Part shown: positions 1 to 64,000 of the stretch, one piece after another
How the letters are laid out: each line of letters opens with the position of its first letter
Position numbering within the stretch: the first letter of the stretch is position 1
DNA from: Cymbomonas tetramitiformis
Lineage: Eukaryota; Chlorophyta; Pyramimonadophyceae; Pyramimonadales; Pyramimonadaceae
Direction of reading: 5' to 3'
Assembly (NCBI GenBank): GCA_001247695.2
Contig: LGRX02010015.1
Location: 1-64,000 of the forward strand
DNA: 64,000 nt
Program-made: the position numbers and the translations under genes
Notes under the pieces: model-generated
The model's input: the letters and a program-made list of their open reading frames with translations, nothing else
What the model was told of the DNA's origin: nothing
The model's database searches: none

Positions 1-1580
1 ACCTATCTACCGTACGCGCACCCTCCGCCATCCCTCCCCGCCCACCACTCGCAGCGCCGCTGCTCACTCTTTGGCCGCTGATTCGCAACCGCAGATGAAG
101 CAGCATAAGGCACGGCGCCGGGGAGAGCGCCGCACGCGCCACGCGCCTGATTCGGCGCGGAGCGAAGCAGCCTCCCCGCACCCTTGGTCCCTGGGTCCTA
201 TGGTCCTTGCGGGCACGCTTTGCACCTATCTACCGTACGCGCACCCTCCGCCATCCCTCCCCACCCACCACTCGCAGCGCCGCTGCTCACTCTTTGGCCG
301 CTGATTCGCAACCGCAGATGAAGCAGCATAAGGCACGGCGCCGGGGAGACCGCCGCACGCGCCACGCGCCTGATTCGGCGCGGAGCGGAGCAGCCTCCCC
401 ACACCCTTGGTCCCTGGGTCCTATAGTCCTTGCGGGCACGCTTTGCACCTATCTACCGTACGCGCACCCTCCGCCATCCCTCCCCACCCACCACTCGCAG
501 CGCCGCTGCTCACTCTTTGGCCGCCGATTCGCAACCGCAGATGAAGCAGCATAAGGCACGGCGCCGGGGAGAGCGCCGCACGCGCCACGCGCCTGATTCG
601 GCGCGGAGCGGAGCAGCCTCCCCGCACCCTTGGTCCCTGGGTCCTATGCTCCTTGCGTGCACGCTTTGCACCTATCTACCGTACGCGCACCCTCCGCCAT
701 CCCTGCTCACGGCCTGCTCACTAAACTGGCCGGTAGTTGCCGCTGCTAGCGACCATATGAAACACTTGCCATCGCCGGGGACTATTACAAGCAGCCATGT
801 GCGTAGAGAGCAGGGAGAGCAGCCCTACAAAAACACGCGAACGGACACTGTCACAGGGGCATACACTCGATGGCTGTGGAAGCATGCGCAGCTCGGGACC
901 GACATCGCCAGGTATCCATGGCCCTGTCGATGGCCCGGGGAGAGCCATTCTTTGGCCGCTGCTCACCCTTTGGCCGCTGATTCGCAACCGCAGATGACGC
1001 AGCATAAGGCACAGCGCCGGGGAGAGTGCCGCACGCGCCACGCGCCTGATTCGGCGCGGAGCGGAGCAGCCTCCCCGCACCCTTTGTCCCTGGGTCCTAT
1101 GGTCCTTGCGTGCACACTATGCACCTATCTACCGTACGCGCACCCTCGCGCATCCCTCCCCACCCACGACCTGCAGCGCCGCTGCTCACCCTTTGGCCGC
1201 TGATTCGCAACCGCAGATGAAGCAGGATAAGGCACAGCGCCGGGGAGAGCGCGGCACGCGCCACGCGCCTGATTCGGCGCGGAGCGGAGCAGCCTCCCCG
1301 CACCCTTTGTCCCTGGGTCCTATGGTCCTTGCGAGCACACTATGCACCTATCTACCGTACGCGCACCCTCGCGCATCCCTCCCCACCCACGACCTGCAGC
1401 GCCGCTGCTCACCCTTTGGCCGCTGATTCGCAACCGCAGATGAAGCAGGATAAGGCACAGCGCCGGGGAGAGCGCCGCACGCGCCACGCGCCTGATTCGG
1501 CGCGGAGCGGAGCGGCCTCCCCGCACCCTTTGTCCCTGGGTCCTATGTTCCTTGCGTGCACCCTATGCACCTTTCTACAA
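1..1580. repeat. 223-bp GC-rich tandem satellite
   Basis: The motif ACCTATCTACCGTACGCGCA restarts at 1, 224, 447, 670, 1123, and (slightly diverged) 1346 and 1569, so the period is exactly 223 bp. Copies differ by a few substitutions. The copy at 670 breaks off near 703 and a partial copy resumes near 950. A stray 30-bp remnant (GGCCGCTGATTCGCAACC) lies at 1648-1672. Reading frames inside the array are open on both strands only because the unit is GC-rich; the same peptides recur in each unit and look like no protein. The array probably extends left of the window. Confidence 0.95.
704..949. other. Unrelated segment interrupting the satellite
   Basis: About 245 bp of unique sequence separates the two halves of the 223-bp satellite. 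It joins the left half part-way through a unit and the right half in the middle of another, so it replaces or interrupts satellite DNA. I see no terminal inverted repeats, target duplication or credible gene in it. Confidence 0.6.
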
Positions 1581-1973
1581 AGAAATACACAAAGATATAT
1601 GCCGGGGAAAAAAAACAATCCCACCCATGACTCGCTGTCCACCCCTTGGCCGCTGATTCGCAACCGCAGATGAACAGTCGCCCGACAAGCTGCTGACCAG
1701 GCACCCGCGGAGTGGCGGCTGCGTTCACTAGATGAAGGGCGGGCGGGCGGGATCCCGTACGGGAAGGGAGGGGAAGGAAAAGTTCACGGTCTTACCGGGT
1801 TTTCCTCGACCACTCCTCCAGCGACCGGGGGGAGGCCGCCTCCCTGCACGGTTGCAGCTTCGGAGGCCTGCGCACCAGTTCACGAAAGCATGTTTGAATC
1901 CACTGCGGAAACCATGGGATATTCCCACAGCAGTGGCATCCCACAGCGTGCATGCCGGAAAACAGGGGAGTCC

Positions 1974-2466
1974 GCATACCTGAATGAATACGCACAGCCG
2001 GTGACTTTTCCTAAGCACGTGATTCCGCACCAGGGCGCAGTCACCGGCTGTGTATCCACATATTCGCTGACCACCTATTTACGCAGAAACTTTCAGGAGC
2101 CGTCCGCTCTTTCAGTCGAACAGCGGTTAACTAATTAAGCCACGAACCTATCCAACATGCACATCCACAACAGACAAGCATGGGGCACGTAACCTTTGGA
2201 GCGAGTGCGGCCTGGCCTGCATACCTGAATGAATACGCACAGCCGGTGACTTTTCCTAAGCACGTGATTCCGCACCAGGGCGCAGTCACCGGCTGTGTGT
2301 ATCCACATATTCGCTGACCACCTATTTACGCAGAAACTTTCAGGAGCCGTCCGCTCTTTCAGTCGAACAGCGGTTAACTAATTAAGCCACGAACCTATCC
2401 AACATGCACATCCACAAGAGACAAGCATGGGGCACGTAACCTTTGGAGCGAGTGCGGCCTGGCCTG
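1974..2466. repeat. 245-bp tandem duplication with internal dyad
   Basis: A segment starting GCATACCTGAATGAATACG at 1974 is repeated from 2219, period 245 bp, with only a few differences such as an extra TG near 2298. Each copy holds a perfect 14-bp inverted repeat, CACAGCCGGTGACT and its complement, at 1993-2006/2039-2052 and 2238-2251/2284-2297. The roughly 32-base loop contains CACGTG. No gene is apparent. The dyad could be a protein-binding or cruciform site; its function is unknown. Confidence 0.9.
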
Positions 2467-2999
2467 CCTCGCTGCCAACCGTGGCCGTCCTTGCCCGTTT
2501 AGGTGCACCTTGTTCAGCAGCGCTCGTTGCTCCTGTTCGGGTACTCTCCATTCTTAAGTAACAGTACTCGCTTTTAAAAGTAAACTACCTGTTCTGCATA
2601 CATTGCAACAGAACTGCTTTCTGTCACCCGCGTGATTCAAGAAAAAAGTAAAACTACTTACCAGCCATTTTCTTTCTCGACCTTCTGCTACTTAAATTAA
2701 ATAAACAAAAAAATAAACTGTTACAGTTTAACTGTTTTTTGAAAACTTCAACTTCAAGAACCTAACTTGGTTTCTTGGCTACGTTACCTCTCTCTTACCA
2801 GCTATGGTGCGCGTGGCCACTAAAATCGGCTACCTTTCGGCTCCCTACTGGTTTAGCCGAGACAGGTATGATACGATCTGTATGTGACGCATCCCACCTA
2901 TCTACTGAACGATGATGTATACCCCTGCCTGCGTTCATACCTGGCCGCCATTCGCCAGTCGCTCCACTCCTGTCAATTCTACCTTGGCCACAGACCAGA
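2467..2999. other. Gene-free stretch
   Basis: No credible coding region or RNA gene was found. The sequence passes from GC-rich satellite flank into AT-rich DNA around 2640-2770 with A and T runs. Short open frames here have no protein-like composition. Confidence 0.5.
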
Positions 3000-3335
3000 G
3001 AATTGCACATCTACCATTCAGGATCCTCGTTTACCACGGTTTACCAGCTCCGTCTCTATATTTATACTACATTGCGAAGTTTTATATCCATTTACCATTA
3101 GGCCACGACCATTTACCATTCCAGATCCTCGTTTACCACGCTCCGTTCTGAAATTACCAGGCTTTTACCATGCTTCAACCTATGTTACCGCAAATTACCA
3201 ATGATTTACCGTCAGTTTTTTTTTTTTTATAAATATTTTAACGTTTACCACCTGATTACCACCCCACATAGGGGCTTACCGCCGTTTACCACCAGTTTAC
3301 CACATTTTAACACCAGTTTACCACATTCTACCACG
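3000..3335. repeat. Degenerate TTTACCA repeat tract
   Basis: The heptamer TTTACCA or close variants (ATTACCA, TTTACCG) occurs about twenty times at irregular 8-25 base spacing. Two longer units sharing GATCCTCGTTTACCACG occur near 3022 and 3123. The tract is interrupted by an 11-base T run near 3216. It is not an exact telomere-type repeat and has no stable period, so it looks like an old, decayed minisatellite. Confidence 0.75.
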
Positions 3336-3343
3336 ATTCCTTC

Positions 3344-3670
3344 TCAGTGTGTCTTTGAAGTTTTAGAGGTCGGTTCGTTCGTCGAATTGCGTTCTGCATT
3401 AAATAATTTTGATTCCCAAGTTTGCGCGCCCCATATCAATACGCAGTACGCCGTGTAAAGCAATAAAACGAGACACACAAACATAAGAACAGAATACGCG
3501 TCGTTCCAATCGTAATTTGATATGTAGCTGTGAATTGCAGGTACGGCCGCTTGCGCCACAGCGAAAGATACGGTGAGCTCAACCACCACCCTAGTGCGTT
3601 GCAACCAGGCTACCATAAAGGTCGCTCGCAAATCTCGAGGTAGGCCGATATCATCTTCAATGATTTTCAT
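3344..3670 (-). CDS. Small two-helix membrane protein, unknown
   Basis: This 108-residue protein has a hydrophobic stretch around residues 31-48 and a stronger one around residues 62-80 (VLMFVCLVLLLYTAYCVLIW). A charged N terminus and a Ser/Thr/Lys-rich tail flank them. This suggests a small integral membrane protein, as is common in large DNA viruses. I recognise no family. The C-terminal end runs into the TTTACCA tract, so the last residues may not be original. It lies tail-side to the repeats and head-side to other apparent viral genes. Confidence 0.45.
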   Translation of the reverse strand: MKIIEDDIGLPRDLRATFMVAWLQRTRVVVELTVSFAVAQAAVPAIHSYISNYDWNDAYSVLMFVCLVLLLYTAYCVLIWGAQTWESKLFNAERNSTNEPTSKTSKTH

Positions 3671-3873
3671 GATAACAAATTTCTAACTATATTATTTTAG
3701 ATCACTCTTTATCTATCCGAATTTTTAGTCTTACATCCGCAACTATATATTTATACCGATCGATTCCTCACCTAAAGCATTATTGAAACCACGATTCACC
3801 ACTATTCGCCACGTTAGGTTTCAATATTTCGCCATTTCGTTAGGTATCTAATCTATTTCGCCGTAAATATTCG

Positions 3874-4377
3874 TTAGGTTTCTGCAGATTCGTCCGCAAC
3901 GTCAAGCTTGAAAGTCTTACAACTCGCGTCCGCCGCAAGCTCCTCTCGAAGCGTGGCTCGCAGAACTCGAACCTCCGAGTCCTCGCCCATACCAATGTGA
4001 ACAAGCGTCTTCACTTTGTGAGTTTCTTCTACGCACGAACGCAAGCTAACAAAAAGACCGAGCTCATCGTCTCGAAAACGCTTTGTCAGATACACCCGAG
4101 AGCGTGTCGCCGAGTCGTTGGATAAGCGTCGCCTCTTCGAGTTTGAATGAGACGTTTGAACGATCCGTTCGATGTCCTCACGAGCGAAGACGCGCTCTTT
4201 GAAAAAGTCGTACACGTTCTGAATCAGCTCTCGCCGCTCTCGACGTCCGTTGCCCGACCGCGAAGCCTTGAAAGCCTCCAGCGTCGAGGAAGGCTCAGCA
4301 TAGCCGTTTTGCGCGAGTCCGACTCGTCGCCGCTCTCTCCCGAGGACGAGCAGTTTGACCGCTTTCACCGAGCGCAC
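3874..4377 (-). CDS. Hypothetical protein, overlaps nuclease-like ORF
   Basis: This 167-residue open frame is rich in Arg, Glu and Leu and has a protein-like C-terminal half (residues about 90-167) with alternating hydrophobic and charged segments. Its first 75 or so residues lie antisense to the start of the nuclease-like frame at 4147-4893. Both cannot have been fully coding there, so the 5' part of one is probably spurious or the two were joined by rearrangement. No family is recognised. Confidence 0.35.
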   Translation of the reverse strand: MRSVKAVKLLVLGRERRRVGLAQNGYAEPSSTLEAFKASRSGNGRRERRELIQNVYDFFKERVFAREDIERIVQTSHSNSKRRRLSNDSATRSRVYLTKRFRDDELGLFVSLRSCVEETHKVKTLVHIGMGEDSEVRVLRATLREELAADASCKTFKLDVADESAET

Positions 4378-4893
4378 AAGCTCGATCCGTATCGTACGGA
4401 AATGAGAGTGTTCGATACGGTCTCGCGACTTGCCGGAAGCATAGACATGTTGGCTTACGACACGACTCGAAGCGACTCGAATTCAGCGCGTCGTTATGCG
4501 ATGTACGACTGGAAACGCTCCTCGAAAGAGCTCACTCCGAACGCTCCGCATTACGGCCGCATGTGTCGAGGCGTGTTAGCGCACCTACCGGACACCGCCT
4601 ACACTCATTACGTGATGCAGCAAAACATGCACGCGCACCTACTGAAGGAATGCTACGACACACATATCGATCGCATGTACCTTGTTCGATTTCATCCTTC
4701 AATCGACGATTATCAGCTCGTGCCGGTGCCTCGATGGACTCGCGAGGTGGAAGCCGTTATGCAGCATCGGCGAAGACATCTGCGTTTGACACGGTTGTGG
4801 CGAGGACTTACCGTCGCTCTTTGTAGTTTTCTTCTTCTTGGCAACGAAACGCGCGAGATCAAAAGGGCGAAGCGGTCTCGCGCGAGCGTGTGA
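4147..4893 (+). CDS. PD-(D/E)XK nuclease-like protein, N-terminally truncated
   Basis: The segment around residues 75-205 carries the hallmarks of the PD-(D/E)XK nuclease-like family found in large DNA viruses: PYRTEMRVFD, then GSIDML (acidic metal ligand), then YDWKRS (the D/E-x-K motif), then a QQNMHAHLL helix and a RFHPS...VPVP strand. Such domains cut or process DNA, but the role here is unknown. The first 65 or so residues do not resemble the family and overlap an antisense ORF, so the true start or a lost 5' portion is uncertain. The tail has a short hydrophobic patch and is basic. Confidence 0.6.
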   Translation: MRRLNDPFDVLTSEDALFEKVVHVLNQLSPLSTSVARPRSLESLQRRGRLSIAVLRESDSSPLSPEDEQFDRFHRAHKLDPYRTEMRVFDTVSRLAGSIDMLAYDTTRSDSNSARRYAMYDWKRSSKELTPNAPHYGRMCRGVLAHLPDTAYTHYVMQQNMHAHLLKECYDTHIDRMYLVRFHPSIDDYQLVPVPRWTREVEAVMQHRRRHLRLTRLWRGLTVALCSFLLLGNETREIKRAKRSRASV

Positions 4894-4922
4894 CAAGTAA
4901 CTCGATAGCCGAACCGAATTAA

Positions 4923-5079
4923 AATGCTTGTCGTATATGAGTATGTCATATACGAGTCGGAAACCCAAAAACCCCATCGGCCAAGCATTTTTTATTGACC
5001 CCAAGATGGCCAAACCGATTCGGGTGTCGCTATGGAGGATTCCGACTCATATATGACATACTCATATACGACAAGCATT
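4923..5079. repeat. Long inverted repeat, MITE-like
   Basis: The 40 bases at 4923-4962 and the 40 at 5040-5079 are inverted copies with a single mismatch. They begin AATGCTTGTCGTATATGAG and enclose about 77 bp. The arms contain the near-palindrome CATATACGAGTATG-like strings. The whole 157-bp unit could be a tiny foldback or MITE element or a strong hairpin between convergent gene ends. I see no clear target duplication. Confidence 0.8.
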
Positions 5080-5384
5080 CGTTGAGAGCATCGACCCACA
5101 AAAACCGCGCAATGTGTCGCGAGTTTTGTGGATACACGTGATTCCGAAGAAAGACGTTCGCCGCATCCTCCTCTTGCCCTTCTTTGACAAACAAGAATGA
5201 ATATAACGATTATGGTATATCAAATATAACGAATATATATATATATTCTGTGACACGTACGACGCCGTTCACAAAACTTTGGAACGAGAGTATCGACGAT
5301 CGACTCGATATACTCGTCATTTATCGCGGATCGATTTGTCGAGTTTCGCAACATACGAGTGACCTTGTTTTGACGCAAATCATC

Positions 5385-7049
5385 ATGACTATTGAACGAT
5401 TACTCGATTCTGAGAGGAAGATTTTTTCTTATCGTAACAATGTGATCGAGATGTGTATTCAAGATAACATAGGTGATGGCACGTGTATGTACTGCTCTTT
5501 ACTCGCCGCATACGAGGCAACGGCAGATCCGAAAGCTGAAAATTTTCCGTCGGACGAGATGCATTTAAAATCTGAAATACTGGATTATATGGAAACTATG
5601 CCGTCGAGTCATCCGTTGTACAATGAATTCATGATCGCGATCGAGCATAGCGAAACTGACGAATACGACGACGACGCGACGCGTCAATACTTGAATATCG
5701 AAGACTTTGTAGCCCGACATACAGATGACCCATCGGCATGGGGAAGTCACGTGCACCTGCTCGCGTTTGCAAATCGCTACAATTGCGATGTAACGGTTCT
5801 GCATATCGGTGATGATAATCAAATATTGTCGTTTAATACGATAGAAGCGACTGCTGCATTCAGTTTCGACGAATCACCAAAAAACCATATCGTGCTACAA
5901 TTTTTACCCGAAGTGCATTACGCCGCCGTATGTGATAAATACGACAACAATAGAACTCCGAGTATCGTTAGCCGTATAAAAGAAATAACAGAATATCTGA
6001 AATATGGGCATAAGTGTCTAATGCTGGTCAGCGACGTTGTAATACAAAAAGAAATAAAATTGAACGATACAAAAATTGACAATACTGTTGTGCACACGGT
6101 CAATAAAGAATCGTTGTGTGCCTTTAAAAATAAAGTTTTGGAAAAAGATGATTCTATACAACATCTATACGATGTGTATATCGTTATACTAGAGAACGGC
6201 AAGCTAAATGGCGATTCGAATTCTTATTACAGAATAAGTCACCTCGATCTGACAACGCAACGAAGAACGCAATTGTCATTTTTTAAAGATTACTACCGAA
6301 ACTCGCGTAGCGTGGTGTACGAGCATTTTTTTTTTGTACTGTCGACTGATAAAATCATAAGTAACACTATAGGAACGGCAGACGACTTTTGCAGCTTGTA
6401 CCGTGAGTATCATGCAATTACGTGCAACGCTTGCGCTTATGTGGAAAACGACGAAAATACAACATGTTCCAAAACAGGTGACAATTTTTACTATTTGAAC
6501 ACTACACACTCAGATCCCAAAAGCAGCGTAACGCATGTCGCCAATCATTTATATATGCCTTTTGTTTCCTGTTTTGCTTCGATGTTGATCGTAAATAGCG
6601 AAGACGTCGATGCACTTTTAAAGTTGCTTTTATCGAAAGATAAGAGCATCATTTTCAGTGATATCAAAAATCTTGGTATTGAGGAGATTTTCAAGGATTC
6701 GTCGTACGATGAATGTTATTTCATAGCAAGATCGTTGCAAACAATGCCTTCAGATGCGTGCGAAATCTTATTTAAAAAGCTCGCGTCGTACGCAGATAAA
6801 CCAGAAATGTATAAAAGTGTAAGCGAAATTTGGTACTTTCATCTGTTAAACGCGTGCCATTACGATTCAATCATCGATAAGAACGTTGCGGGTATGCTCA
6901 AATCACACCAACTTGAACACAACAAAGAATTAAACGTATTTCCGGGATGCGTGTATCGCACAGTTACCGGAGCGCTGTACGAAAATGTCATAAACAGTAA
7001 AAAAGAATCAATCTCAACAGAATGTTACACAAAGTATGGCTCGCTATAG
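5385..7049 (+). CDS. OTU-family cysteine protease-like protein
   Basis: The N-terminal domain (residues about 22-185 from the Met at 5385) matches the OTU deubiquitinase pattern: IGDGTCMYCSLLAAY supplies the Asp and catalytic Cys, a helical middle contains the WGSHVHLLAFANRY segment, and HYAAV near residue 178 supplies the catalytic His. OTU proteases remove ubiquitin from proteins, and large DNA viruses of protists often carry them. The remaining 370 residues are an unrecognised domain. An in-frame Met exists at 5184, but a run of TATATA sits at about 5232-5248 and the upstream peptide is poor, so I prefer 5385 (555 residues). Confidence 0.75.
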   Translation: MTIERLLDSERKIFSYRNNVIEMCIQDNIGDGTCMYCSLLAAYEATADPKAENFPSDEMHLKSEILDYMETMPSSHPLYNEFMIAIEHSETDEYDDDATRQYLNIEDFVARHTDDPSAWGSHVHLLAFANRYNCDVTVLHIGDDNQILSFNTIEATAAFSFDESPKNHIVLQFLPEVHYAAVCDKYDNNRTPSIVSRIKEITEYLKYGHKCLMLVSDVVIQKEIKLNDTKIDNTVVHTVNKESLCAFKNKVLEKDDSIQHLYDVYIVILENGKLNGDSNSYYRISHLDLTTQRRTQLSFFKDYYRNSRSVVYEHFFFVLSTDKIISNTIGTADDFCSLYREYHAITCNACAYVENDENTTCSKTGDNFYYLNTTHSDPKSSVTHVANHLYMPFVSCFASMLIVNSEDVDALLKLLLSKDKSIIFSDIKNLGIEEIFKDSSYDECYFIARSLQTMPSDACEILFKKLASYADKPEMYKSVSEIWYFHLLNACHYDSIIDKNVAGMLKSHQLEHNKELNVFPGCVYRTVTGALYENVINSKKESISTECYTKYGSL

Positions 7050-7222
7050 ATTTAGAATATGAAAGGTTTGTGTACAATGTGTTGCGCGCGTTTATTGATT
7101 ATCAAAAAAAAAATTGACTCCAAACGCTGCGCACGAATAATCGAATAATCGTAATTAATAATTTATGTCGATGTTGTCTAGCAGCGCCGTCATCGAGTTC
7201 GTATAGATACCGATACAAGCCT

Positions 7223-8581
7223 TCACTGCAATTCTTCCACGATCTCGCGCATCGCACGAATCACGCTTTCGGTAAAAATGGAGCGATGATAAGGTTCCGA
7301 AGCGCAAAAGTTCTGATGAATCGACTCGCATCCATTGTCTATCGCGTATCGCAGACACTCGTCGTTCTCAAAGCTATCCGCCATGAAAGAGGTTCTCCAA
7401 TCCCAGGGACATCCTCGTTCTCGAATAAATTTGAGACTGCGCAGATCACCCAATTGTGCGGCCGTAGCGCATGTGCGTTCGGTTCCCACGCAACCGTGAT
7501 CCACCAAATATTGCAAACATTCGAAACATCCGCTCCAAATAGCTTTACTGCAAGCGGATTCTCGTAGCTCGCAACCTTGCTCGTGCGCGTATCTCAAACA
7601 GTCCAGATGTCCGCTCTCCGCGGCGTGATCGCACGTTTCCGGAGGCATCTCGCATCCGTGCTCTCGAGCGTATCGCAAGCATGCCAGATGCCCGTTCTGT
7701 GCCGCCGCGATGCATACTCGTTTGTCCCACGCCGATCCGTTCGCTCGAGCGTAAGCTAAGCAGTCCAGCTTACCGGTGATCGCGGCGAGATAGCACGTAT
7801 CTTCGCTCCAAGAACTTCCCGCTTCTCTTGACCATACCAGCAGCCGAAGATCGCCATAAAAAGCGCACCAATCGCACATCATATAAGGCGCTATGACGCA
7901 TCGCTTGTACACGTAACGAACGCACTCTGCGTGTCCACCAGCAACCGCGCATTCGCACGTCGTCGCGTCTACGGTTAGTCCATTTTGAGTCGCGTACTCG
8001 AGACATTCGATATTGCCCTGAAACGCGGCTACCGAAGAGACGGACTTGTCCCACGGACACCCTCGTTCTCGAGCGTATCGTAGGATATTAAGATGCCCGT
8101 AACAAGCAGCAAAATAGCATGCGTTGTGATATGCATTTGCGACGTTTTTCGGGTAGCTCCAACCGACGCCTCTCTTTTCAAATAAATGCTTCATAACGCG
8201 CAGGTTGCCGTGACTCGCAGCCGTCTCGTGAGATCGACAATCTAGGCGGCAGCCAACATGCTCGGCGTGAGTCAGCAGTTCGATGTTATCATATTTCGAC
8301 ACAAGAGAGCATGCCGTATTGTAAAAGATTATCGCGTCGATATCGTTCGCCTGCTGCTTCATGACGTAGTCAAAAAATGATATCGACCGACATCCAAGTG
8401 TCGACAGATCGATAACACGATGCTTCGAAAACCGATATCGAAACTGTCGACACACGGTTCGTAATATCGCCTTATCACTAGAAGAGAGTATGCGAATCAT
8501 GTGATAGCCCCATACATCCGTGTCGACAAAGGTTTCTAACGTGCGCGCATCGATACGATGACTCCTGCAATCTCTAAACAT
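7223..8581 (-). CDS. Ankyrin-type repeat protein with F-box-like N terminus
   Basis: From about residue 130 the protein is built of some ten repeats of 27 residues with the pattern AA..GHL.CLRYA.E.GCPW or close variants. This is the divergent ankyrin family expanded in pandoraviruses and other giant viruses. Residues about 15-55 (WGYHMIRILSSSDK...VCRQFRYRF) look F-box-like. That architecture usually recruits substrates to ubiquitin ligases. An open frame extends to 8698, but a GTATATATACGC box lies at about 8645-8656, so I place the start at the Met at 8581. Its presence beside an OTU protease fits a theme of interfering with host ubiquitin; that link is inference. Confidence 0.75.
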   Translation of the reverse strand: MFRDCRSHRIDARTLETFVDTDVWGYHMIRILSSSDKAILRTVCRQFRYRFSKHRVIDLSTLGCRSISFFDYVMKQQANDIDAIIFYNTACSLVSKYDNIELLTHAEHVGCRLDCRSHETAASHGNLRVMKHLFEKRGVGWSYPKNVANAYHNACYFAACYGHLNILRYARERGCPWDKSVSSVAAFQGNIECLEYATQNGLTVDATTCECAVAGGHAECVRYVYKRCVIAPYMMCDWCAFYGDLRLLVWSREAGSSWSEDTCYLAAITGKLDCLAYARANGSAWDKRVCIAAAQNGHLACLRYAREHGCEMPPETCDHAAESGHLDCLRYAHEQGCELRESACSKAIWSGCFECLQYLVDHGCVGTERTCATAAQLGDLRSLKFIRERGCPWDWRTSFMADSFENDECLRYAIDNGCESIHQNFCASEPYHRSIFTESVIRAMREIVEELQ

Positions 8582-8888
8582 GTCGTAACGATGGACCGTG
8601 TGCCGCTCGGCGGTGAAAATGGTCGCCGCGAAAACTTTGTTTTGCGTATATATACGCTGTTGCAAAACGCGTATCGTCGAAAATAATTTGTTGTGCAACT
8701 GAACGAGTGGACGGATGCGACATATACGACCTGTTAGATCTTTTGTCTGAACAAAATCAACTCATGCAGCGTCGCGGCAGCATCCGGCGTCGAAGCCATT
8801 TCGGACTATGTCGTGGAACGACTCGATCGAAATTGTGACAGGACGTTTGACGTGAAATAGGAAAATAACGTTTTACAAGTCTTGCGAC

Positions 8889-9644
8889 ATGCACGTGATT
8901 TCCACTGTTTCGGAAAGAATGACGAATGCCAACAAAAGGTCCAAACTTGAGAGGAAGCGTCGCGATTGTCGCAGGTCGACGCGAGCTCTTAGGACCGTCG
9001 AATCGCGGAATGTTTGTGATACGAAGAAATACGTCAAGCGGCGTGCAAACGTATCACGCGTGACAGAAAGAGAGCTGATGCGCGCCGTTATCGACGACGA
9101 CGTTTTCTTTCTTATCCGCGCGACAAGACGTCGTTTCGATTTTGATTTTGACTCGTACTACATGCTTGAAGCCGTAAGAAACGGCAGTTTGGCCGTTCTT
9201 CGATGGGGAGCGGGTCGCAAAATACGTCGCCACGATAAGAGTGGATGGGAAGGTGAAGAGGAGTGGTTGGAAGCGGCGTATCATATGCCTCTTTTTGCGA
9301 CACGAGCGGGGCATCTTGAAGTCCTGAAGTGGTTGCTTTCGCCGAAGCGGTCACACATATTTGACCAGGCGTATCCGGAACACTGTTTGTGCTCGGAAGC
9401 CATTCAATATTCGCGTTGGGAGATTCTACGTTTTCTCATCAAACTCAAACTTCCAGGTCTCGTCCGCGTCGATCTGCGATCGCGTGTTGTGTCGGCGTTA
9501 GCTGTCGCTGCGGAAAGCGCACATTGCAAAAACACCGCTCGCTTCCGCGATATCCGTAACGAGATCGTTGCCGCGTTAAAGACATACGCGAACGAGTTCG
9601 ATGAGAACGGTGCAGCGGTAGTCGCCTCAAGCCAAAGAGTATGA
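8889..9644 (+). CDS. Ankyrin-like protein, degenerate
   Basis: The first 60 residues are strongly basic. Residues about 60-200 show ankyrin-like helical pairs (LMRAVIDDDVFFLIRATRR; MLEAVRNGSLAVLRWG; FATRAGHLEVLKWLL; AIQYSRWEILRFLI). This resembles the giant-virus ankyrin family seen in the neighbouring minus-strand gene but with fewer and less regular units. It is divergent from that neighbour, separated by about 190 bp without a gene. Its 3' end overlaps a minus-strand frame. Confidence 0.6.
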   Translation: MHVISTVSERMTNANKRSKLERKRRDCRRSTRALRTVESRNVCDTKKYVKRRANVSRVTERELMRAVIDDDVFFLIRATRRRFDFDFDSYYMLEAVRNGSLAVLRWGAGRKIRRHDKSGWEGEEEWLEAAYHMPLFATRAGHLEVLKWLLSPKRSHIFDQAYPEHCLCSEAIQYSRWEILRFLIKLKLPGLVRVDLRSRVVSALAVAAESAHCKNTARFRDIRNEIVAALKTYANEFDENGAAVVASSQRV

Positions 9645-10251
9645 CTGTGATCGGTTCATTCGAAATATATAGGCCGTCGAGGAAAGGAATATTTCGTAGA
9701 TAAATCTTATAAAAGCTCGGTTCACAAGAGATCGTAAAATGGTAATCAAATATATAATTTTTAAAGCGTGCTTGCTTCGCGATAAAATGTTTGCCAATGA
9801 AAATATGCGCGCCGCTGTCGAACTTTCGATATCGTACTGCATCGACGCGATATTGAAACACTCGTTTTTTATATATATTTAGCTCTAAAACCCGATTCGT
9901 TTTGTACAGCTTTCTCATGTTCTTTTTTTTCGATGCAAAGAAGCAAGCGTTTTTCGTGCTTCCAATGCCTTCATCTTCGTGTTTCGCTTCGTTGAAGAAC
10001 TTCTTGCAATATCGTACCGCGGTTTTGTGCTTATCGTCCACCCAAACACTATACGGATTTTCGATCTTCTTTACCACTTTTGTACACTTTCGTTCGGCTA
10101 CTTTTTTGTGCACTGTTCCACGTCTTCTTATGCGCGATACGCTAATCTGTTCACTTTCTTTGGTGTCGAACTGGAACGGCTTTATTTTTTTTGTGATATT
10201 CTTAAGATCCCTCATTTTCCTGTTTTCTTTTTCTTGCTTTATTTCATCCAA
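9445..10251 (-). CDS. Basic hypothetical protein
   Basis: The first 200 or so residues are lysine-rich and protein-like. They include the segment VWVDDKHKTAVRYCKKFF, which resembles FKMDDGDEDAVNRCKTFL in the adjoining upstream frame, suggesting a repeated module of about 90 residues. The last 65 residues run antisense to the end of the ankyrin-like gene and are Arg/Ser-rich, so the true stop was probably lost through a frameshift near 9650. No family recognised. The start ATG overlaps the stop of the upstream frame. Confidence 0.45.
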   Translation of the reverse strand: MDEIKQEKENRKMRDLKNITKKIKPFQFDTKESEQISVSRIRRRGTVHKKVAERKCTKVVKKIENPYSVWVDDKHKTAVRYCKKFFNEAKHEDEGIGSTKNACFFASKKKNMRKLYKTNRVLELNIYKKRVFQYRVDAVRYRKFDSGAHIFIGKHFIAKQARFKNYIFDYHFTISCEPSFYKIYLRNIPFLDGLYISNEPITVILFGLRRLPLHRSHRTRSRMSLTRQRSRYGYRGSERCFCNVRFPQRQLTPTQHAIADRRGRDLEV

Positions 10252-10469
10252 CTTATTCTTTCTTCCTTTGTTTCATCTGACACATCTTTCGGGCTACACG
10301 TGTTCACCAGCTCGTGTACGTCCTTTTTCTGTGCGAGTTTTTTGTGGTTCTCTTCATCGAGGAAGGTCTTGCAACGATTTACCGCATCTTCGTCCCCATC
10401 GTCCATCTTAAAATACTGGTGACGGTTTTTGCTGTCGTCCGCCACTTCATTACACCACTCATCGGCCAT
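10239..10469 (-). CDS. Small hypothetical protein sharing a module with its neighbour
   Basis: This 76-residue frame ends 13 bases inside the start of the gene at 9445-10251. It carries the same DD...AV.RC..F pattern as that protein. Either the two are overlapping genes, or they are one protein split by a frameshift. It is highly charged with no membrane segment. Confidence 0.4.
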   Translation of the reverse strand: MADEWCNEVADDSKNRHQYFKMDDGDEDAVNRCKTFLDEENHKKLAQKKDVHELVNTCSPKDVSDETKEERISWMK

Positions 10470-10553
10470 CGTTTTGTCCGTTGTTCAACCAGAATTATAT
10501 ACATTTACTCCATGTTCAATCTGTTTACCTGCTTTGTTACTGTTTTTTTGTGA

Positions 10554-10917
10554 TATCGTATATACCTCCACATACCCCCCTATATAGGTATATGTGAAAA
10601 CCATGATGGCACGCGACGGAATAGGGCGATTATACGCGCTACACGCTTAGTCGCGGTCACGATCAGTTGCACGATCAACAATAATAATTGAAGTACGTAG
10701 CTTACATATATATGACATAGATGCTCATGCACGTGTAGGGAATTTATAACGTCATATGTTTAGATATTATAACTGTACGAGTATGCACAATATCAAATAT
10801 ATCGCGACATACATCACTCGATATCGATATGATTTCCTGCGATATATGACATGTTTGTGCTGTCACGTGTCACATCCTCTATGTCATATTCGGTGACTCT
10901 TCTTGTGTCCGTATTCT
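10554..10917. other. AT-rich intergenic region
   Basis: No gene seen. The sequence contains many ATATAT and CATATA strings and short dyads such as CCTATATAGG near 10581. It could hold promoters for the minus-strand genes to its left. Confidence 0.4.
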
Positions 10918-10924
10918 TATTTCA

Positions 10925-12250
10925 AAGTTTCGGGGGTCGACCGTCCGAACTTCGCCGAAATTTTTGTGGTGGACTTAGGATTTGGGGGTGGGCGAGAAAA
11001 GTTCGCTTACGATTTTCGAGGATTCTTGAAAATTTTCGCGCGCGCGAGTTGCGTCACGCGCGCGCGGAAATTTCAAAACTTTTAGAAATTTCGGGGGTCG
11101 ACCGCTCAAAATCCGCCGAAATCTTTGTGGTGGACTTAGGATTTGGGGGTGGGCGAGGAAAGTTCGCCTACGGTTTTCGAGGATTCTTGAAAATTTTCGC
11201 GCGCGCGAGTTGCGTCACGCGCGCGCGGAAATTTCAAACTTTTAGAAATTTCGGGGGTCGACCGCTTCAAAATCCGCCGTGGAAATCTTTGTGGTGGACT
11301 TAGGGATTTGGGGGTGGGCGAGGAAAGTTCGCTCACGGTTTTCGAGGATTCTGAAATTTTCGCGCGCGAGTTGTGTCACGCGCGCGCGAAAATTTCAAAA
11401 CTTTAAGGGAATTTCGGGGTCGACTATCCAAAATCCACCGGAAATCTTTGTGGTGGACATAGATTTAGGGGTGGGCGAGGAAAGTTCGCCTACGATTTTC
11501 AAAAGATTCTTTGAAATTTTCGCGCTAGCGCGAGTTGTAAGCTACGCGCGCGCGAAAATTTCAAAACTTTAAGGAATTTCGGGGTCGACCGCCCCAAAAC
11601 TGGGTCGAAATCTTTGTAGGACTTCAGGGATTTGAGGGTGGCGAGGAAAGTTCGCCTACGATTTTCGAGGATTCTTGAAAACTTTTTCGCGCGCGCGAGT
11701 TGCGACACGCGCGCGCGAAAATTTCAAAACTGTTAGGAATTTCGGGGGTCGACCACCCAAAATCCGCCGAAATCTTTGTGGTGGACTTAGGATTTAGGGG
11801 TGGGCGAGGAAAGTTCGCCTACGATTTTCGAGGATTCTTGAAAATTTTCGCGCGCGCGAGTTGCGTCACGCGCGCGCGAAAATTTCAAAACTTTTAGGAA
11901 TTTCGGGGGTCGACCGCCCAAAATCCGCCGAAATCTTTGTGGTGGACTTATGATTTGGGGGTGGGCGAGGAAAGTTCGCCTACGATTTTCGAGGATTCTT
12001 TAAAATTTTCGCGCGCGCGAGTTGTGTTACGCGCGCGCGAAAAGTTCAAAACTTTTAGGAATTTCGGGGGTCGACCACCCAAAATCCGCCGAAATCTTTG
12101 TGGTGGACTTAGGATTTGGGGGTGGGCGAGGAAAGTTCGCCTACGATTTTCGAGGATTCGAGAATATTTTCGCGCGCGCGAGTTGCGTAACGCGCGCGCG
12201 AAATTTTCAAAAAACTTAAAAAATTTGGAGGGTCGCCCACCCAAAATTTC
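10925..12250 (+). repeat. 165-bp CG-rich tandem repeat, array A
   Basis: Eight units of about 160-167 bp restart at GGGGTCGACC near 10934, 11097, 11255, 11417, 11582, 11745, 11907 and 12067, with a decayed ninth near 12228. Each contains GTGGTGGACTTAGGATTTGG, then GGGTGGGCGAGGAAAGTTCG, then a dyad of CGCGCGCGAG and its mirror around GTTGCGTCA. The alternating CG tract is the kind of sequence that adopts Z-DNA. Open frames across it are repeat artefacts. A diverged copy of the same repeat occurs inverted at 22.9-23.3 kb. Confidence 0.95.
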
Positions 12251-13100
12251 CCAAAATTTTTGCTCCCCGTAGTTCATCGTATCATTCTCCGCGGAGAATC
12301 CTGAATATTACAGACATAAAAATATGTGCGTTCGAGCTAGAAGCGGCGAAGACGATTCGCGACGAACCGTTCACCGTATCGTTCCAGGTTACGGAGCAGA
12401 TAAAAGGCAATTTGCTACACTGATGTTTTCATCATTCTTATCGTAACAATCGTCCCCTTAAGCAAACCTTTTGTATGCGGTATTAATGTAAAGATATACA
12501 TTAATGTAAAGATATCCACCTTGCATGAATGTTGTTGTGATGCGAGCGACGATGTTTTTATTTTATTTTCGTCATCATTATATTCACGTTGGCACGAAGA
12601 TGGTGGCATTTTAATCTACACAACACCCCGTATTGGCCTTTGAAAATCCGTTCACTAATACGACATTCTAATCATGTCCCCATTATCATAAATGAAGTGT
12701 CCGCCAGTCACTATCTCATCTGAAAAGAAGATGTCTGACTTGTTCACGATGCTAAAAGAATGTCACTCTCGTTAACTTCATAGGCGCATAGTTCTTCCGT
12801 ACGTACGTGAGAAGGAAATATCCAGTCTGCAAAAGCAGGTCCGCTGATTGTCAGCTTCGTAGTTTTCAAGCCGATCAAATTTCACCAAAATCAAATTTCT
12901 TATTAAGGTCGTCAGATTCGTGATCGTCGACTACGTGCGCTTTATATGTTTACACTGATACGAGTCGGTAAAGGGTATTGGGGGATGTATGGAGATTTTT
13001 TAGTTTCGGATCATCGCCAAATTTTTCGCGCGCGCTGTGTACAAGTATTACAAATTTGGATTGGAGTGGACAAATCGTATATTTTTCGTGCTGAATTATG
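12251..13100. other. Non-coding stretch after array A
   Basis: I see no convincing gene. It contains a TCTCCGCGGAGA palindrome near 12285 and a short direct repeat TTAATGTAAAGATAT twice near 12484-12516. The right end leads into the promoter of the gene at 13163. Confidence 0.4.
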
Positions 13101-13114
13101 CACGTCGCGAACGT

Positions 13115-13126
13115 TATAAATACGCG
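13115..13126 (+). promoter_or_regulatory. TATAAATACGCG core promoter box
   Basis: TATAAATACGCG lies 37 bases before the ATG at 13163. The identical 12-mer occurs upstream of two other genes in this region (30343-30354 minus, 30499-30510 plus) at 41-59 bases from the start codon, so it is probably a shared core promoter. Confidence 0.6.
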
Positions 13127-13162
13127 TACGACTTTTTGTTCCTGCTAAGCGAGAGTGCAAAA

Positions 13163-13419
13163 ATGGAACGATGTTCGCACGTTGTCAACCGCTTTACCGC
13201 GACACGCGGATTTACGTTTCGCACAAGAAAGCTCGCGTACTGCGCATTCAATAAACTGATTAAGCACGCATGGTTGACGACGACGACGCGAAAAGAATTG
13301 TATCGCAACCTAAGTCCACGGTTCGCGAAAGAGCTTTTAGATCCTGTGAACGGCCGCGTGAGTCGCGAAGTCTTGGATATGAGAGAGAGATTGGATTTTG
13401 CCGGCGATCACGAATTATA
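13163..13419 (+). pseudogene. Viral-type gene, 5' part, split by transposon
   Basis: The frame from the Met at 13163 gives 85 basic, protein-like residues up to Leu-Tyr at 13419, where the 959-bp element begins. The frame remains open to 13480 only by reading into the element. Dropping the element and one TA puts this frame in phase with the segment at 14381-14729. The start is preferred over 13037 because TATAAATACGCG lies just upstream. No family recognised. Confidence 0.55.
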
Positions 13420-14378
13420 CAGTAAGTCGCGGTCTATAAGAAGCCGGCGAATTTTCGCTAGCGCTAGCGGCTTAATCTGACGGACCAAAATTTTGGGCTT
13501 AGCGATACCAATTTCTTATTGGTGCACATACGAAAATCTGCTTGTAGCGTGAAAGATTTCTTAATCGTGCATCACCCCATTCCTCGATCTGATCTAGCGT
13601 TTGCGATTTCTTAATTAAGTATTAATGAATTATGCATTGTACATCAGACGTAGCGTAGCGATTTCTTATTGGATGCCAGATTGCCAGTGATGCACCTAAA
13701 TCTATAGCTCGTCCTAGCGTATGTGGTTTCTTATCAGCGAGTTAGGATGAGATGCCTAAGTGCCTAAGTGATGTTAGGATGAGACACTCAACTGCACTAT
13801 AAGACCAGATTGGGTGTATGGGCACTGTAAGTCCGGTTGGTTAGTATATGTATTTATTGTAAGACCAACCTGAACAATGCATTATCTATATGCTTAAATA
13901 TCCCCCGCGCGAAATGTACTGTAAGACAAACATGAACACTGGACTATCTATATGCTTAAATATCCCCCGTGCGTCGCTAGAATGATAGGGTTTACTGATC
14001 GGGCCATAACATACGCATCACTTATCCGATCGTCCCGTAATTTGGTGCACGTGTAGAGGAGATCAATGCCGTCATTTTAAGCTATCGAACGTAGGCACGC
14101 AGGCGATCAGTTTACAGCCCAATCGGAAATTTTAGGGAAACGCGCGATATGCCGAAAGAGCAAATTTTCATGTTGGCCGAAACCGATTTCCTAAAAGACA
14201 TAAAATATGGGTATTGGGTTCGGTGAACCTAGCGTCTCGATTTCTTAATAAGGGGGGTTTTCACATCTCTGGTTTGAAATTGCTTGCGGGTGGTTTCTTA
14301 TGGGTTTCTTAATTTTTGGCGAGAAATCTAGCGGGTGGTTTCTTGTAGGTACCGTTTCTTATAGACCGCGACTTACTG
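13420..14378. mobile_element. Non-autonomous Tc1/mariner-type element, 959 bp
   Basis: The ends are perfect 23-bp inverted repeats starting CAGTAAGTCGCGG (13420-13442 and 14356-14378), flanked on both sides by TA. A TA duplication and a CAGT terminus are typical of Tc1/mariner transposons. No transposase is encoded. The interior has about eight copies of a G-TTTCTTA motif (for example near 13509, 13555, 13602, 13658, 13727, 14241, 14289) resembling the inner end of the terminal repeat. It also has a 55-bp direct repeat ending TATGCTTAAATATCCCCCG at about 13857 and 13919. It must have been mobilised in trans. Confidence 0.9.
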
Positions 14379-14380
14379 TA

Positions 14381-14729
14381 TCAGAATCGCACCACGCTCA
14401 CCGCAACTTATCGGACAGTCGCTATGTCAGACGCTCTATCCGCCAAAGTTGCGGCGTATAAAGAGATTGTCGAAAATGCCGAAAATTATCACGCCCAACA
14501 CGATGTTCACGAAGAAGCGGCGCTGCTTATAGCTTGCGCGCATATTTTAACGCAACGCTCCATGCAGCTTTCGGCTCCATTAGAAATAGTGGGCCAAGCG
14601 CAGAAATGTCGCACTGACATATTATATCAGGGTAACGCGGCCGCCATCGACGGAGAATTGCACGTGGTTCGTGCGTGCATATATTTGTACGCAAGACATC
14701 TCGACCTACTGAGTGGCGAGTGCGCATAA
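14381..14729 (+). pseudogene. 3' part of transposon-split gene (or separate gene from 14424)
   Basis: The frame from 14381 continues the one that stops at 13419 and ends at 14729. An internal Met at 14424 would give a separate 101-residue, mostly helical protein. The first 40 bases match a segment at about 30625-30664 almost exactly (three differences). In both places an ATG follows the matching block by 14-15 bases. So this could be one long gene, or an upstream gene plus a second gene with a conserved leader. No family recognised. Confidence 0.5.
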
Positions 14730-15037
14730 TTCAATCATTCCAAACACGAAAAGTAATTTCATATGCGCTTATATCCTGCTAGGTATGTATCGATATATGA
14801 TAGATAATTATTCGTCATCCTAGTGCATGATGATTTAATACTGATTGTATTGTGAGCATCACGATACAGATAATTCTATCACCGGTGCGATACCAAGGTG
14901 AACTATCGCCGTGCAATTGTGTGATTTACATGGTTTGAGCGACTAGAGAGATGCGAATTGAGAGTCGGTAAAGACGCTGCGACGAATCGTATTTGGGCGA
15001 CTAGAGAAATGCCGCGTACCGTTCACTCTTGATTGTA
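14730..15037. other. Intergenic region
   Basis: No gene seen. It contains two copies of a GCGACTAGAGA(A/G)ATGC motif near 14938 and 14997. Confidence 0.4.
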
Positions 15038-16090
15038 TCATTCGTATGCGAGTTTTCTTTTTACCGAGCAAACGTCGACGTTCGAATACGCAGCCTTGCG
15101 ACTCTTGGGTCGAGGGCTTCGTGCGTAATCATCGATCGCGCACGTCTTCGCGTCGGTCGGCGTCGTTGCGAGACCGTCCAAAAACGACAGACTAGAACGA
15201 ACCCGTTCAGACAAACACCGCTTCGCGTGTTCGTAAAGTCCTCGTAAATGTTCGCGACCTTTTGTGTTGCACGCGTCTGCAAACACGGTCACAATCCAGC
15301 AGTTCGCCATCTCCAACGCCGTGACGTCTTCGTCCAAATTCAAAAAACGCTTGTACTGCGAAAGCGGCACCAACGATAGTGGAGTTACCTCGCCAAATCG
15401 AACATCGTACCGTCGGAATGCGTCGATGCCGTCTGCGACATCCGGATCCTCGCTCACCATAATAGTGCGAGCATCCGGATCCGTATAGACGTAGGTCCGA
15501 TCCGCGATCTCGTAAAAACGAAGCCACGCGAGTTTCAAACTTTCGCACACAGCCTCCGCGACGACCTCCACCGCGCGCAAATCCGCTAACCGAGTTCCGC
15601 ATTCTTCGGTCATAGCAGCAAAACCGACATCGGTTTCCACGTTGGTCGCACCGACGTATATTGGTATCATCCCCGCACAGAAGTTCAAACTTGAGTACGT
15701 CTCGCACGTCAAACGCCCGTACGCCACCCAGTCCGATAAACGCAGAGCCATCGATGCTTTGTTCATAGGGTGAAACGAATCGCGCAATCTTTCTACTGCG
15801 CGTGGCGCCTCATCTTGAAGAAAAGTGTTGACGTCGGCGGACAGCTGCACTCGCCATTGTTCACAAGGAGTGCGTATTACCAATCTCGATAACCGTGTCG
15901 GTATGTCCTTCTCGTAACGATAGTGCAGCGCAATCTGAACTCGACGATCCGAGTGTCCGACGCGATGTTCGGTGATCAAGGCACTCGCGTCCGTGCGCTT
16001 TTGCATTCCATCTATATAAACGTCAAAATCGTCCGCGTGATCGAGCATCGACACTTCAAATCTCGCACTCGAAACCGCCGCCGAATTCAT
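15038..16090 (-). CDS. Hypothetical protein, 350 residues
   Basis: The composition is that of a soluble mixed alpha/beta protein with no membrane segment. It begins MNSAAVSSARFEVSMLDHAD from the Met at 16090. The frame stays open to 16174, but a TATAAAAGG box sits at about 16149-16157, between the two candidate starts, so 16090 is the better start. The last 40 residues are basic. It shares no motif I recognise. It lies tail-to-tail with the small frame to its left and follows the large surface-protein gene on the same strand. Confidence 0.6.
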   Translation of the reverse strand: MNSAAVSSARFEVSMLDHADDFDVYIDGMQKRTDASALITEHRVGHSDRRVQIALHYRYEKDIPTRLSRLVIRTPCEQWRVQLSADVNTFLQDEAPRAVERLRDSFHPMNKASMALRLSDWVAYGRLTCETYSSLNFCAGMIPIYVGATNVETDVGFAAMTEECGTRLADLRAVEVVAEAVCESLKLAWLRFYEIADRTYVYTDPDARTIMVSEDPDVADGIDAFRRYDVRFGEVTPLSLVPLSQYKRFLNLDEDVTALEMANCWIVTVFADACNTKGREHLRGLYEHAKRCLSERVRSSLSFLDGLATTPTDAKTCAIDDYARSPRPKSRKAAYSNVDVCSVKRKLAYE

Positions 16091-16255
16091 CACAAATCGA
16101 TAGTGATATTTATTGAATGATCGCGCATCTTGATCGTTTCGATCGTTCCTTTTATAAGCATCGAATAAAACCAAACATGAACTTTTAAATATATAATATA
16201 TACCTTCTATACCTTCTGTACCATACCTTTTAAAGGCCTTTTTGTAGTAAGACTC

Positions 16256-19200
16256 TCACATCGGTCTTTTTAAACGATCAAGGACGCTTCCGCCGTATTC
16301 GAGCGCGACGATCTCGTCGGAGAAGCTGTCCATATCTATAAGATAAGCGATCGGAAATGTTGCACGTCCGTGTTTGTCAAAAGTCGCGTCGCCTTTATTG
16401 ATGAATACTTCTATGTTGTTTTGAGTTTGATCCGTCATGCGAAAATGAAATACATCTTCGTCGGTCGATCCAAATCTTGTGTTTACGAATCCCACGGCGA
16501 TGTCCATCAAACCGTCTCCGTTGACGTCGAACGCGCTCATTCTTTTCGGACGCAACACGTACCCCGATTTCGTTTGCGCGTCAAACTTAAGAAGCTGCCT
16601 CACAACTACTGCGCCGACTTCGTATCTTATTTTGAATATGACATACTCATCTTCGCTCGAGCGTACAAGAAATAATGCGCTTTCCGTGCTGTCGTTTCTG
16701 ATACTCGTCGTAACGGCGTCGATGTATACGTCGTACGTCACATTCATAATTTCGGATTCGTACTTTTTAGTTTGCGGATCCAGCTCGACCCGCACCACAT
16801 ACGATTTGTCCATCGCCATGAAAATTACAGTTCGAGCGACACCGTCGACGGTGTGCTTAAAAGAGGTACCGACACCTGTCATAGCAGTTTTGGAATCGTC
16901 GCTTCCTCGTCCCGTAAATATCGGTGTGACGTCATGCAAAGTCTGTCCGTGATCGCATCTGACAAGTTTCAATCGATCATCCGCAATCATAGTTATATGC
17001 GTATCTGTATTCCCCGCGTGCACTATCCTTCCGAACGTCCAATTTATCGGTGCTTGCCATCGAGACGTTCGATTGCACTTTTGTTGTCCGTCCCCGATGT
17101 TTGCGACAAGAGAAGAAAACAACGCGTATGTCGTACCTGTCGTTGAAGTTTTCATGTGGAGAATAGGTTCACCGGTGTTGCCCAGATCGCACGTATGAGA
17201 AAACGTGTTTTCTGTGTAAACATCGACGTGATGAGTGGTTTCCGATCTTTTTCTGTTTGCATATCTTGCCACAAACACCAATTTTTTTACAGGATTGTAC
17301 GAAACAGCGTAAGCCGAAGCCTCGATGTGTGTTTTAGACACGTTCATAACATGCACATAAGTTGCATTATAGTCTTCCACTTCGTTATCAAAACTTCTAT
17401 TTGTGACGCCATCTCGAAAATATGGTGTAGTGTACGACACCGTTTGCCACTCGCTCGAGGTAAAGTTTAACCACGCACGCTTCCACTCTTCGTGATCCAA
17501 ATCGCTCGATACGGATGCGATCGTATCGGACGTCATCGCAGAATATATAGCAGGCGGTGTCAAAAGAGGAGGCGGTGTTGAAAGCGAAGGCGGTATCGAA
17601 AGGGAAGGTGACGTCGAAGAAAGAGGCGGTGTTGAAAGGGGAGGCGGTGTCGAAAGGGGAGGCGGTATCGAAGAAAGAGGCGGCGCCAAAGAAGACGATA
17701 TCAAACGTGGGGGTGACGCTGAAGAAGGGACCGATGTCCAAGAAGAGGACGACGTGGACAAAGCAAACGCCGATGTGCTGCTAGATAATTGCACCAGTTC
17801 GTGACCAACAGACTCTGCGTATTGTACAAAAAAAAGCTTTTCGAGCAATCGAGTATCCGACGATTTTGCGATTGTGACCAACGAGGAATAATCAAACCTG
17901 GTAGCGACCGATTCTATTGTTCCATCTCCGCGATTTCGATGCACCTCAAAATAATTTTGGCTTTGATTTCTTTTGCCGAAAGTTTCTCTATCGACATGAT
18001 CGTCAAACGAATCGACGTTTTCGTAGCGAACGACGACATCCAAATCACCGTCCATATCAAAATCAAATGTATCGATTTGGAAAGGTGTCAACCGCAAATT
18101 TGATGATCGATCATACGCAATCGTCAATAAAATGTTGGTGATGCACGTCATGTCTTTGTTCACAAAAAGAGATACGACTTTAAAATCGTCAGCTCGGTCG
18201 TCGTGTACGAGAAAGAGCGCGTTGTTGACATCGCTCACAATATACGAAGTCGTAGCATATAGATAACGATTGTAATCAAGCTTGACGATTCTAGCGTCTT
18301 TAGATTCTGTCGCGTACATTCGTATATGTTTGTTGTCGATACCCACAAACAAAATTACTTCCTTCGATGTATCGTTTTTGTAAACACGTCGCGTGGTTAT
18401 AGAAGTAGCCGCGGCGATAGGTATACTTCGACCACTCTCGTCGCTTAAAATCTCTTTGACGTCGGACGCGTCGATACGAACCAAAGTCACTTTTTTGTTT
18501 TGATAATTATCTTGCGTTAAGAACATATGCAAATCGTCGACGTAAACGAATGATCTAAAAAAGTCCATACCACGAGTTTTTACACACACCTCGCACTCGG
18601 TATTGCATATGTAATTATGCGGATCGCCTAAGTGTATCACGCGTCGAGACGTCAAAGCATAACTGACACCGTTTGAGGTAGTATGTATGTCTACTACGTA
18701 TTCGTTGAAATTTTCGATGCTTGCAGGTGTACACGTGGACATCAAAGTGCCATTTACGTATGTATCAAAGAACCAAAAAAAATCGTCGGAGGCTTCTGCT
18801 GTGTTTTCGTAGCCCGCGACCGTAATCGCGTCGCGTGATCGTCGAGTCGCAAGATACGCAGATTTTCGCATATGAAAAGACGTTATACGAGCCAATTCCT
18901 TTTTGTAAGGGGGCGGAGGAGGAGCAGGTGGTGACGGAGGAGGAGGAGGAGGAGAAGGCGGTGGTGGAGGATATGGGGGAGGCGGAGTAAACGAGGGCGC
19001 GCTCGTGGGTGCTAAAGTGCTCGGAGAGGTCGTAGGTGCGACGGTCGGCAGTTTTGTCGACGGGCTTGTCGTGATCGGAGATGTTGTAGGCGCTCTCGTC
19101 GGAGAAATTGTCGGCGCGCTCGTAGGGAAGACGGTGAGCGGCGAATGCGTGGGCGTCATCGTCGGATTTGACGTCACCGGAGACTTCGTGGGTGTCGCGG

Positions 19201-19285
19201 TCGGCGCGCTCGTAGGGAAGACGGTCAGCGGCGAATGCGTGGGCGGCATCGTCGGATTTGACGTCACCGGCACTTCGTATGTCAC
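16256..19285 (-). CDS. Large secreted protein, C-terminal part with VCBS-type domains
   Basis: Read from the right, the protein starts in Pro/Thr/Ser repeats (PTHSP, PTSAP, PTKSP) and passes a polyproline hinge near 18905-18990. A first domain of about 380 residues contains DFDMDGDLDVVV. Next is a second Pro/Ser linker (PPLSTPP repeats, 17550-17700), then a second similar domain containing DVNGDGLMDIAVG. The D-x-D-x-D-G pattern is the calcium-binding loop of FG-GAP/VCBS repeats as in integrin alpha chains. Many N-x-S/T sites suggest a glycosylated surface protein. Its N terminus lies in the gene part at 19626-22847, from which it is separated by indels in the repeat array. Confidence 0.7.
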   Translation of the reverse strand: MTYEVPVTSNPTMPPTHSPLTVFPTSAPTATPTKSPVTSNPTMTPTHSPLTVFPTSAPTISPTRAPTTSPITTSPSTKLPTVAPTTSPSTLAPTSAPSFTPPPPYPPPPPSPPPPPPSPPAPPPPPYKKELARITSFHMRKSAYLATRRSRDAITVAGYENTAEASDDFFWFFDTYVNGTLMSTCTPASIENFNEYVVDIHTTSNGVSYALTSRRVIHLGDPHNYICNTECEVCVKTRGMDFFRSFVYVDDLHMFLTQDNYQNKKVTLVRIDASDVKEILSDESGRSIPIAAATSITTRRVYKNDTSKEVILFVGIDNKHIRMYATESKDARIVKLDYNRYLYATTSYIVSDVNNALFLVHDDRADDFKVVSLFVNKDMTCITNILLTIAYDRSSNLRLTPFQIDTFDFDMDGDLDVVVRYENVDSFDDHVDRETFGKRNQSQNYFEVHRNRGDGTIESVATRFDYSSLVTIAKSSDTRLLEKLFFVQYAESVGHELVQLSSSTSAFALSTSSSSWTSVPSSASPPRLISSSLAPPLSSIPPPLSTPPPLSTPPLSSTSPSLSIPPSLSTPPPLLTPPAIYSAMTSDTIASVSSDLDHEEWKRAWLNFTSSEWQTVSYTTPYFRDGVTNRSFDNEVEDYNATYVHVMNVSKTHIEASAYAVSYNPVKKLVFVARYANRKRSETTHHVDVYTENTFSHTCDLGNTGEPILHMKTSTTGTTYALFSSLVANIGDGQQKCNRTSRWQAPINWTFGRIVHAGNTDTHITMIADDRLKLVRCDHGQTLHDVTPIFTGRGSDDSKTAMTGVGTSFKHTVDGVARTVIFMAMDKSYVVRVELDPQTKKYESEIMNVTYDVYIDAVTTSIRNDSTESALFLVRSSEDEYVIFKIRYEVGAVVVRQLLKFDAQTKSGYVLRPKRMSAFDVNGDGLMDIAVGFVNTRFGSTDEDVFHFRMTDQTQNNIEVFINKGDATFDKHGRATFPIAYLIDMDSFSDEIVALEYGGSVLDRLKRPM

Positions 19286-20110
19286 ACCATCGTTCCGTAG
19301 GGAAGACGGTGAGCGGCGAATGTGTGGGCGTTTATCGTTTGATCTGACGTCACCGGAGACTTCGCGGGTGTCGCGGTCGGCTCGCTCGTAGGAAGACTTT
19401 GTGAGCTGGCGAAATGTGTGGGCGCTTACTCTGTCGGATTTGACGTCACCGGAGACTTCGTGGGTGTCGCGGTCGGCTCGCTCGTAGGGAAGACGGCAGG
19501 AGCGGCGAATGTGTGGGCGTCATCGTCGGATTTGACGTCACCGGAGACTTCGTGTGTCGCGGTCGGCTCGCTCTGTAGAGAAGACGGTGAGCGGCGAATG
19601 CGTGGGCGTCATCAACGATTTGACGTCACCGGAGACTTCGTGGGTAATGCGATCGGCCTGCTCGTAGGAAGACGGTGAGCAACGCGTGGGCGTCACCGTC
19701 GGATTTGACGTCACCGGAGACTTCGTGGGTGTCGCGATCGGCTCGCCTCGTAGGGAAGACGGTGAGCGGCGAATGCGCGGGATTTGACGTCACCGGAGAC
19801 TTCGTGCGTCGCGATCGGCTCGCTCGTAGGGAAGACGGTGAGCGGCGAATGCGTGGATCCGACATTGCCGGAGACTTCGTGGGTGTCGCGGTCGCTTCGC
19901 CTGCAAGAAATACGGTCCGCGGCGAACGGTGTATGTCATCGTCGGATATGACGTCGCCGGAGACTGGTGCCATCGTCGGATTTGACGACGTCGCCGGAGA
20001 CTTCGTGGGTGTCGCGGTCGGCTCGCTCGTAAGAAAGACGGTCCGCGGCGAATGCGTGGGTGTCATCGTCGGATTGGATGTCATCGGAGACCTCGTGGGT
20101 GTCGCGATTA
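19090..20110 (-). repeat. 90-bp coding minisatellite (Pro/Thr-rich), frame-disrupted
   Basis: About eleven units of roughly 90 bp encode a 30-residue repeat with the cores TPTHSP, TVFPTS, PTATPTKSP and TSNPTM. On the plus strand each unit reads GACGTCACCGGAGACTTCGT and GGGAAGACGGTGAGCGGCGA. Units between about 19270 and 19990 have indels not divisible by three. As a result the upstream and downstream halves of the surface protein are in different frames. This may be real decay or assembly error in a repeat. Confidence 0.85.
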
Positions 20111-22847
20111 ACCCACCAATCGGAGACATGGTGAATCGCTTTGGCACCACCGAAAAGGTGACGTTCGACGATGCGGCGATAAAATGGTCGGTTATTGTTG
20201 CTGGTTTGTTTGTTGGTATCGCGCCGACAGTCGTTGCATGATTGTTGGTCGGTCGTGAGAATGGAAAGTTTATCGGTGCCGCGCCAAGTGACGACATCGA
20301 ATAATGCGAAGTCTCCGGCCTTTGCGTTATCGTTGCAAGATCTGCTTCGACCGACTGATTGGAAACGAATATAGGAAACGTCGCAGACGACACACTCGGA
20401 GACGATGCGGAAATCGCGTTCGATGTCTCGGTCGATGAATTGGACGTGTTCGAGGATTGTGTGAAAGTCGTGCTCGACGGTCGCAAAATAACAAAAGAAG
20501 ATGTTGACATTTCCATTATACTTGTTGTATTTGGCGAAGACGCAATATCGGATAGAGAAGGTGAGGCACTTACGCATTTTTTGTGAAATGCGCATCCGAC
20601 GCTAAATGTCAGTAACGGCGCTCGTCTATTTGTCGACGTCGGAACGCCATTCATACCTCCATGAAAATTCCATATTCGGTTTTCCGCGGTGTTTCCATAC
20701 GCGTCGTACGTCGTGATGGTCAAATATAACGAAACGTCGCATTCGTCATGAAAGACGTTTTTCGTGGTCGCCGTGTATACTCCCTCAGTGTAATGCGCCA
20801 CCAGCGTGAACATATCGCCGCCGCAACGCGTGCTCGACCATTTTTGGTCGACTCGCATCAGTCGATCTTTTGGTTTCGCTGGCTCGTCTGATGCGATCTC
20901 AAACGAGACTTGCGTTTTGTCGTTCACGCTTGGGATAGGCTCGTTTGTTGAAGAGGTCGCGAACGACGCATCGTTTTTATCATTTATCAACCGGACAAAA
21001 AAGGTGAGATTAGAAACGTTGGTGTCCGAAGCATGAACGAACCGTTCGATGACGCGTTCGGTGGGAATGTCGACCCATCGGCAACGACGAGTATGCACGC
21101 ATAACGCGTATTCCACTTCTCGAATCGTGGGACACGGGAGATTAAAGAATGAACCGCTCCAACAATACGAGATATCGTTTGGAGAATGCAGCGACCGCAA
21201 TACCGAGTTTATCGTTTGTCGCTGCGCCGCCGTCATTTTAGAAATCTTCGTCGCGTCCACACCATCGCGAATCCACTTCTGCAGAGCGTGCACGTCCCAC
21301 AAGTCAAATTTGCCATCCATATCGACGTCTCCTCGAACGGCGATCGAATTGGCTGTCCGTTTGCCTTTTTTTCGATTCGGAGAATCCGACGAAAAAAATC
21401 GTTGAGTCCATTTTAATTGTCCGACAAATTCGTCCGGCCATTGACCGAGAGATCGTGATTCGGTACGATCGATTTGAGTTAATCTGCGTGCATTCAAACG
21501 TCGAAATAGAACTTCGCCATTTCCAGCCACGATCGCCGGCGCGGTGCTTTCATCTGCGTTTATGTCCGTATCGATATTTGTGGTTCCGATTGCGTATACG
21601 TTTCCGCTTATACGCGCGGAGTTTACCGATGTGTTCCACGCTTCGAACGTCACGGTGGCCACGTGCACGAGACCGGTCGCCGTGGAATTCGGTTCCGAGC
21701 CGACTATCATCACTTCCACGACCGGGTCGTTGATGGTGCAGCTGAAGGTCATGTTTGTCCAATCGTCGCCTATTTTACAGTCGGCCACACGCAAAGTGTG
21801 ATCGTTTGTTATACTCAGACGGACGTCGTACAGCTTTAGCCGCGCGTCGCCTGCTTGCACAAGCACGGGTACCGAGAATGTTTCACCGAGGACCACAGGT
21901 GCGAATTGAGCTCCATCGTTCTTACCTAAATCCACATCGTTCGTACCCGCTTTGAGATTGGCGAAAACGAGAGTGATGTTTTTGACGATTTCGACGTCGG
22001 GTGTGTCGCACACGGTTCGTGCCTCGATCGCCACCTCCGAGTGATGATTCTCTAATAGTATCGCAACGCCATCGGCGTTCACCTCGACGCTTTCGATACG
22101 ATCGCTCGAGAACGTCACATATTGTTCGTGTCCGAGCCACTTCGACTGAACGCCATTCACCGCGTCGACAAAAGTTGTACCGTCGTCGAAATGCACCTTC
22201 AACGAAAGAGTTTGCCTGCTTTTTGCAACACCGTGGAACGTTTGCCCCGAGCGAGACGTGATCCAGTTCGTCGTGTGCTGTATTGTTTTCACACGCGCGA
22301 GTTCATCGTTGACTACGATTTTTTTCTCTTTGGATACGAGTCTTTTCCATGTCGCGCTGACGCTGTAATGACCACGCCGTTCCGCGACGAGAATGACCTC
22401 GTTCGGTCCTCTTTTCACTCGAATGTTTGCGCTTGTGGAAAAAACGGATGCATCGGTGACTTCGTACGCGGTTTCGTCCGACACGTACACGCGACTCCTC
22501 AAACGCAAGCGCTGATACGCGTTCGTGCAGTGCACTTTGCGTACTACCGTTTTCTCAAGAGGGTCATCGTCGAACTGCGAAGGATAAGCGTGCGACGTCA
22601 CCACGAAAGCGGTTTTTTCAACCACCGAGATTGTTACGTATTCGGTAAATCGCGTGTACGGCGACGTGTGATCGATCTGGATCGTTGCGTGCCCGTGTCC
22701 GACACGGTCATCCGGCGCCCGCACCGTCACGTGCGTTCCGTTTTTCTGGATGTCGACGATGTTTGATCCCTTCAACACCGCGTATCTTGTCTGCGAATCC
22801 ATGGTGACATCTGTTATTTCACCATCAGCAATTTGTGCGTACACCAT
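19626..22847 (-). CDS. Large secreted protein, N-terminal part (TMEM132/cohesin-like, dockerin-like)
   Basis: From the Met at 22847 the protein has beta-rich Ig-like domains reminiscent of the TMEM132 family. A cohesin-like domain (GETFSVPVLVQAG...LYDVRLSI) lies around 21650-21900, followed by an EF-hand/dockerin-like loop, RGDVDMDGKFDLWDVHALQ, near 21290-21340. A Cys-containing module follows, and then Ser/Thr-rich mucin-like and PT-repeat sequence. I infer an extracellular or virion-surface adhesin. No signal peptide is seen: the 5' end is replaced by repeat array B. Frameshifts in the minisatellite separate it from the VCBS half at 16256-19285. Domain names rest on pattern only. Confidence 0.55.
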   Translation of the reverse strand: MVYAQIADGEITDVTMDSQTRYAVLKGSNIVDIQKNGTHVTVRAPDDRVGHGHATIQIDHTSPYTRFTEYVTISVVEKTAFVVTSHAYPSQFDDDPLEKTVVRKVHCTNAYQRLRLRSRVYVSDETAYEVTDASVFSTSANIRVKRGPNEVILVAERRGHYSVSATWKRLVSKEKKIVVNDELARVKTIQHTTNWITSRSGQTFHGVAKSRQTLSLKVHFDDGTTFVDAVNGVQSKWLGHEQYVTFSSDRIESVEVNADGVAILLENHHSEVAIEARTVCDTPDVEIVKNITLVFANLKAGTNDVDLGKNDGAQFAPVVLGETFSVPVLVQAGDARLKLYDVRLSITNDHTLRVADCKIGDDWTNMTFSCTINDPVVEVMIVGSEPNSTATGLVHVATVTFEAWNTSVNSARISGNVYAIGTTNIDTDINADESTAPAIVAGNGEVLFRRLNARRLTQIDRTESRSLGQWPDEFVGQLKWTQRFFSSDSPNRKKGKRTANSIAVRGDVDMDGKFDLWDVHALQKWIRDGVDATKISKMTAAQRQTINSVLRSLHSPNDISYCWSGSFFNLPCPTIREVEYALCVHTRRCRWVDIPTERVIERFVHASDTNVSNLTFFVRLINDKNDASFATSSTNEPIPSVNDKTQVSFEIASDEPAKPKDRLMRVDQKWSSTRCGGDMFTLVAHYTEGVYTATTKNVFHDECDVSLYLTITTYDAYGNTAENRIWNFHGGMNGVPTSTNRRAPLLTFSVGCAFHKKCVSASPSLSDIASSPNTTSIMEMSTSSFVILRPSSTTFTQSSNTSNSSTETSNAISASSPSVSSATFPIFVSNQSVEADLATITQRPETSHYSMSSLGAAPINFPFSRPTNNHATTVGAIPTNKPATITDHFIAASSNVTFSVVPKRFTMSPIGGLIATPTRSPMTSNPTMTPTHSPRTVFLTSEPTATPTKSPATSSNPTMAPVSGDVISDDDIHRSPRTVFLAGEATATPTKSPAMSDPRIRRSPSSLRASRSRRTKSPVTSNPAHSPLTVFPTRRADRDTHEVSGDVKSDGDAHALLTVFLRAGRSHYPRSLR

Positions 22848-22854
22848 CAGTCGA

Positions 22855-23290
22855 CCGCGACTGAATATTCCTGAAAGTTGTAATTTTTTCGCGCGCGCGT
22901 GACACAACTCGCGCGCGCGAAAATTTTCAATATGCTCGAAAATTTTAGACGAATTTTCCTCGCCCACCCCAACATCTCAAATCCACCACAAAGATTTCGG
23001 CAAATTTTGAGTGGTCGATCCCTGAAATTTCTGAAGTTGTATTTTTTTCGCGCGCGCGTGATGCAACTCGCGCGCGCGAAAATTTCAATATGCTCGAAAA
23101 TCCTAGACGAAGTTTCCTGCCCACCCCAACATCTCAAATCCACCACAGAGATTCCGGCAAATTTTGAGTGGTCGATCCCCGAATTTTCTATAAGTTGTAA
23201 TTTTTTCGCGCGCGCGTGACACAACTCGCGCGCGCGAAAATTTTCAATATGCTCGAGAATTTTGGACGAAGTTTCCTCGCCCACCCCAAC
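22855..23290 (-). repeat. 165-bp CG-rich repeat, array B (inverted copy of array A family)
   Basis: Almost three units, each with TCGCGCGCGCGTGA and CACAACTCGCGCGCGCGA around the dyad and CCTCGCCCACCCCAACATCT. The complement aligns with the units at 10.9-12.2 kb at roughly three-quarters identity by eye. It sits between the last NirK-type coding segment (ending near 23291) and the TMEM132-like gene. Frames run through it on both sides, so it looks inserted into coding DNA. Confidence 0.9.
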
Positions 23291-23812
23291 GGTGGGATGG
23301 TAGTCGTACTTGACGATACCCATCGCCGCGATGTTTTCGCTGCGACCCAATATCTCGTAGTACGGATAGCCGGAGGTACCGACAATCATGCCGCCCTTTC
23401 CGTTGCACGCCGTTGTGTCGCTCTCGGGCGCGACCACTCCCAGCACGTTTAGCTGAAGATAGCCTGGGTGACTCGTGTATGTGGTGCCGTCCACGGAGCA
23501 ACCGCTCGCTTTACCCAGATCGCATGAGAGATCTTTGCTGTTCAACACCTCGTAAGTGTCGGGGTCGACTTGGAAGATGCGGAGCTTGGCGTCCATCCCG
23601 TTGTACTCGTTGGGACCGCGCATACGGCTCTCCACGGTGTACGTCTTTCCGCCCACGACGACGAAGTTGTACCTCGTGGGTAAGGAGGTGGCTTGCTTTA
23701 CCTGCAAAAGAGAAGGATCCACCGCCCGTGCGCCGCCGGCGCGAGTAGCGTAGTCCCAAGGGAAGAAAGAGTTAGCATCGTTGTTGCTCATGGCGATGTT
23801 ACCGTTGGGAAG
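23291..23812 (-). pseudogene. C-terminal extension of the NirK-like gene, beyond the piggyBac insertion
   Basis: Removal of the 3334-bp element and one CTTG joins codon AAG at 27153-27151 directly to CTT at 23812. The frame stays open across the join and continues LPNGNIAMSNNDANSFFPWD for about 170 residues until repeat array B. The region is beta-rich with Cys pairs; the opening LPNGNI pattern is reminiscent of beta-propeller or arylsulfotransferase-type proteins, but I would not assign it. An ATG at 23791 makes it look like a separate gene, which I think is accidental. Confidence 0.6.
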
Positions 23813-24044
23813 CTTGTGCCTATTCTACGAAGGGTGGGTATACCCACCGTAAGAGGTGCTTACGGTGGGTATACCCACCCGAAGGGTATTAATAATTCCC
23901 GCTGATTGGCTGCGAATCACGGCATGTCACCAGTGGCCAACTTGTTCTAGACACTCCAATGAACCTCTATGGAGCCTCCACATGCGCCAGAAATGGCTTA
24001 TCGGTGAGAAAAAGTGAAACCCAAACTCAGAAAACCTAAAAACG

Positions 24045-26579
24045 ATGAGCTTTAAAGAGCTTTTGGTAGGTTGCAAGCTGCTCGTGCCCGCCGGGGCTTG
24101 TGGGAGGGAATGGGCTCTTCAAAATTTTAAAGATATGTCCGAGGACCCCTTAAAACACCCGCTGGAAGCGGTGGTGACGTCCTATGACGCGGCGAAGCCC
24201 TCGGGGAAACGATACACTGTCACGTTCGAATTTGATGGAGATAACCCTGAGAAGGGCGAGAACTTTATTCTGGAATATCTGGTGGGGGATCCGCCCGAAA
24301 AGCCCTCCCCTGCCGTGCCCGCTCCTTCTACAAACCCCACGTGTCGAGCTTTAGTCTTAGTCGAAGACCAGGACCCAGTTGAGAGAGCCCGACCTCGAGG
24401 TAATCACCAAGGAAGGCAGCGCCGTAGTTTATCAGATAACCCTGGCGCACCTGATGGTATTGTTATCGAGGAGCAGTCTGATGATGATGAGTGTGGCGGC
24501 CTTATGGAGACCCCAGAAGAGGAAGAGGGCGACCAGGACACGGACGACTTTGTTGCCTCTGGACTGGTTTTGAAGAAGTATGTCGTTGAGTGGAAGGAGG
24601 ACGGCATGCCGTTTGATCAACGCACACAGGCCAAGTGGACAGAGGAAGATCCCGAAGTGAGATGGCAACGCATCTCCGAGGTTTGTCCTGAGCTGCTGGA
24701 GACCAAGTTCCTCAAGTACTTGTGCGTATTCTTCCCTGTCGCTATTCTTCCTTGGTGGTGTGCTGAAATAACTGAACGCGGTCGCGAGAAGTATGAATAT
24801 TTTCTGAACGGAGATCGAGACTTCACCCCTGGTTTATTCTTCGTTTTCTTGGGCGACTTTCTATACATGGCCACCAACCCAGGTCAACCTCGAGCTGCAT
24901 ATTTTCAGGACAAGGCGGAGTTTCCACGCACCCCGCACAACTTGGAGCGGTTTGGTCTCAAACTTCACGAGTTTGAACATATTCTAGCTGTTCTTGAACT
25001 GCCCATCTATACACCTGGCAGGCCCTTTGACCCGGACGACGTCTTCAATCAGAAATGCGGTCCACCTCCAAACACGCCGTCCCCGGACGTTACAGGGAAG
25101 GTGAGGCGGCTCGTTGACTTATTCAACGCTTGGGTGCAGAGAGTGTACATTCCGTCGCACATTCTGAACCCTGACGAAAGCATGGTTCGTTGGTTGTCAA
25201 AGTACGGTGTACCTGCATTCATGTTCGTGCCTCGCAAGCCAGACCCCGTCGGCAACGAGTTGAAGAGTGTCGCTGACGCAGTCTCGAAGGTTATGGTTTA
25301 CTTAGACCTTCAAGAGGGGAAGGCACAGGACAGCTTGAAGACATATTATAAAGAATATGGGGCGACGACCGCATTTATTTTGCGTATGATTGATGTGATG
25401 AAGCTCAGGGGGAAAGGGAAAGTGATCGTCGCGGACTCTTGGTTTGGCAGCGTGAAGGCTGCAATTCTCGTCGCTGAGACAGGGAACTTTTTGCTGAGTT
25501 TGGTGAAAACCAACTCGGCCGCATATCCTATTGGAGAGTTGCGAGAACTCGCACAGCATATTGACAAGAGCACGCATAGCACTCGTGCGGTTACCTTGGT
25601 TGCATCTGTGAAGCTGGACATCGGAACGCGAACCCTGATTGCGTGCTATCACAAGGGGCCTGCGGACTCTATTCTGCCGATAATATCTACGTGCGGCACC
25701 ACTGTTCCTGGCCCTGACCGCGGATATGACGCTCATAAAAAGTTGTCTAATGGGGAGCGGGAGATCGAACGCCGTGTTTGCAAGCAGCCAGAGGTTGCTG
25801 CGATATACAGAAAGTTTTTTCACATCATCGACAACATCAACCAACAGTGCAGTCAAACACAACGACTCGACGACGCGTGGAAGACCCACTATTGGGCTCA
25901 CCGGTTTTTTTCAAAGATGCTTGCTATTATGAAGGTGAGCGGTGAAAATCTGTGGAAGCATTTCTGCGTTGGGATGCCAGAGTTCGTCAATTTGTCCGAT
26001 GCAGAAATGAAGGAAACATGGACCCGTGGGATCTTGTGGGAGTGCTTTCATAACCCGTTTCTGGCCAAGGAGTGGGGAAACGCCCCGCCCACTCCGCAGA
26101 CAACTCTAGCTTTGGTTTCTGCGACAGCGCCGGTGACAGGGGCCAGTGCGCCACCTGAAGGATCTGGGGGAGCAAGTCAATCCACTGGTCTCCAGGTGAG
26201 CGGTGAACAGGCAACGGCACACGTTTGCTTTCTGAAGCCTGTTCCAGGAGGGCACGCACAGAAGTGCACAGTCCCGACGTGCAAAAAACAATGTTACTCC
26301 ATGTGCGGTGCCTGTCACAATACGGACGAGAAGCGCTTTGCTTGGATCTGCGGTGCCAAGACGAAGCGGGATTGCTTTCAGAGACATGTGCACCGCGTGG
26401 TTACCTCGAGCAAAAACTTTACTCCCCAGCGTAAGAGGAAGGCAAAGCTTATTGCCGACTCTGAACGTAGGCAGCGCTTGACAGCAGCTGTCGAAACGGC
26501 GCAGGAAGAAGCCGACGCGGCCGTACGCAAGGCGTGTGCAGCTGCTGCTGCTCTTGCCGCGCTTTGTGCTGAGCCTTAA
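24045..26579 (+). CDS. piggyBac-type transposase
   Basis: This 844-residue protein is a member of the DDE_Tnp_1_7 (piggyBac) family. It carries NPDESMVRW near residue 376 (first Asp), the family's FVPRKPDPVGNELK segment, VADSWFGS near residue 464 (second Asp) and IIDNINQQ near residue 596 (third Asp). The fourth acidic residue of classical piggyBac appears as Asn. A Cys/His-rich C-terminal domain (residues about 735-790) matches the family's DNA-binding ring-like finger. The N terminus is acidic and of low complexity. The frame is intact, so the element could have been active recently. Confidence 0.9.
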   Translation: MSFKELLVGCKLLVPAGACGREWALQNFKDMSEDPLKHPLEAVVTSYDAAKPSGKRYTVTFEFDGDNPEKGENFILEYLVGDPPEKPSPAVPAPSTNPTCRALVLVEDQDPVERARPRGNHQGRQRRSLSDNPGAPDGIVIEEQSDDDECGGLMETPEEEEGDQDTDDFVASGLVLKKYVVEWKEDGMPFDQRTQAKWTEEDPEVRWQRISEVCPELLETKFLKYLCVFFPVAILPWWCAEITERGREKYEYFLNGDRDFTPGLFFVFLGDFLYMATNPGQPRAAYFQDKAEFPRTPHNLERFGLKLHEFEHILAVLELPIYTPGRPFDPDDVFNQKCGPPPNTPSPDVTGKVRRLVDLFNAWVQRVYIPSHILNPDESMVRWLSKYGVPAFMFVPRKPDPVGNELKSVADAVSKVMVYLDLQEGKAQDSLKTYYKEYGATTAFILRMIDVMKLRGKGKVIVADSWFGSVKAAILVAETGNFLLSLVKTNSAAYPIGELRELAQHIDKSTHSTRAVTLVASVKLDIGTRTLIACYHKGPADSILPIISTCGTTVPGPDRGYDAHKKLSNGEREIERRVCKQPEVAAIYRKFFHIIDNINQQCSQTQRLDDAWKTHYWAHRFFSKMLAIMKVSGENLWKHFCVGMPEFVNLSDAEMKETWTRGILWECFHNPFLAKEWGNAPPTPQTTLALVSATAPVTGASAPPEGSGGASQSTGLQVSGEQATAHVCFLKPVPGGHAQKCTVPTCKKQCYSMCGACHNTDEKRFAWICGAKTKRDCFQRHVHRVVTSSKNFTPQRKRKAKLIADSERRQRLTAAVETAQEEADAAVRKACAAAAALAALCAEP

Positions 26580-27139
26580 ATTGAGCAACTATGGCTCTTC
26601 GTGTACAAAAATACGTTTGTTTATGCCTTATTAATATGTTTTACAAACACAACCTATCAGTGATACTTGATAACTTGCCAAACGAACCTAAATACCCTAA
26701 CCCTAATATCATCGGAATGCACTGTGTATATAGCATATTTGGTGTGCATAATACCTGATTTTGAATGTGCAAGTGTCGGAGGTCTGCGAGGTGGCAGCAC
26801 ATATTGTACAAAAAAGTACGTCGGTTATATACCAAAATCAAAGTACATATCGAAAAAATAAGTATATTCATGTTATACCAAGCTGCAGAAGTCTACAAAT
26901 AGAGTTGAATGGGTATACCCACCGTAAGCGAAGTTTTCTACCCACCGTTATTTCCCCAACTTCAAGGTTGTGTAATGTGCCCAAAACTTATCGGAGTCGT
27001 GTAAATTAAGTTTTCCGTCCTTTAATCAACCTCTTGGGTCACAGAAAATCCATATGTTTGACCCCCGCAACCTACTTGTGCGGTCGGTACGAGCTTGCAA
27101 AGTTTGGCGTTACGGTGGGTATACCCACCGTAATATTTT
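26580..27139. other. 3' non-coding part of the piggyBac element
   Basis: No gene. It contains a partial palindrome GGTATACCCACC near 26911, a second CTACCCACCGTTA near 26938, and a complete TTACGGTGGGTATACC palindrome near 27111-27134. These are probable transposase-binding or end structures. Confidence 0.6.
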
Positions 27140-27150
27140 TAGAATAGGCA

Positions 27151-28290
27151 CTTGATCAAGTTGGAATCCCACGAAGCACCAGGGCTGCTGCTCGGGATTT
27201 GCACGACATCGCCGCTGGATTTGATCTCGCTGACACGCTCGCCCTTGAACCATTCGTCCTTTGTGCTTCCGGGCACCTGTTCGAATACGAAGTCGCGTTT
27301 CTGCAACATTTGGTATCGGACGCTAGGAAGCTTCAGACCTGAGCTGGGAAAGGGGTTGCCGGTGTTCAATAAGCCGGACGCGGTCATGGTCACCTTCGTC
27401 GGGTCCGTTTTTGAGATGGGCACCGAGGGCACCGCGTTTTTGTTCCACGCGAATTCTTTCCACAGTCGGAAATGATCGTAATCGACCCGATTGGCGTCGT
27501 ATCCCCAAATGACCGGAGCGCTCGCGAAGTCGCGATCCTCGGCTTGCACTTCCGGAGTGGAGGGGCAGTTAGCGATGAGCCAAGCGTACATCTCCTGTCG
27601 GGTATCTTCGGAGGTTACGCGGTCGGTGCCTTCGCGAATCCACGAGGTGTACACGCAGGGGTCGTTGCTCATCAGTCCAGGACCATTGTTTTTGTGTTCG
27701 AGATTTCCGCCCGTCAAAAAGCGGCTCTGGTCTCCCGTGTAGGTGGCGGGATAGCTTCCGGCCTCGCCCTTTGCGCGGCAGTAAGCGTCGCCCTTTTCGC
27801 AGGATATGATGAAACCAAGGTTGCCCTTGGTGAAGGTGCGCACCAGAGCGTGATCCACAAAGATGTAGCGGCCGGGATTGTCCAATCGGAAGTCGACCAT
27901 CGCGCAGCCGCCGGGGGGCACGACGGTGGTCTGCACGTTTTCCATGGGCAGATTGCTGTTATCGGCATGCAGCCACACCCGATCCCAGTGATCGCCGATG
28001 ACGTGGAAAGAGGCCATCGTGTTGGCTCCTCCGGTAACAATGAAAATGCGCACGACGTCGTGAACGTCGACCACCACGGGGTTCTTAACGAGCGCCCAAG
28101 GTTCGCCGTTGAACATGACGATGTCGTGCATCTCGTAGCGCTCCTTCACTTTGTTGAAGCGATTGTGCATATTAACAAACTTTCCGAAAGGTTTTTGAAT
28201 GGCGCTGGGGAAGGGTCCGGTCTGCATGGGCTCGTTCAGGTAGAGATCGCCTTGCGCCATGAACATGTCGACGTCGGAGTACGGGAAACC
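27151..28290 (-). CDS. Copper nitrite reductase-like protein, second cupredoxin domain (exon 2)
   Basis: This is the C-terminal cupredoxin domain of a NirK-type multicopper protein. It has FMAQGDLYLN at the domain start, MFNGEPWAL, then ASFHVIGDHWD (His that lines the type 2 copper site) and IFVDHALVRTF (the type 2 copper His), with VQTTVVPPGG between. NirK reduces nitrite to nitric oxide. The exon starts at 28290 after an AG acceptor, and the frame runs into the piggyBac element at 27151. About 200 residues after the cupredoxin domain (Cys pairs, YDHFRLWKEFAW) are unlike bacterial NirK. Confidence 0.75.
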
Positions 28291-28722
28291 CTGTTACACT
28301 ACTTATTAAGTCAGCCGACACTGGACCGAGCTCAAAATCTCAGGCGAAATTTCCTCGAGATGATTGTCGATGATTCGCATAAGACCCCAAAATCCTCGCG
28401 AAGTCGTTTAGAAGGCCCCCACGCGTATAAACTTTACACGCGAACGATACACAGTGGTATACTATGCGTGTCGATACAGTTTCGACCATAGTGAATACAA
28501 AGTGATGACACAGACTCGTGGAGGCGCTGTGTGAACGTAATATGGTTTTCACGAAACTCCGCTGATAAAACTAAGTTTATGAATGATCCGGCTCCGTCAC
28601 GAGGCGCACATCGGCGGGTGCGATACCATCCCTGTACCGCGGCTCAGGGACAAACACGATAGCGATAGACACAAATGCACTAGGCTAACACTTCTTAGTG
28701 TTCAGCGACTGATTCTCCTCAC
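28291..28722 (-). other. Spliceosomal intron in the NirK-like gene, 432 bp
   Basis: On the minus strand the donor is GAG|GTGAGG at 28723/28722 and the acceptor is AACAG|GGT at 28291/28290. A GGCTGACTTAAT branch-point-like sequence lies about 25 bases before the acceptor. Splicing joins VENLE to GFPYSD in phase between codons, which is where the linker between the two cupredoxin domains of NirK belongs. In-frame stops occur on both sides if it is not removed. No gene is seen inside. Confidence 0.75.
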
Positions 28723-30283
28723 CTCGAGATTCTCTACGATGATGGCGCCGTAACCACCCTCGGAGATGTGGTCCGACACCCAGTTGCTGGCGCAGTGGTA
28801 GATGAACATGCCGGGATAGATGGCCTTCCACACGACTCGCGCGGACTCTCCGGGATTGGCACGAAGCGCAGCGGCGCCTCCGCCCGGTCCGGTCGTGGCG
28901 TGAAAGTCGAGCGAGTGCTCGCGGTGGCCTTCGTTGATAAGGGTGAAATCTATCCAATCGCCCACGCGCACTCGGATCGGAGGTCCGGGAATGGTCAATG
29001 GTGTAGTTGTAAGTCATGAAGTTGAAAGTGTGTCCAGCCTCGATTTCGGCAGTCACGTCGTCGGTGATGATGCTGATGACGTGGGTGATAGGGAATCTGC
29101 GACGAGCGATCTTGTTGAGCATGTAGTCTTCGTCCACCGGCTCGCCTTTGTTTGTGTGCGTGGGCATGGGGTAAGGAATTTCGCGACCGAATTCGTACTT
29201 GTCGCCCTTCATGCGCCACGTGCTGCTGAAATCGCGCTGAAAGGGTATGGCGACTTTCTCGCATCGATCCACGTAATCAGCGCTACCGGGAGTACCTTCG
29301 CTCCAACGACAGTCGAGTTTGAAGGTGCCATCCGGGTTTTTGTAGTACTGGGTCTCGCCATTTTCGTCGCGCATTGGTGTGTAGTCGACATTGATGGCCG
29401 GAGGAATCAGCTTAGGATCGCGATACACAGATTTGCCCACACCACGGGCTTGCGCCTTCTCGGCCGGGCCGGCATTCTTCCAAAGCACGGCGTCGTCACG
29501 AAGATCCGTGAGCTTTCGTCGAGTATCGGCGACATCCTGCGTGAGAGCAGCAATCTGACTGCCGTCCACGGATGTTGAGTCTCTGGACGCCACAGCATTC
29601 ACGGTGACTTCGAGAGCGTCCACCTTGGTGCCTAGAGTTGTGACGCTTTGGGAGTTTTCCTCGTTGCCGAGAAGCGCTTGTGAAAGATTGTCACCGACAA
29701 CACGCAAACTGCTCTCCATTTCCGTAAGTTTAGTTTCAAGCGGGGTTAAAGAAGTAATGGTTTCCTGGATTGCTCGTTTGTTTCTACTAATTTCTTCAGT
29801 ATTCTGTCCAGCAAGACTGTTCATGGTCTGCGTGAGTTCAGTGTCCTTGCGCTCCAAGTCGGTACGAAGGGTTGTCATCGAAGTGCTGATAGTGTTCATG
29901 TCGTTTTGGAGAGAATAGAACTGGGAGTCGTCGATGCTGCCGTCGTGTGTGTGGAGAGTGGTCTCTAAGACCCGTATCTTCGCCTGCAACTCATCAACAG
30001 TAGCTCTGATCGCGCCATGTTCGGTGTCCGCGCTGGACGCGAGAATAGAAATCTCCGCGCGCATGGAGTCAACCTCGGCGAGACGCGTTTCGATCCCCGC
30101 AGAATCGAAGCTTTCGATATTGTCGGTCCAGGCTTTCAACGCTTGTTGATGATCCTGAGCCAGTTTGCAGTAGTCTTGTTGGCATGCATTTTCCGCGAAG
30201 GAGCACGACAAAAACAGAGCCAGAGATCCGACAAAAGCGATCTTGCGAAGTCGTTCGCCGCAAAGCCACAAAGACTTTGCCAT
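28723..30283 (-). pseudogene. NirK-like gene exon 1: signal peptide, coiled coil, first cupredoxin domain; frameshifted
   Basis: From the Met at 30283 there is a signal-peptide-like start (IAFVGSLALFLSCSFA), then about 230 residues of heptad-rich coiled coil, a linker, and then the first NirK cupredoxin domain. The frame shifts near 28996-29000: the reading MTYNYTI leaves the frame just before TIPGPPIRVRVGDW, consistent with loss of a few bases. After the shift the domain is complete: HSLDFHATTGPGGG and IYHCASNWVSDH supply the expected copper ligands. The usual type 1 axial Met is replaced by Gly (HISEGGYG). A coiled-coil N terminus is unusual for NirK. Confidence 0.7.
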
Positions 30284-30342
30284 GTTTGCTGACCCGGACG
30301 CGAGGTATCCGAAATCCTCCGAAGACGAGTCCGGTTTGAACG

Positions 30343-30354
30343 CGCGTATTTATA
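30343..30354 (-). promoter_or_regulatory. TATAAATACGCG box of the NirK-like gene
   Basis: On the minus strand TATAAATACGCG ends 59 bases before the ATG at 30283. It is identical to the boxes at 13115 and 30499. Confidence 0.6.
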
Positions 30355-30498
30355 GTGCGAATCGTTCATTTTGAAGTATGCGATGCATTATTTTTGTCAA
30401 ACTGAGCTGCTCGCGCGAAATAACCGAGTGTCGGCTACCGAGTTCGCCGGTCCGGATCGATAACGAGCAAGCAGCTTTGCCTATGCGGTTCATCGAAT

Positions 30499-30510
30499 TA
30501 TAAATACGCG
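30499..30510 (+). promoter_or_regulatory. TATAAATACGCG box, divergent gene
   Basis: The box lies 41 bases before the ATG at 30551. With the minus-strand copy at 30343 it makes a divergent promoter region of about 270 bp between two start codons. Confidence 0.6.
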
Positions 30511-30550
30511 CGCGCTTGAAGGCGCGCCAACGACGCGGTCGTCCGAACGG

Positions 30551-30949
30551 ATGATGCCGACGTTCGCATGCGGTAAATGCGGATCGACTCCGGCGGAACG
30601 ATGCGATCGTAGACAAGAACGCAAATCACGATTTATATCAAAATCGAACCACGCTCACCGCAACTCGTGCAGAGATAAGATGAGTCGACGGTTGCGCGAA
30701 CAGCGTGTGCGAAACATTTGTGCCCTTCGCGCCCGAGCCGAAAAAATTAGAACCGAAGAGCTGCAACGCTTTATGCCCAATTTGAATGACGCGGGACAAG
30801 AGATGGCCGAAGAGTTGTCGCGGTCCATTTGCAACCGATTTATCGACGCCCCGCTACGATGTTTGCGATCGCGCGAAATCGACGAGTACGACGATATAGA
30901 ACTCCTGTTAGAGATGTACGCCATAGAGGTGCTTTTCGAACTCGAGTGA
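30551..30949 (+). CDS. Hypothetical protein; start at 30551 or 30682
   Basis: The open frame gives 132 residues. The part from the internal Met at 30682 (MSRRLREQRV) is helical with an acidic tail (REIDEYDDIELLLEMYAIEV) and looks most protein-like. The 40 bases at about 30625-30664 are nearly identical to those at 14375-14413, and an ATG follows at the same distance in both places. That favours a conserved leader with the start at 30682. The TATA box at 30499 fits either start. No family recognised. Confidence 0.5.
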   Translation: MMPTFACGKCGSTPAERCDRRQERKSRFISKSNHAHRNSCRDKMSRRLREQRVRNICALRARAEKIRTEELQRFMPNLNDAGQEMAEELSRSICNRFIDAPLRCLRSREIDEYDDIELLLEMYAIEVLFELE

Positions 30950-31483
30950 CGCGACGTTTCGGAGACGCTACTTGCGAGGAAGCATTCGATCCTACGCGGA
31001 TTGCAAGTAATTTCTCGCGCGGGCTCCGAGAAGCTCTTCGGAGACTTTAGAGTTTGCTGTTGTCGGAACCGAACAGATAGTGTGGTAGCGTAAGAACCAG
31101 GAATGTTCGGATATGTACTAAGGTGCAATCACCGACTCGCTGTATTTATCAACGCAATATATTGTGATATTATATTAGTATAAGGCATTTTGATGTGACG
31201 TTTTTTTGGAATTCCTCTTTTCGAGCTGCGCCGTCATCACCCATTCGAGCGATACGAACGCACCATGCAACACATCCAACGATAAATCCGCGGTTAAATC
31301 AATTTGCTTATGAGTTGTCAAACAACGGTCATCCGTCGCTCACTTGAGGAATACTGCCTCTAGTTTCTATATGTCGACTCTTGGCGATCACAATATTCGC
31401 ACGACAACGCATCGTTGCTCCGGTTTTTTTGTGTGTTAGTCAACGTTTTCGCGTTCGCTAACGATATTTTATATGTATAAAGC
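30950..31483. other. Intergenic region
   Basis: No convincing gene. A string close to CGAACGCACCATGCAACACA near 31257 recurs near 35152 inside the 2OG-like gene, so a short duplicated fragment lies here. Confidence 0.4.
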
Positions 31484-31819
31484 TTAATATAGATAATCTA
31501 GATCCGTGAGCGGAAGAATTATCTTAGCACCGGTGCTCCAGTGCCGTGCATGCTTATCGAACAATGCGTCGCGACAACGCGAATTTTCTGTTCCAAAACA
31601 TACCCAAAGATTTTTGAGTTTTACGGCAATGATATCTTCGTGTGTCGTGTACACGTAAAACAATGCGTCGTGACTCCAGTCCTGGTTTGAAAGTAGAACG
31701 CGTCGTTCTATAAAACCTAGCATCACGTCTCGAAGGTCCTCATACTTCAAAACATCGCGTCCTATACAATCCGTCAGGTAGTGCCGAAAGGCTACGCTTA
31801 ATAGCCGTCTCTTTGACAA
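31484..31819 (-). CDS. Hypothetical protein with a DALFDK module
   Basis: This 111-residue protein contains LKNLWVCFGTENSRCRDALFDKHARHW. The small frame at 31907-32050 has a related pair of modules (LKDLQEYFGEEHPRYRDALFDKY). It looks like a member of a short repeat family whose neighbouring copies have decayed. No membrane segment or known domain. Confidence 0.5.
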   Translation of the reverse strand: MSKRRLLSVAFRHYLTDCIGRDVLKYEDLRDVMLGFIERRVLLSNQDWSHDALFYVYTTHEDIIAVKLKNLWVCFGTENSRCRDALFDKHARHWSTGAKIILPLTDLDYLY

Positions 31820-31906
31820 AGCTTCCGCGTACCGCGTCGTACGTACGTCTCGGTCGTACGTCTTGCGTTCGTTCGTGAGCGGAACCGATGTCTCAGCATC
31901 GATGCG

Positions 31907-32050
31907 TCACTGCCTCGTATACTTATCGAACAGTGCGTCGCGATAACGCGGATGTTCTTCTCCAAAATATTCCTGAAGATCTTTGAGCTCTTCAGCGTCG
32001 ATAAATCCTCGCTTGATATACTTATCGAAAAGTGCGTCGCGATAAACCAT
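31907..32050 (-). CDS. 47-residue protein or fragment with tandem YRDALFDKY modules
   Basis: From the ATG at 32050 to TGA at 31907 this short frame encodes two copies of YRDALFDKY separated by IKRGFIDAEELKDLQEYFG. The second half matches the end of the neighbouring 111-residue protein. Either it is a small gene of that family or the remnant of a longer paralogue. Too short to assign a role. Confidence 0.45.
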   Translation of the reverse strand: MVYRDALFDKYIKRGFIDAEELKDLQEYFGEEHPRYRDALFDKYTRQ

Positions 32051-32224
32051 ATGCAATGATATTAATATATATCATGATATTGGATCATGAGATTGTGATA
32101 TGATGCATAGACGCATCTCTTGTGATATTATATCATATCAATTAATAGTAGATTTGTTATACAATGTCTAATCAATCAACTATACAAGACGCATGCATAA
32201 TAACAGTAAAGATGAGCAAAATGG

Positions 32225-32677
32225 TTGGTGTCGCATATCATCGCATTTGCAGAGTTTTTGTTTAAAAAGGCGATTTGTGACGCGATAGCGCAAATACGAC
32301 GCAATTTAAACATGCATGATAACAATACGGATAATGAAAACACTTTTTCTTTGCCGGAGTTCCCTCCAACTCTTAAATGCTACCTAAACATAAAGTGTTT
32401 ATTAGGATCGTGTTCGCAAAAAGTTTCCGACGATCATCCGAGTCGCTCAAACGCTGATTGGAAATTTGAATTGTTCAACAAGCTTACAGCAGATTCGCGT
32501 TTGTTCGATTTCAGCTTTCGAAATCGATACATCAATCAAAAAATTAGTTTACAGTATACAGGTATAAAAACCACCACCGGAGTCCGATGCAAAGGCACTT
32601 CACTAAAGTATTATGTACACTTCATAAGTATAATTCGTATAGTATTATGTACCGTTTTGCACTTCAAAACGGGATAA
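32225..32677 (+). CDS. Hypothetical protein, weakly supported
   Basis: The 150-residue frame has a protein-like middle (residues about 35-125; LNIKCLLGSCSQKVSDDHPS) and two hydrophobic ends. No family, no repeats and no clear promoter other than AT-rich sequence upstream. I include it as possible only. Confidence 0.25.
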   Translation: MVSHIIAFAEFLFKKAICDAIAQIRRNLNMHDNNTDNENTFSLPEFPPTLKCYLNIKCLLGSCSQKVSDDHPSRSNADWKFELFNKLTADSRLFDFSFRNRYINQKISLQYTGIKTTTGVRCKGTSLKYYVHFISIIRIVLCTVLHFKTG

Positions 32678-33523
32678 GAGAGTGTGTACGTGACATAATA
32701 CTATCGACATATACTACGTGACATATACTATCAACATAATGCTATCTCAAGCTGAAAGTATACTTCATATCTTCTACTATTTCATATCAGCATATTTCAC
32801 CAGAGAGAAAACCATAACACGGTACTAAAAACACTAGCATGTCTTCATCTCCCTTACTCTCTCTTTACTTGCCCAAATCTTGGGTCAGGACAAGTAGCTG
32901 TATACTGTATGCTGTATGCTCACAACACCGAGCATACCAAGCCTGGGTGTGCCTGGCCCTCCACACAGTGCTTTGCCAGGAAACTATACTACCATCCGAA
33001 CTAGCACTCATAAGCGACTCGGAAAGAAGCCCCGATGCACGTCAGGCATCCTTGAAAAGGAACTTTGTTTTGGCGTTCCATAAGATCGAAAGACGACGAG
33101 CGCCAGAGAGCACCGGTTTTCGAAACGCGAGCGCTAAGCCCCATACGAACACGATTACCACAGAAACGTATCTAAGCGGACACGGCATACCTGATCCTGA
33201 ACACTCGATGTTTGGTTATTATCAGCCACCTCGATTATTAGACGTGAATATGTGCGACTTTACAAGGAGTATCGTGTGGTGTTCGTTGCGGCCAATTCGT
33301 CGAACGTCGTTTTGACGAAATTTGTCACCCGATCGTAAAATACGCTGCCGCAACAACCGATGCGAACAAATCGCGCGGACGTTCGACACTGCTTGTTTGC
33401 TCGCTTCACGCGCGCGCATATATACGCATATATACATATCTTGCATATAGTCGTGAGGACTTATAGTCGTGCAGTAATCGTAATCAGTAAACGGTACGAG
33501 TCATTCACACGAAAGATGTCGTG
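32678..33523. other. Mostly non-coding region
   Basis: A 158-residue frame exists at 32839-33315 but its composition (Ser, Cys and Arg runs) does not look protein-like. The flanks hold CATATACTA-type repeats near 32700-32740 and ATATATACGCATATATAC near 33417. I see no RNA gene. Confidence 0.35.
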
Positions 33524-34588
33524 CTATAAAAAGATCATAACGATCATCGAGGTCCATATGGCTGATACTCTCGCCCAACTTCCGGCGGCGGAGCATTCCG
33601 TCTGATCGCAATCGCTCTGCTCGTCGGTTTCCTCGGCGCTCGTCGGAGAGTGGGTCGCCGTCGCGTAGTCTTGATCCTCGTCGATATCCGCGCACTGTTG
33701 GAGAAAATACGACGACGCGTGCTCTTGGTGTCCGACGTCGACAGTCAGATCCATGCAGAGATGTCCTCTGTTGGCCCATCCGTGATAACCTTTGTAAAAA
33801 CTGTCGGTATGAATAGCCCATATCATGGAGTTGTGGCCGGTCATGTTTAAAGACCGTGTTGCGATGCCGCCCTTCGCGGTGAACGTCATGCCCGTGAAGC
33901 AGCCTCCCGCGAACATTTCGCTATCATCGACGACGCCGGGAGTGATCGGCGTCTGCCAATGTCTGAAAGCGGATAGCGAGTCGTGAATGATGTACTCCTC
34001 CACCTTGGTGCCGACATACACGGGTTCAAACACCAAATCGTCGATGCTCGGATCCGGGTCGTAAATTCCCATGACGATGGACGCCCCGTTCATCCCGTTG
34101 TGACCGCCTCCCGGATTCTCGATCCCCATTGCCAGGTAGCCCGCAGTGCCTTTGTAGGCCATCTTGCCCAAAAGCTGTTCACCGCTCACGTTCCACATCA
34201 AATACAGCTCACCGTCTCCGTCTTCGCTCGAATCCTTCAACCGCAAGCTGTTGGCGTAATCGCTTTTGCTCAAGAACGTCTCCCAGACGCCGTCGGAGCA
34301 ACTCTCGCGGTACGGATCGCTCTGAGCCCACCGCGAATCCGCGATGGAAGGTGTCGGAGTTATGAACTCGGTGGAGTTTGTGCAGGTCGGATTGTAGTCG
34401 CCGTGCCCATCGATTCCGCTTCGATAGATCTGGTCGAACTGGCTTGCGCACTGCAGCTCCAAATTTAGTGCACCGCACGTATCCGGATTTGCTTCTTCCG
34501 TGTAATCCTGCGAACAGTTCGCGCCGGCCAAGCACGATGAGATATGTTGACTCCAATCAGGTAAATGACCATTGGCTATCGAGATCAC
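33524..34588 (-). CDS. DOMON-domain membrane-anchored protein, 5' end uncertain
   Basis: Residues about 120-295 fit the DOMON fold: GELYLMWNVSGEQLLGKMAY, GYLAMGIENPGG, GASIVMGIYD, then FEPVYVGTK. DOMON domains bind heme or sugars in extracellular redox proteins. A Cys-rich segment precedes it (CLAGANCSQDY...CGALNLELQC). A Thr/Ser/Glu stalk and a hydrophobic C terminus (SAIWTSMIVMIFL) suggest a membrane or GPI-type anchor. The frame starts only at GTG and lacks a signal peptide, so a 5' exon or piece is missing. With the NirK-like gene it makes a second redox-type surface protein in this region. Confidence 0.6.
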   Translation of the reverse strand: MISIANGHLPDWSQHISSCLAGANCSQDYTEEANPDTCGALNLELQCASQFDQIYRSGIDGHGDYNPTCTNSTEFITPTPSIADSRWAQSDPYRESCSDGVWETFLSKSDYANSLRLKDSSEDGDGELYLMWNVSGEQLLGKMAYKGTAGYLAMGIENPGGGHNGMNGASIVMGIYDPDPSIDDLVFEPVYVGTKVEEYIIHDSLSAFRHWQTPITPGVVDDSEMFAGGCFTGMTFTAKGGIATRSLNMTGHNSMIWAIHTDSFYKGYHGWANRGHLCMDLTVDVGHQEHASSYFLQQCADIDEDQDYATATHSPTSAEETDEQSDCDQTECSAAGSWARVSAIWTSMIVMIFL

Positions 34589-35117
34589 ATCAATGATATT
34601 GACTATCGAAAGACAATGACCTTGACTATCGAGATCACATTCGACTCAAAGGAGAGACGAAAGGGTGGTGGGAAGGTATATACGATATTGTATATTCATG
34701 TATAGGGGGGTATGTCGATTCTTCTGACCTCCATACAACCCCGATACTCTTTACCGACTCGTGTGTGGGACGAGTATTCGAGACACCTTGACGACGATTG
34801 CGGTCGAGCATACATGTTGAGATGACGTTATACGACGCCGAGATTCGTATGACCGCCTCATCCAGCAGCTCGTGTGAGCCTCAGAATATGACGTTACACG
34901 ACGCCGAGATAGCGATGTATATCCATGATATGTGATATACGATATGATATATGATATGTGATGATATCTGATATCCGATTCGGAGTATCATCGCGGAGAC
35001 GACATCGAATAATCTCCGGCCTCTGCGTTATCGTTGCACAACCGCTGCATCATACTGTCGGTATGCAGCAGTTGCAACAAGCGCTGTAATATCATTACGA
35101 TTGCGTGCACCTATCTA
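34589..35117. other. Intergenic region with short repeats
   Basis: No gene. GACTATCGAGATCACAT occurs near 34575 and 34624, and TGACGTTA(T/C)ACGACGCCGAGAT near 34823 and 34890. A GATATGTGATATACGATATG tract lies near 34929-34975. The string near 34995-35035 (GACGACATCGAATAAT, then CTCCGGCCT) is a copy of part of the surface-protein gene at 20290-20335. Confidence 0.5.
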
Positions 35118-36143
35118 TCAAAACAGAGATCGGCCTAATCCGGGATCGAGCGAACGCACCATGCAACGCATCCAACAATGAATCTGATTCTCGCCGCAGG
35201 CTTCGTCCGTCTCTCGCATCGCGCGCGAGCAACCCACTCCCGTTCCGACGCCGTCGCCCTCTTGCACGCTTCTCAACATTCGCGCTCGTAGATCTCCGAA
35301 CGACACGCCGTGCTTTTCGCTAACCCCGTTCGCGGGAGGTAAAAACATACGACCGTACCATACTCGACACTCATCGTTGCTATGCGTCGGCATTGCCATC
35401 GCGTGAGATGTAGCGTGAAGATACGGAGGACCGCTAAGCTTTGGATTGATCACTTGATTCACGCCGTCGCCGAGCATAAACACAATAACGTCGCCTCTAT
35501 CGCCAAATCGAGCCACCGCCGGAGTGTCGTCTTCGAGGGCGACATAGAATTTGCCCGCGGAGTTTGCGGTAGCCTCGACTTGCCCGTTTTCCAGCTCTCG
35601 GACGAGTATACCAGGAGTGAAGGCGATGAAAAGTCCCTGATCGGCGTGCATGTCGATCGCAACGGCGGCGTCATCGGAGGAGCTTTCGTTCGCGTCCACG
35701 GGCTTGTGGTAGGAATGGAAGTGCTCGAGGTGCTCAGAGCTATCGTCCGAAATAATTTATGACAACGATTCGTACGACCGCGTTCGCTCCAAATTCCACA
35801 TGAGAGGTTCGTCTTCGGGATACTGATCGCGAAAAACGTCGTCCAATCGTTCGGTAAACGCTTTTGCAGCGTCGGACACGATGTCGCGAAAAGCTGTCGC
35901 GTCTTCAAAAAGTTTTTCGCCGCACACCCCCGAATTCTTCGCTACTCCGATATCGATGTCGGCCAAGTCACCGTGACCCTTTGCGATCGTCGCGACCGTA
36001 TGTCGAGAAGTTCCATCCTCGAGCATCGTCGTTTGGGCATTAGACGCGACCTTGCCGCACACGTGCATTCCGATGAGCACTTTGCGACGCAGCTCGAGCA
36101 GTATGTTGTAGCGTTTGACGACAAAATTTTCCCCCACCAACAA
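35118..36143 (-). pseudogene. 2OG-Fe(II) oxygenase-like protein, in-frame stop and cut 5' end
   Basis: Two open segments (36143-35757 and 35756-35118) are in the same frame, divided by one TAA at 35759-35757. Coding similarity seems to run through it (SYESLS, stop, then SEHLEHFHSYHKP). The second part has HADQGLFIAFTPG, then about 75 residues later HATSHAMAMP and RVWYGRMFLPP. This H-x-D, H, R order is like the double-stranded beta-helix oxygenases, but I assign that only tentatively. The 5' end has no ATG and stops where the AT-rich PLV begins. The last 40 residues look foreign. Confidence 0.45.
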
Positions 36144-36310
36144 AACCCTAGGCTGCGCCTAGGGTTGGGGAAAAATCTTATCGCCAAACCCTGCAACATA
36201 CTACTACCCTCCAAACCCTAGACAATTCCGGTGACATTTATCCGGTCCGGTGAGCTTCCGGTGAGCTTCCGGTGAAATTTATCCGGTTCGGTGAGAGTTT
36301 CCGGTGGAAT
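36143..36310. repeat. PLV left end: dyad and CCGGTGA repeats
   Basis: A 10-bp inverted repeat (AACCCTAGGC at 36144-36153, GCCTAGGGTT at 36157-36166) is followed by several CCGGTGA/CCGGTGAG repeats at 36225-36305, among them CTTCCGGTGAG twice in tandem. This arrangement at the border between the broken oxygenase-like gene and the AT-rich genes is what a PLV terminus would look like. The opposite terminal repeat is not in the window. Confidence 0.55.
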
Positions 36311-36355
36311 AAATATAAATATGATAAATATAATAAATTAGAAAAAAATAATTTA

Positions 36356-36829
36356 TCATCTGTTTCTCCAATATTCCTTTCCATACGAAACAAATATTTC
36401 TTCATTCTTCTTTATATCTTTTTTTAATCGAACATTCCCGACAGAATTTATTACAGCATTATTTTTGCATTTTATTTTCTTGGCTGTTTGAGGAGTGCAA
36501 TCATTAAATTTACCGGCTACGGAATTTGTTTTTGATGCATCATAAAATAAATTTTTATTTTTCTCCCAAATGTGCGTTCGTTGATTTAATGGAGGTAGTT
36601 GATTTGATGTCAATTTTTGTGTGCCAACGGTATACCTACCAACTAATTTATCTTTTTTTAAATCTTCTTTAGCGTATACACCCAAACCTGAATTGGGAAT
36701 ACTACTTTCACTTATATTAACAACTCTATGAACATAACAATATGGACTATATTTACATGTCATGTTGCGACATTGGTTCCCACTACTTTTAGAAATAGCA
36801 ATGCAGCGCTCACAAGGCGTTTTCTTCAT
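36356..36829 (-). CDS. SET-domain protein (putative lysine methyltransferase)
   Basis: After an N-terminal Cys cluster (CERCIAISKSSGNQC...CKYSPYCYVH), residues about 40-157 follow the SET pattern: SSIPNSGLGVYAKEDLKK at the start, KFNDC in place of the canonical NHS motif, KNNAVI, and EEIFVSYGKEYW at the end. SET enzymes methylate protein lysines using S-adenosylmethionine. At 157 residues it is a minimal form such as viruses carry. It is the first PLV gene and points toward the left terminus. Confidence 0.75.
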   Translation of the reverse strand: MKKTPCERCIAISKSSGNQCRNMTCKYSPYCYVHRVVNISESSIPNSGLGVYAKEDLKKDKLVGRYTVGTQKLTSNQLPPLNQRTHIWEKNKNLFYDASKTNSVAGKFNDCTPQTAKKIKCKNNAVINSVGNVRLKKDIKKNEEIFVSYGKEYWRNR

Positions 36830-36919
36830 TAATATGACATAACATTAAAATTGTAGCTAAACTTCTACAATAAACATAAACTAACTTAAAAAATAAATAT
36901 TATAACTTAATTTAATAAA

Positions 36920-37081
36920 ATGATTTCGGTAGTTAAATATGATAATTTTGATATTGAAAAATTGAGTATTGAAAATGTTGATTTTACAAAAATAAAAAGT
37001 AAATCTAAACCATATAAGTTTATAAGTATTCAATATGATCAAAAGCCGTTATACTTAGAAACACCAAAAATGCATTGTCCA
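36920..37081 (+). pseudogene. PLV protein of unknown function, 5' part, split by LTR element
   Basis: From the ATG at 36920 the frame encodes 54 residues ending KMHCP at 37081, the last base of the GTCCA target duplication. It resumes in phase at 40681. The motif KPLYLETPKMHCP followed by FGV resembles a family of unknown function shared by giant viruses and virophage-like elements (K-P-L-Y...T-P...P-F-G). I think it corresponds to Pfam DUF5871 but cannot confirm. Confidence 0.65.
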
Positions 37082-37335
37082 TACCGGAATATCCAAGTAC
37101 ACTAGATATCAGAAACTCCCGTACTCGTGTGGATAAACTGTGTAAGATAAATAAACCCTAAGCTAGATATACCCGGAACGGTCTCGGACGGTCTCGGAGT
37201 CTAGCCTACCTGTGACACAGCGTGTGTCACAGTACGAACCTACAGATCAGTCAGCAGTCCAGTGTTGGTCCTAGGGATCTGTCATAGGGGCCTGACCGGG
37301 ACTCCCAGTCAGGGCTGCCTATACAGATTTCAGCA
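37082..37335 (-). repeat. LTR (3' LTR in element orientation)
   Basis: 254 bp, nearly identical to 40421-40675. It contains the inverted repeat TGTGACACAGCGTGTGTCACA near 37211 and a repeated CGGTCTCGGA. Confidence 0.9.
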
Positions 37336-37661
37336 CACCACCCCAGCACTGTGGGTGGTGACTGGCTAGGAGAGTCAGAAATGTAAGATACTAGTGTTAG
37401 GGCAGAAGCTAGGTGACAAGTCTAACTGCCAATCCAACTGTGCTATTCTGATACACAAATTGGAAACCTCTAGGTAGCACGTGAACAAAAGCATACGGGC
37501 AATTAAGGCACCGCTAAACAAGTGAAAAGAACCGTGCTAGCAAGTCAGTTTGAAGATTATAAAGGTGTCAAAGCAAAACATAAACCAGATTGAAGAAGTC
37601 TTTGAGGTCACAGGAGTTCTGCACACCACCATGTTGGTGTGCCTCCAGAGTGAGTAAGAAG

Positions 37662-38642
37662 TCAATCGACAGCACCAAAGTAGTCAGCGGTGGCCTCACG
37701 GAAGTCCATCCCATAGTAGGAAGTAAAGTAACCAGCTCCATAATAGTGCCCCGCATCAAGAGGACCGCTCTCATGTAAGGCCATGCCGTAGTAGAATGCC
37801 ATGTCAATACCCAAATCCGCTTGAGCCAAATCCTGAAATGCTAAAAAGCTCAAAGTGTCAGGAGGCTCGGGCGGCTGAAGCTGTGGCACATCGTCAGGCA
37901 ATAGGAGACCCTGAGCCGTCATCACCGGATCAAGAAAATCATTCGTAGAGAAAAATGACGGAGCCTCCCAATCGAGATCACCACCAGGCGAAGGCATCTC
38001 CGTAGCCGACCGAGCGTCGGGCACGGCTGCCACTCCCATGATCGAGATGCAAAGAACGAGGGAAAGGAGGAAAGGAATGCCCCACGGACCAACCGTGGCA
38101 GGGAAGCCCCATGGCGGCTTCCCACAACCGTAGGTCCTCTGCTCGCCCACGGGTGGCCCGGAAACATGATTGGCCGACGGAGGCGAGCCCCGCGGCTTCA
38201 GCCGGAAGCTGCCGTCGGCAAAGTCCTCGTAGTCGTCGGTGTCGTAGCCTGTCAGGTCAGACGGGTGGACAGCGGCGTGATTCACCGTCTGCACGAAGCC
38301 TCCGAACTCACCGTGCGTCGCCTCCGTGGTGGTCACCCGCGCCGATTGAACTGGCGCGGGCTGTACATCCTCTACCTGCGAAACAGGCATAGCAGGGGCC
38401 GGCACGGCGGATGCCGATGCCGCCGCACCACCTGCCGGAACCTGCCCCTCCGGTGTGATCCCCGCCGCAGCGGCAGGGCCACACACCAGAGCCGATGCAT
38501 GCTCCTCAACCGCACTCCCGGGAACAAAGGATGCGTGAGTGTAATGTACCTGCTCTTGGGCGGCCTGAACCTCAGAGGTGAGGGCATCAAGCCGCCGCAA
38601 GATGTCCTCGTCGTCGGTCCCGCCAGAAGGCGGAGGCGGCAC
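37662..38642 (-). CDS. ORF2 of gag-only LTR element, membrane-type
   Basis: This frame lies in the same phase as gag, separated from it by one TAA and four codons. It could be reached by stop-codon readthrough; otherwise it would need a GTG start. It encodes a Pro/Ala-rich, acidic protein with one hydrophobic helix (GIPFLLSLVLCISIMGVAAV) near the middle and a Tyr/Gly-rich tail (YYGMALHESG, HYYGAGYFTSYYGM). No retroviral enzyme motif is present. An envelope-like role is conceivable but unsupported. Confidence 0.45.
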   Translation of the reverse strand: MPPPPSGGTDDEDILRRLDALTSEVQAAQEQVHYTHASFVPGSAVEEHASALVCGPAAAAGITPEGQVPAGGAAASASAVPAPAMPVSQVEDVQPAPVQSARVTTTEATHGEFGGFVQTVNHAAVHPSDLTGYDTDDYEDFADGSFRLKPRGSPPSANHVSGPPVGEQRTYGCGKPPWGFPATVGPWGIPFLLSLVLCISIMGVAAVPDARSATEMPSPGGDLDWEAPSFFSTNDFLDPVMTAQGLLLPDDVPQLQPPEPPDTLSFLAFQDLAQADLGIDMAFYYGMALHESGPLDAGHYYGAGYFTSYYGMDFREATADYFGAVD

Positions 38643-38651
38643 GCTGAACCC

Positions 38652-40022
38652 TTAGGCCGACACGTCGATGCCGCCAACCCCGCCCGCGGAAAGCACAGCG
38701 GGGGGACCATAAGCCGAAGCCGCACGGGCGAAGGCCTCCGGTCCATCATCCGCAGCCTCCTGGAAAACCTGCACAAGCGCCAGGGTGTGAAGACCCTCCG
38801 CATCCTCCTCCTCAATAGGAATGCAGAAGGCCGCTGCCGTGGCCGACGAATGCTGGCGCCCACCAAGAGGGCAGTCGCGGTACGCGTGATAGGCGTCCCC
38901 TTTGCCCGCCTTGCGGCAACGGTGGCAAAGGGGCTTGGCCTTCATGCTGTCCCTGTCGAACCCCACAGACGGTGCCGGGTGCACACCCACTCGATGGCCT
39001 CGCGGATGCTGCTTACCGCGCGGCTGCGGCTGCTGCTGTCGCTGAGCCGCGCCCGCACGATTGCCCTGCACAAGCGCCTTCAAGGCGGCGATTTCGTCGA
39101 GAAGGACCGCGTACTCAGAAGACGTGATAAGGGCGGAGGGCTTACCGCCCGCCCCCAGTGTCTGCTTCTCACGCACTGCCGCCCCATCATCCGACTGCGC
39201 CCAGGCCTGAAAGATGGCCACGACGAGCGCCTGGAGCGAGCGGAGAGTGACCCCGCTAAGGTCACCCGCAAGCGGGTACCGCACCTTCACCGCCGCGTAG
39301 AACACGGGGTCGAGGCGGTTGTAGAGGGACAACTTACGGGTCTCGTCGGTGGGCTGCCAGTCAGGAGCGCGGTTATCCCGCACCAGACGTTGCTCACGAG
39401 CCAAGATCGGCTGCGGGTCAACGCCTGCGGGATAACGAAGCGCCGCATGCTCCTGCTGGTGGCTCTCGCGAAGGACCGTCGGCACGCTCCCCTTGATGAT
39501 GTCGATGAGGGCACGACGTCCATCTCGGTCAGCCGAAGAGTCCGTACCCCGAAGCCAGGTGTCGGCCACAGAGTTGCGCTCCACGACGAGGGCCAAGACG
39601 TCATAGAGCAGTCCATTAACCTTCTCGATAACCAAAGAGGTGGGGTCGTCGAGGTCAAAGGGGGCCAAGTCCAGCCCAGCGGACTCAAACTCGGTCCGAA
39701 GCTGCACCACCAACTCGGAGAGGCGGTCGGTGTCGTCGGTACCACGATAATGATGTTTCTTGGAACCAAGGATATCCTCGCGGATACCCTTGGCCCAAGC
39801 CCGATGTAGTCTCCCCTTGTAGACCACGTCGACCGCAGCGTGTTGGTCAACGAGATGCTTCCGCAACGCGACAGCGGCGTCGGAGTTGCTGGAAGGATTA
39901 GGGGGCACCACAGGCGGGGTGCTAGCGGTTGGGGTGTCCCGAACCGCATCTATAAGCCGTATAGAGGCGTCCAAGTCGGAGTCCTTCAATAGGCGTTTAC
40001 GAGCTCGTGTAGATGTCGCCAT
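38652..40022 (-). CDS. Gag-like protein with zinc knuckle
   Basis: From the Met at 40022 (MATSTRARKRLL) the protein is a mostly helical capsid-like domain. It is followed by a basic Gln/Arg/Pro-rich stretch (QRQQQPQPRGKQHPRGHRVG) and a zinc-knuckle-like CHRCRKAGKGDAYHAYRDC (CX2CX9HX4C). That order is typical of LTR-retrotransposon Gag, which packages the RNA. The open frame extends to 40283 with a hydrophobic N terminus that may be spurious. A long antisense frame (38166-39809) is a GC-rich shadow. Confidence 0.75.
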   Translation of the reverse strand: MATSTRARKRLLKDSDLDASIRLIDAVRDTPTASTPPVVPPNPSSNSDAAVALRKHLVDQHAAVDVVYKGRLHRAWAKGIREDILGSKKHHYRGTDDTDRLSELVVQLRTEFESAGLDLAPFDLDDPTSLVIEKVNGLLYDVLALVVERNSVADTWLRGTDSSADRDGRRALIDIIKGSVPTVLRESHQQEHAALRYPAGVDPQPILAREQRLVRDNRAPDWQPTDETRKLSLYNRLDPVFYAAVKVRYPLAGDLSGVTLRSLQALVVAIFQAWAQSDDGAAVREKQTLGAGGKPSALITSSEYAVLLDEIAALKALVQGNRAGAAQRQQQPQPRGKQHPRGHRVGVHPAPSVGFDRDSMKAKPLCHRCRKAGKGDAYHAYRDCPLGGRQHSSATAAAFCIPIEEEDAEGLHTLALVQVFQEAADDGPEAFARAASAYGPPAVLSAGGVGGIDVSA

Positions 40023-40420
40023 TCTTCTGAAAGCCAGAGAAAAGATGATGCGCGGTAGCACGTTTGGGTGTTGTGGCGGAAATGGAGGGATGACGTAACG
40101 GCAGAACGTGCGGAGCGGCGAAAAGAGCGAAGGGCACTTGCAAATGTCGGCGTGGTCGAAGGTGTCCGGAGCACCAGCCCAAAATACGTAAACCAGCGTG
40201 ATCAGGGCAGGTAAAGTAACGCAAATGAACATTGCCAATCCCAAGCAATAGCAACGCGCGGTGCCCATGACTCGAAGCCGCAAAATACGTCTACCGTAAA
40301 ATCATGTCCAAATCCTAGTCGCACCCAAACGCGCAAGTGCGCACCACCTCTTCAAGCGGCTGCTTAGCCAATCATGGCCAAGATAGCAAGTGGAATGAAA
40401 ACGTGGATGGGGCCACGACC

Positions 40421-40675
40421 TACCGGAATATCCAAGTACACTAGATATCAGAAAGTCCCGTACTCGTGTGGATAAACTGTGTAAGATAAATAAACCCTAA
40501 GCTAGATATACCCGGAACGGTCTCGGACGGTCTCGGAGTCTAGCCTACCTGTGACACAGCGTGTGTCACAGTACGAACCTACAGATCAGTCAGCAGTCCA
40601 GTGTTGGTCCTAGGGATCTGTCATAGGGGCCTGCACCGGGACTCCCAGTCAGGGCTGCCTATACAGATTTCAGCA
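40421..40675 (-). repeat. LTR (5' LTR in element orientation)
   Basis: 255 bp; differs from the other LTR by about one substitution and one extra base (CTGCACCGGG against CTGACCGGG). Confidence 0.9.
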
Positions 40676-40680
40676 GTCCA

Positions 40681-41136
40681 TTTGGAGTTAACAACTTTGA
40701 AGGTAGTGACCGGTATAATATTTCGTTTAATTTAATTGAAGATATGGAAAATATTATATTAGCTATAGAGGATAAAATTGTCAATCATATGTATGAAAAT
40801 CAAATAAAATATTTTTCCAAAGATACTTTCAAACTTTCAAACTTGAAAGAACTTTTTAATAGCTCGATCAAAGTAAATCAAAATCAAAATTATTCAAATT
40901 TATTTAAATGTCAATTAGACAATGGGGACTCAAATTTATATAACAAAACATCTGGAGAAGAAATAGAAATTACAAAAGAGAACACAATGAATACAAAAAT
41001 ACAATCTATTATTAGAATTCCTGGATTTTATATAATGAATAAAATGTATGGTATTTCATATAAAATTGATCAAATGCTTTTAGATAGAAATAATATTACA
41101 AATGAAAAAATATTTTTATTCACTGATGATATATAA
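40681..41136 (+). pseudogene. PLV protein of unknown function, 3' part, after LTR element
   Basis: In phase with 36920-37081 once the LTR element and one GTCCA are removed. It starts FGVNNFEG and continues through a helical segment (ENIILAIEDKIVNHMYEN) with a beta-rich end. The joined protein would be about 205 residues. An internal ATG at 40744 makes the fragment look like a separate gene. It precedes the integrase gene by 11 bases. Confidence 0.65.
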
Positions 41137-41147
41137 TAAAGAAATAA

Positions 41148-42305
41148 ATGAGTAAATCAATCACCGAGAAACAAATACAAGATTTATATTTAGACCCTGA
41201 AATAGGCTTATCAAATATAAGTTCATTCACATCAAAATTAAAAGCAAAAGGTTATAAAGTTACACAGAAACAAGTAAAAGAGGCTGTCGAAAAGACTGAA
41301 GTTAATGAAACTTTTTCTCAAAAAAAGAAAATAAATAAAAAAGAATTATTTCCAATTTATGGTAAAGATCCAAACACAACTTATATTCAGGCAGATTTGG
41401 CTTTTATCCCTAAATTGAAAAAACAAAATAGTGGTTTTGCTGTGATATTAACGGGAATAAATATAAATACAAGAAAAGGATATGCTTATGGATTAAAATC
41501 AAAAACTATAAAAGATAAAAATAATAAAAATATAGAATCTGCTGAAGGTGTCATACCGGGAATGAGAAAATTAATAAAGGATTCCAAAATGAATGTATTG
41601 ACAACTGATAACGGTAGTGAATTTATAAATAAAGCCATAAAGAAACTTTTGGAAGATAATGATATTGAACATTATTTGAACGAACCTGAAGATCATTCGA
41701 CAATGGGTATGATCGAGAGATTTAATAGAACATTAAAATATAAATTAGAACTTTATTTTAAAAGTAAAGATTCAGTGAATTGGATTAATCAATTAGATAA
41801 GATTGTCAAGAACTATAACGAAACAAAAAATGTAGGAAATATAGACAAGTCTCCGCCTAATGATATGAATGAAGATAGAATACTTAGAAATATTTTATTA
41901 AAAAGAAATATATTAACAAAACTACTTTCTAAAATTGATATCAAACCCGGAGACAAAGTTAGAATTAAAATTAAAACTAAAACTTTTGATAAAGAAACTC
42001 AACGATGGAGTACCAAAATTTATAAAGTTAAAAGAATGGAAGGTTTGTCTTATGTAATAGAAGACGGCAACGAATCTTTAGCTAGAAAATATAAACCACG
42101 AGAATTATTAGAAGTAAAAGGAAATGTTTCAAATAAGAATAAAAATAAAGAAGAACCTAGCGTGAAAGAATTAGTAGTTAAACAAAATAAAAAAGAAAGA
42201 ACTTTGAAAAAAGAAGGTGTTTCAGCTTCAAATAGATTATCAAAACGCACTCGTAGTCAAAATAAAAATAATGATGAAAATGAAGAAGAAATTGATTTAA
42301 GATAG
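41148..42305 (+). CDS. Polinton-type retroviral-like integrase
   Basis: This 385-residue rve-family integrase has the DDE triad visible as YIQADLAFI (near residue 83), LTTDNGSEF (near 154) and GMIERFNRTL (near 189). An SH3-like C-terminal segment (IKPGDKVRIKI...KVKRMEGLSYVIEDG) and a basic tail follow, as in Polintons. It catalyses insertion of the linear viral genome into host DNA. The frame is intact. It ends overlapping by 9 bases with the 3' end of the polymerase gene on the other strand. Confidence 0.9.
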   Translation: MSKSITEKQIQDLYLDPEIGLSNISSFTSKLKAKGYKVTQKQVKEAVEKTEVNETFSQKKKINKKELFPIYGKDPNTTYIQADLAFIPKLKKQNSGFAVILTGININTRKGYAYGLKSKTIKDKNNKNIESAEGVIPGMRKLIKDSKMNVLTTDNGSEFINKAIKKLLEDNDIEHYLNEPEDHSTMGMIERFNRTLKYKLELYFKSKDSVNWINQLDKIVKNYNETKNVGNIDKSPPNDMNEDRILRNILLKRNILTKLLSKIDIKPGDKVRIKIKTKTFDKETQRWSTKIYKVKRMEGLSYVIEDGNESLARKYKPRELLEVKGNVSNKNKNKEEPSVKELVVKQNKKERTLKKEGVSASNRLSKRTRSQNKNNDENEEEIDLR

Positions 42306-45300
42306 ATATCCGTCAGGTCGTAATTGATATGGATTTATTTTATCAACTTCTTCCAATTGATCTTGTATTTCTTCAAACTCTGGATTCAGTTCATCCAAGG
42401 TACCTTTTAAATTTTCAGTCCACCCTTTAGCATATACCTTAGTTTCAACTCTTGTCTCCAAGCCTTGTGGACATAATACTTCTTGCTTGCCATTTCTTTT
42501 GCGTTTTCTAATCACATTATATGTCAACTCAACATATTCATTGTCAATTTTATCCGTCAAATTCTTAACCATACGTACCATTGCTTCGTGATTAATAATT
42601 TTACTATTTTGGTGTGATAAATAGAAACCTTTACTTTTGGTGAGAGGCTCAGCATTTGAGAATTTTAGTGTGTAGCTTTTTGGTCCGGTCGCTGCATATT
42701 CAGTACATTCTTTTATAATGTTTCTTTTATCATCATAAAATTCATTAGTTAATTCACCCAAAAAGTCACCTAATTCATTTTTGTAAATATGCTCATTAAC
42801 ACCCTCTTTTTCAATGTAAATACACGAGTCGGTATCAGTATATAATACATTATCAAACCCTACCTTTTCGCACAAATCATACAACTTTAATCTTGCATAA
42901 GCCGTTGTAAATACCCCTATGATTTCACTTGTTGAACATTTGTCCGGACCCTCAAAATATTCATCTTTGAATCGATAATTCATAATACATTTCTCGTTTC
43001 CTTCGATACCCGCAAATTCGTAATTCATTTCATATTCTTCGTCAAATATCATGGCATAAAAGTCGCTTGGTTCATTTATAATTTTAGTTTTCATTTTGTT
43101 CAATTGTTGAACAAATTTGCCCCACAAACTGTTTAGGTACATCTTTGCCACTGCTCGCTTTCCTGGATTTTTCTTGATCTGAGATTTGTCCAAAAGAATA
43201 CCTTCTTTCTCGAAATACTGTCTTATATATTTGTCTTTATCTTGTTCAGTTTTGACCCATTCGGGGTAACCACTTGATTCTTGTTTAATTTTTAGAAATT
43301 TATTAATGTATGGTGCAAACAGTTTTGTGCTACGCTCTTTCCAATGTCTTATTTCATATATTTCCAATAATTCATATCCCATGTCAATAGCTTTATCGAC
43401 TTCAATGGTACTCCAAGTTCCTTCTTGTTCATGTAAAGTGAATTTCAATTTACCATTGTCTCTACATGGTAAAACCGGAAATTGTAAATTTTTTGGAGGC
43501 TTAACTTTACAATATATAACACCGAAAAACTTTTCAGTTTGATTTTTATACCTCGATAAATATTCTTTAACCGAAACATTTTTAAATTGTTCATCAAAGC
43601 CTATAGGATACTCACAATACTTCATAACCCAAGGGTATAAAGAAGTAAAGTCGAGATCCCTTAATGTTTCACCAAATTTCTTTTTCCAATATAATTGCTC
43701 TGGATTTGTTCTCCCGCCACAAAAAGCATCTCTAATTACAAGATCAGGTTTGTAATTTTTCATAAAGTCGATTACTGAATTTTCATTATTTTTATCACTT
43801 TTCCAGTCACATTCCCAAATATCTTTAACAATATAACCCATATTTTCTAATTTTTCTTTTTTCGCCTCAGTTTTCCTAAGTAAATCACCAAATGTTATAT
43901 TAGTGTCTCTTGATACATTTGCTTTATGGTTGGGATTGTAAATTGCAGGGTTACCATGAAACCGGTCACCATTAAATTCGAATATTTCATTGGTTCCCTC
44001 ACAATAGCCGTCCGCTATGAAGTTTGTTTTTGGAATTTTATATTCTCTAATTATTTCTATATCTCTTGAATGTTCCAAATAATTGATCCATTCAGCACAA
44101 ACTTTACTTTGCTTTTTAATTCTATAATATCCAATGCTATTTTTAGGCATAATGTCTTTTCGATGAATATGTTGTGCCGTTGATGCAATAGTCATAAAGT
44201 TGAAAGGGTCGGTTTCACATGCTTCCAACAATACACTACGATATTCCAAACATGATTTTCGAAGTATTAAAACATCGTTTGAACAATACTTTCGTAATTC
44301 ATTTTTATTGTTCCAAACAAAATCTTTGTCATCACATTTTTCATTATACCAAATATCGAATTTTTCTTTATCTTCACATTTCATTTGGTCCGGACAAAAG
44401 TAGTGTCTACTAGGTATTTTGCCGGTATAATTAAAATTTTCTTTTTTATTAAATAAATGTGGATAGTACCCTTTTTGTACCTCATTTTCTAAACCCCATG
44501 TTTTGGGTAACTTTGCTAGAGCACAACCAAAATGATTTATCGAGTCAATTAGCGTGACTCCTAAATAGGTCAACTTCATTATTTTATTTCCAACCCTAAT
44601 AATTTCTGGCATTTTTTTGTCATTGTCGAATTTATGCATTACCAATATTGCCTCAAAAATGAGCAAGAAATCGTACGCTTTGCCATTGTGAGCAATAAAG
44701 GTGTATCCTTTATGTTTTGCACTAAATAGAAATTCCAAAAATGAATGCATGTCATGATGTTCAAATCCTTCGACCAAATTGTCATGACTCTTTAAATTTT
44801 TTTTGTCATCTAAATATTGAGTAATTGCTAAATTCATTTGATGTTTATAGTGAAACTCTTTACTCTTTTCATTCAAATACTTTGTCTCTTGTGTACATTC
44901 GAAATCGAAAAAGGCTAGTTTTTCAATTGGGTCCTTTTTATTTACTTGTTGAATAAAACATTGATGATGATTCAAGTCGCAATATTCCTCACAATTCTTA
45001 CATGTTGAATGGCCACATATATGTTTAATTTTGGTTTCATATTGTGTGTGACATTCCTTGCAATAATGTATTTTGTCACATGTAGATTTTAGATGGTGGT
45101 TATAACAATCATTATTAAAAAACCATCGTTCACACTTCTTACAATATATTTTATTCACTATTTTTTTGTTGTATTGATTTTTCTTATCTTTAAACATACA
45201 TTTAGTACTAAAACACCGTGGACATAATTTTGAACGAGTATCTAAAAATGCAACGATGTTGGTAATTGGTTCATAATGTTCTTGTTCAGCGTCATAACAT

Positions 45301-46355
45301 ATAAAGTATACATTTTTGTCATCATCAAATGTTTGATTGTCCCCACTAGGATAAATTTTACGTTGTCCAACAACGCTATGCTCTTGATAAACGACAATAT
45401 GTGCATTTAATGCTTTTTCATATATTGGAGTGTCTCTCAAAGCATCAATTTGTTTATGAGGGTCGATACCAACTAATTTTCTTATTTCATTTCCTAATTT
45501 TGTCCGTGTTTGTGGTCTTTTTGCGTGAGTTAGTGTTTTCCAAAATGTTTTGTTGATTTCTTTACAATGTAAATGTTGCAAAATAGCTAAAGAAATATCA
45601 AAACATTGATTATTATTGTTGTTCAATGTAATGCAACTTTTCTTTTTGAATCGTTCTTCTTTATTTCTTGATTGTGGATTCGCCGAACCACCTTTAATAG
45701 CTTTAACGGTGTGGACGAAAAGAGTAATACTTTTAATAAATCCATGTTCTTTTAATTTTTCACTTTGAGCTATTTTTTCTATAGCTTTTTGTAGATTTTC
45801 AGGATGATATCCTAAATAAATATCATCATTTTTTATGACATGATTATCTTCAAATTGTAACTCAAATGATATGAATTGTTTGTCATCACTTGAAGCTTCG
45901 GGTACAAACCTTCGTAAACCTTTTATTTCAAAAAGATTAAAATCTATTGGACCGTAAATATCTTTTCTAGTTTTGAATTTATCGATATACTCGGTGCGTT
46001 TGGTTTTTTTAATTTCTTTGATATTTTTAATATCAGTTTTTACATTATTTACAAATTTGTCAACCTTTTCATTTTTCTTCTTATTTATATTTTTTCGTGA
46101 AATTTTACGGTATTTTTTGAAAGTTTTAGATTTTCCATTATATTTGTCTTTGATTTCTGTTTTCAACGATTTTTCATAATCATTTTTTGTAATAAATGTT
46201 TTAGATTTTTTTCTTCCATTTATTATTTTAAAACTTTCAAAAATATCTTTTAAATCAGCAAAATCTTTTCTAGTTTTTGCATCCTTCATTTCAATGTTTA
46301 AAAGTTTCCATTGTGTAGGTGTTAATTTAATATTTGAGGTGTTAAGTTTGGACAT
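42297..46355 (-). CDS. Protein-primed family B DNA polymerase
   Basis: A 1352-residue pPolB of the Polinton/adintovirus type. Exonuclease motifs: FDFECT (near residue 482), HNGKAYDF (near 555) and YCSNDVL. Polymerase motifs: A, DFTSLYP (near 902); B, KMYLNSLWGKF (near 1070); C, YTDTDS (near 1172); and GPKSYTLKF. A Cys/His-rich zinc-binding region (CPRC, CKKC, CKEC, CKNC pairs) lies at residues about 375-465, and a long N-terminal region of 370 residues precedes it. It replicates the linear genome from a protein primer. The frame is complete. Confidence 0.95.
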   Translation of the reverse strand: MSKLNTSNIKLTPTQWKLLNIEMKDAKTRKDFADLKDIFESFKIINGRKKSKTFITKNDYEKSLKTEIKDKYNGKSKTFKKYRKISRKNINKKKNEKVDKFVNNVKTDIKNIKEIKKTKRTEYIDKFKTRKDIYGPIDFNLFEIKGLRRFVPEASSDDKQFISFELQFEDNHVIKNDDIYLGYHPENLQKAIEKIAQSEKLKEHGFIKSITLFVHTVKAIKGGSANPQSRNKEERFKKKSCITLNNNNNQCFDISLAILQHLHCKEINKTFWKTLTHAKRPQTRTKLGNEIRKLVGIDPHKQIDALRDTPIYEKALNAHIVVYQEHSVVGQRKIYPSGDNQTFDDDKNVYFICYDAEQEHYEPITNIVAFLDTRSKLCPRCFSTKCMFKDKKNQYNKKIVNKIYCKKCERWFFNNDCYNHHLKSTCDKIHYCKECHTQYETKIKHICGHSTCKNCEEYCDLNHHQCFIQQVNKKDPIEKLAFFDFECTQETKYLNEKSKEFHYKHQMNLAITQYLDDKKNLKSHDNLVEGFEHHDMHSFLEFLFSAKHKGYTFIAHNGKAYDFLLIFEAILVMHKFDNDKKMPEIIRVGNKIMKLTYLGVTLIDSINHFGCALAKLPKTWGLENEVQKGYYPHLFNKKENFNYTGKIPSRHYFCPDQMKCEDKEKFDIWYNEKCDDKDFVWNNKNELRKYCSNDVLILRKSCLEYRSVLLEACETDPFNFMTIASTAQHIHRKDIMPKNSIGYYRIKKQSKVCAEWINYLEHSRDIEIIREYKIPKTNFIADGYCEGTNEIFEFNGDRFHGNPAIYNPNHKANVSRDTNITFGDLLRKTEAKKEKLENMGYIVKDIWECDWKSDKNNENSVIDFMKNYKPDLVIRDAFCGGRTNPEQLYWKKKFGETLRDLDFTSLYPWVMKYCEYPIGFDEQFKNVSVKEYLSRYKNQTEKFFGVIYCKVKPPKNLQFPVLPCRDNGKLKFTLHEQEGTWSTIEVDKAIDMGYELLEIYEIRHWKERSTKLFAPYINKFLKIKQESSGYPEWVKTEQDKDKYIRQYFEKEGILLDKSQIKKNPGKRAVAKMYLNSLWGKFVQQLNKMKTKIINEPSDFYAMIFDEEYEMNYEFAGIEGNEKCIMNYRFKDEYFEGPDKCSTSEIIGVFTTAYARLKLYDLCEKVGFDNVLYTDTDSCIYIEKEGVNEHIYKNELGDFLGELTNEFYDDKRNIIKECTEYAATGPKSYTLKFSNAEPLTKSKGFYLSHQNSKIINHEAMVRMVKNLTDKIDNEYVELTYNVIRKRKRNGKQEVLCPQGLETRVETKVYAKGWTENLKGTLDELNPEFEEIQDQLEEVDKINPYQLRPDGYLS

Positions 46356-46429
46356 GAGAGAGGCTTTTATAATATATATATAAGATTATTTCTTTAAGCT
46401 CAATTGGGTTAGTACTTTGCACTCAAAAT

Positions 46430-46705
46430 CTACAATAATTTTGAGTATTGTGTTAGTAATTCATATTGTTTTGGTATGTCGAATGATGATTTTTTTAAAG
46501 CTTGAATCATATCATCAATAGTGATATTGTATAATTTGACGGAATTTGCTTTGATGGGCAAACCTCTTTTAATTCGTAAATTTAATATACGTTGTTTTAA
46601 AACTTTATCTTTATTATTTTTATAATGTTTTGCGACATCTAAATTATTCTTTACATTTGATTTTTTATAATAAGTATTTCCAAACTTTGAAATAACTTTC
46701 TCCAT
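46430..46705 (-). CDS. Small basic protein, PLV
   Basis: From the Met at 46705 (MEKVISKFG) this is a 91-residue Lys-rich protein with a conserved-looking YKNNKDKVLKQRILNLRIKR segment followed by a helical end. This is possibly a DNA-binding protein. The frame is open to 46801, but that part overlaps the start of a plus-strand gene and is hydrophobic, so I use the internal Met. Confidence 0.55.
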   Translation of the reverse strand: MEKVISKFGNTYYKKSNVKNNLDVAKHYKNNKDKVLKQRILNLRIKRGLPIKANSVKLYNITIDDMIQALKKSSFDIPKQYELLTQYSKLL

Positions 46706-46764
46706 ATATATTGGATATAATATAATAACCAAAAATATTTTTAAATTGTTTAAGTTATATAAAA

Positions 46765-46938
46765 ATGGATATTTTAAACAATTCATGTGATTTTCAAGCA
46801 TTTGTTTCAGGAATTATTCTTATTATAGGCGCAATATTTACCGGTATTAGGTATTCGAGATGTGAAACTATAAATTCACCTTGTATAAATTGTAAGAGGA
46901 AAATATTAGAACAAGAAGAAAATACTAATAATGTTTAG
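46765..46938 (+). CDS. 57-residue single-helix membrane protein
   Basis: ATG at 46765 to TAG at 46936-46938. Residues 11-27 form one hydrophobic helix (FQAFVSGIILIIGAIFTGI), followed by a short tail with CETINSPCINCKRK (two Cys two residues apart). Small one-helix proteins are common in PLVs and virophages. It is divergent from the basic protein at 46430-46705. Confidence 0.55.
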   Translation: MDILNNSCDFQAFVSGIILIIGAIFTGIRYSRCETINSPCINCKRKILEQEENTNNV

Positions 46939-46987
46939 AAATATTAATTTCTTTTTATATCTATTATATTCTAATTAAAAATAAATA

Positions 46988-47443
46988 ATGGGTTATAAAA
47001 AAGGTGAAAAAATTACAGATGAAGCCACTTTAGAAAGATTGAAAAATGCAAGATTGAAAGCTTTAGAAGTAAGAAAATTGAAAGCCGAAGAAAAGAAAAA
47101 TATCAAAATTGCAAAAGATCTTGAAAATCAAAAAGAAATATTAGATGCAAAAGAAGTAATAAAAAATCACCGGAAACCGGAAAAAGACGAAATTAAAGTT
47201 GAACCAGAAGTAAAAAAAGAAGTTGTGAAATATAAAAAAAGTACAAATAAAAAACCAAAAGTTATTATTGAGGAAATACATGAAACTTCTAGTTCTAGTG
47301 AAAGTGAACCGGAAGTTATAGTTAAAAAGAAAAGAATTTCCAAAAAAAGAAATAATAAAAATATAGATAATAGCCCTCAATCACCTAAACAAACAAATAC
47401 TCATTATGATAAAGCGTATAGAAGTTTATTTCCTGAATTATAA
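46988..47443 (+). CDS. Lys/Glu-rich coiled-coil protein
   Basis: 151 residues dominated by Lys and Glu. A helical N-terminal half (LERLKNARLKALEVRKLKAE) is probably coiled coil, and the C-terminal half is disordered with a Ser/Glu cluster (ETSSSSESEPE). No known domain. It sits 18 bases before the ATPase gene on the same strand, so they may be co-expressed; a nucleoprotein or scaffold role is possible. Confidence 0.6.
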   Translation: MGYKKGEKITDEATLERLKNARLKALEVRKLKAEEKKNIKIAKDLENQKEILDAKEVIKNHRKPEKDEIKVEPEVKKEVVKYKKSTNKKPKVIIEEIHETSSSSESEPEVIVKKKRISKKRNNKNIDNSPQSPKQTNTHYDKAYRSLFPEL

Positions 47444-47461
47444 TATTAATAGAAAACTTGA

Positions 47462-48373
47462 ATGTTACAAACTCAAAAATTAAAAAATAAAGATTACGAA
47501 ATTAAACTACCAAAAGGTGGAGCATTCAATATAAATACAGACAGTGATTTTATTAATATGCATGCCGTTATTCTTGCAGTGGCAAAAAGAGGAGTAGGTA
47601 AGACTTGCAGCTTTTCTAATTTATTAAGATTAATGAAAAAGAATAATGCTTTAGATAGATTGATTTTGGTGAGCCCTACATACCACAATAATTCACATTA
47701 TTTTAAAGATTTACCCTTGGACAATGAAGATATATTGGAACCTTCAATTGAAGCTCCCCAAAAAATAGAAGAAATTCTTGACACCGAAGCTCAAGAATAC
47801 GAAGAATATCATGAAAAGTTGAAAAGATGGAAGAAATTAAATAAAATGTTAAAAGATAAAACAAAATCAATTCATGATATTCCAAATGAATTATTAATTG
47901 AATTTGAGGACACAATGTATAATCCACCGGAACATAAATATAATGGTAAAAAACCTGTGATAGTGGTTTTATTAGATGATGTACAAGGTAATGATATAAT
48001 GTTACCAAGAGCTAAATTAAATCAACTTGTAACTACTCACCGTCACAAAGGTAAATTAAAAAATGGTGCCTTGGGAGTTACTCTATTATTTGCAACACAA
48101 AATTATACAAGTAATCAAATGGGATTGAATAAATCAATAAGAGGTAACTTAACTCATTTATTAGTTTTCAAAAATAAAAATATTAAAGAGTTAGAGAAAA
48201 TTGCTGAGGAATGTAGTGGAGAAATAAATCAAGATACATTTTTTCAAGTTTATAATAAAGCTATTCAAAATCCACATGACTTCTTATTTATTGATTTACA
48301 TAAAAAGAGCACACATCCAAGTGGTTTCCGCAGGAATTTCAATGAATTTATTATTCCAAATACTTTAGAATAA
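47462..48373 (+). CDS. A32/FtsK-HerA-like DNA packaging ATPase
   Basis: 303 residues with Walker A AVAKRGVGKTC (near residue 42), Walker B VIVVLLDDVQ (near 168), and a following sensor segment LLFATQNYTSN, as in the packaging ATPases of PLVs, virophages and giant viruses. It drives genome translocation into the capsid. The insert between the Walker motifs is acidic and about 110 residues long. The frame is intact. Confidence 0.9.
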   Translation: MLQTQKLKNKDYEIKLPKGGAFNINTDSDFINMHAVILAVAKRGVGKTCSFSNLLRLMKKNNALDRLILVSPTYHNNSHYFKDLPLDNEDILEPSIEAPQKIEEILDTEAQEYEEYHEKLKRWKKLNKMLKDKTKSIHDIPNELLIEFEDTMYNPPEHKYNGKKPVIVVLLDDVQGNDIMLPRAKLNQLVTTHRHKGKLKNGALGVTLLFATQNYTSNQMGLNKSIRGNLTHLLVFKNKNIKELEKIAEECSGEINQDTFFQVYNKAIQNPHDFLFIDLHKKSTHPSGFRRNFNEFIIPNTLE

Positions 48374-48480
48374 ATGAAAAACAATTAAATATATATGCTG
48401 TGTCTATGTCACTATTACTTATATGTATGCAGTGTCTCTATCACTGTCAAGTATGTATGTATGCAGTGTTTCTGCTGCTA

Positions 48481-50199
48481 TTATTTATGTCCAAGATTGC
48501 TAATGAGTAAACCATAATGATTGTTTATCTCTTCCACCTTTTTGAACCTTTCAAACCTTTCTTCAACTGTGAGAGGTCTGTTAGGGAACTCGAAGGGGAG
48601 GTGAAGGCTTTTACGGTCAAAATTGATTAAACCCTTCTTGGCAGCATTTGCAAGGTGCCCAATCAATAAGCCTTCCAGATATTGCATATCTTGTTTAAGA
48701 ACTTCCTCGTAAGTGGAAAAAAAATCCTTTCCCTCCTTGTCACTCTTGACTCTGGTGGCTCTTATGGAGTTTATTTCTTTGTGGTAAGCTTCAGGGTCTT
48801 TCACTTGTAAGTTTGACATGTGAGTTAAGCCAAGCCTGCTTACAGTACCATATCTAGGATGCCGAAGTATTCGCATGTTGACATATTTTTCTGTGTCGGT
48901 AAAACTTACCTCAACGGACTTAGCCACTAGTACAGTTGAAGTATTCTGACAACTCAAACACTTATATTTATACCCTTCTTCGAAGTCAACTTGAACAAAG
49001 TCTGCCCGAGGTAACAAAATGCCGTGTAGCTCTCGTGTGTTAGGGTCATACTCTTCACCAAAAGAACCCAGGACGGCTTCCTTCACCTCGTCTGCTGTAA
49101 AATATTTGCAGAAGTTGCAATAGTCACACTTTAAAGCTGTTGGTGCAAAAGCCTCTTCTGCTGGTTCTTCGGAATCGGACTCAGCTTCTTCTTCGCTGTT
49201 TTCAAAACGGAGGTGTTGACCTCCCGATGTATCCTCGGCTTTTTGAGAAGTGTCTTCCGAACGTAAAATATTCTCTGTGGGCTGGGTATTTTGTAGCTCT
49301 TTTATTTCTTCCTGCTGACACTCTATTTCTAGCTCCTGCAGCTGAAGTTGTGCTTTTAGGTCCGCATTGAGAACCTCTGACTGTTTAAGTTTTTTCTCAA
49401 GTGAGGCAACTTGTGCCTTGTAATCGGTGATATTTTCTTTTAGCTCGGCATTTTCCTGCGTCAAGTCCTTAACCTCTGAGGAAGAGCGTTCACATATAGA
49501 CTCTAGTTCAAATATCTTGTCCCTTAACTCGGCATTCTCGACTTGCAGCTTTTTCACTTGAGCTTGTAAGTCACTAACGTCATCGTCGGGCATGGTGTCT
49601 GCTGTTGAAGTAAGATACTTTACTTTTTCATCTTCAGACTCGCTCTCTTGCGATTCAAACTGCGGCTGCGAAACTGTAGTCGCGGGGACTGGAAGAGTAG
49701 GGTCCAAGTAACGAAACTTCAAAAGCGCATCTACGCTCCCCTCAGAGTTTTGGCGCTCAAGCTCTTCACGCTCTTTTTCAGCTGAACCAACGGAAACTTT
49801 TAACTTTTTGTCGGCTATTCTTTGTCTTTCTTTCATTCTTTTTTTACTCTCTTGTTCTTCAGTGAGCAAGTGCCTGCAGTAATCGCGAAATAAAACATCG
49901 CGAACGCCCTCCGCTATAGCTGCCGATGCCGTGGTTGTAGCGTAGTCTACAATCGAGGGAGCAACGACAGTTCTCCATGTTTTACTCGTTGTAAACTTGG
50001 GCGCTTTCTCCCAACAACGTGAACAGTACAAGTATCTGCTTTTGTGTTTACATGCGGCATCTCCGGGTTCAATACGCGGATTATCGCGAACTTTGTCGAA
50101 GTTAATGCCTCCACACGGTACAGCTTTTGCAATAAGATACGTAGAGGGCTGAACTTTTGAATTGCAGTCATATTGCGTGTTATTCGACAGAGTTATCAT
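48481..50199 (-). CDS. Coiled-coil, Cys-rich protein of unknown function
   Basis: From the Met at 50199 (MITLSNNTQYDCN) this is a 572-residue protein. It has a Cys-containing N-terminal region (CKHKSRYLYCSRCWEK), then a long coiled coil (residues about 205-310, leucine heptads), an acidic stretch, a zinc-type cluster (CDYCNFC...YKCLSCQNT), and a C-terminal conserved-looking domain (YVNMRILRHPRYGTVSRLGL). The frame is open to 50352, but those extra residues merely translate the AAGTAACT repeats (VTCYLLVTY), so the internal start is better. Perhaps a DNA-binding or structural protein; no family recognised. Confidence 0.65.
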   Translation of the reverse strand: MITLSNNTQYDCNSKVQPSTYLIAKAVPCGGINFDKVRDNPRIEPGDAACKHKSRYLYCSRCWEKAPKFTTSKTWRTVVAPSIVDYATTTASAAIAEGVRDVLFRDYCRHLLTEEQESKKRMKERQRIADKKLKVSVGSAEKEREELERQNSEGSVDALLKFRYLDPTLPVPATTVSQPQFESQESESEDEKVKYLTSTADTMPDDDVSDLQAQVKKLQVENAELRDKIFELESICERSSSEVKDLTQENAELKENITDYKAQVASLEKKLKQSEVLNADLKAQLQLQELEIECQQEEIKELQNTQPTENILRSEDTSQKAEDTSGGQHLRFENSEEEAESDSEEPAEEAFAPTALKCDYCNFCKYFTADEVKEAVLGSFGEEYDPNTRELHGILLPRADFVQVDFEEGYKYKCLSCQNTSTVLVAKSVEVSFTDTEKYVNMRILRHPRYGTVSRLGLTHMSNLQVKDPEAYHKEINSIRATRVKSDKEGKDFFSTYEEVLKQDMQYLEGLLIGHLANAAKKGLINFDRKSLHLPFEFPNRPLTVEERFERFKKVEEINNHYGLLISNLGHK

Positions 50200-50213
50200 T
50201 TTTCGAGCAAGCT

Positions 50214-50555
50214 TCAAGTAAGTAACTAGTAAGTAACAAGTAAGTAACCTGTAAGTAACAAGTAAGTAACAAGTAACTCCTAAGTAACTCTCAAGTAACT
50301 CACAAGTAACTCTCAAATAACCTTTAATGAAAAATGCAATATTTTTTATCATTCATTTTATTTTTTATTTTATTTTTTATTTTAATTATTTTAATTATTT
50401 TAATTATTTTAATTATTTTAAATTTCTATTTTATTTAATAATTGTCACTATAAAGTTACTTATGAGTTACTTATGAGTTACTTAGGAGTTACTTGAGAGT
50501 TACTAGTTACTTACAGGTTACTTACTAGTTACTTACTTGTTACTTACAGGTTACT
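50214..50555. repeat. Facing AAGTAACT arrays around an AT-rich core
   Basis: Left arm (50214-50321) is a run of about eleven AAGTAACT-type units. Right arm (50453-50555) is the reverse complement series (AGTTACTT), and variants such as CTGTAAGTAAC and CTCAAGTAACTC appear in mirrored order. Between them lies about 130 bp of nearly pure A/T (TTTTATTTT, TTTTAATTA repeats). The two divergent genes of the island start 15 and 96 bp outside. A long hairpin with an easily melted centre and iterated protein-binding sites is the layout of many replication origins; a bidirectional promoter is the alternative. Confidence 0.85.
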
Positions 50556-50650
50556 ACTGTATACGATCGATGTTCGATACTCGAGCTTAAACAAATACGA
50601 TACATGCTACAAAATAATGTTTAACCACCCAAAATAATCAGTTAACAACT

Positions 50651-51367
50651 ATGGCGAAAACACGCGGTGCGAAACGCAAGCAGTGCTCCCGTTTTCAATG
50701 CGTAATATGCAACAAAGCATGTGGGGGTATTCCGTTCAATGCGATGCCTCTCGCAAGGGGAGAGTGTTGCGAGTCGTGCCATACTTCAAAGGTTATCCCC
50801 GCAACCGTGGAACAAAATGCGGAGGCACAAGCGGGTTCTTCCCGCGGTGTCAAACGTGAACGCCAGTCCGATTCCGAACCCGAGCCTTCTCCTAAGAAGA
50901 AGGAAAAGAAGAAACGTTTCCGTCCGATTGAAGGACCTGGAAAACAGGACAAGAAAGACCCTACTCCTTCACCCGAACACGCCATGCGCCTCCGAAGCAA
51001 AATAAAGTCTGCTTATTTCAAGCAAACTTTAGGAGGTGGTAACATGCGTCAAACGGACATCGCAACTGAATATAATATAAGGGAGAAGCATGGTACAGCA
51101 GAGCAAAGGAAACAAAAACGTGTAATGGATACAGCGTTGGAAGGTATGGAATCGGGAAACGTGTATTATGGCGAAGCAGGGAAAATTCCTATGCAGGAAC
51201 TGGGTCACTTTATTGAAAATATGGCACACGTAGATTACGTTGCCTTTGCAAAAAATAGTTCAGACGATGAGCAAAAGCCCGCGGAGGGCACTGAGAAAGA
51301 CCCCGCGGAGGGCACAGAGAAAGACCCCGCTAAGGGCACTGAGAAAGACCCCGCGGAGGGCAATTAG
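50651..51367 (+). CDS. Basic Cys-cluster protein with EGTEKDPA repeats
   Basis: 238 residues. The N terminus is basic with a zinc-binding cluster (CSRFQCVICNKACGG...CCESCH), followed by a Lys-rich disordered stretch with a nuclear-localisation-like run (SPKKKEKKKRFRP), a helical domain, and four tandem copies of an eight-residue acidic repeat, EGTEKDPA (24-bp units, about 51274-51365). A nuclear or DNA-associated role is likely from composition. No family recognised. It is divergent from the coiled-coil gene across the AAGTAACT arrays. Confidence 0.6.
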   Translation: MAKTRGAKRKQCSRFQCVICNKACGGIPFNAMPLARGECCESCHTSKVIPATVEQNAEAQAGSSRGVKRERQSDSEPEPSPKKKEKKKRFRPIEGPGKQDKKDPTPSPEHAMRLRSKIKSAYFKQTLGGGNMRQTDIATEYNIREKHGTAEQRKQKRVMDTALEGMESGNVYYGEAGKIPMQELGHFIENMAHVDYVAFAKNSSDDEQKPAEGTEKDPAEGTEKDPAKGTEKDPAEGN

Positions 51368-51434
51368 ACATACATAGCTATTACCATACTTTGTATTATT
51401 TGTCTATTACTTGTTCTATTATTGGTTCTAGCTT

Positions 51435-52145
51435 CTAGTTTCTACCTCGAAAAATCCTATCAGTTTCCGCGTCCTGAATAGCCAGAGGGTACGAGACCTT
51501 GACAATATCATCGGTGTGTAAACACCCTCTACACGCGTTGGGGTACCTATTAGCCCACTGTTCTGTATATCTGTTTTCGTTTGTTAGCCAATAGCAGACA
51601 CAATCGGTCTTGATACCGGCGTCCACGTCCGCGCAGTACGCCGATTGCGAACGAAATATGCAAACCTTGCAACCTTTCCGTGCGCATTTTAAACAAGTGC
51701 CGGTCTGCTGTTCTTCGGGTTTCTTGCAAAAAAAGTTGCTGCAACCTCTTGCAAAGTTGTCCCGAACAGGGTCCCGAACTCTTGTTGAAACAAACAGAGG
51801 CGGCGGGGCCGATGCCGCTGTCGCTGTCGCTGTCGCTGACGCTGTCGCTGTCGCTGTCGCCGATGCCGCTGCAGGCTTGAAACCTGAGGGCGCTTTTGGA
51901 GCAGCGCGACGCACAGGCCAACGTTTTTTCATAGCTTGCATATTTTCTTTTGACAAGCGGTGACAACGCCTGCTGAACGGTGACAACGCCTGCTGAACAG
52001 TCCTCGTTAGGACAATCGGCGACGCGGCTTGCGTTTCAGGTTGCTGAGCGGCTTCCGAAGCCTGCTGAGTAATATCCGATTCAAGGGTTAAGTCAATCGT
52101 CACCTCATCGGCAACCGGTTGCTTACTTTGACGGGTTCGGGGCAT
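51435..52145 (-). CDS. Cys-rich protein with Ala-Thr repeat linker
   Basis: 236 residues. The N-terminal third is disordered (Gln/Ala/Ser), then a basic patch (MKKRWPVRRAAPK) and an Ala-Thr linker encoded by a GACAGC-type hexamer repeat (51813-51873). A C-terminal Cys-rich domain follows (CSNFFCKKPEEQQTGTCLKC, RKGCKVC, CVCYW, CRGC), which probably binds zinc. No family recognised. It converges on the Cys-cluster gene at 50651. Confidence 0.6.
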   Translation of the reverse strand: MPRTRQSKQPVADEVTIDLTLESDITQQASEAAQQPETQAASPIVLTRTVQQALSPFSRRCHRLSKENMQAMKKRWPVRRAAPKAPSGFKPAAASATATATASATATATAASAPPPLFVSTRVRDPVRDNFARGCSNFFCKKPEEQQTGTCLKCARKGCKVCIFRSQSAYCADVDAGIKTDCVCYWLTNENRYTEQWANRYPNACRGCLHTDDIVKVSYPLAIQDAETDRIFRGRN

Positions 52146-52185
52146 TTTTGATAGTTAGAAGTTTGTCGTTTGTGAGGGGTTCGCA

Positions 52186-52249
52186 AGTTTGTGTAAGTTA
52201 TTTCCACAAACTAGCGACAGTCCTTATGTAAGGGGGTCAGAGCACCCCC
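52186..52249. repeat. Two small hairpins at the island's right edge
   Basis: AGTTTGTG/CACAAACT (52186-52193, 52205-52212) and GGGGGT/ACCCCC (52232-52237, 52244-52249). They lie between the last island gene and the AT-rich methyltransferase gene and may mark the island border. Confidence 0.5.
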
Positions 52250-52356
52250 GTCATTGACATTTATTAAAATTGATTTTTAAAATCATTTTTCTAAAATTTC
52301 GCGCTGATCATCACTAGCAAACTGAAATTCTCAAATTCCAAATACTTTATGAGATA

Positions 52357-53067
52357 TTACGACTCTGTCCTTTCCATGCAAATTTTGTAAAACTCACTAT
52401 CTAATTCAACCCCTATGTATTTTCGATTATTGTTTTTACAAGCAATTAAACTAGATCCAATACCCATAAAAGGATCACAAACGAGGTCATCTTCATTTGA
52501 ATATGATTTAATTAAATATTCCATTAATTCAATTGGTTTTGAACAAGGGTGTTTACTTTTGTAATTTCCGTTAGAAAATTTCAAAACTGATTTTGGATAT
52601 CGATAACCGTCTTCACATTTGGTCGGTAATCGAGCGCAATGTTTGGTATATATATTAGTAGTATTTGCACTCGATTTGTAATATGGTTTTCCGGGAGTTT
52701 TTTGCGGGTTAAATGTAGGTAGTCTTTTATAAAATATATAAATCATTTCGTGACTTCGCAATGGCATTTGATTTGCATGAAAAAATCCTAAAGATATACT
52801 CTTAAAATATACTAAATCATATCGAAACCATGCTTTATTACTTTCAATTATCTTATGTCCAAATTTAGTTGTGGTTAGAAAAATATAACATGTCTTATCT
52901 TTACCTATACGCTTCAAATGTTTCCACAACAAATTTAAATCTATTATTTCTTTATCCCATTTACAAGCCGTTTGATTATAAGGAAGGTCCAAAATGAATA
53001 AATCCACGGAATGGTCCTTTATTTGGGGCAAAATATCAAAACAGTTTGCATTATGTATTTCACACAT
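52357..53067 (-). CDS. DNA N6-adenine/N4-cytosine methyltransferase
   Basis: 236 residues of the N6_N4_Mtase family in the beta permutation: the catalytic DLPY (canonical D/N-P-P-Y/W, with Leu in the second position) at residues 27-30 precedes the AdoMet-binding DPFMGIGSSL near residue 198, followed by GVELDSEFY. It methylates adenine or cytosine in DNA. In PLVs such orphan enzymes may protect viral DNA. The frame is intact and A/T-biased like the PLV core genes. Confidence 0.85.
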   Translation of the reverse strand: MCEIHNANCFDILPQIKDHSVDLFILDLPYNQTACKWDKEIIDLNLLWKHLKRIGKDKTCYIFLTTTKFGHKIIESNKAWFRYDLVYFKSISLGFFHANQMPLRSHEMIYIFYKRLPTFNPQKTPGKPYYKSSANTTNIYTKHCARLPTKCEDGYRYPKSVLKFSNGNYKSKHPCSKPIELMEYLIKSYSNEDDLVCDPFMGIGSSLIACKNNNRKYIGVELDSEFYKICMERTES

Positions 53068-53127
53068 TAAATTTATACATATAAATTTAAATTTATTTAT
53101 TTATTTTATATAATACCTTAAAATTAA

Positions 53128-53706
53128 ATGAGACCTCAATTAACCGACGCTTATACTAAACAACAATGTTTGAAAATGATGGGAATCAAAAATAATTTTC
53201 CAAATACTGAAAAAATGTTCAAAAGTTATGGAAATCTTTCTAAAAACAGTTATAGCATGACAGCGCCAAATAAAAATCCAGAAATGTTTTATTTTGATTT
53301 AACGAACAGCATAATTAATCCCATGCATTTAACAAAAGAATTAAAGCACGATTTTGAATTTCCAACTTACAATGCAAATGAAGAAGATGTGTTTCATGAT
53401 TCCCCTTCAAGATTTGACAATCAAACTGAAAGTGATGAAGATTATGATGACGAATCTTATTCAAACAATTCCGGGAATGATGCACGCAATTTAGATTTTG
53501 AAACTCCCGAATTTGATAGAGGTCGTTCAATGGAACGGTCCGGTCAACAACCTCGCAATCAAAGGACTCGCAGTCCAACAAGTCAACGTAGATTAGATTT
53601 TATAGCACAAAGTCCCGAAATACAAATGGAAGTCGACGAAAATGACGGTCGTGAAAGACGTAATCGTAACCAAACTAGTTTTTTTTCTCCAAGCACAAAT
53701 TATTAA
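53128..53706 (+). CDS. Acidic and Arg/Ser-rich hypothetical protein
   Basis: 192 residues. The N-terminal 90 have protein-like content (PEMFYFDLTNSIINPMHLTK). The rest is acidic (ESDEDYDDESYS) then Arg/Gln/Ser-rich and presumably disordered. No family. Divergent from the methyltransferase by about 60 bp; first gene of the rightward structural cluster. Confidence 0.55.
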   Translation: MRPQLTDAYTKQQCLKMMGIKNNFPNTEKMFKSYGNLSKNSYSMTAPNKNPEMFYFDLTNSIINPMHLTKELKHDFEFPTYNANEEDVFHDSPSRFDNQTESDEDYDDESYSNNSGNDARNLDFETPEFDRGRSMERSGQQPRNQRTRSPTSQRRLDFIAQSPEIQMEVDENDGRERRNRNQTSFFSPSTNY

Positions 53707-53790
53707 GAATTTAAAGCAAGACCTCATGTTATGAAAGTCACTCTCCGTATTAGAGGAAATTTAATTTAAAATAAAATTATTAATTTATTT

Positions 53791-55233
53791 ATGTATACAT
53801 TTTGTGAAAATAATCCTTCGAATCTTTTTTGTCAAAAAGCAAAAATTGTGAATGATACACATTTTAAAAATAGTAATAAACACATAAAATTCAAAAATAA
53901 GTTTCAAGAAGCTTCACCATTTAAACAAATTCCTACAATTAAAAATAATGACTTTACCTCTCAAAAAACTAAAAACCAATCTGCAGAATTATTAAATGCA
54001 ATCCACACAGATTTCAAAAGATTACCTAATAAAGTGTTAAACAATTTTCTTGGGGAAAATGAAATTGAATTTGATAATCCTACTCAAAAAAAATATGCCT
54101 TAGCCGCTAATTCGGCTTATGCTATTAGCTATAACAATAAGGCAAAATTAAATAAAATAATGAAAGAACTTCCAAATTTCCAAATAGACCCTTTATTAAG
54201 CGGCAGAAATTCTGTGACATTAGTCAATACTTTAAATAAAGAGGTAATAATTGCATATCGAGGGAGCGACGCAGAATTTTTCAAATTAGATACAATTGCT
54301 AAAGACCCTAATAGATTGAAAAATGTAGAAGATTGGTATGTCAATTTATTGACAAGTATAGGTAATCAACGCTCAACTCAAAGATATAACGAAGCTTCTC
54401 AAAGATATGAAAATGTTTTTAAAAAATATGGAAATAATTACAAAATTTCCGTAACGGGTCACTCAAATGGTTCCGGACAAAGCAATTTTATTGCTGAAAA
54501 ATATAATGTCGAAGGTCATCATTTTAACCCTGCAATTAATCCCTTGCAAAACCCTGTGAACACGCCAACCGAAAAACAATATGTTTATTCAACGGAAGGA
54601 GATTTAGTTTCGTTACCGGCAAGAATTAAACCACATCCAAATTCTAATTATGAAATTATACATGTAAATCCTAAACCCGGAACTGAAAATAATCTTACGA
54701 AATTGCATGATATTGAACAAATGTACACCGAAAATTACCCAAAAACTGAAAGGGTTTCAACGGCAAGGTCAAGATTTGGTTTTGCAAATGCTATAGGCGG
54801 TTCAGTGATGGGAGGTTATTTTGGCTATTATCAACCTACAAATTCAAAAGATGAGCATTACTTTAGAACAACCCAAGGTGTTTTAGAAGGTGCATTGTTA
54901 AATGAAGCACTACCTATTAATTTTACAGATTTTATGGATACAATGGGTGTAAAAGAAAGTTTTGAAGAAAAGAATTATTTAAGGAAATATTTAGGATTGC
55001 ATCCAATCGAAGAAAGAAATATAGACAAAGTTCCTAGTTATGACCCTATTACAAAAAAAATTAGAAAAATCACGGGAAGAAACAAGCAAGATAAACAATT
55101 ATTTTCTCCAACAACCGGTGTAAGTTATGAAAATCGAGAAATAAATTCAGGTAATTTTAAAAAGGGAATTAGATATGTTGAGTATGACGGAAATAGTTCA
55201 ACACCTCAAAAGGTTGGTGTAATAAATCCATAA
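53791..55233 (+). CDS. Class 3 lipase-like alpha/beta hydrolase
   Basis: 480 residues. The core (about 145-310) has IAYRGSD (oxyanion region), SVTGHSNGSGQ near residue 223 (nucleophile elbow G-x-S-x-G), STEGDLVS (candidate Asp) and KLHDIEQMY (candidate His), in the order of class 3 lipases. The C-terminal part has a Gly-rich segment (ANAIGGSVMGGYFGYY) and a charged tail. PLVs and adeno-like elements carry such lipases, probably to breach membranes during entry; that role is inference. Confidence 0.75.
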   Translation: MYTFCENNPSNLFCQKAKIVNDTHFKNSNKHIKFKNKFQEASPFKQIPTIKNNDFTSQKTKNQSAELLNAIHTDFKRLPNKVLNNFLGENEIEFDNPTQKKYALAANSAYAISYNNKAKLNKIMKELPNFQIDPLLSGRNSVTLVNTLNKEVIIAYRGSDAEFFKLDTIAKDPNRLKNVEDWYVNLLTSIGNQRSTQRYNEASQRYENVFKKYGNNYKISVTGHSNGSGQSNFIAEKYNVEGHHFNPAINPLQNPVNTPTEKQYVYSTEGDLVSLPARIKPHPNSNYEIIHVNPKPGTENNLTKLHDIEQMYTENYPKTERVSTARSRFGFANAIGGSVMGGYFGYYQPTNSKDEHYFRTTQGVLEGALLNEALPINFTDFMDTMGVKESFEEKNYLRKYLGLHPIEERNIDKVPSYDPITKKIRKITGRNKQDKQLFSPTTGVSYENREINSGNFKKGIRYVEYDGNSSTPQKVGVINP

Positions 55234-55359
55234 ACATGTTAGTTCCAAAGTAAAGATATATTACTATAGTATTAATTCTCAGATTGGAACACTTTTTTTG
55301 AAACCTTACAATTTATTAGAAAAAAATATTAATAAATATAAAAGAACATTTAATTTAAA

Positions 55360-55575
55360 ATGAATATTGAAAAAGATCTTTTAATTGTGGAAGCCGAAAG
55401 AATATTCAAAAATATTCCCAAAGCACATATTGAACTTATAGTCGATGATTATTTAAATAGAACCGAATATTACACTGAATTAGCCAATGGAAATATCGAA
55501 ATTTCTAAACCAAAATTTAGGGACACGGAAGCAAATATTAAAAATCAATCTTTTATTAGTATAGATAATGAATAA
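55360..55575 (+). CDS. Small hypothetical protein
   Basis: 71 residues, helical N-terminal half (LLIVEAERIFKNIPKAHIEL). Its stop overlaps the start of the next gene by 8 bases, implying the two are expressed together. No family recognised. Confidence 0.5.
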   Translation: MNIEKDLLIVEAERIFKNIPKAHIELIVDDYLNRTEYYTELANGNIEISKPKFRDTEANIKNQSFISIDNE

Positions 55576-56554
55576 TATAATTTCATCACGAACTATATAT
55601 TTAAATAGTGAAGAAAATTCGGCAGGTGATTCTCGAAGAATAGATGTAAATATACCTACAGCTTTATTAAATTATAGAGCTACAAGTAAATTACGTGTTG
55701 TCTTGAATTCCTTTTCGGCTGCTAAAACATGGTATACTATTAATAATTTTAATGGAATATTCTTTATAGGTAATACTAATGCTAATAAATTATTTCCCGT
55801 AGAAATTCCTTTTGCAAATTATACAGAATTACCTCAATTAGAAACAGTTTTAAGTACAAATATAAAAGCAGTTTTAGATAATGAATTTGCATATACCGGA
55901 ACGGTTACCGTAGAATATAATGGTAACCCTGTTAATTATAAAAATAAGTTTAAAATTACTTTATCAATTGCAGTTCCGAATATTAAGTTTGTTTCTTTTT
56001 CAGTTAGAAATGAATTCAATGCAAACAATCCTTTACAAGCTGAACTACAAACAAAAGTTATAGGTCCAAGTAAATATAACGACGCCGACGAAATTTTAGG
56101 TGGACGTGTTAATAGACGAACTAGTAATTTATCAAATGTTTCTCAATCAATTGATTTATTTGAAATAATAACACCGGACACGGTATTTGAAAGTTATTAT
56201 CCTTGTAATTTACAAACAAATGATGCTCTTTATTTACGAATAACATCTTTGCCCACAAATAATGTCGAATCTACAAATTTAAGTGCTATAAGTAGTGATT
56301 CAACTTCATTGATATCCAGTGATATTTTTGCTAAAATACTTTTACCAAATGATTTAACTACAAATTTTATAGATTTCCTAAATCCCAATGACAATTTTTC
56401 TATAGATATTTCAGGTTCACAATTAACCGAACTAAAATTTGTTTTAACCGACTCAAAAAATAGACCTATACCTTTAGTTTCCCCAACGGAAGCACGGGAC
56501 GGTTCTATTTCATATTCAATGTCTCTCATTATCAAAGAACTTTCACAATTTTAA
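55568..56554 (+). CDS. Minor capsid (penton) protein candidate
   Basis: 328 residues, almost entirely beta-strand by pattern, beginning SSRTIYLNSEENSAG and ending FVLTDSKNRPIPL before a final strand. That start and the LTDS...P segment near the end are typical of PLV/virophage penton proteins, which lie directly upstream of the major capsid gene, as here. It would form the pentamers at capsid vertices. The assignment rests on position, size and fold pattern. Confidence 0.65.
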   Translation: MNNIISSRTIYLNSEENSAGDSRRIDVNIPTALLNYRATSKLRVVLNSFSAAKTWYTINNFNGIFFIGNTNANKLFPVEIPFANYTELPQLETVLSTNIKAVLDNEFAYTGTVTVEYNGNPVNYKNKFKITLSIAVPNIKFVSFSVRNEFNANNPLQAELQTKVIGPSKYNDADEILGGRVNRRTSNLSNVSQSIDLFEIITPDTVFESYYPCNLQTNDALYLRITSLPTNNVESTNLSAISSDSTSLISSDIFAKILLPNDLTTNFIDFLNPNDNFSIDISGSQLTELKFVLTDSKNRPIPLVSPTEARDGSISYSMSLIIKELSQF

Positions 56555-56594
56555 AATTTTTTATTTATGTTACTAATATATTATATATAAAAGA

Positions 56595-57924
56595 ATGTCT
56601 TTGCCATTAACTCTTGCGTACGCACTTCAAAAAGTTTCCGGCTATAGCACTAATTATTTTAGGCTTGAAACCACAAATCAAGACACCGCAACAAATAATT
56701 CTACAATCACTCTAAATCTTCCGTCAAACGTAATTATAAAATTTAAAATCACTTTCGATGCATTGTGAAGCTCAAGCGAACGAAAATAATATTGCCATTC
56801 CGGGAGGTGCTGATTTTTTGAGAACAATGCTTCCTAATGGACTCGACAAATTAATCTCTCGGGTAGAAGTGACAGCCGGCGGAATCCAAATCCAAAGTGG
56901 TTGTAATGGTTATTCTACGGTTTCCACCGTTTTAGACAATTTACAAACTACTTTAAATAAAGAAATTAGTTATCAAAGAGTTTTGCAAAACCAAGAAATT
57001 GAAGTTACAGACCTTAATTATTATAAAACATTTCGACCTTTTATAATTCAAGAATTTAGAAGCTTTATAGGAGAGAGCGAGCCGAGTTATTTAGATACAT
57101 CTCTTTTGCCACCTATTCAACTTCGATTTTATTTGCACGGTCCTGAAGTTTTAGGAGCTGTTCAAAATAGCCTTGGTTTAGGAAACAGTTTAACCGACGC
57201 CGGTCAACAAGCTTTAATCTCTAATGGTAGATTTACTTTGCAAAAACTTTATTTTACAATTGAAACTATCACATTTTCCAATGGAGTTTATGATTCGGCT
57301 GTGGATGCAAAATTAAAACGAGATGGTTTCCTCGAAATTCCCTTTAAGAATTATTATAGTTTTACATCTTCTCACGACGGTATGAATAAATCTACACGAT
57401 TCAGTTTAAGTTCGCAATCTATCGACGAAATTTATGCTGTGCAACGTCTAGGAGATTATCAAACTAAATCTAAAGGTTTGATTCAAATTGACAATAAAAT
57501 AGGTCCTACATTTATACCAAGTTATTTCGACTTTAAAAGTGGAAGGCTTGGGAGTGGACAATTTAATGTAAATAATCTTTATATTCCTAATTACCGTAGC
57601 GATGCATTAGGATATTTCAATTCAATGTGTGTCGCTAAAGCGGACCAATATATGACTAAATGTGGTTGTAAAGTTAATAGTTTTGAAGATTGGGTAAATC
57701 ATTATTTTACTTTTATGATTCGAATGAATATGCCTAGTGATATGGGTGTAAGAAATTTATCAGGTCTTGATAGTCGTAGCCTTAACACAATGATGTATTT
57801 AGAGACTAGTGAAGGTACAAATACCACCGAAAATCTATTAACAAATAATGAAGTATTTGTATTTTGTGCATGTACAAGCGTTTTGCGCGTAGGTGTGGGA
57901 CGTATGATTGAATTGATTGTTTAA
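56595..57924 (+). pseudogene. Major capsid protein, one-base frameshift
   Basis: The first 57 codons from the ATG at 56595 (MSLPLTLAYALQ) run to a TGA at 56766. A second frame, +1, is open from 56758 to 57924 and continues naturally (CEAQANENNIAIPGGADFLR). Reading across needs one T fewer in GCATTGTG at 56760-56767. The joined protein of about 440 residues is beta-rich with N-terminal helix, located just after the penton candidate, as expected for the double jelly-roll capsid protein of PLVs. Disruption would stop virion formation unless it is a sequencing error or programmed shift. Confidence 0.65.
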
Positions 57925-57956
57925 ATGTTTTATTTATTAATATAAATAAAAAAAGA

Positions 57957-58274
57957 ATGAACAGATTTCAACCAAATATCTCTTCCACAAGTTTAGGCGA
58001 ACGTATAGGCAAAATTAAGGCTGAATTACCTCCATCTTTATTGCAAATGTCAGGGTTTAGACCGCCTTTGATGCAACAATTACCTTGTAAATCAATTAAT
58101 GATATAACTTTACCCCCAGCAAAAATATCAAATGTAAATGAATTGGCTGGATATAAATCTTACATTTTTGGTCACGGTGATAAACCAACTTTGAAAACTT
58201 CAATGTTTACCTTTCCCGAACAGCATCCATTAAATAATCCTATTTTAAAACCCGCAAATTCTTTCTTTGTGTAA
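57957..58274 (+). CDS. Hypothetical virion-cluster protein
   Basis: 105 residues, Pro-rich, no membrane segment (SGFRPPLMQQLPCKS; AGYKSYIFGHGDKP). It follows the capsid gene by 32 bases. Probably a small structural component; no family recognised. Confidence 0.5.
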   Translation: MNRFQPNISSTSLGERIGKIKAELPPSLLQMSGFRPPLMQQLPCKSINDITLPPAKISNVNELAGYKSYIFGHGDKPTLKTSMFTFPEQHPLNNPILKPANSFFV

Positions 58275-58285
58275 TATTATATACA

Positions 58286-58558
58286 ATGTCGTCTTTTGGA
58301 AAAGAATTGATTTTAAGCAAAACTATAAATGTGGGTACCGGTATGATTATTGGAGCATACAATCAAAATTCAGGTGACCAAGATAAGCTTTTACATATAT
58401 TTCCTACTGACGAAAACAAATTTATCAGCGACGTTCGATTTTTTGGTTTACCCGAGTCAACTGATGATGCAACTTTTGTTATAAATGGCGTAACAAGAAA
58501 TTTACAAGGTGGACAAGTTTATTATGATGTAAACAGAAATCTTAAAATAAAACCCTAA
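58286..58558 (+). CDS. Small protein related in its start to the fibre gene
   Basis: 90 residues. It begins MSSFGKELILSKTINVGTG, which parallels the start of the next protein (MTSFGKNVFLKTLNNV), so the two share an N-terminal segment, perhaps a virion-attachment peptide. The rest is beta-rich. Confidence 0.5.
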   Translation: MSSFGKELILSKTINVGTGMIIGAYNQNSGDQDKLLHIFPTDENKFISDVRFFGLPESTDDATFVINGVTRNLQGGQVYYDVNRNLKIKP

Positions 58559-58584
58559 AATTTTATAATATGATATAATATATA

Positions 58585-60168
58585 ATGACTAGTTTCGGTA
58601 AAAATGTATTTCTTAAAACTTTAAACAATGTAACCGACCCTGGTCCTAATCCTACCGTTCCCGACCCATTAACAATTAATCAATTAAATGTAAATCAAAT
58701 AGGTGATAATTCAAATCCTTGCCAAACAATTCATATGGCTTCAGATTTTTTATACCGTGGAGATATTTCATATATTGATAATTCAGATGTAAATAATCAA
58801 AGAGAATTTATGAAATTACAAACTGATGGTGATTTAAATTTGGTAAATAATATTAATTTTTATGATTTTATTTTAAATAATCCTGCAAGTAAATCAAAAT
58901 TTTCGATAGGTTTAGATGAACTTGATAGTTCTTTTGAAATTAAATCAAATGACCCAGTTTCTCAAACTCGCTTGAAAATTGGAGACACCGGTATAAATGA
59001 ATGGTCATTTATGCAAACCACATTGAATGTAGAACCGAATGGAGCCGGTGTGCTCCTTAATGATGGTCCATTGATTTTAAACACAGGTGATATTACTTTG
59101 AATTCTGGTAAATTTATTGGTGACGGTTCTTTGCTTCAAAATTTACCGTATCCTGCCGAAAATCAATCTCTTCAAAATGTTTGTGACATTTCTCCTATTA
59201 CAACGACTAACATTACAGCAAATTCGTTTATTGGTAACGGAAGTCAATTGACTAATTTACCGGTGCAACCTGATACTTCAACATTACAAGATGTAACCAC
59301 ACGTGGCTCAATATCTACAACAAACGATATTTCTTTTACCGGAACTGGAAAACTTATAATAAATCAGGAAGAATGTGATGGAAATTTATTTAGAATTAGG
59401 GCTGGTACTTCCGGTGATGGTTTGGTTTCTATTGGGGAATCAACTCAAAATGATGGTTTCACAAACGCAGAACGTTCGGTTTTGATAGGTAGGAATAGTG
59501 GAGCTTTCAATTGTTTAAACGATTCAATATGTATAGGTAGCGGAGCCGGTAATAATCAATGTAAGGCTTACGTTGTAAACGTTGGGGACGATGCAGGTCA
59601 AAACTTTGCTTCGGAGAATTCAGTCAATATTGGTAAATATAGTGGGGAATATTTGGCTGGCGAGAGTTCAATCAATATTGGGGCTTTGGCCGGTCAAAAC
59701 TCTGCTCAAAGTGCTACGGCTATTGATAATACGATAATTTTAAACGCAAGCGGTTTTGAACTTAATGCAGGTGTAAATAATTCGTGTTATATTAGACCTA
59801 TTAGGGCAAGTCCTGATGTTAGTTCAGAAAATTTACAATTATATTATGATTCTGCATCAAATGAAGTTAGAACCGGTGCAATAAATTCTGGAAGTATTGG
59901 AAGTCTTTCGCAGGTTTTAGCGGTTGGGAACAGCGGTTCTAACATTAATTTGACCGGAGATTTGGATTGTAGTGCTATACGACTTGTTAATAGCATCGAC
60001 TGGGCGTATACAACGCCAACATCATCATTGACAACCATAGGTATTCCATTAACAAATTTAACAAATGCATACACGGCTTCATTACCATCGAGTCCGGTTC
60101 CTCATACAGGTGACGTATTTACTTTTGAAAATAATACCGGAGGTACAATAAGTGCCGGAGATATTGTT
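58585..60168 (+). CDS. Fibre-like protein, C terminus cut by gypsy LTR
   Basis: 528 residues are encoded before the LTR begins at 60169; the frame then runs 44 codons into the LTR. The sequence is a chain of short beta repeats: FIGDGSLLQNLP and FIGNGSQLTNLP, then SVLIGRNSGAF, SICIGSGAGNN, SVNIGKYSGEY, SINIGALAGQN. Such repeats form trimeric stalks in tail fibres and YadA-like adhesins. A host-attachment fibre is the likely role. The lost C-terminal end should lie beyond the gypsy element. Confidence 0.7.
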
Positions 60169-60593
60169 TGTAGGAGTCTACACCTAGGCTTCTTCTCTTC
60201 TTTACGGTTTCGGACTTATACTATTCTACACTTATTAAACGACCGCACGAGGTATGCTTACGATTGGTCAACTACAAGACTTCGGTTTCGTAAATCTATA
60301 TAGTTATGCTTTTGCTATCAGTGCATGCTTTCAATACACAATATACAGCAGTTACGGCTCTTTACTTTTATGTCTTACTTTTCAGTTCAGTTCATCTCCC
60401 CGAAACGGGTTACTCTTAGAGTTCTTATACATTCAGGAACTCTTTCCATAACTCAACTGTACTGAGTACTCCGTACAACAGTCTAGGCACCTCACATCAA
60501 CATCATTCTGATCGGTCCTACTGTACTCCGTACTGAGTACTTCTGCGTTTTATACTTAGCCGTTTTTCTTGCTCTTGTGCTTGCCTCCTAGCA
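60169..60593 (-). repeat. 3' LTR of the gypsy element
   Basis: On the minus strand it starts TGCTAGGAGGCAAGC at 60593 and ends ACTCCTACA at 60169, with TG...CA ends. It directly follows a polypurine tract (nine G) and directly abuts the interrupted PLV gene. It contains TACTGAGTAC palindromes near 60461 and 60532. Only one LTR is visible, so the limits rest on these signals. Confidence 0.7.
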
Positions 60594-60616
60594 CAACTCC
60601 CCCCCCCTTAGGGAAG
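60594..60616 (-). promoter_or_regulatory. Polypurine tract
   Basis: On the minus strand, CCTAAGGGGGGGGGAGTTG lies immediately before the LTR start, the place and composition of a plus-strand primer for LTR retrotransposons. Confidence 0.65.
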
Positions 60617-60639
60617 GTCACGTCCACGCTGACCACGTC

Positions 60640-61300
60640 GGACCAGTAAAGTTTTTATACAGATCTTCTACTGTTGCTCTGAATGATTATACAGGTCTCA
60701 GCCGCCTGTTGTCTGGGATGACATTACACTTCCCAAGACACACCGCAATAAGGAGATCGACCTCTTAAGCACAAGGGTCGGCCTCTCACCGGTCTGCCAT
60801 CTGCACTACCAGGCTCCCCCAAGGCTCAAGGTTTCACATCCATTACCACGCTCAAGGTTTTAAACCTCCCAACACGGCACACTTACAGGGGATGACAATA
60901 GGTTTGCCAATTACCTGACAGTTCTCGGGATGCCGGCCCGGAGGAAAGGCTTTAAACCTTCACCGCCTCCTCGGAGTGCTAGAGCTTTTACCCAGATCTC
61001 CAACTGCTGCCCGGTCGTGCCAGGTCCGGAGCCAATGCTCTCGTGAAATGGATTATACAGATTTCCACCTGTTGCCTGGTCGCGCCGAGGCTAGAGCCAC
61101 TGCTCACTTGGATAGATTACCCAGGTTCTCACCTGCCGCTTGGTCATACCAAGGCTTAGAGCCACTGCTCAAATGGATTATACAGATTTCCACCTGTTGC
61201 CTGGCTGTGCCGAGGCTAGAGCCACTGCTCTCTCGGATGGATTACCCAGGTTCTCACCTGCCGCCTGGTCTCGCCAAGGCTGGAGCCACCGCTCTTCCCG
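60640..61300. repeat. About 65-bp repeats in the gypsy 3' untranslated region
   Basis: At least five units alternate between two types sharing GAGCCACTGCTC and either ATTATACAGATTTCCACCTG or ATTACCCAGGTTCTCACCTG, giving a 130-bp higher-order period at 60985-61295. A decayed copy lies near 60650-60710. Frames through it are repeat artefacts. Confidence 0.8.
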
Positions 61301-61316
61301 ACGCTCCCCAACGCTC

Positions 61317-62540
61317 TCAATCGCTAAGACCACTCGCGTCAGATTCCCATCCGCCCTCAGGTATGATCGTCACCTCCGCTCGCACTCCCGCTAACGCTAT
61401 CGGTTCCGGCTCAAACTCGGGCGGGTCACTCTCAACAACAGCTGACTGGACTAAAACGCTCATCTCGCTCAGATCCTCCCTGACAAGCAGTTCAGACAGG
61501 AACGCATGCACCTCTTCATGTAGGGTCAGGTTGTGGAAAAGCTGTTTTAACAGTGCTGACGGAATCCCATACAAATTCTCTCGCGCTCCCATGCCCTTCG
61601 CGAACACACCTCCGGCTCTCATCGCGCGCCCTCCTTGCGCTACTTTCTCGTGCCTACCGTGCTGCCGGAAGAACTCGCAAGGCGTATCGGAATCGCATAC
61701 TCGCAAGGGTGTGCGCAACGGAACGTTGGTCCAGATGTGCGTGGGCTTCCTGTATGCGGTCCCGTATTTGCAGTACGTGACGAGGTGCGGAGCTGGTAGA
61801 TTGCTCATGCAGCGACGCGTGTGCAACCCGTGGGGCTCTCTTCCCCTCGGGTTCTCAATGAAGTATGCTTCGGGCCTCAAGTACCGGATGATCTCCAATG
61901 TCCTACGAACTCGCCTGTCCGCAGCACGCAAATCTCGGATGCCTACCGTCTTCGCTTGGCTGTACTCTGTGCAAGGTGGGCTAGCCCAGACTACGTCGAA
62001 GTGTCCTGGTCTGAACTGTCGATAGTCCCATCGCATGATATCCTCGCAATGTGTGGGGCCCCACTTGGGCTGAATGTCTACAGCAACTACTTCGCTATTG
62101 GGAAATTGCTTAGTGAACTGCCTCTCGACTGACCCGGTCCCACAAAACAATACAAGAATCCTAGACTGGCCGACTGGCTCCTTCTCAAGTGCTGCGGCTC
62201 CGTTGACTGGCGGCAGGGTGCTCTGAGCAGATACTCTCGCGAAAGTTCCTACTTCCTCATCAAACCTCTCCTCTGGCACCCATGGCATTGCTCCGTCTAC
62301 CTTGAGCTCCTCCGATAGCGTGGTCCATACCGCTCCTGCGGACTCGTCGCGTCTCTTACGGACCCTAAGCTTCTCTCGCTCCACTCTCTTAGCCTCGATC
62401 CTCTCAAACTCCAACAACGCTCGGTTGGGAACACCGGGCCTGCCGGCTCCGTCCCACTCCAGATCCTCTCGGGTCTTCCACTCGTTCTCACTGCGGGGCA
62501 TTCCTGTCCACTTGACCAGGGTACTCTGTCCACCTCCTGC
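61317..62540 (-). CDS. Chromodomain plus C5-cytosine DNA methyltransferase of the gypsy element
   Basis: After QSTLVKWTGMPRSENEWKT, which matches the chromodomain core, the protein has a Dcm/Dnmt-type methyltransferase: ILVLFCGTGSVERQF (motif I), VVAVDIQP (motif II), DVVWASPPCTEYSQAKT (motif IV with catalytic Cys), YFIENPRG (motif VI) and THIWTNVPL (motif X). It transfers methyl groups to cytosine in DNA. It is in the +1 frame relative to the integrase ORF and overlaps it; the chromodomain start is at the overlap near 62540, so a frameshift is needed for a fusion. Retrotransposon-borne methyltransferases are known from some algae and dinoflagellates. Confidence 0.85.
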   Translation of the reverse strand, partial: AGGGQSTLVKWTGMPRSENEWKTREDLEWDGAGRPGVPNRALLEFERIEAKRVEREKLRVRKRRDESAGAVWTTLSEELKVDGAMPWVPEERFDEEVGTFARVSAQSTLPPVNGAAALEKEPVGQSRILVLFCGTGSVERQFTKQFPNSEVVAVDIQPKWGPTHCEDIMRWDYRQFRPGHFDVVWASPPCTEYSQAKTVGIRDLRAADRRVRRTLEIIRYLRPEAYFIENPRGREPHGLHTRRCMSNLPAPHLVTYCKYGTAYRKPTHIWTNVPLRTPLRVCDSDTPCEFFRQHGRHEKVAQGGRAMRAGGVFAKGMGARENLYGIPSALLKQLFHNLTLHEEVHAFLSELLVREDLSEMSVLVQSAVVESDPPEFEPEPIALAGVRAEVTIIPEGGWESDASGLSD

Positions 62541-64000
62541 CCTGACGCTGGCGCGTGCGCGAACGCTCCACCCTCTCGACGTGGGTTTCCTTGCGCCCGC
62601 TGACGTCCAACGGAGGAGGGGGAATCTCCTTAGCTCTCTCAACGAAGCGGCTGCCCGACTCTACTGGCGAAAGCCGGTCCACGGTAAACACATCGTGCAC
62701 TTTCCACTGCTTAGGCGTCTGCAACCTATAGGCCGACGGTGCGCCTCTATCGCTCGCGGGAAGGGCCATCTGCCTGTCGCTGTGAAAGACTTCCAGCACC
62801 CGAAGGGGCCCAAGGCGCTTCTTAAGCAACTTCTTGTGCAACCCGCGGTCGCCCGGCTGAGTGAGGTGCGTGGCATCCACCCAAACCTCATCGCCTACTG
62901 CGTAACTCCTGGACCTGTGACGCGCGTCGTACTGGGCGATCTGTTGCTGCTGAGCTAAGAGCAGCTTCTCCCTAGCGAGCTGCAACTGGCGAACAAACTG
63001 GCGGGCTGTCTCGTGGGCTGTACCCTTTTTTACTGCTGCGCCCCTCCCCCCCTTAGCTCGGCCTCTCCGTGATGCAAGTGCTGCCTCCACGAAGAAATCC
63101 AGCTGAGAGGCCGGAGCGTGACCATACGTCAGTTCAAAAGGGGTGAATCCCGTGACGGCGGAACGAGAGTCATTAATGGCGTACTCGACCGGGGTACACC
63201 ATAAATCCCAATCGTGCTGGTTGGCGTCGACGTACGCGCGCAACATGCGTTCGACCGTGTGGTTTGTGTGCTCTGCCTGCCCATCACCTTGAGGGTGGTA
63301 CGGCGTGGTAGAGGCAACCTGGACTCCCATCAACCGATGTAGCTCGAGATGCATCTCATCCCTGAAGCGGGAGTCCCGATCACAGACGATCTTCATGGGA
63401 GCGCCGTGCAAACGCCACACTTGGTCGAAATACATGCGCGCGATCTGTGCAGCTGAGCTGTCAGCGTAAAGCATGGGAACTACGTGCACCATCTTGGACA
63501 ACTTGTCCGTGAAGGTAGCAAACGCGTCGTACCCTCGCTCTGTGCGGGGCAGCCCAGTGACGAAGTCGATACTAACCACTTGCCACAGTCTTACTGGGAC
63601 TTGCAGGGGGTTAAGCTGACCGTCTGGATACCCGTTGCGTGGCCGGGTCTGTTGGCACACAACGCAGGATTTGCACCAGTCGGTGACATCCTTGCTCATG
63701 CGTGGCCACCAAAAGCGACGGGATACTCTGTCCAGTGTCTTATCCCTTCCTGTGTGCCCTGCTGCTGGGGACTCGTGTGCTTCGCGCATCACCAGCTCTC
63801 TGAGGGGGGAATCCTGAGCTAGCACTAGCTGATACCGCCCTTCTGCCACTCGCCATATCATGTCGTCTACCATGCGAAATGTGTCTGTCCTCTGATGTGG
63901 GGCTGCGATCAGTTCCTCCTTCAACGAGCTGAGGTACTGGCTGCGTTCGTATTCCGCTTGCAAGGCGCGGACGAACTCATCAGCCTTCAGTGGGCCTGAT
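62488..64000 (-). CDS. Ty3/gypsy polyprotein, integrase part (5' end outside window)
   Basis: The frame enters from the right edge (LKADEFVRAL) and carries the HHCC zinc finger (HTGRDKTLDRVSRRFWWPRM ... CKSCVVCQ) and the integrase DDE core: VVSIDFVTGLP, KIVCDRDSRF and HPQGDGQAEHTN. After a linker (VDATHLTQPGDRG; LGPLRVLEVF; YRLQTPKQWKVHDVF), typical of chromovirus integrase C termini, the frame leaves the expected chromodomain near 62540 and ends at 62488. The classic ERTN motif reads EHTN, retaining the Glu. Confidence 0.9.
   Translation of the reverse strand, partial: SGPLKADEFVRALQAEYERSQYLSSLKEELIAAPHQRTDTFRMVDDMIWRVAEGRYQLVLAQDSPLRELVMREAHESPAAGHTGRDKTLDRVSRRFWWPRMSKDVTDWCKSCVVCQQTRPRNGYPDGQLNPLQVPVRLWQVVSIDFVTGLPRTERGYDAFATFTDKLSKMVHVVPMLYADSSAAQIARMYFDQVWRLHGAPMKIVCDRDSRFRDEMHLELHRLMGVQVASTTPYHPQGDGQAEHTNHTVERMLRAYVDANQHDWDLWCTPVEYAINDSRSAVTGFTPFELTYGHAPASQLDFFVEAALASRRGRAKGGRGAAVKKGTAHETARQFVRQLQLAREKLLLAQQQQIAQYDARHRSRSYAVGDEVWVDATHLTQPGDRGLHKKLLKKRLGPLRVLEVFHSDRQMALPASDRGAPSAYRLQTPKQWKVHDVFTVDRLSPVESGSRFVERAKEIPPPPLDVSGRKETHVERVERSRTRQRQGRRWTEYPGQVDRNAPQ

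Follow-up and report, generated by a model that had tools for sequence, protein, structure and literature searches.

Anatomy of the element and its insertion site

The window, that is, the whole 64,000-nucleotide stretch of DNA analysed here (C7921:1-64000), ends inside a 14.4-kb Ty3/gypsy LTR retrotransposon of the prasinophyte alga Cymbomonas tetramitiformis, and METHYLTRANSFERASE is part of that element. The rest of the element was read from the same contig, and 851.7 Mb of genome was searched for its relatives. The element runs in the order gag ORF, pol ORF, methyltransferase ORF, tandem repeats, purine tract and 3' LTR, with the following features in the numbering of the contig.

41148-42305: rve integrase of the virus-like region
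42297-46355: type B DNA polymerase of the virus-like region
53770-55233: lipase-like ORF of the virus-like region
58585-60168, plus strand: virus-like ORF (polinton-like virus region) interrupted by the element, from the join test
60164-60168 and C7921:74566-74570: left and right copies of the target-site duplication TTGTT, read from the flanks
C7921:60169-74565, minus strand: whole element, from the LTR pair, the TG..CA ends and the TTGTT duplication
60169-60595, minus strand: 3' LTR, from TG..CA ends and the direct repeat
60596-60620, minus strand: purine-rich tract adjoining the 3' LTR, likely the polypurine tract, from sequence
60993-61295, minus strand: tandemly repeated units of about 125 bp, 73-90% identical on self-comparison, downstream of the methyltransferase ORF
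61317-62660, minus strand: ORF of 447 codons plus stop with the C5 methyltransferase and the second part of the chromodomain, from Pfam, PHROGs and homologues
61500-62162, minus strand: C5 methyltransferase domain (SPPC at 61971-61982, ENP at 61848-61856), from alignment A1, an AlphaFold2 model and structure matches
62457-62610, minus strand: chromodomain, split across a frame break in the window copy, from profile matches
about 62488-64000, minus strand: 3' part of the pol ORF in the window, the frame continuing to C7921:69579
63148-63825, minus strand: integrase, in the pol ORF
C7921:64081-64578, minus strand: Dam-like domain in the pol frame, outside the window (NPPY at 64369-64380)
C7921:65188-65610, minus strand: RNase H, in the pol frame
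C7921:65698-66420, minus strand: reverse transcriptase (RT), in the pol frame
C7921:67570-67872, minus strand: protease, in the pol frame
C7921:69258-73709, minus strand: gag ORF (1484 codons), weakly matching CCHC
C7921:74137-74565, minus strand: 5' LTR, direct repeat of the 3' LTR

A pair of LTRs ending in TG..CA, the duplicated target site and the order protease, RT, RNase H and integrase together place the element among the Ty3/gypsy retrotransposons. It is not of the DIRS type: its pol encodes a DDE integrase, its LTRs are ordinary direct repeats, and no match to a phage integrase was found up to an E value of 1. In the window copy the pol ORF has 2363 codons and overlaps gag, whose CCHC match is weak (18.5 bits against a cut-off of 20.8). 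Self-comparison revealed a 429-bp direct repeat (60167-60595 and 74137-74565) that is 99.5% identical, with two differences, which marks the insertion as young.

The element carries a chromodomain after its integrase, as an earlier note on this DNA had read from the letters, and is on that ground a candidate chromovirus; the match reaches 31 bits in the related copy on contig C13390 (cut-off 25.1) and is split by an indel in the window copy, where the first part (62506-62610) lies in the pol frame and the second corresponds to Chromo residues 44-68 of the methyltransferase ORF. The aromatic residues of the CHD_I (Chlamyvir-type) chromodomain are Y24, W45 and Y48 (PMC3350952); by eye only, the tryptophan is present in our element (KWTGM), a methionine stands at Y48 and Y24 has no clear aromatic counterpart.

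An AT-rich virus-like region, likely a polinton-like virus, occupies 41148-60168 of the window, and the GC content is 0.57-0.59 at 61-64 kb as against 0.26-0.37 at 53-60 kb. When the element and one target-site copy were removed, less one codon, the in-frame join left the interrupted virus-like ORF open over 639 codons, so that the insertion did hit an open frame; the other two of the three join variants stop at 536 and 530 codons. A second transposase is also encoded in the window, by an ORF at 24045-26579 that matches DDE_Tnp_1_7 (E 4e-24).

The methyltransferase as part of Pol

The earlier note had assigned the C5 methyltransferase to the retrotransposon, and had held that loss of the key motifs in most copies, or a methyltransferase ORF belonging to a separate gene, would overturn that assignment. 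The assignment withstood both. The methyltransferase lies on the strand of the element, with the chromodomain on one side and the purine tract and 3' LTR on the other. A protein search of the genome with the methyltransferase gave 94 scored copies (the best 94 of 9075 first-look candidates), 91 of them without an internal stop, and in 12 of the 94 the methyltransferase ends a single open frame of 2753-2759 codons. The frame on C13390 (2759 codons) encodes protease, RT, RNase H, Dam, integrase, SH3, chromodomain and C5 methyltransferase, the SH3, rve and C5 matches being below their Pfam cut-offs; this copy, which is cut short at either end, is 99.0% identical to the window copy across 8871 columns. 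The C5 methyltransferase is likewise in frame in metagenome proteins, and 15 of 25 related polyproteins contain both methyltransferase domains.

A search with the LTR scored 40 copies (the best 40 of 2339 first-look candidates), all at about 99-100% identity. According to the coordinates of both searches, the LTR and methyltransferase matches are spaced by exactly 720 bp on 13 contigs, the window included, and on C4216, C5314 and C5234 an LTR match is found about 11.55 kb upstream of the methyltransferase, as is the 5' LTR in the window copy.

The pol and methyltransferase frames of the window copy are separated by a small indel in the chromodomain, private to this copy; the frame is uninterrupted at this site in P0028, P0055, L029, L036 and L038. 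A shared or programmed frameshift was considered and rejected, because the breaks differ among the copies examined (window, L031, L032, L034 and L037), and L033 also has extra bases in the broken-frame stretch. Judging from these sequences, we treat the frame breaks as private lesions or assembly errors. Nine rows aligned from residue 1, with frames of 447-485 codons, top the genome match list because the query had a shifted N-terminus.

A C5 methyltransferase of viral type

What kind of enzyme does the element carry? Motifs I, IV (PPC, with the catalytic cysteine) and VI (ENP), which the earlier note had picked out, were borne out by the alignment, and the AlphaFold2 model has the fold of the C5-cytosine methyltransferase class, its closest solved structures being DNMT3A/B and M.HhaI. 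The domain matches phrog_757 at 5e-16 in the C13390 frame. The best viral model is Tetraselmis virus 1 protein A0A2P0VN45 (37% identity, TM 0.87 by target length). The three nearest proteins, all of Cymbomonas tetramitiformis, are 95-99% identical. With alignment A1 as the query, at least 525 relatives were found among 600 stretches of viral contigs, 80 of which were used further; a single C5 protein as the query recovered no relatives from the viral contigs and no match in the PDB by sequence. In the tree, one branch (SH-aLRT 92) separates the 38 element rows from the rest. The N-terminal stretch of P0048, one of six free-standing sisters of the element enzymes, appears Tudor-like by eye.

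An origin from a host Dnmt was considered and rejected: in 35 proteins, comprising six further C5 loci in the genome, three pols of the L009 type and 26 long ORFs of loci L009-L028, the C5 profile matched only L007 and L008, and weakly (22.7 and 24.5 bits), and BLASTP gave L007 at E 0.07. The enzyme also lacks the character of the Dnmt3 class, to which KnitGypsy-Dnmt3 belongs, being of viral type instead. By sequence, the window enzyme is of the compact viral type and is no host-type Dnmt, and this kinship suggests that genes have passed between retrotransposons and algal viruses, in one direction or the other, instead of a host Dnmt having been captured. The genome has other full-length C5 methyltransferases at L001 (G000:C23365) and L002 (G000:C169), with PF00145 E values of about 1e-66; L001 matches M.HhaI at 1e-42.

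A Dam-like domain in the same polyprotein

Between RNase H and integrase, the same polyprotein contains a Dam-like adenine methyltransferase domain that starts about 80 bp beyond the window end. It matches the phage-type Dam family PF05869 (33.9 bits in C13390, cut-off 28.1), with NPPY in the window copy, and falls short of the phage N6-adenine methyltransferase equivalog TIGR01712 (23.6 bits, cut-off 97.05). Its best viral models are phage DNA N6-adenine methyltransferases. Among phages, 513 of 50,697 records matched, and the best 20 of the 513 are 28-32% identical over 58-78% of the query; the search of viral contigs returned no relatives of the domain, and none of eight proteins was a free-standing Dam-like relative. 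The NPPY/F motif is kept in 22 of 25 related polyproteins and lost in three. Those lacking it are P0090, P0091 and P0092, the last of which retains SPPC and ENP in the C5 domain.

Conservation and base composition

Among 31 element-context C5 domains, SPPC is kept in all 31 and ENP in 30, motif I (by pattern) in 26 and the VIII-like and X-like motifs in 25. Compared with 10 relatives, including P0081, which is degraded in protease, RT and RNase H, the median identity (%) is 51 for Dam and 50 for C5 against 24, 38 and 19 for the linkers and 2 for the tail; it is 62 for RT, 75 for RNase H, 67 for integrase, 43 for protease and 38 for the chromodomain. Both methyltransferase domains are better conserved than protease and chromodomain, and thus appear to serve the element. 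For 10 copies over 387 codons free of stops and indels, dN/dS was 0.05-0.14 in pairs with dS above 0.03, a ratio biased downward because the copies were picked by protein match; the identity comparison within the protein is freer of that bias.

A mutational trace of 5mC was sought in base composition and substitutions, and none emerged clearly. In the element the CpG observed/expected ratio is 0.86; it is 1.45 over window 1-40000, 1.04 for the virus-like part, 0.96 in the vicinity of L001 and 0.74 at L009. Transitions were nearly equal by context in nine pairwise comparisons, which all involve the window copy and hence are not independent. In the comparisons of L029 and L031-L038 with the window copy, likewise non-independent, 269 of 311 differences are transitions, with more A/G (162) than C/T (107) on the sense strand of the element.

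A second methyltransferase-bearing Gypsy lineage in Cymbomonas

A genome search with PF00145 yielded 124 matches (123 scored among 6837 candidates), of which 20 loci, L009-L028 (e.g., G000:C17782:30000-39900), were examined. At 18 of them an RT about 27-29% identical to that of the window element was found, and at the remaining two an integrase. Their frames reach 2398 codons. Of 26 long ORFs at these loci, 20 contain the Dnmt3-like motif GxPCQDLS and none matched the Dam or the viral-type C5 profile. Pfam places the C5 domain of three L009-type pols between RNase H and integrase, with a PHD finger after the integrase in L018; L009 matches DNMT3A in the PDB (E 0.002) and has Dnmt3-like motifs by eye. 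Two distant Gypsy lineages of this one alga carry different C5 enzymes at different positions of pol, and one of the two lineages also has an adenine-type enzyme. The L009-type lineage resembles KnitGypsy-Dnmt3, as far as the latter is described in PMC5890265, more closely than the window element does.

Discussion

How might these enzymes serve a retrotransposon? We propose that this is a young chromodomain Ty3/gypsy element whose Pol, with its viral-type C5 and phage-Dam-like domains, would be packaged and would mark the element's own DNA, a proposal that we consider evenly poised between right and wrong and in which we infer packaging, catalytic activity, DNA as the substrate and benefit alike. 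Both methyltransferases would be made as part of Pol, and their position there makes co-packaging with RT and integrase likely. Their target would be the element's own DNA, either the cDNA, modified while reverse transcription proceeds or once it is complete, or the site of insertion, where the integrase and the chromodomain would hold both enzymes. A new copy would arrive already marked, and the mark might shield it from nucleases or from surveillance of unmodified DNA, or might seed a chromatin state. The element may in this way put a chemical mark on its own DNA copies. We favour this self-marking of new copies as the mechanism, unproven as it is; de Mendoza and colleagues put it forward for the DNMT-bearing elements that they studied, and report that a retrotransposon-borne DNMT is able to methylate CG sites de novo (PMC5890265).

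The two enzymes might instead modify the RNA of the element, with an m6A-type mark beside the cap from the Dam-like domain and m5C from the C5 domain, and so aid translation, packaging or evasion of RNA sensing. We regard this as unlikely, given that the best viral models of the Dam-like domain act on DNA, that the PHROG and Pfam names are those of DNA methyltransferases and that the C5 model is closest to DNMT3A/B and M.HhaI. A little less likely still is self-restraint, in which the methyltransferase would silence the insertion site or other copies and limit copy number and host damage; the option was raised by de Mendoza and colleagues (PMC5890265), and it would suit a C5 domain placed after a chromodomain, a module that targets heterochromatin in other elements (PMC12477816, PMC3350952), but the family is abundant and recent, as the near-identity of the 40 best LTR matches attests. 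That the domains are inactive and retained for binding or as structural parts of Pol seems improbable to us: the loss of NPPY/F in three relatives and, by eye, of at least one aromatic-cage residue in the chromodomain would fit, but a structural module need not keep SPPC, ENP and NPPY/F as widely as these relatives do. The two separate frames in the window copy and the location of the element within virus-like DNA might suggest that the methyltransferase is an independent gene of a virus or the host lying next to the element, or got there by misassembly; the position of the methyltransferase between both LTRs, its fixed LTR spacing on the 13 contigs and its in-frame fusion in scored copies and metagenome proteins refute this as far as sequence can, and we give it next to no credence.

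Returning to self-marking, we suggest more tentatively, and with somewhat more doubt than belief, that a long-lived LTR retrotransposon lineage carries a portable kit of two enzymes, viral-type C5 and phage-type adenine, built from viral rather than host genes and packaged alongside RT and integrase, with which its copies would enter the genome marked on both C and A. If true, this would be a retrotransposon counterpart of the anti-restriction modification of phages. The question of why retrotransposons keep DNA methyltransferases, the makers of the mark that hosts use against them, becomes testable, and Cymbomonas nanopore data exist (PMC10675990).

Parts of such elements have been encountered previously. 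Burns 2015 reported Cymbomonas scaffolds at more than 10,000x coverage with homology to chromodomain, RNase H and cytosine DNA methyltransferase (PMC5741210), and Gyaltshen 2023 reported a Ty3/Gypsy chromodomain element inserted in a PLV, in a text in which the word methyltransferase is absent (PMC10675990). Both are very likely of the same kind as the window element; the fusion, the viral enzyme type and the Dam-like domain are not described in the parts of these papers cited here. A 2025 paper treats DNMT3 in LTR Copia and DIRS elements and SymbioLINEs, in the parts cited without mention of Cymbomonas (PMC12344493). Our literature search, covering titles and abstracts and open-licence papers, found no pairing of a viral-type C5 with Dam in one retrotransposon.

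Methyltransferase-bearing retrotransposons are already known. The earlier note had stated that such capture occurs in a few lineages of algae and dinoflagellates, and captures are indeed in print, but those are of Dnmt3-like or orphan class, whereas the window enzyme is of viral type (PMC5890265). KnitGypsy-Dnmt3 of Klebsormidium nitens is, like our element, a Gypsy element of a green-lineage alga with a C5 methyltransferase under purifying selection in its Pol ORF; it differs in its Dnmt3 class and in its DIRS-like repeats, where the window element has ordinary LTRs, and its description as cited mentions no Dam-like domain (PMC5890265). SymbioDIRS-Dnmt3 and SymbioLINE-Dnmt of Symbiodinium also carry a methyltransferase in the retrotransposon coding region (the Pol ORF for the DIRS type) but are DIRS or LINE elements with Dnmt3 or orphan-class enzymes and other integration machinery (PMC5890265). 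Certain DIRS elements share, by description, a Dam-like domain in Pol; they have a tyrosine recombinase, and no C5 domain in the accounts cited, in place of our DDE integrase and C5 domain (PMC5890265, PMC6338049). Finally, the compact viral C5 methyltransferases (phrog_757, A0A2P0VN45) have their fold and motifs, ENP included, in common with the element enzyme; they are free-standing proteins, whereas the element enzyme is fused to Pol.
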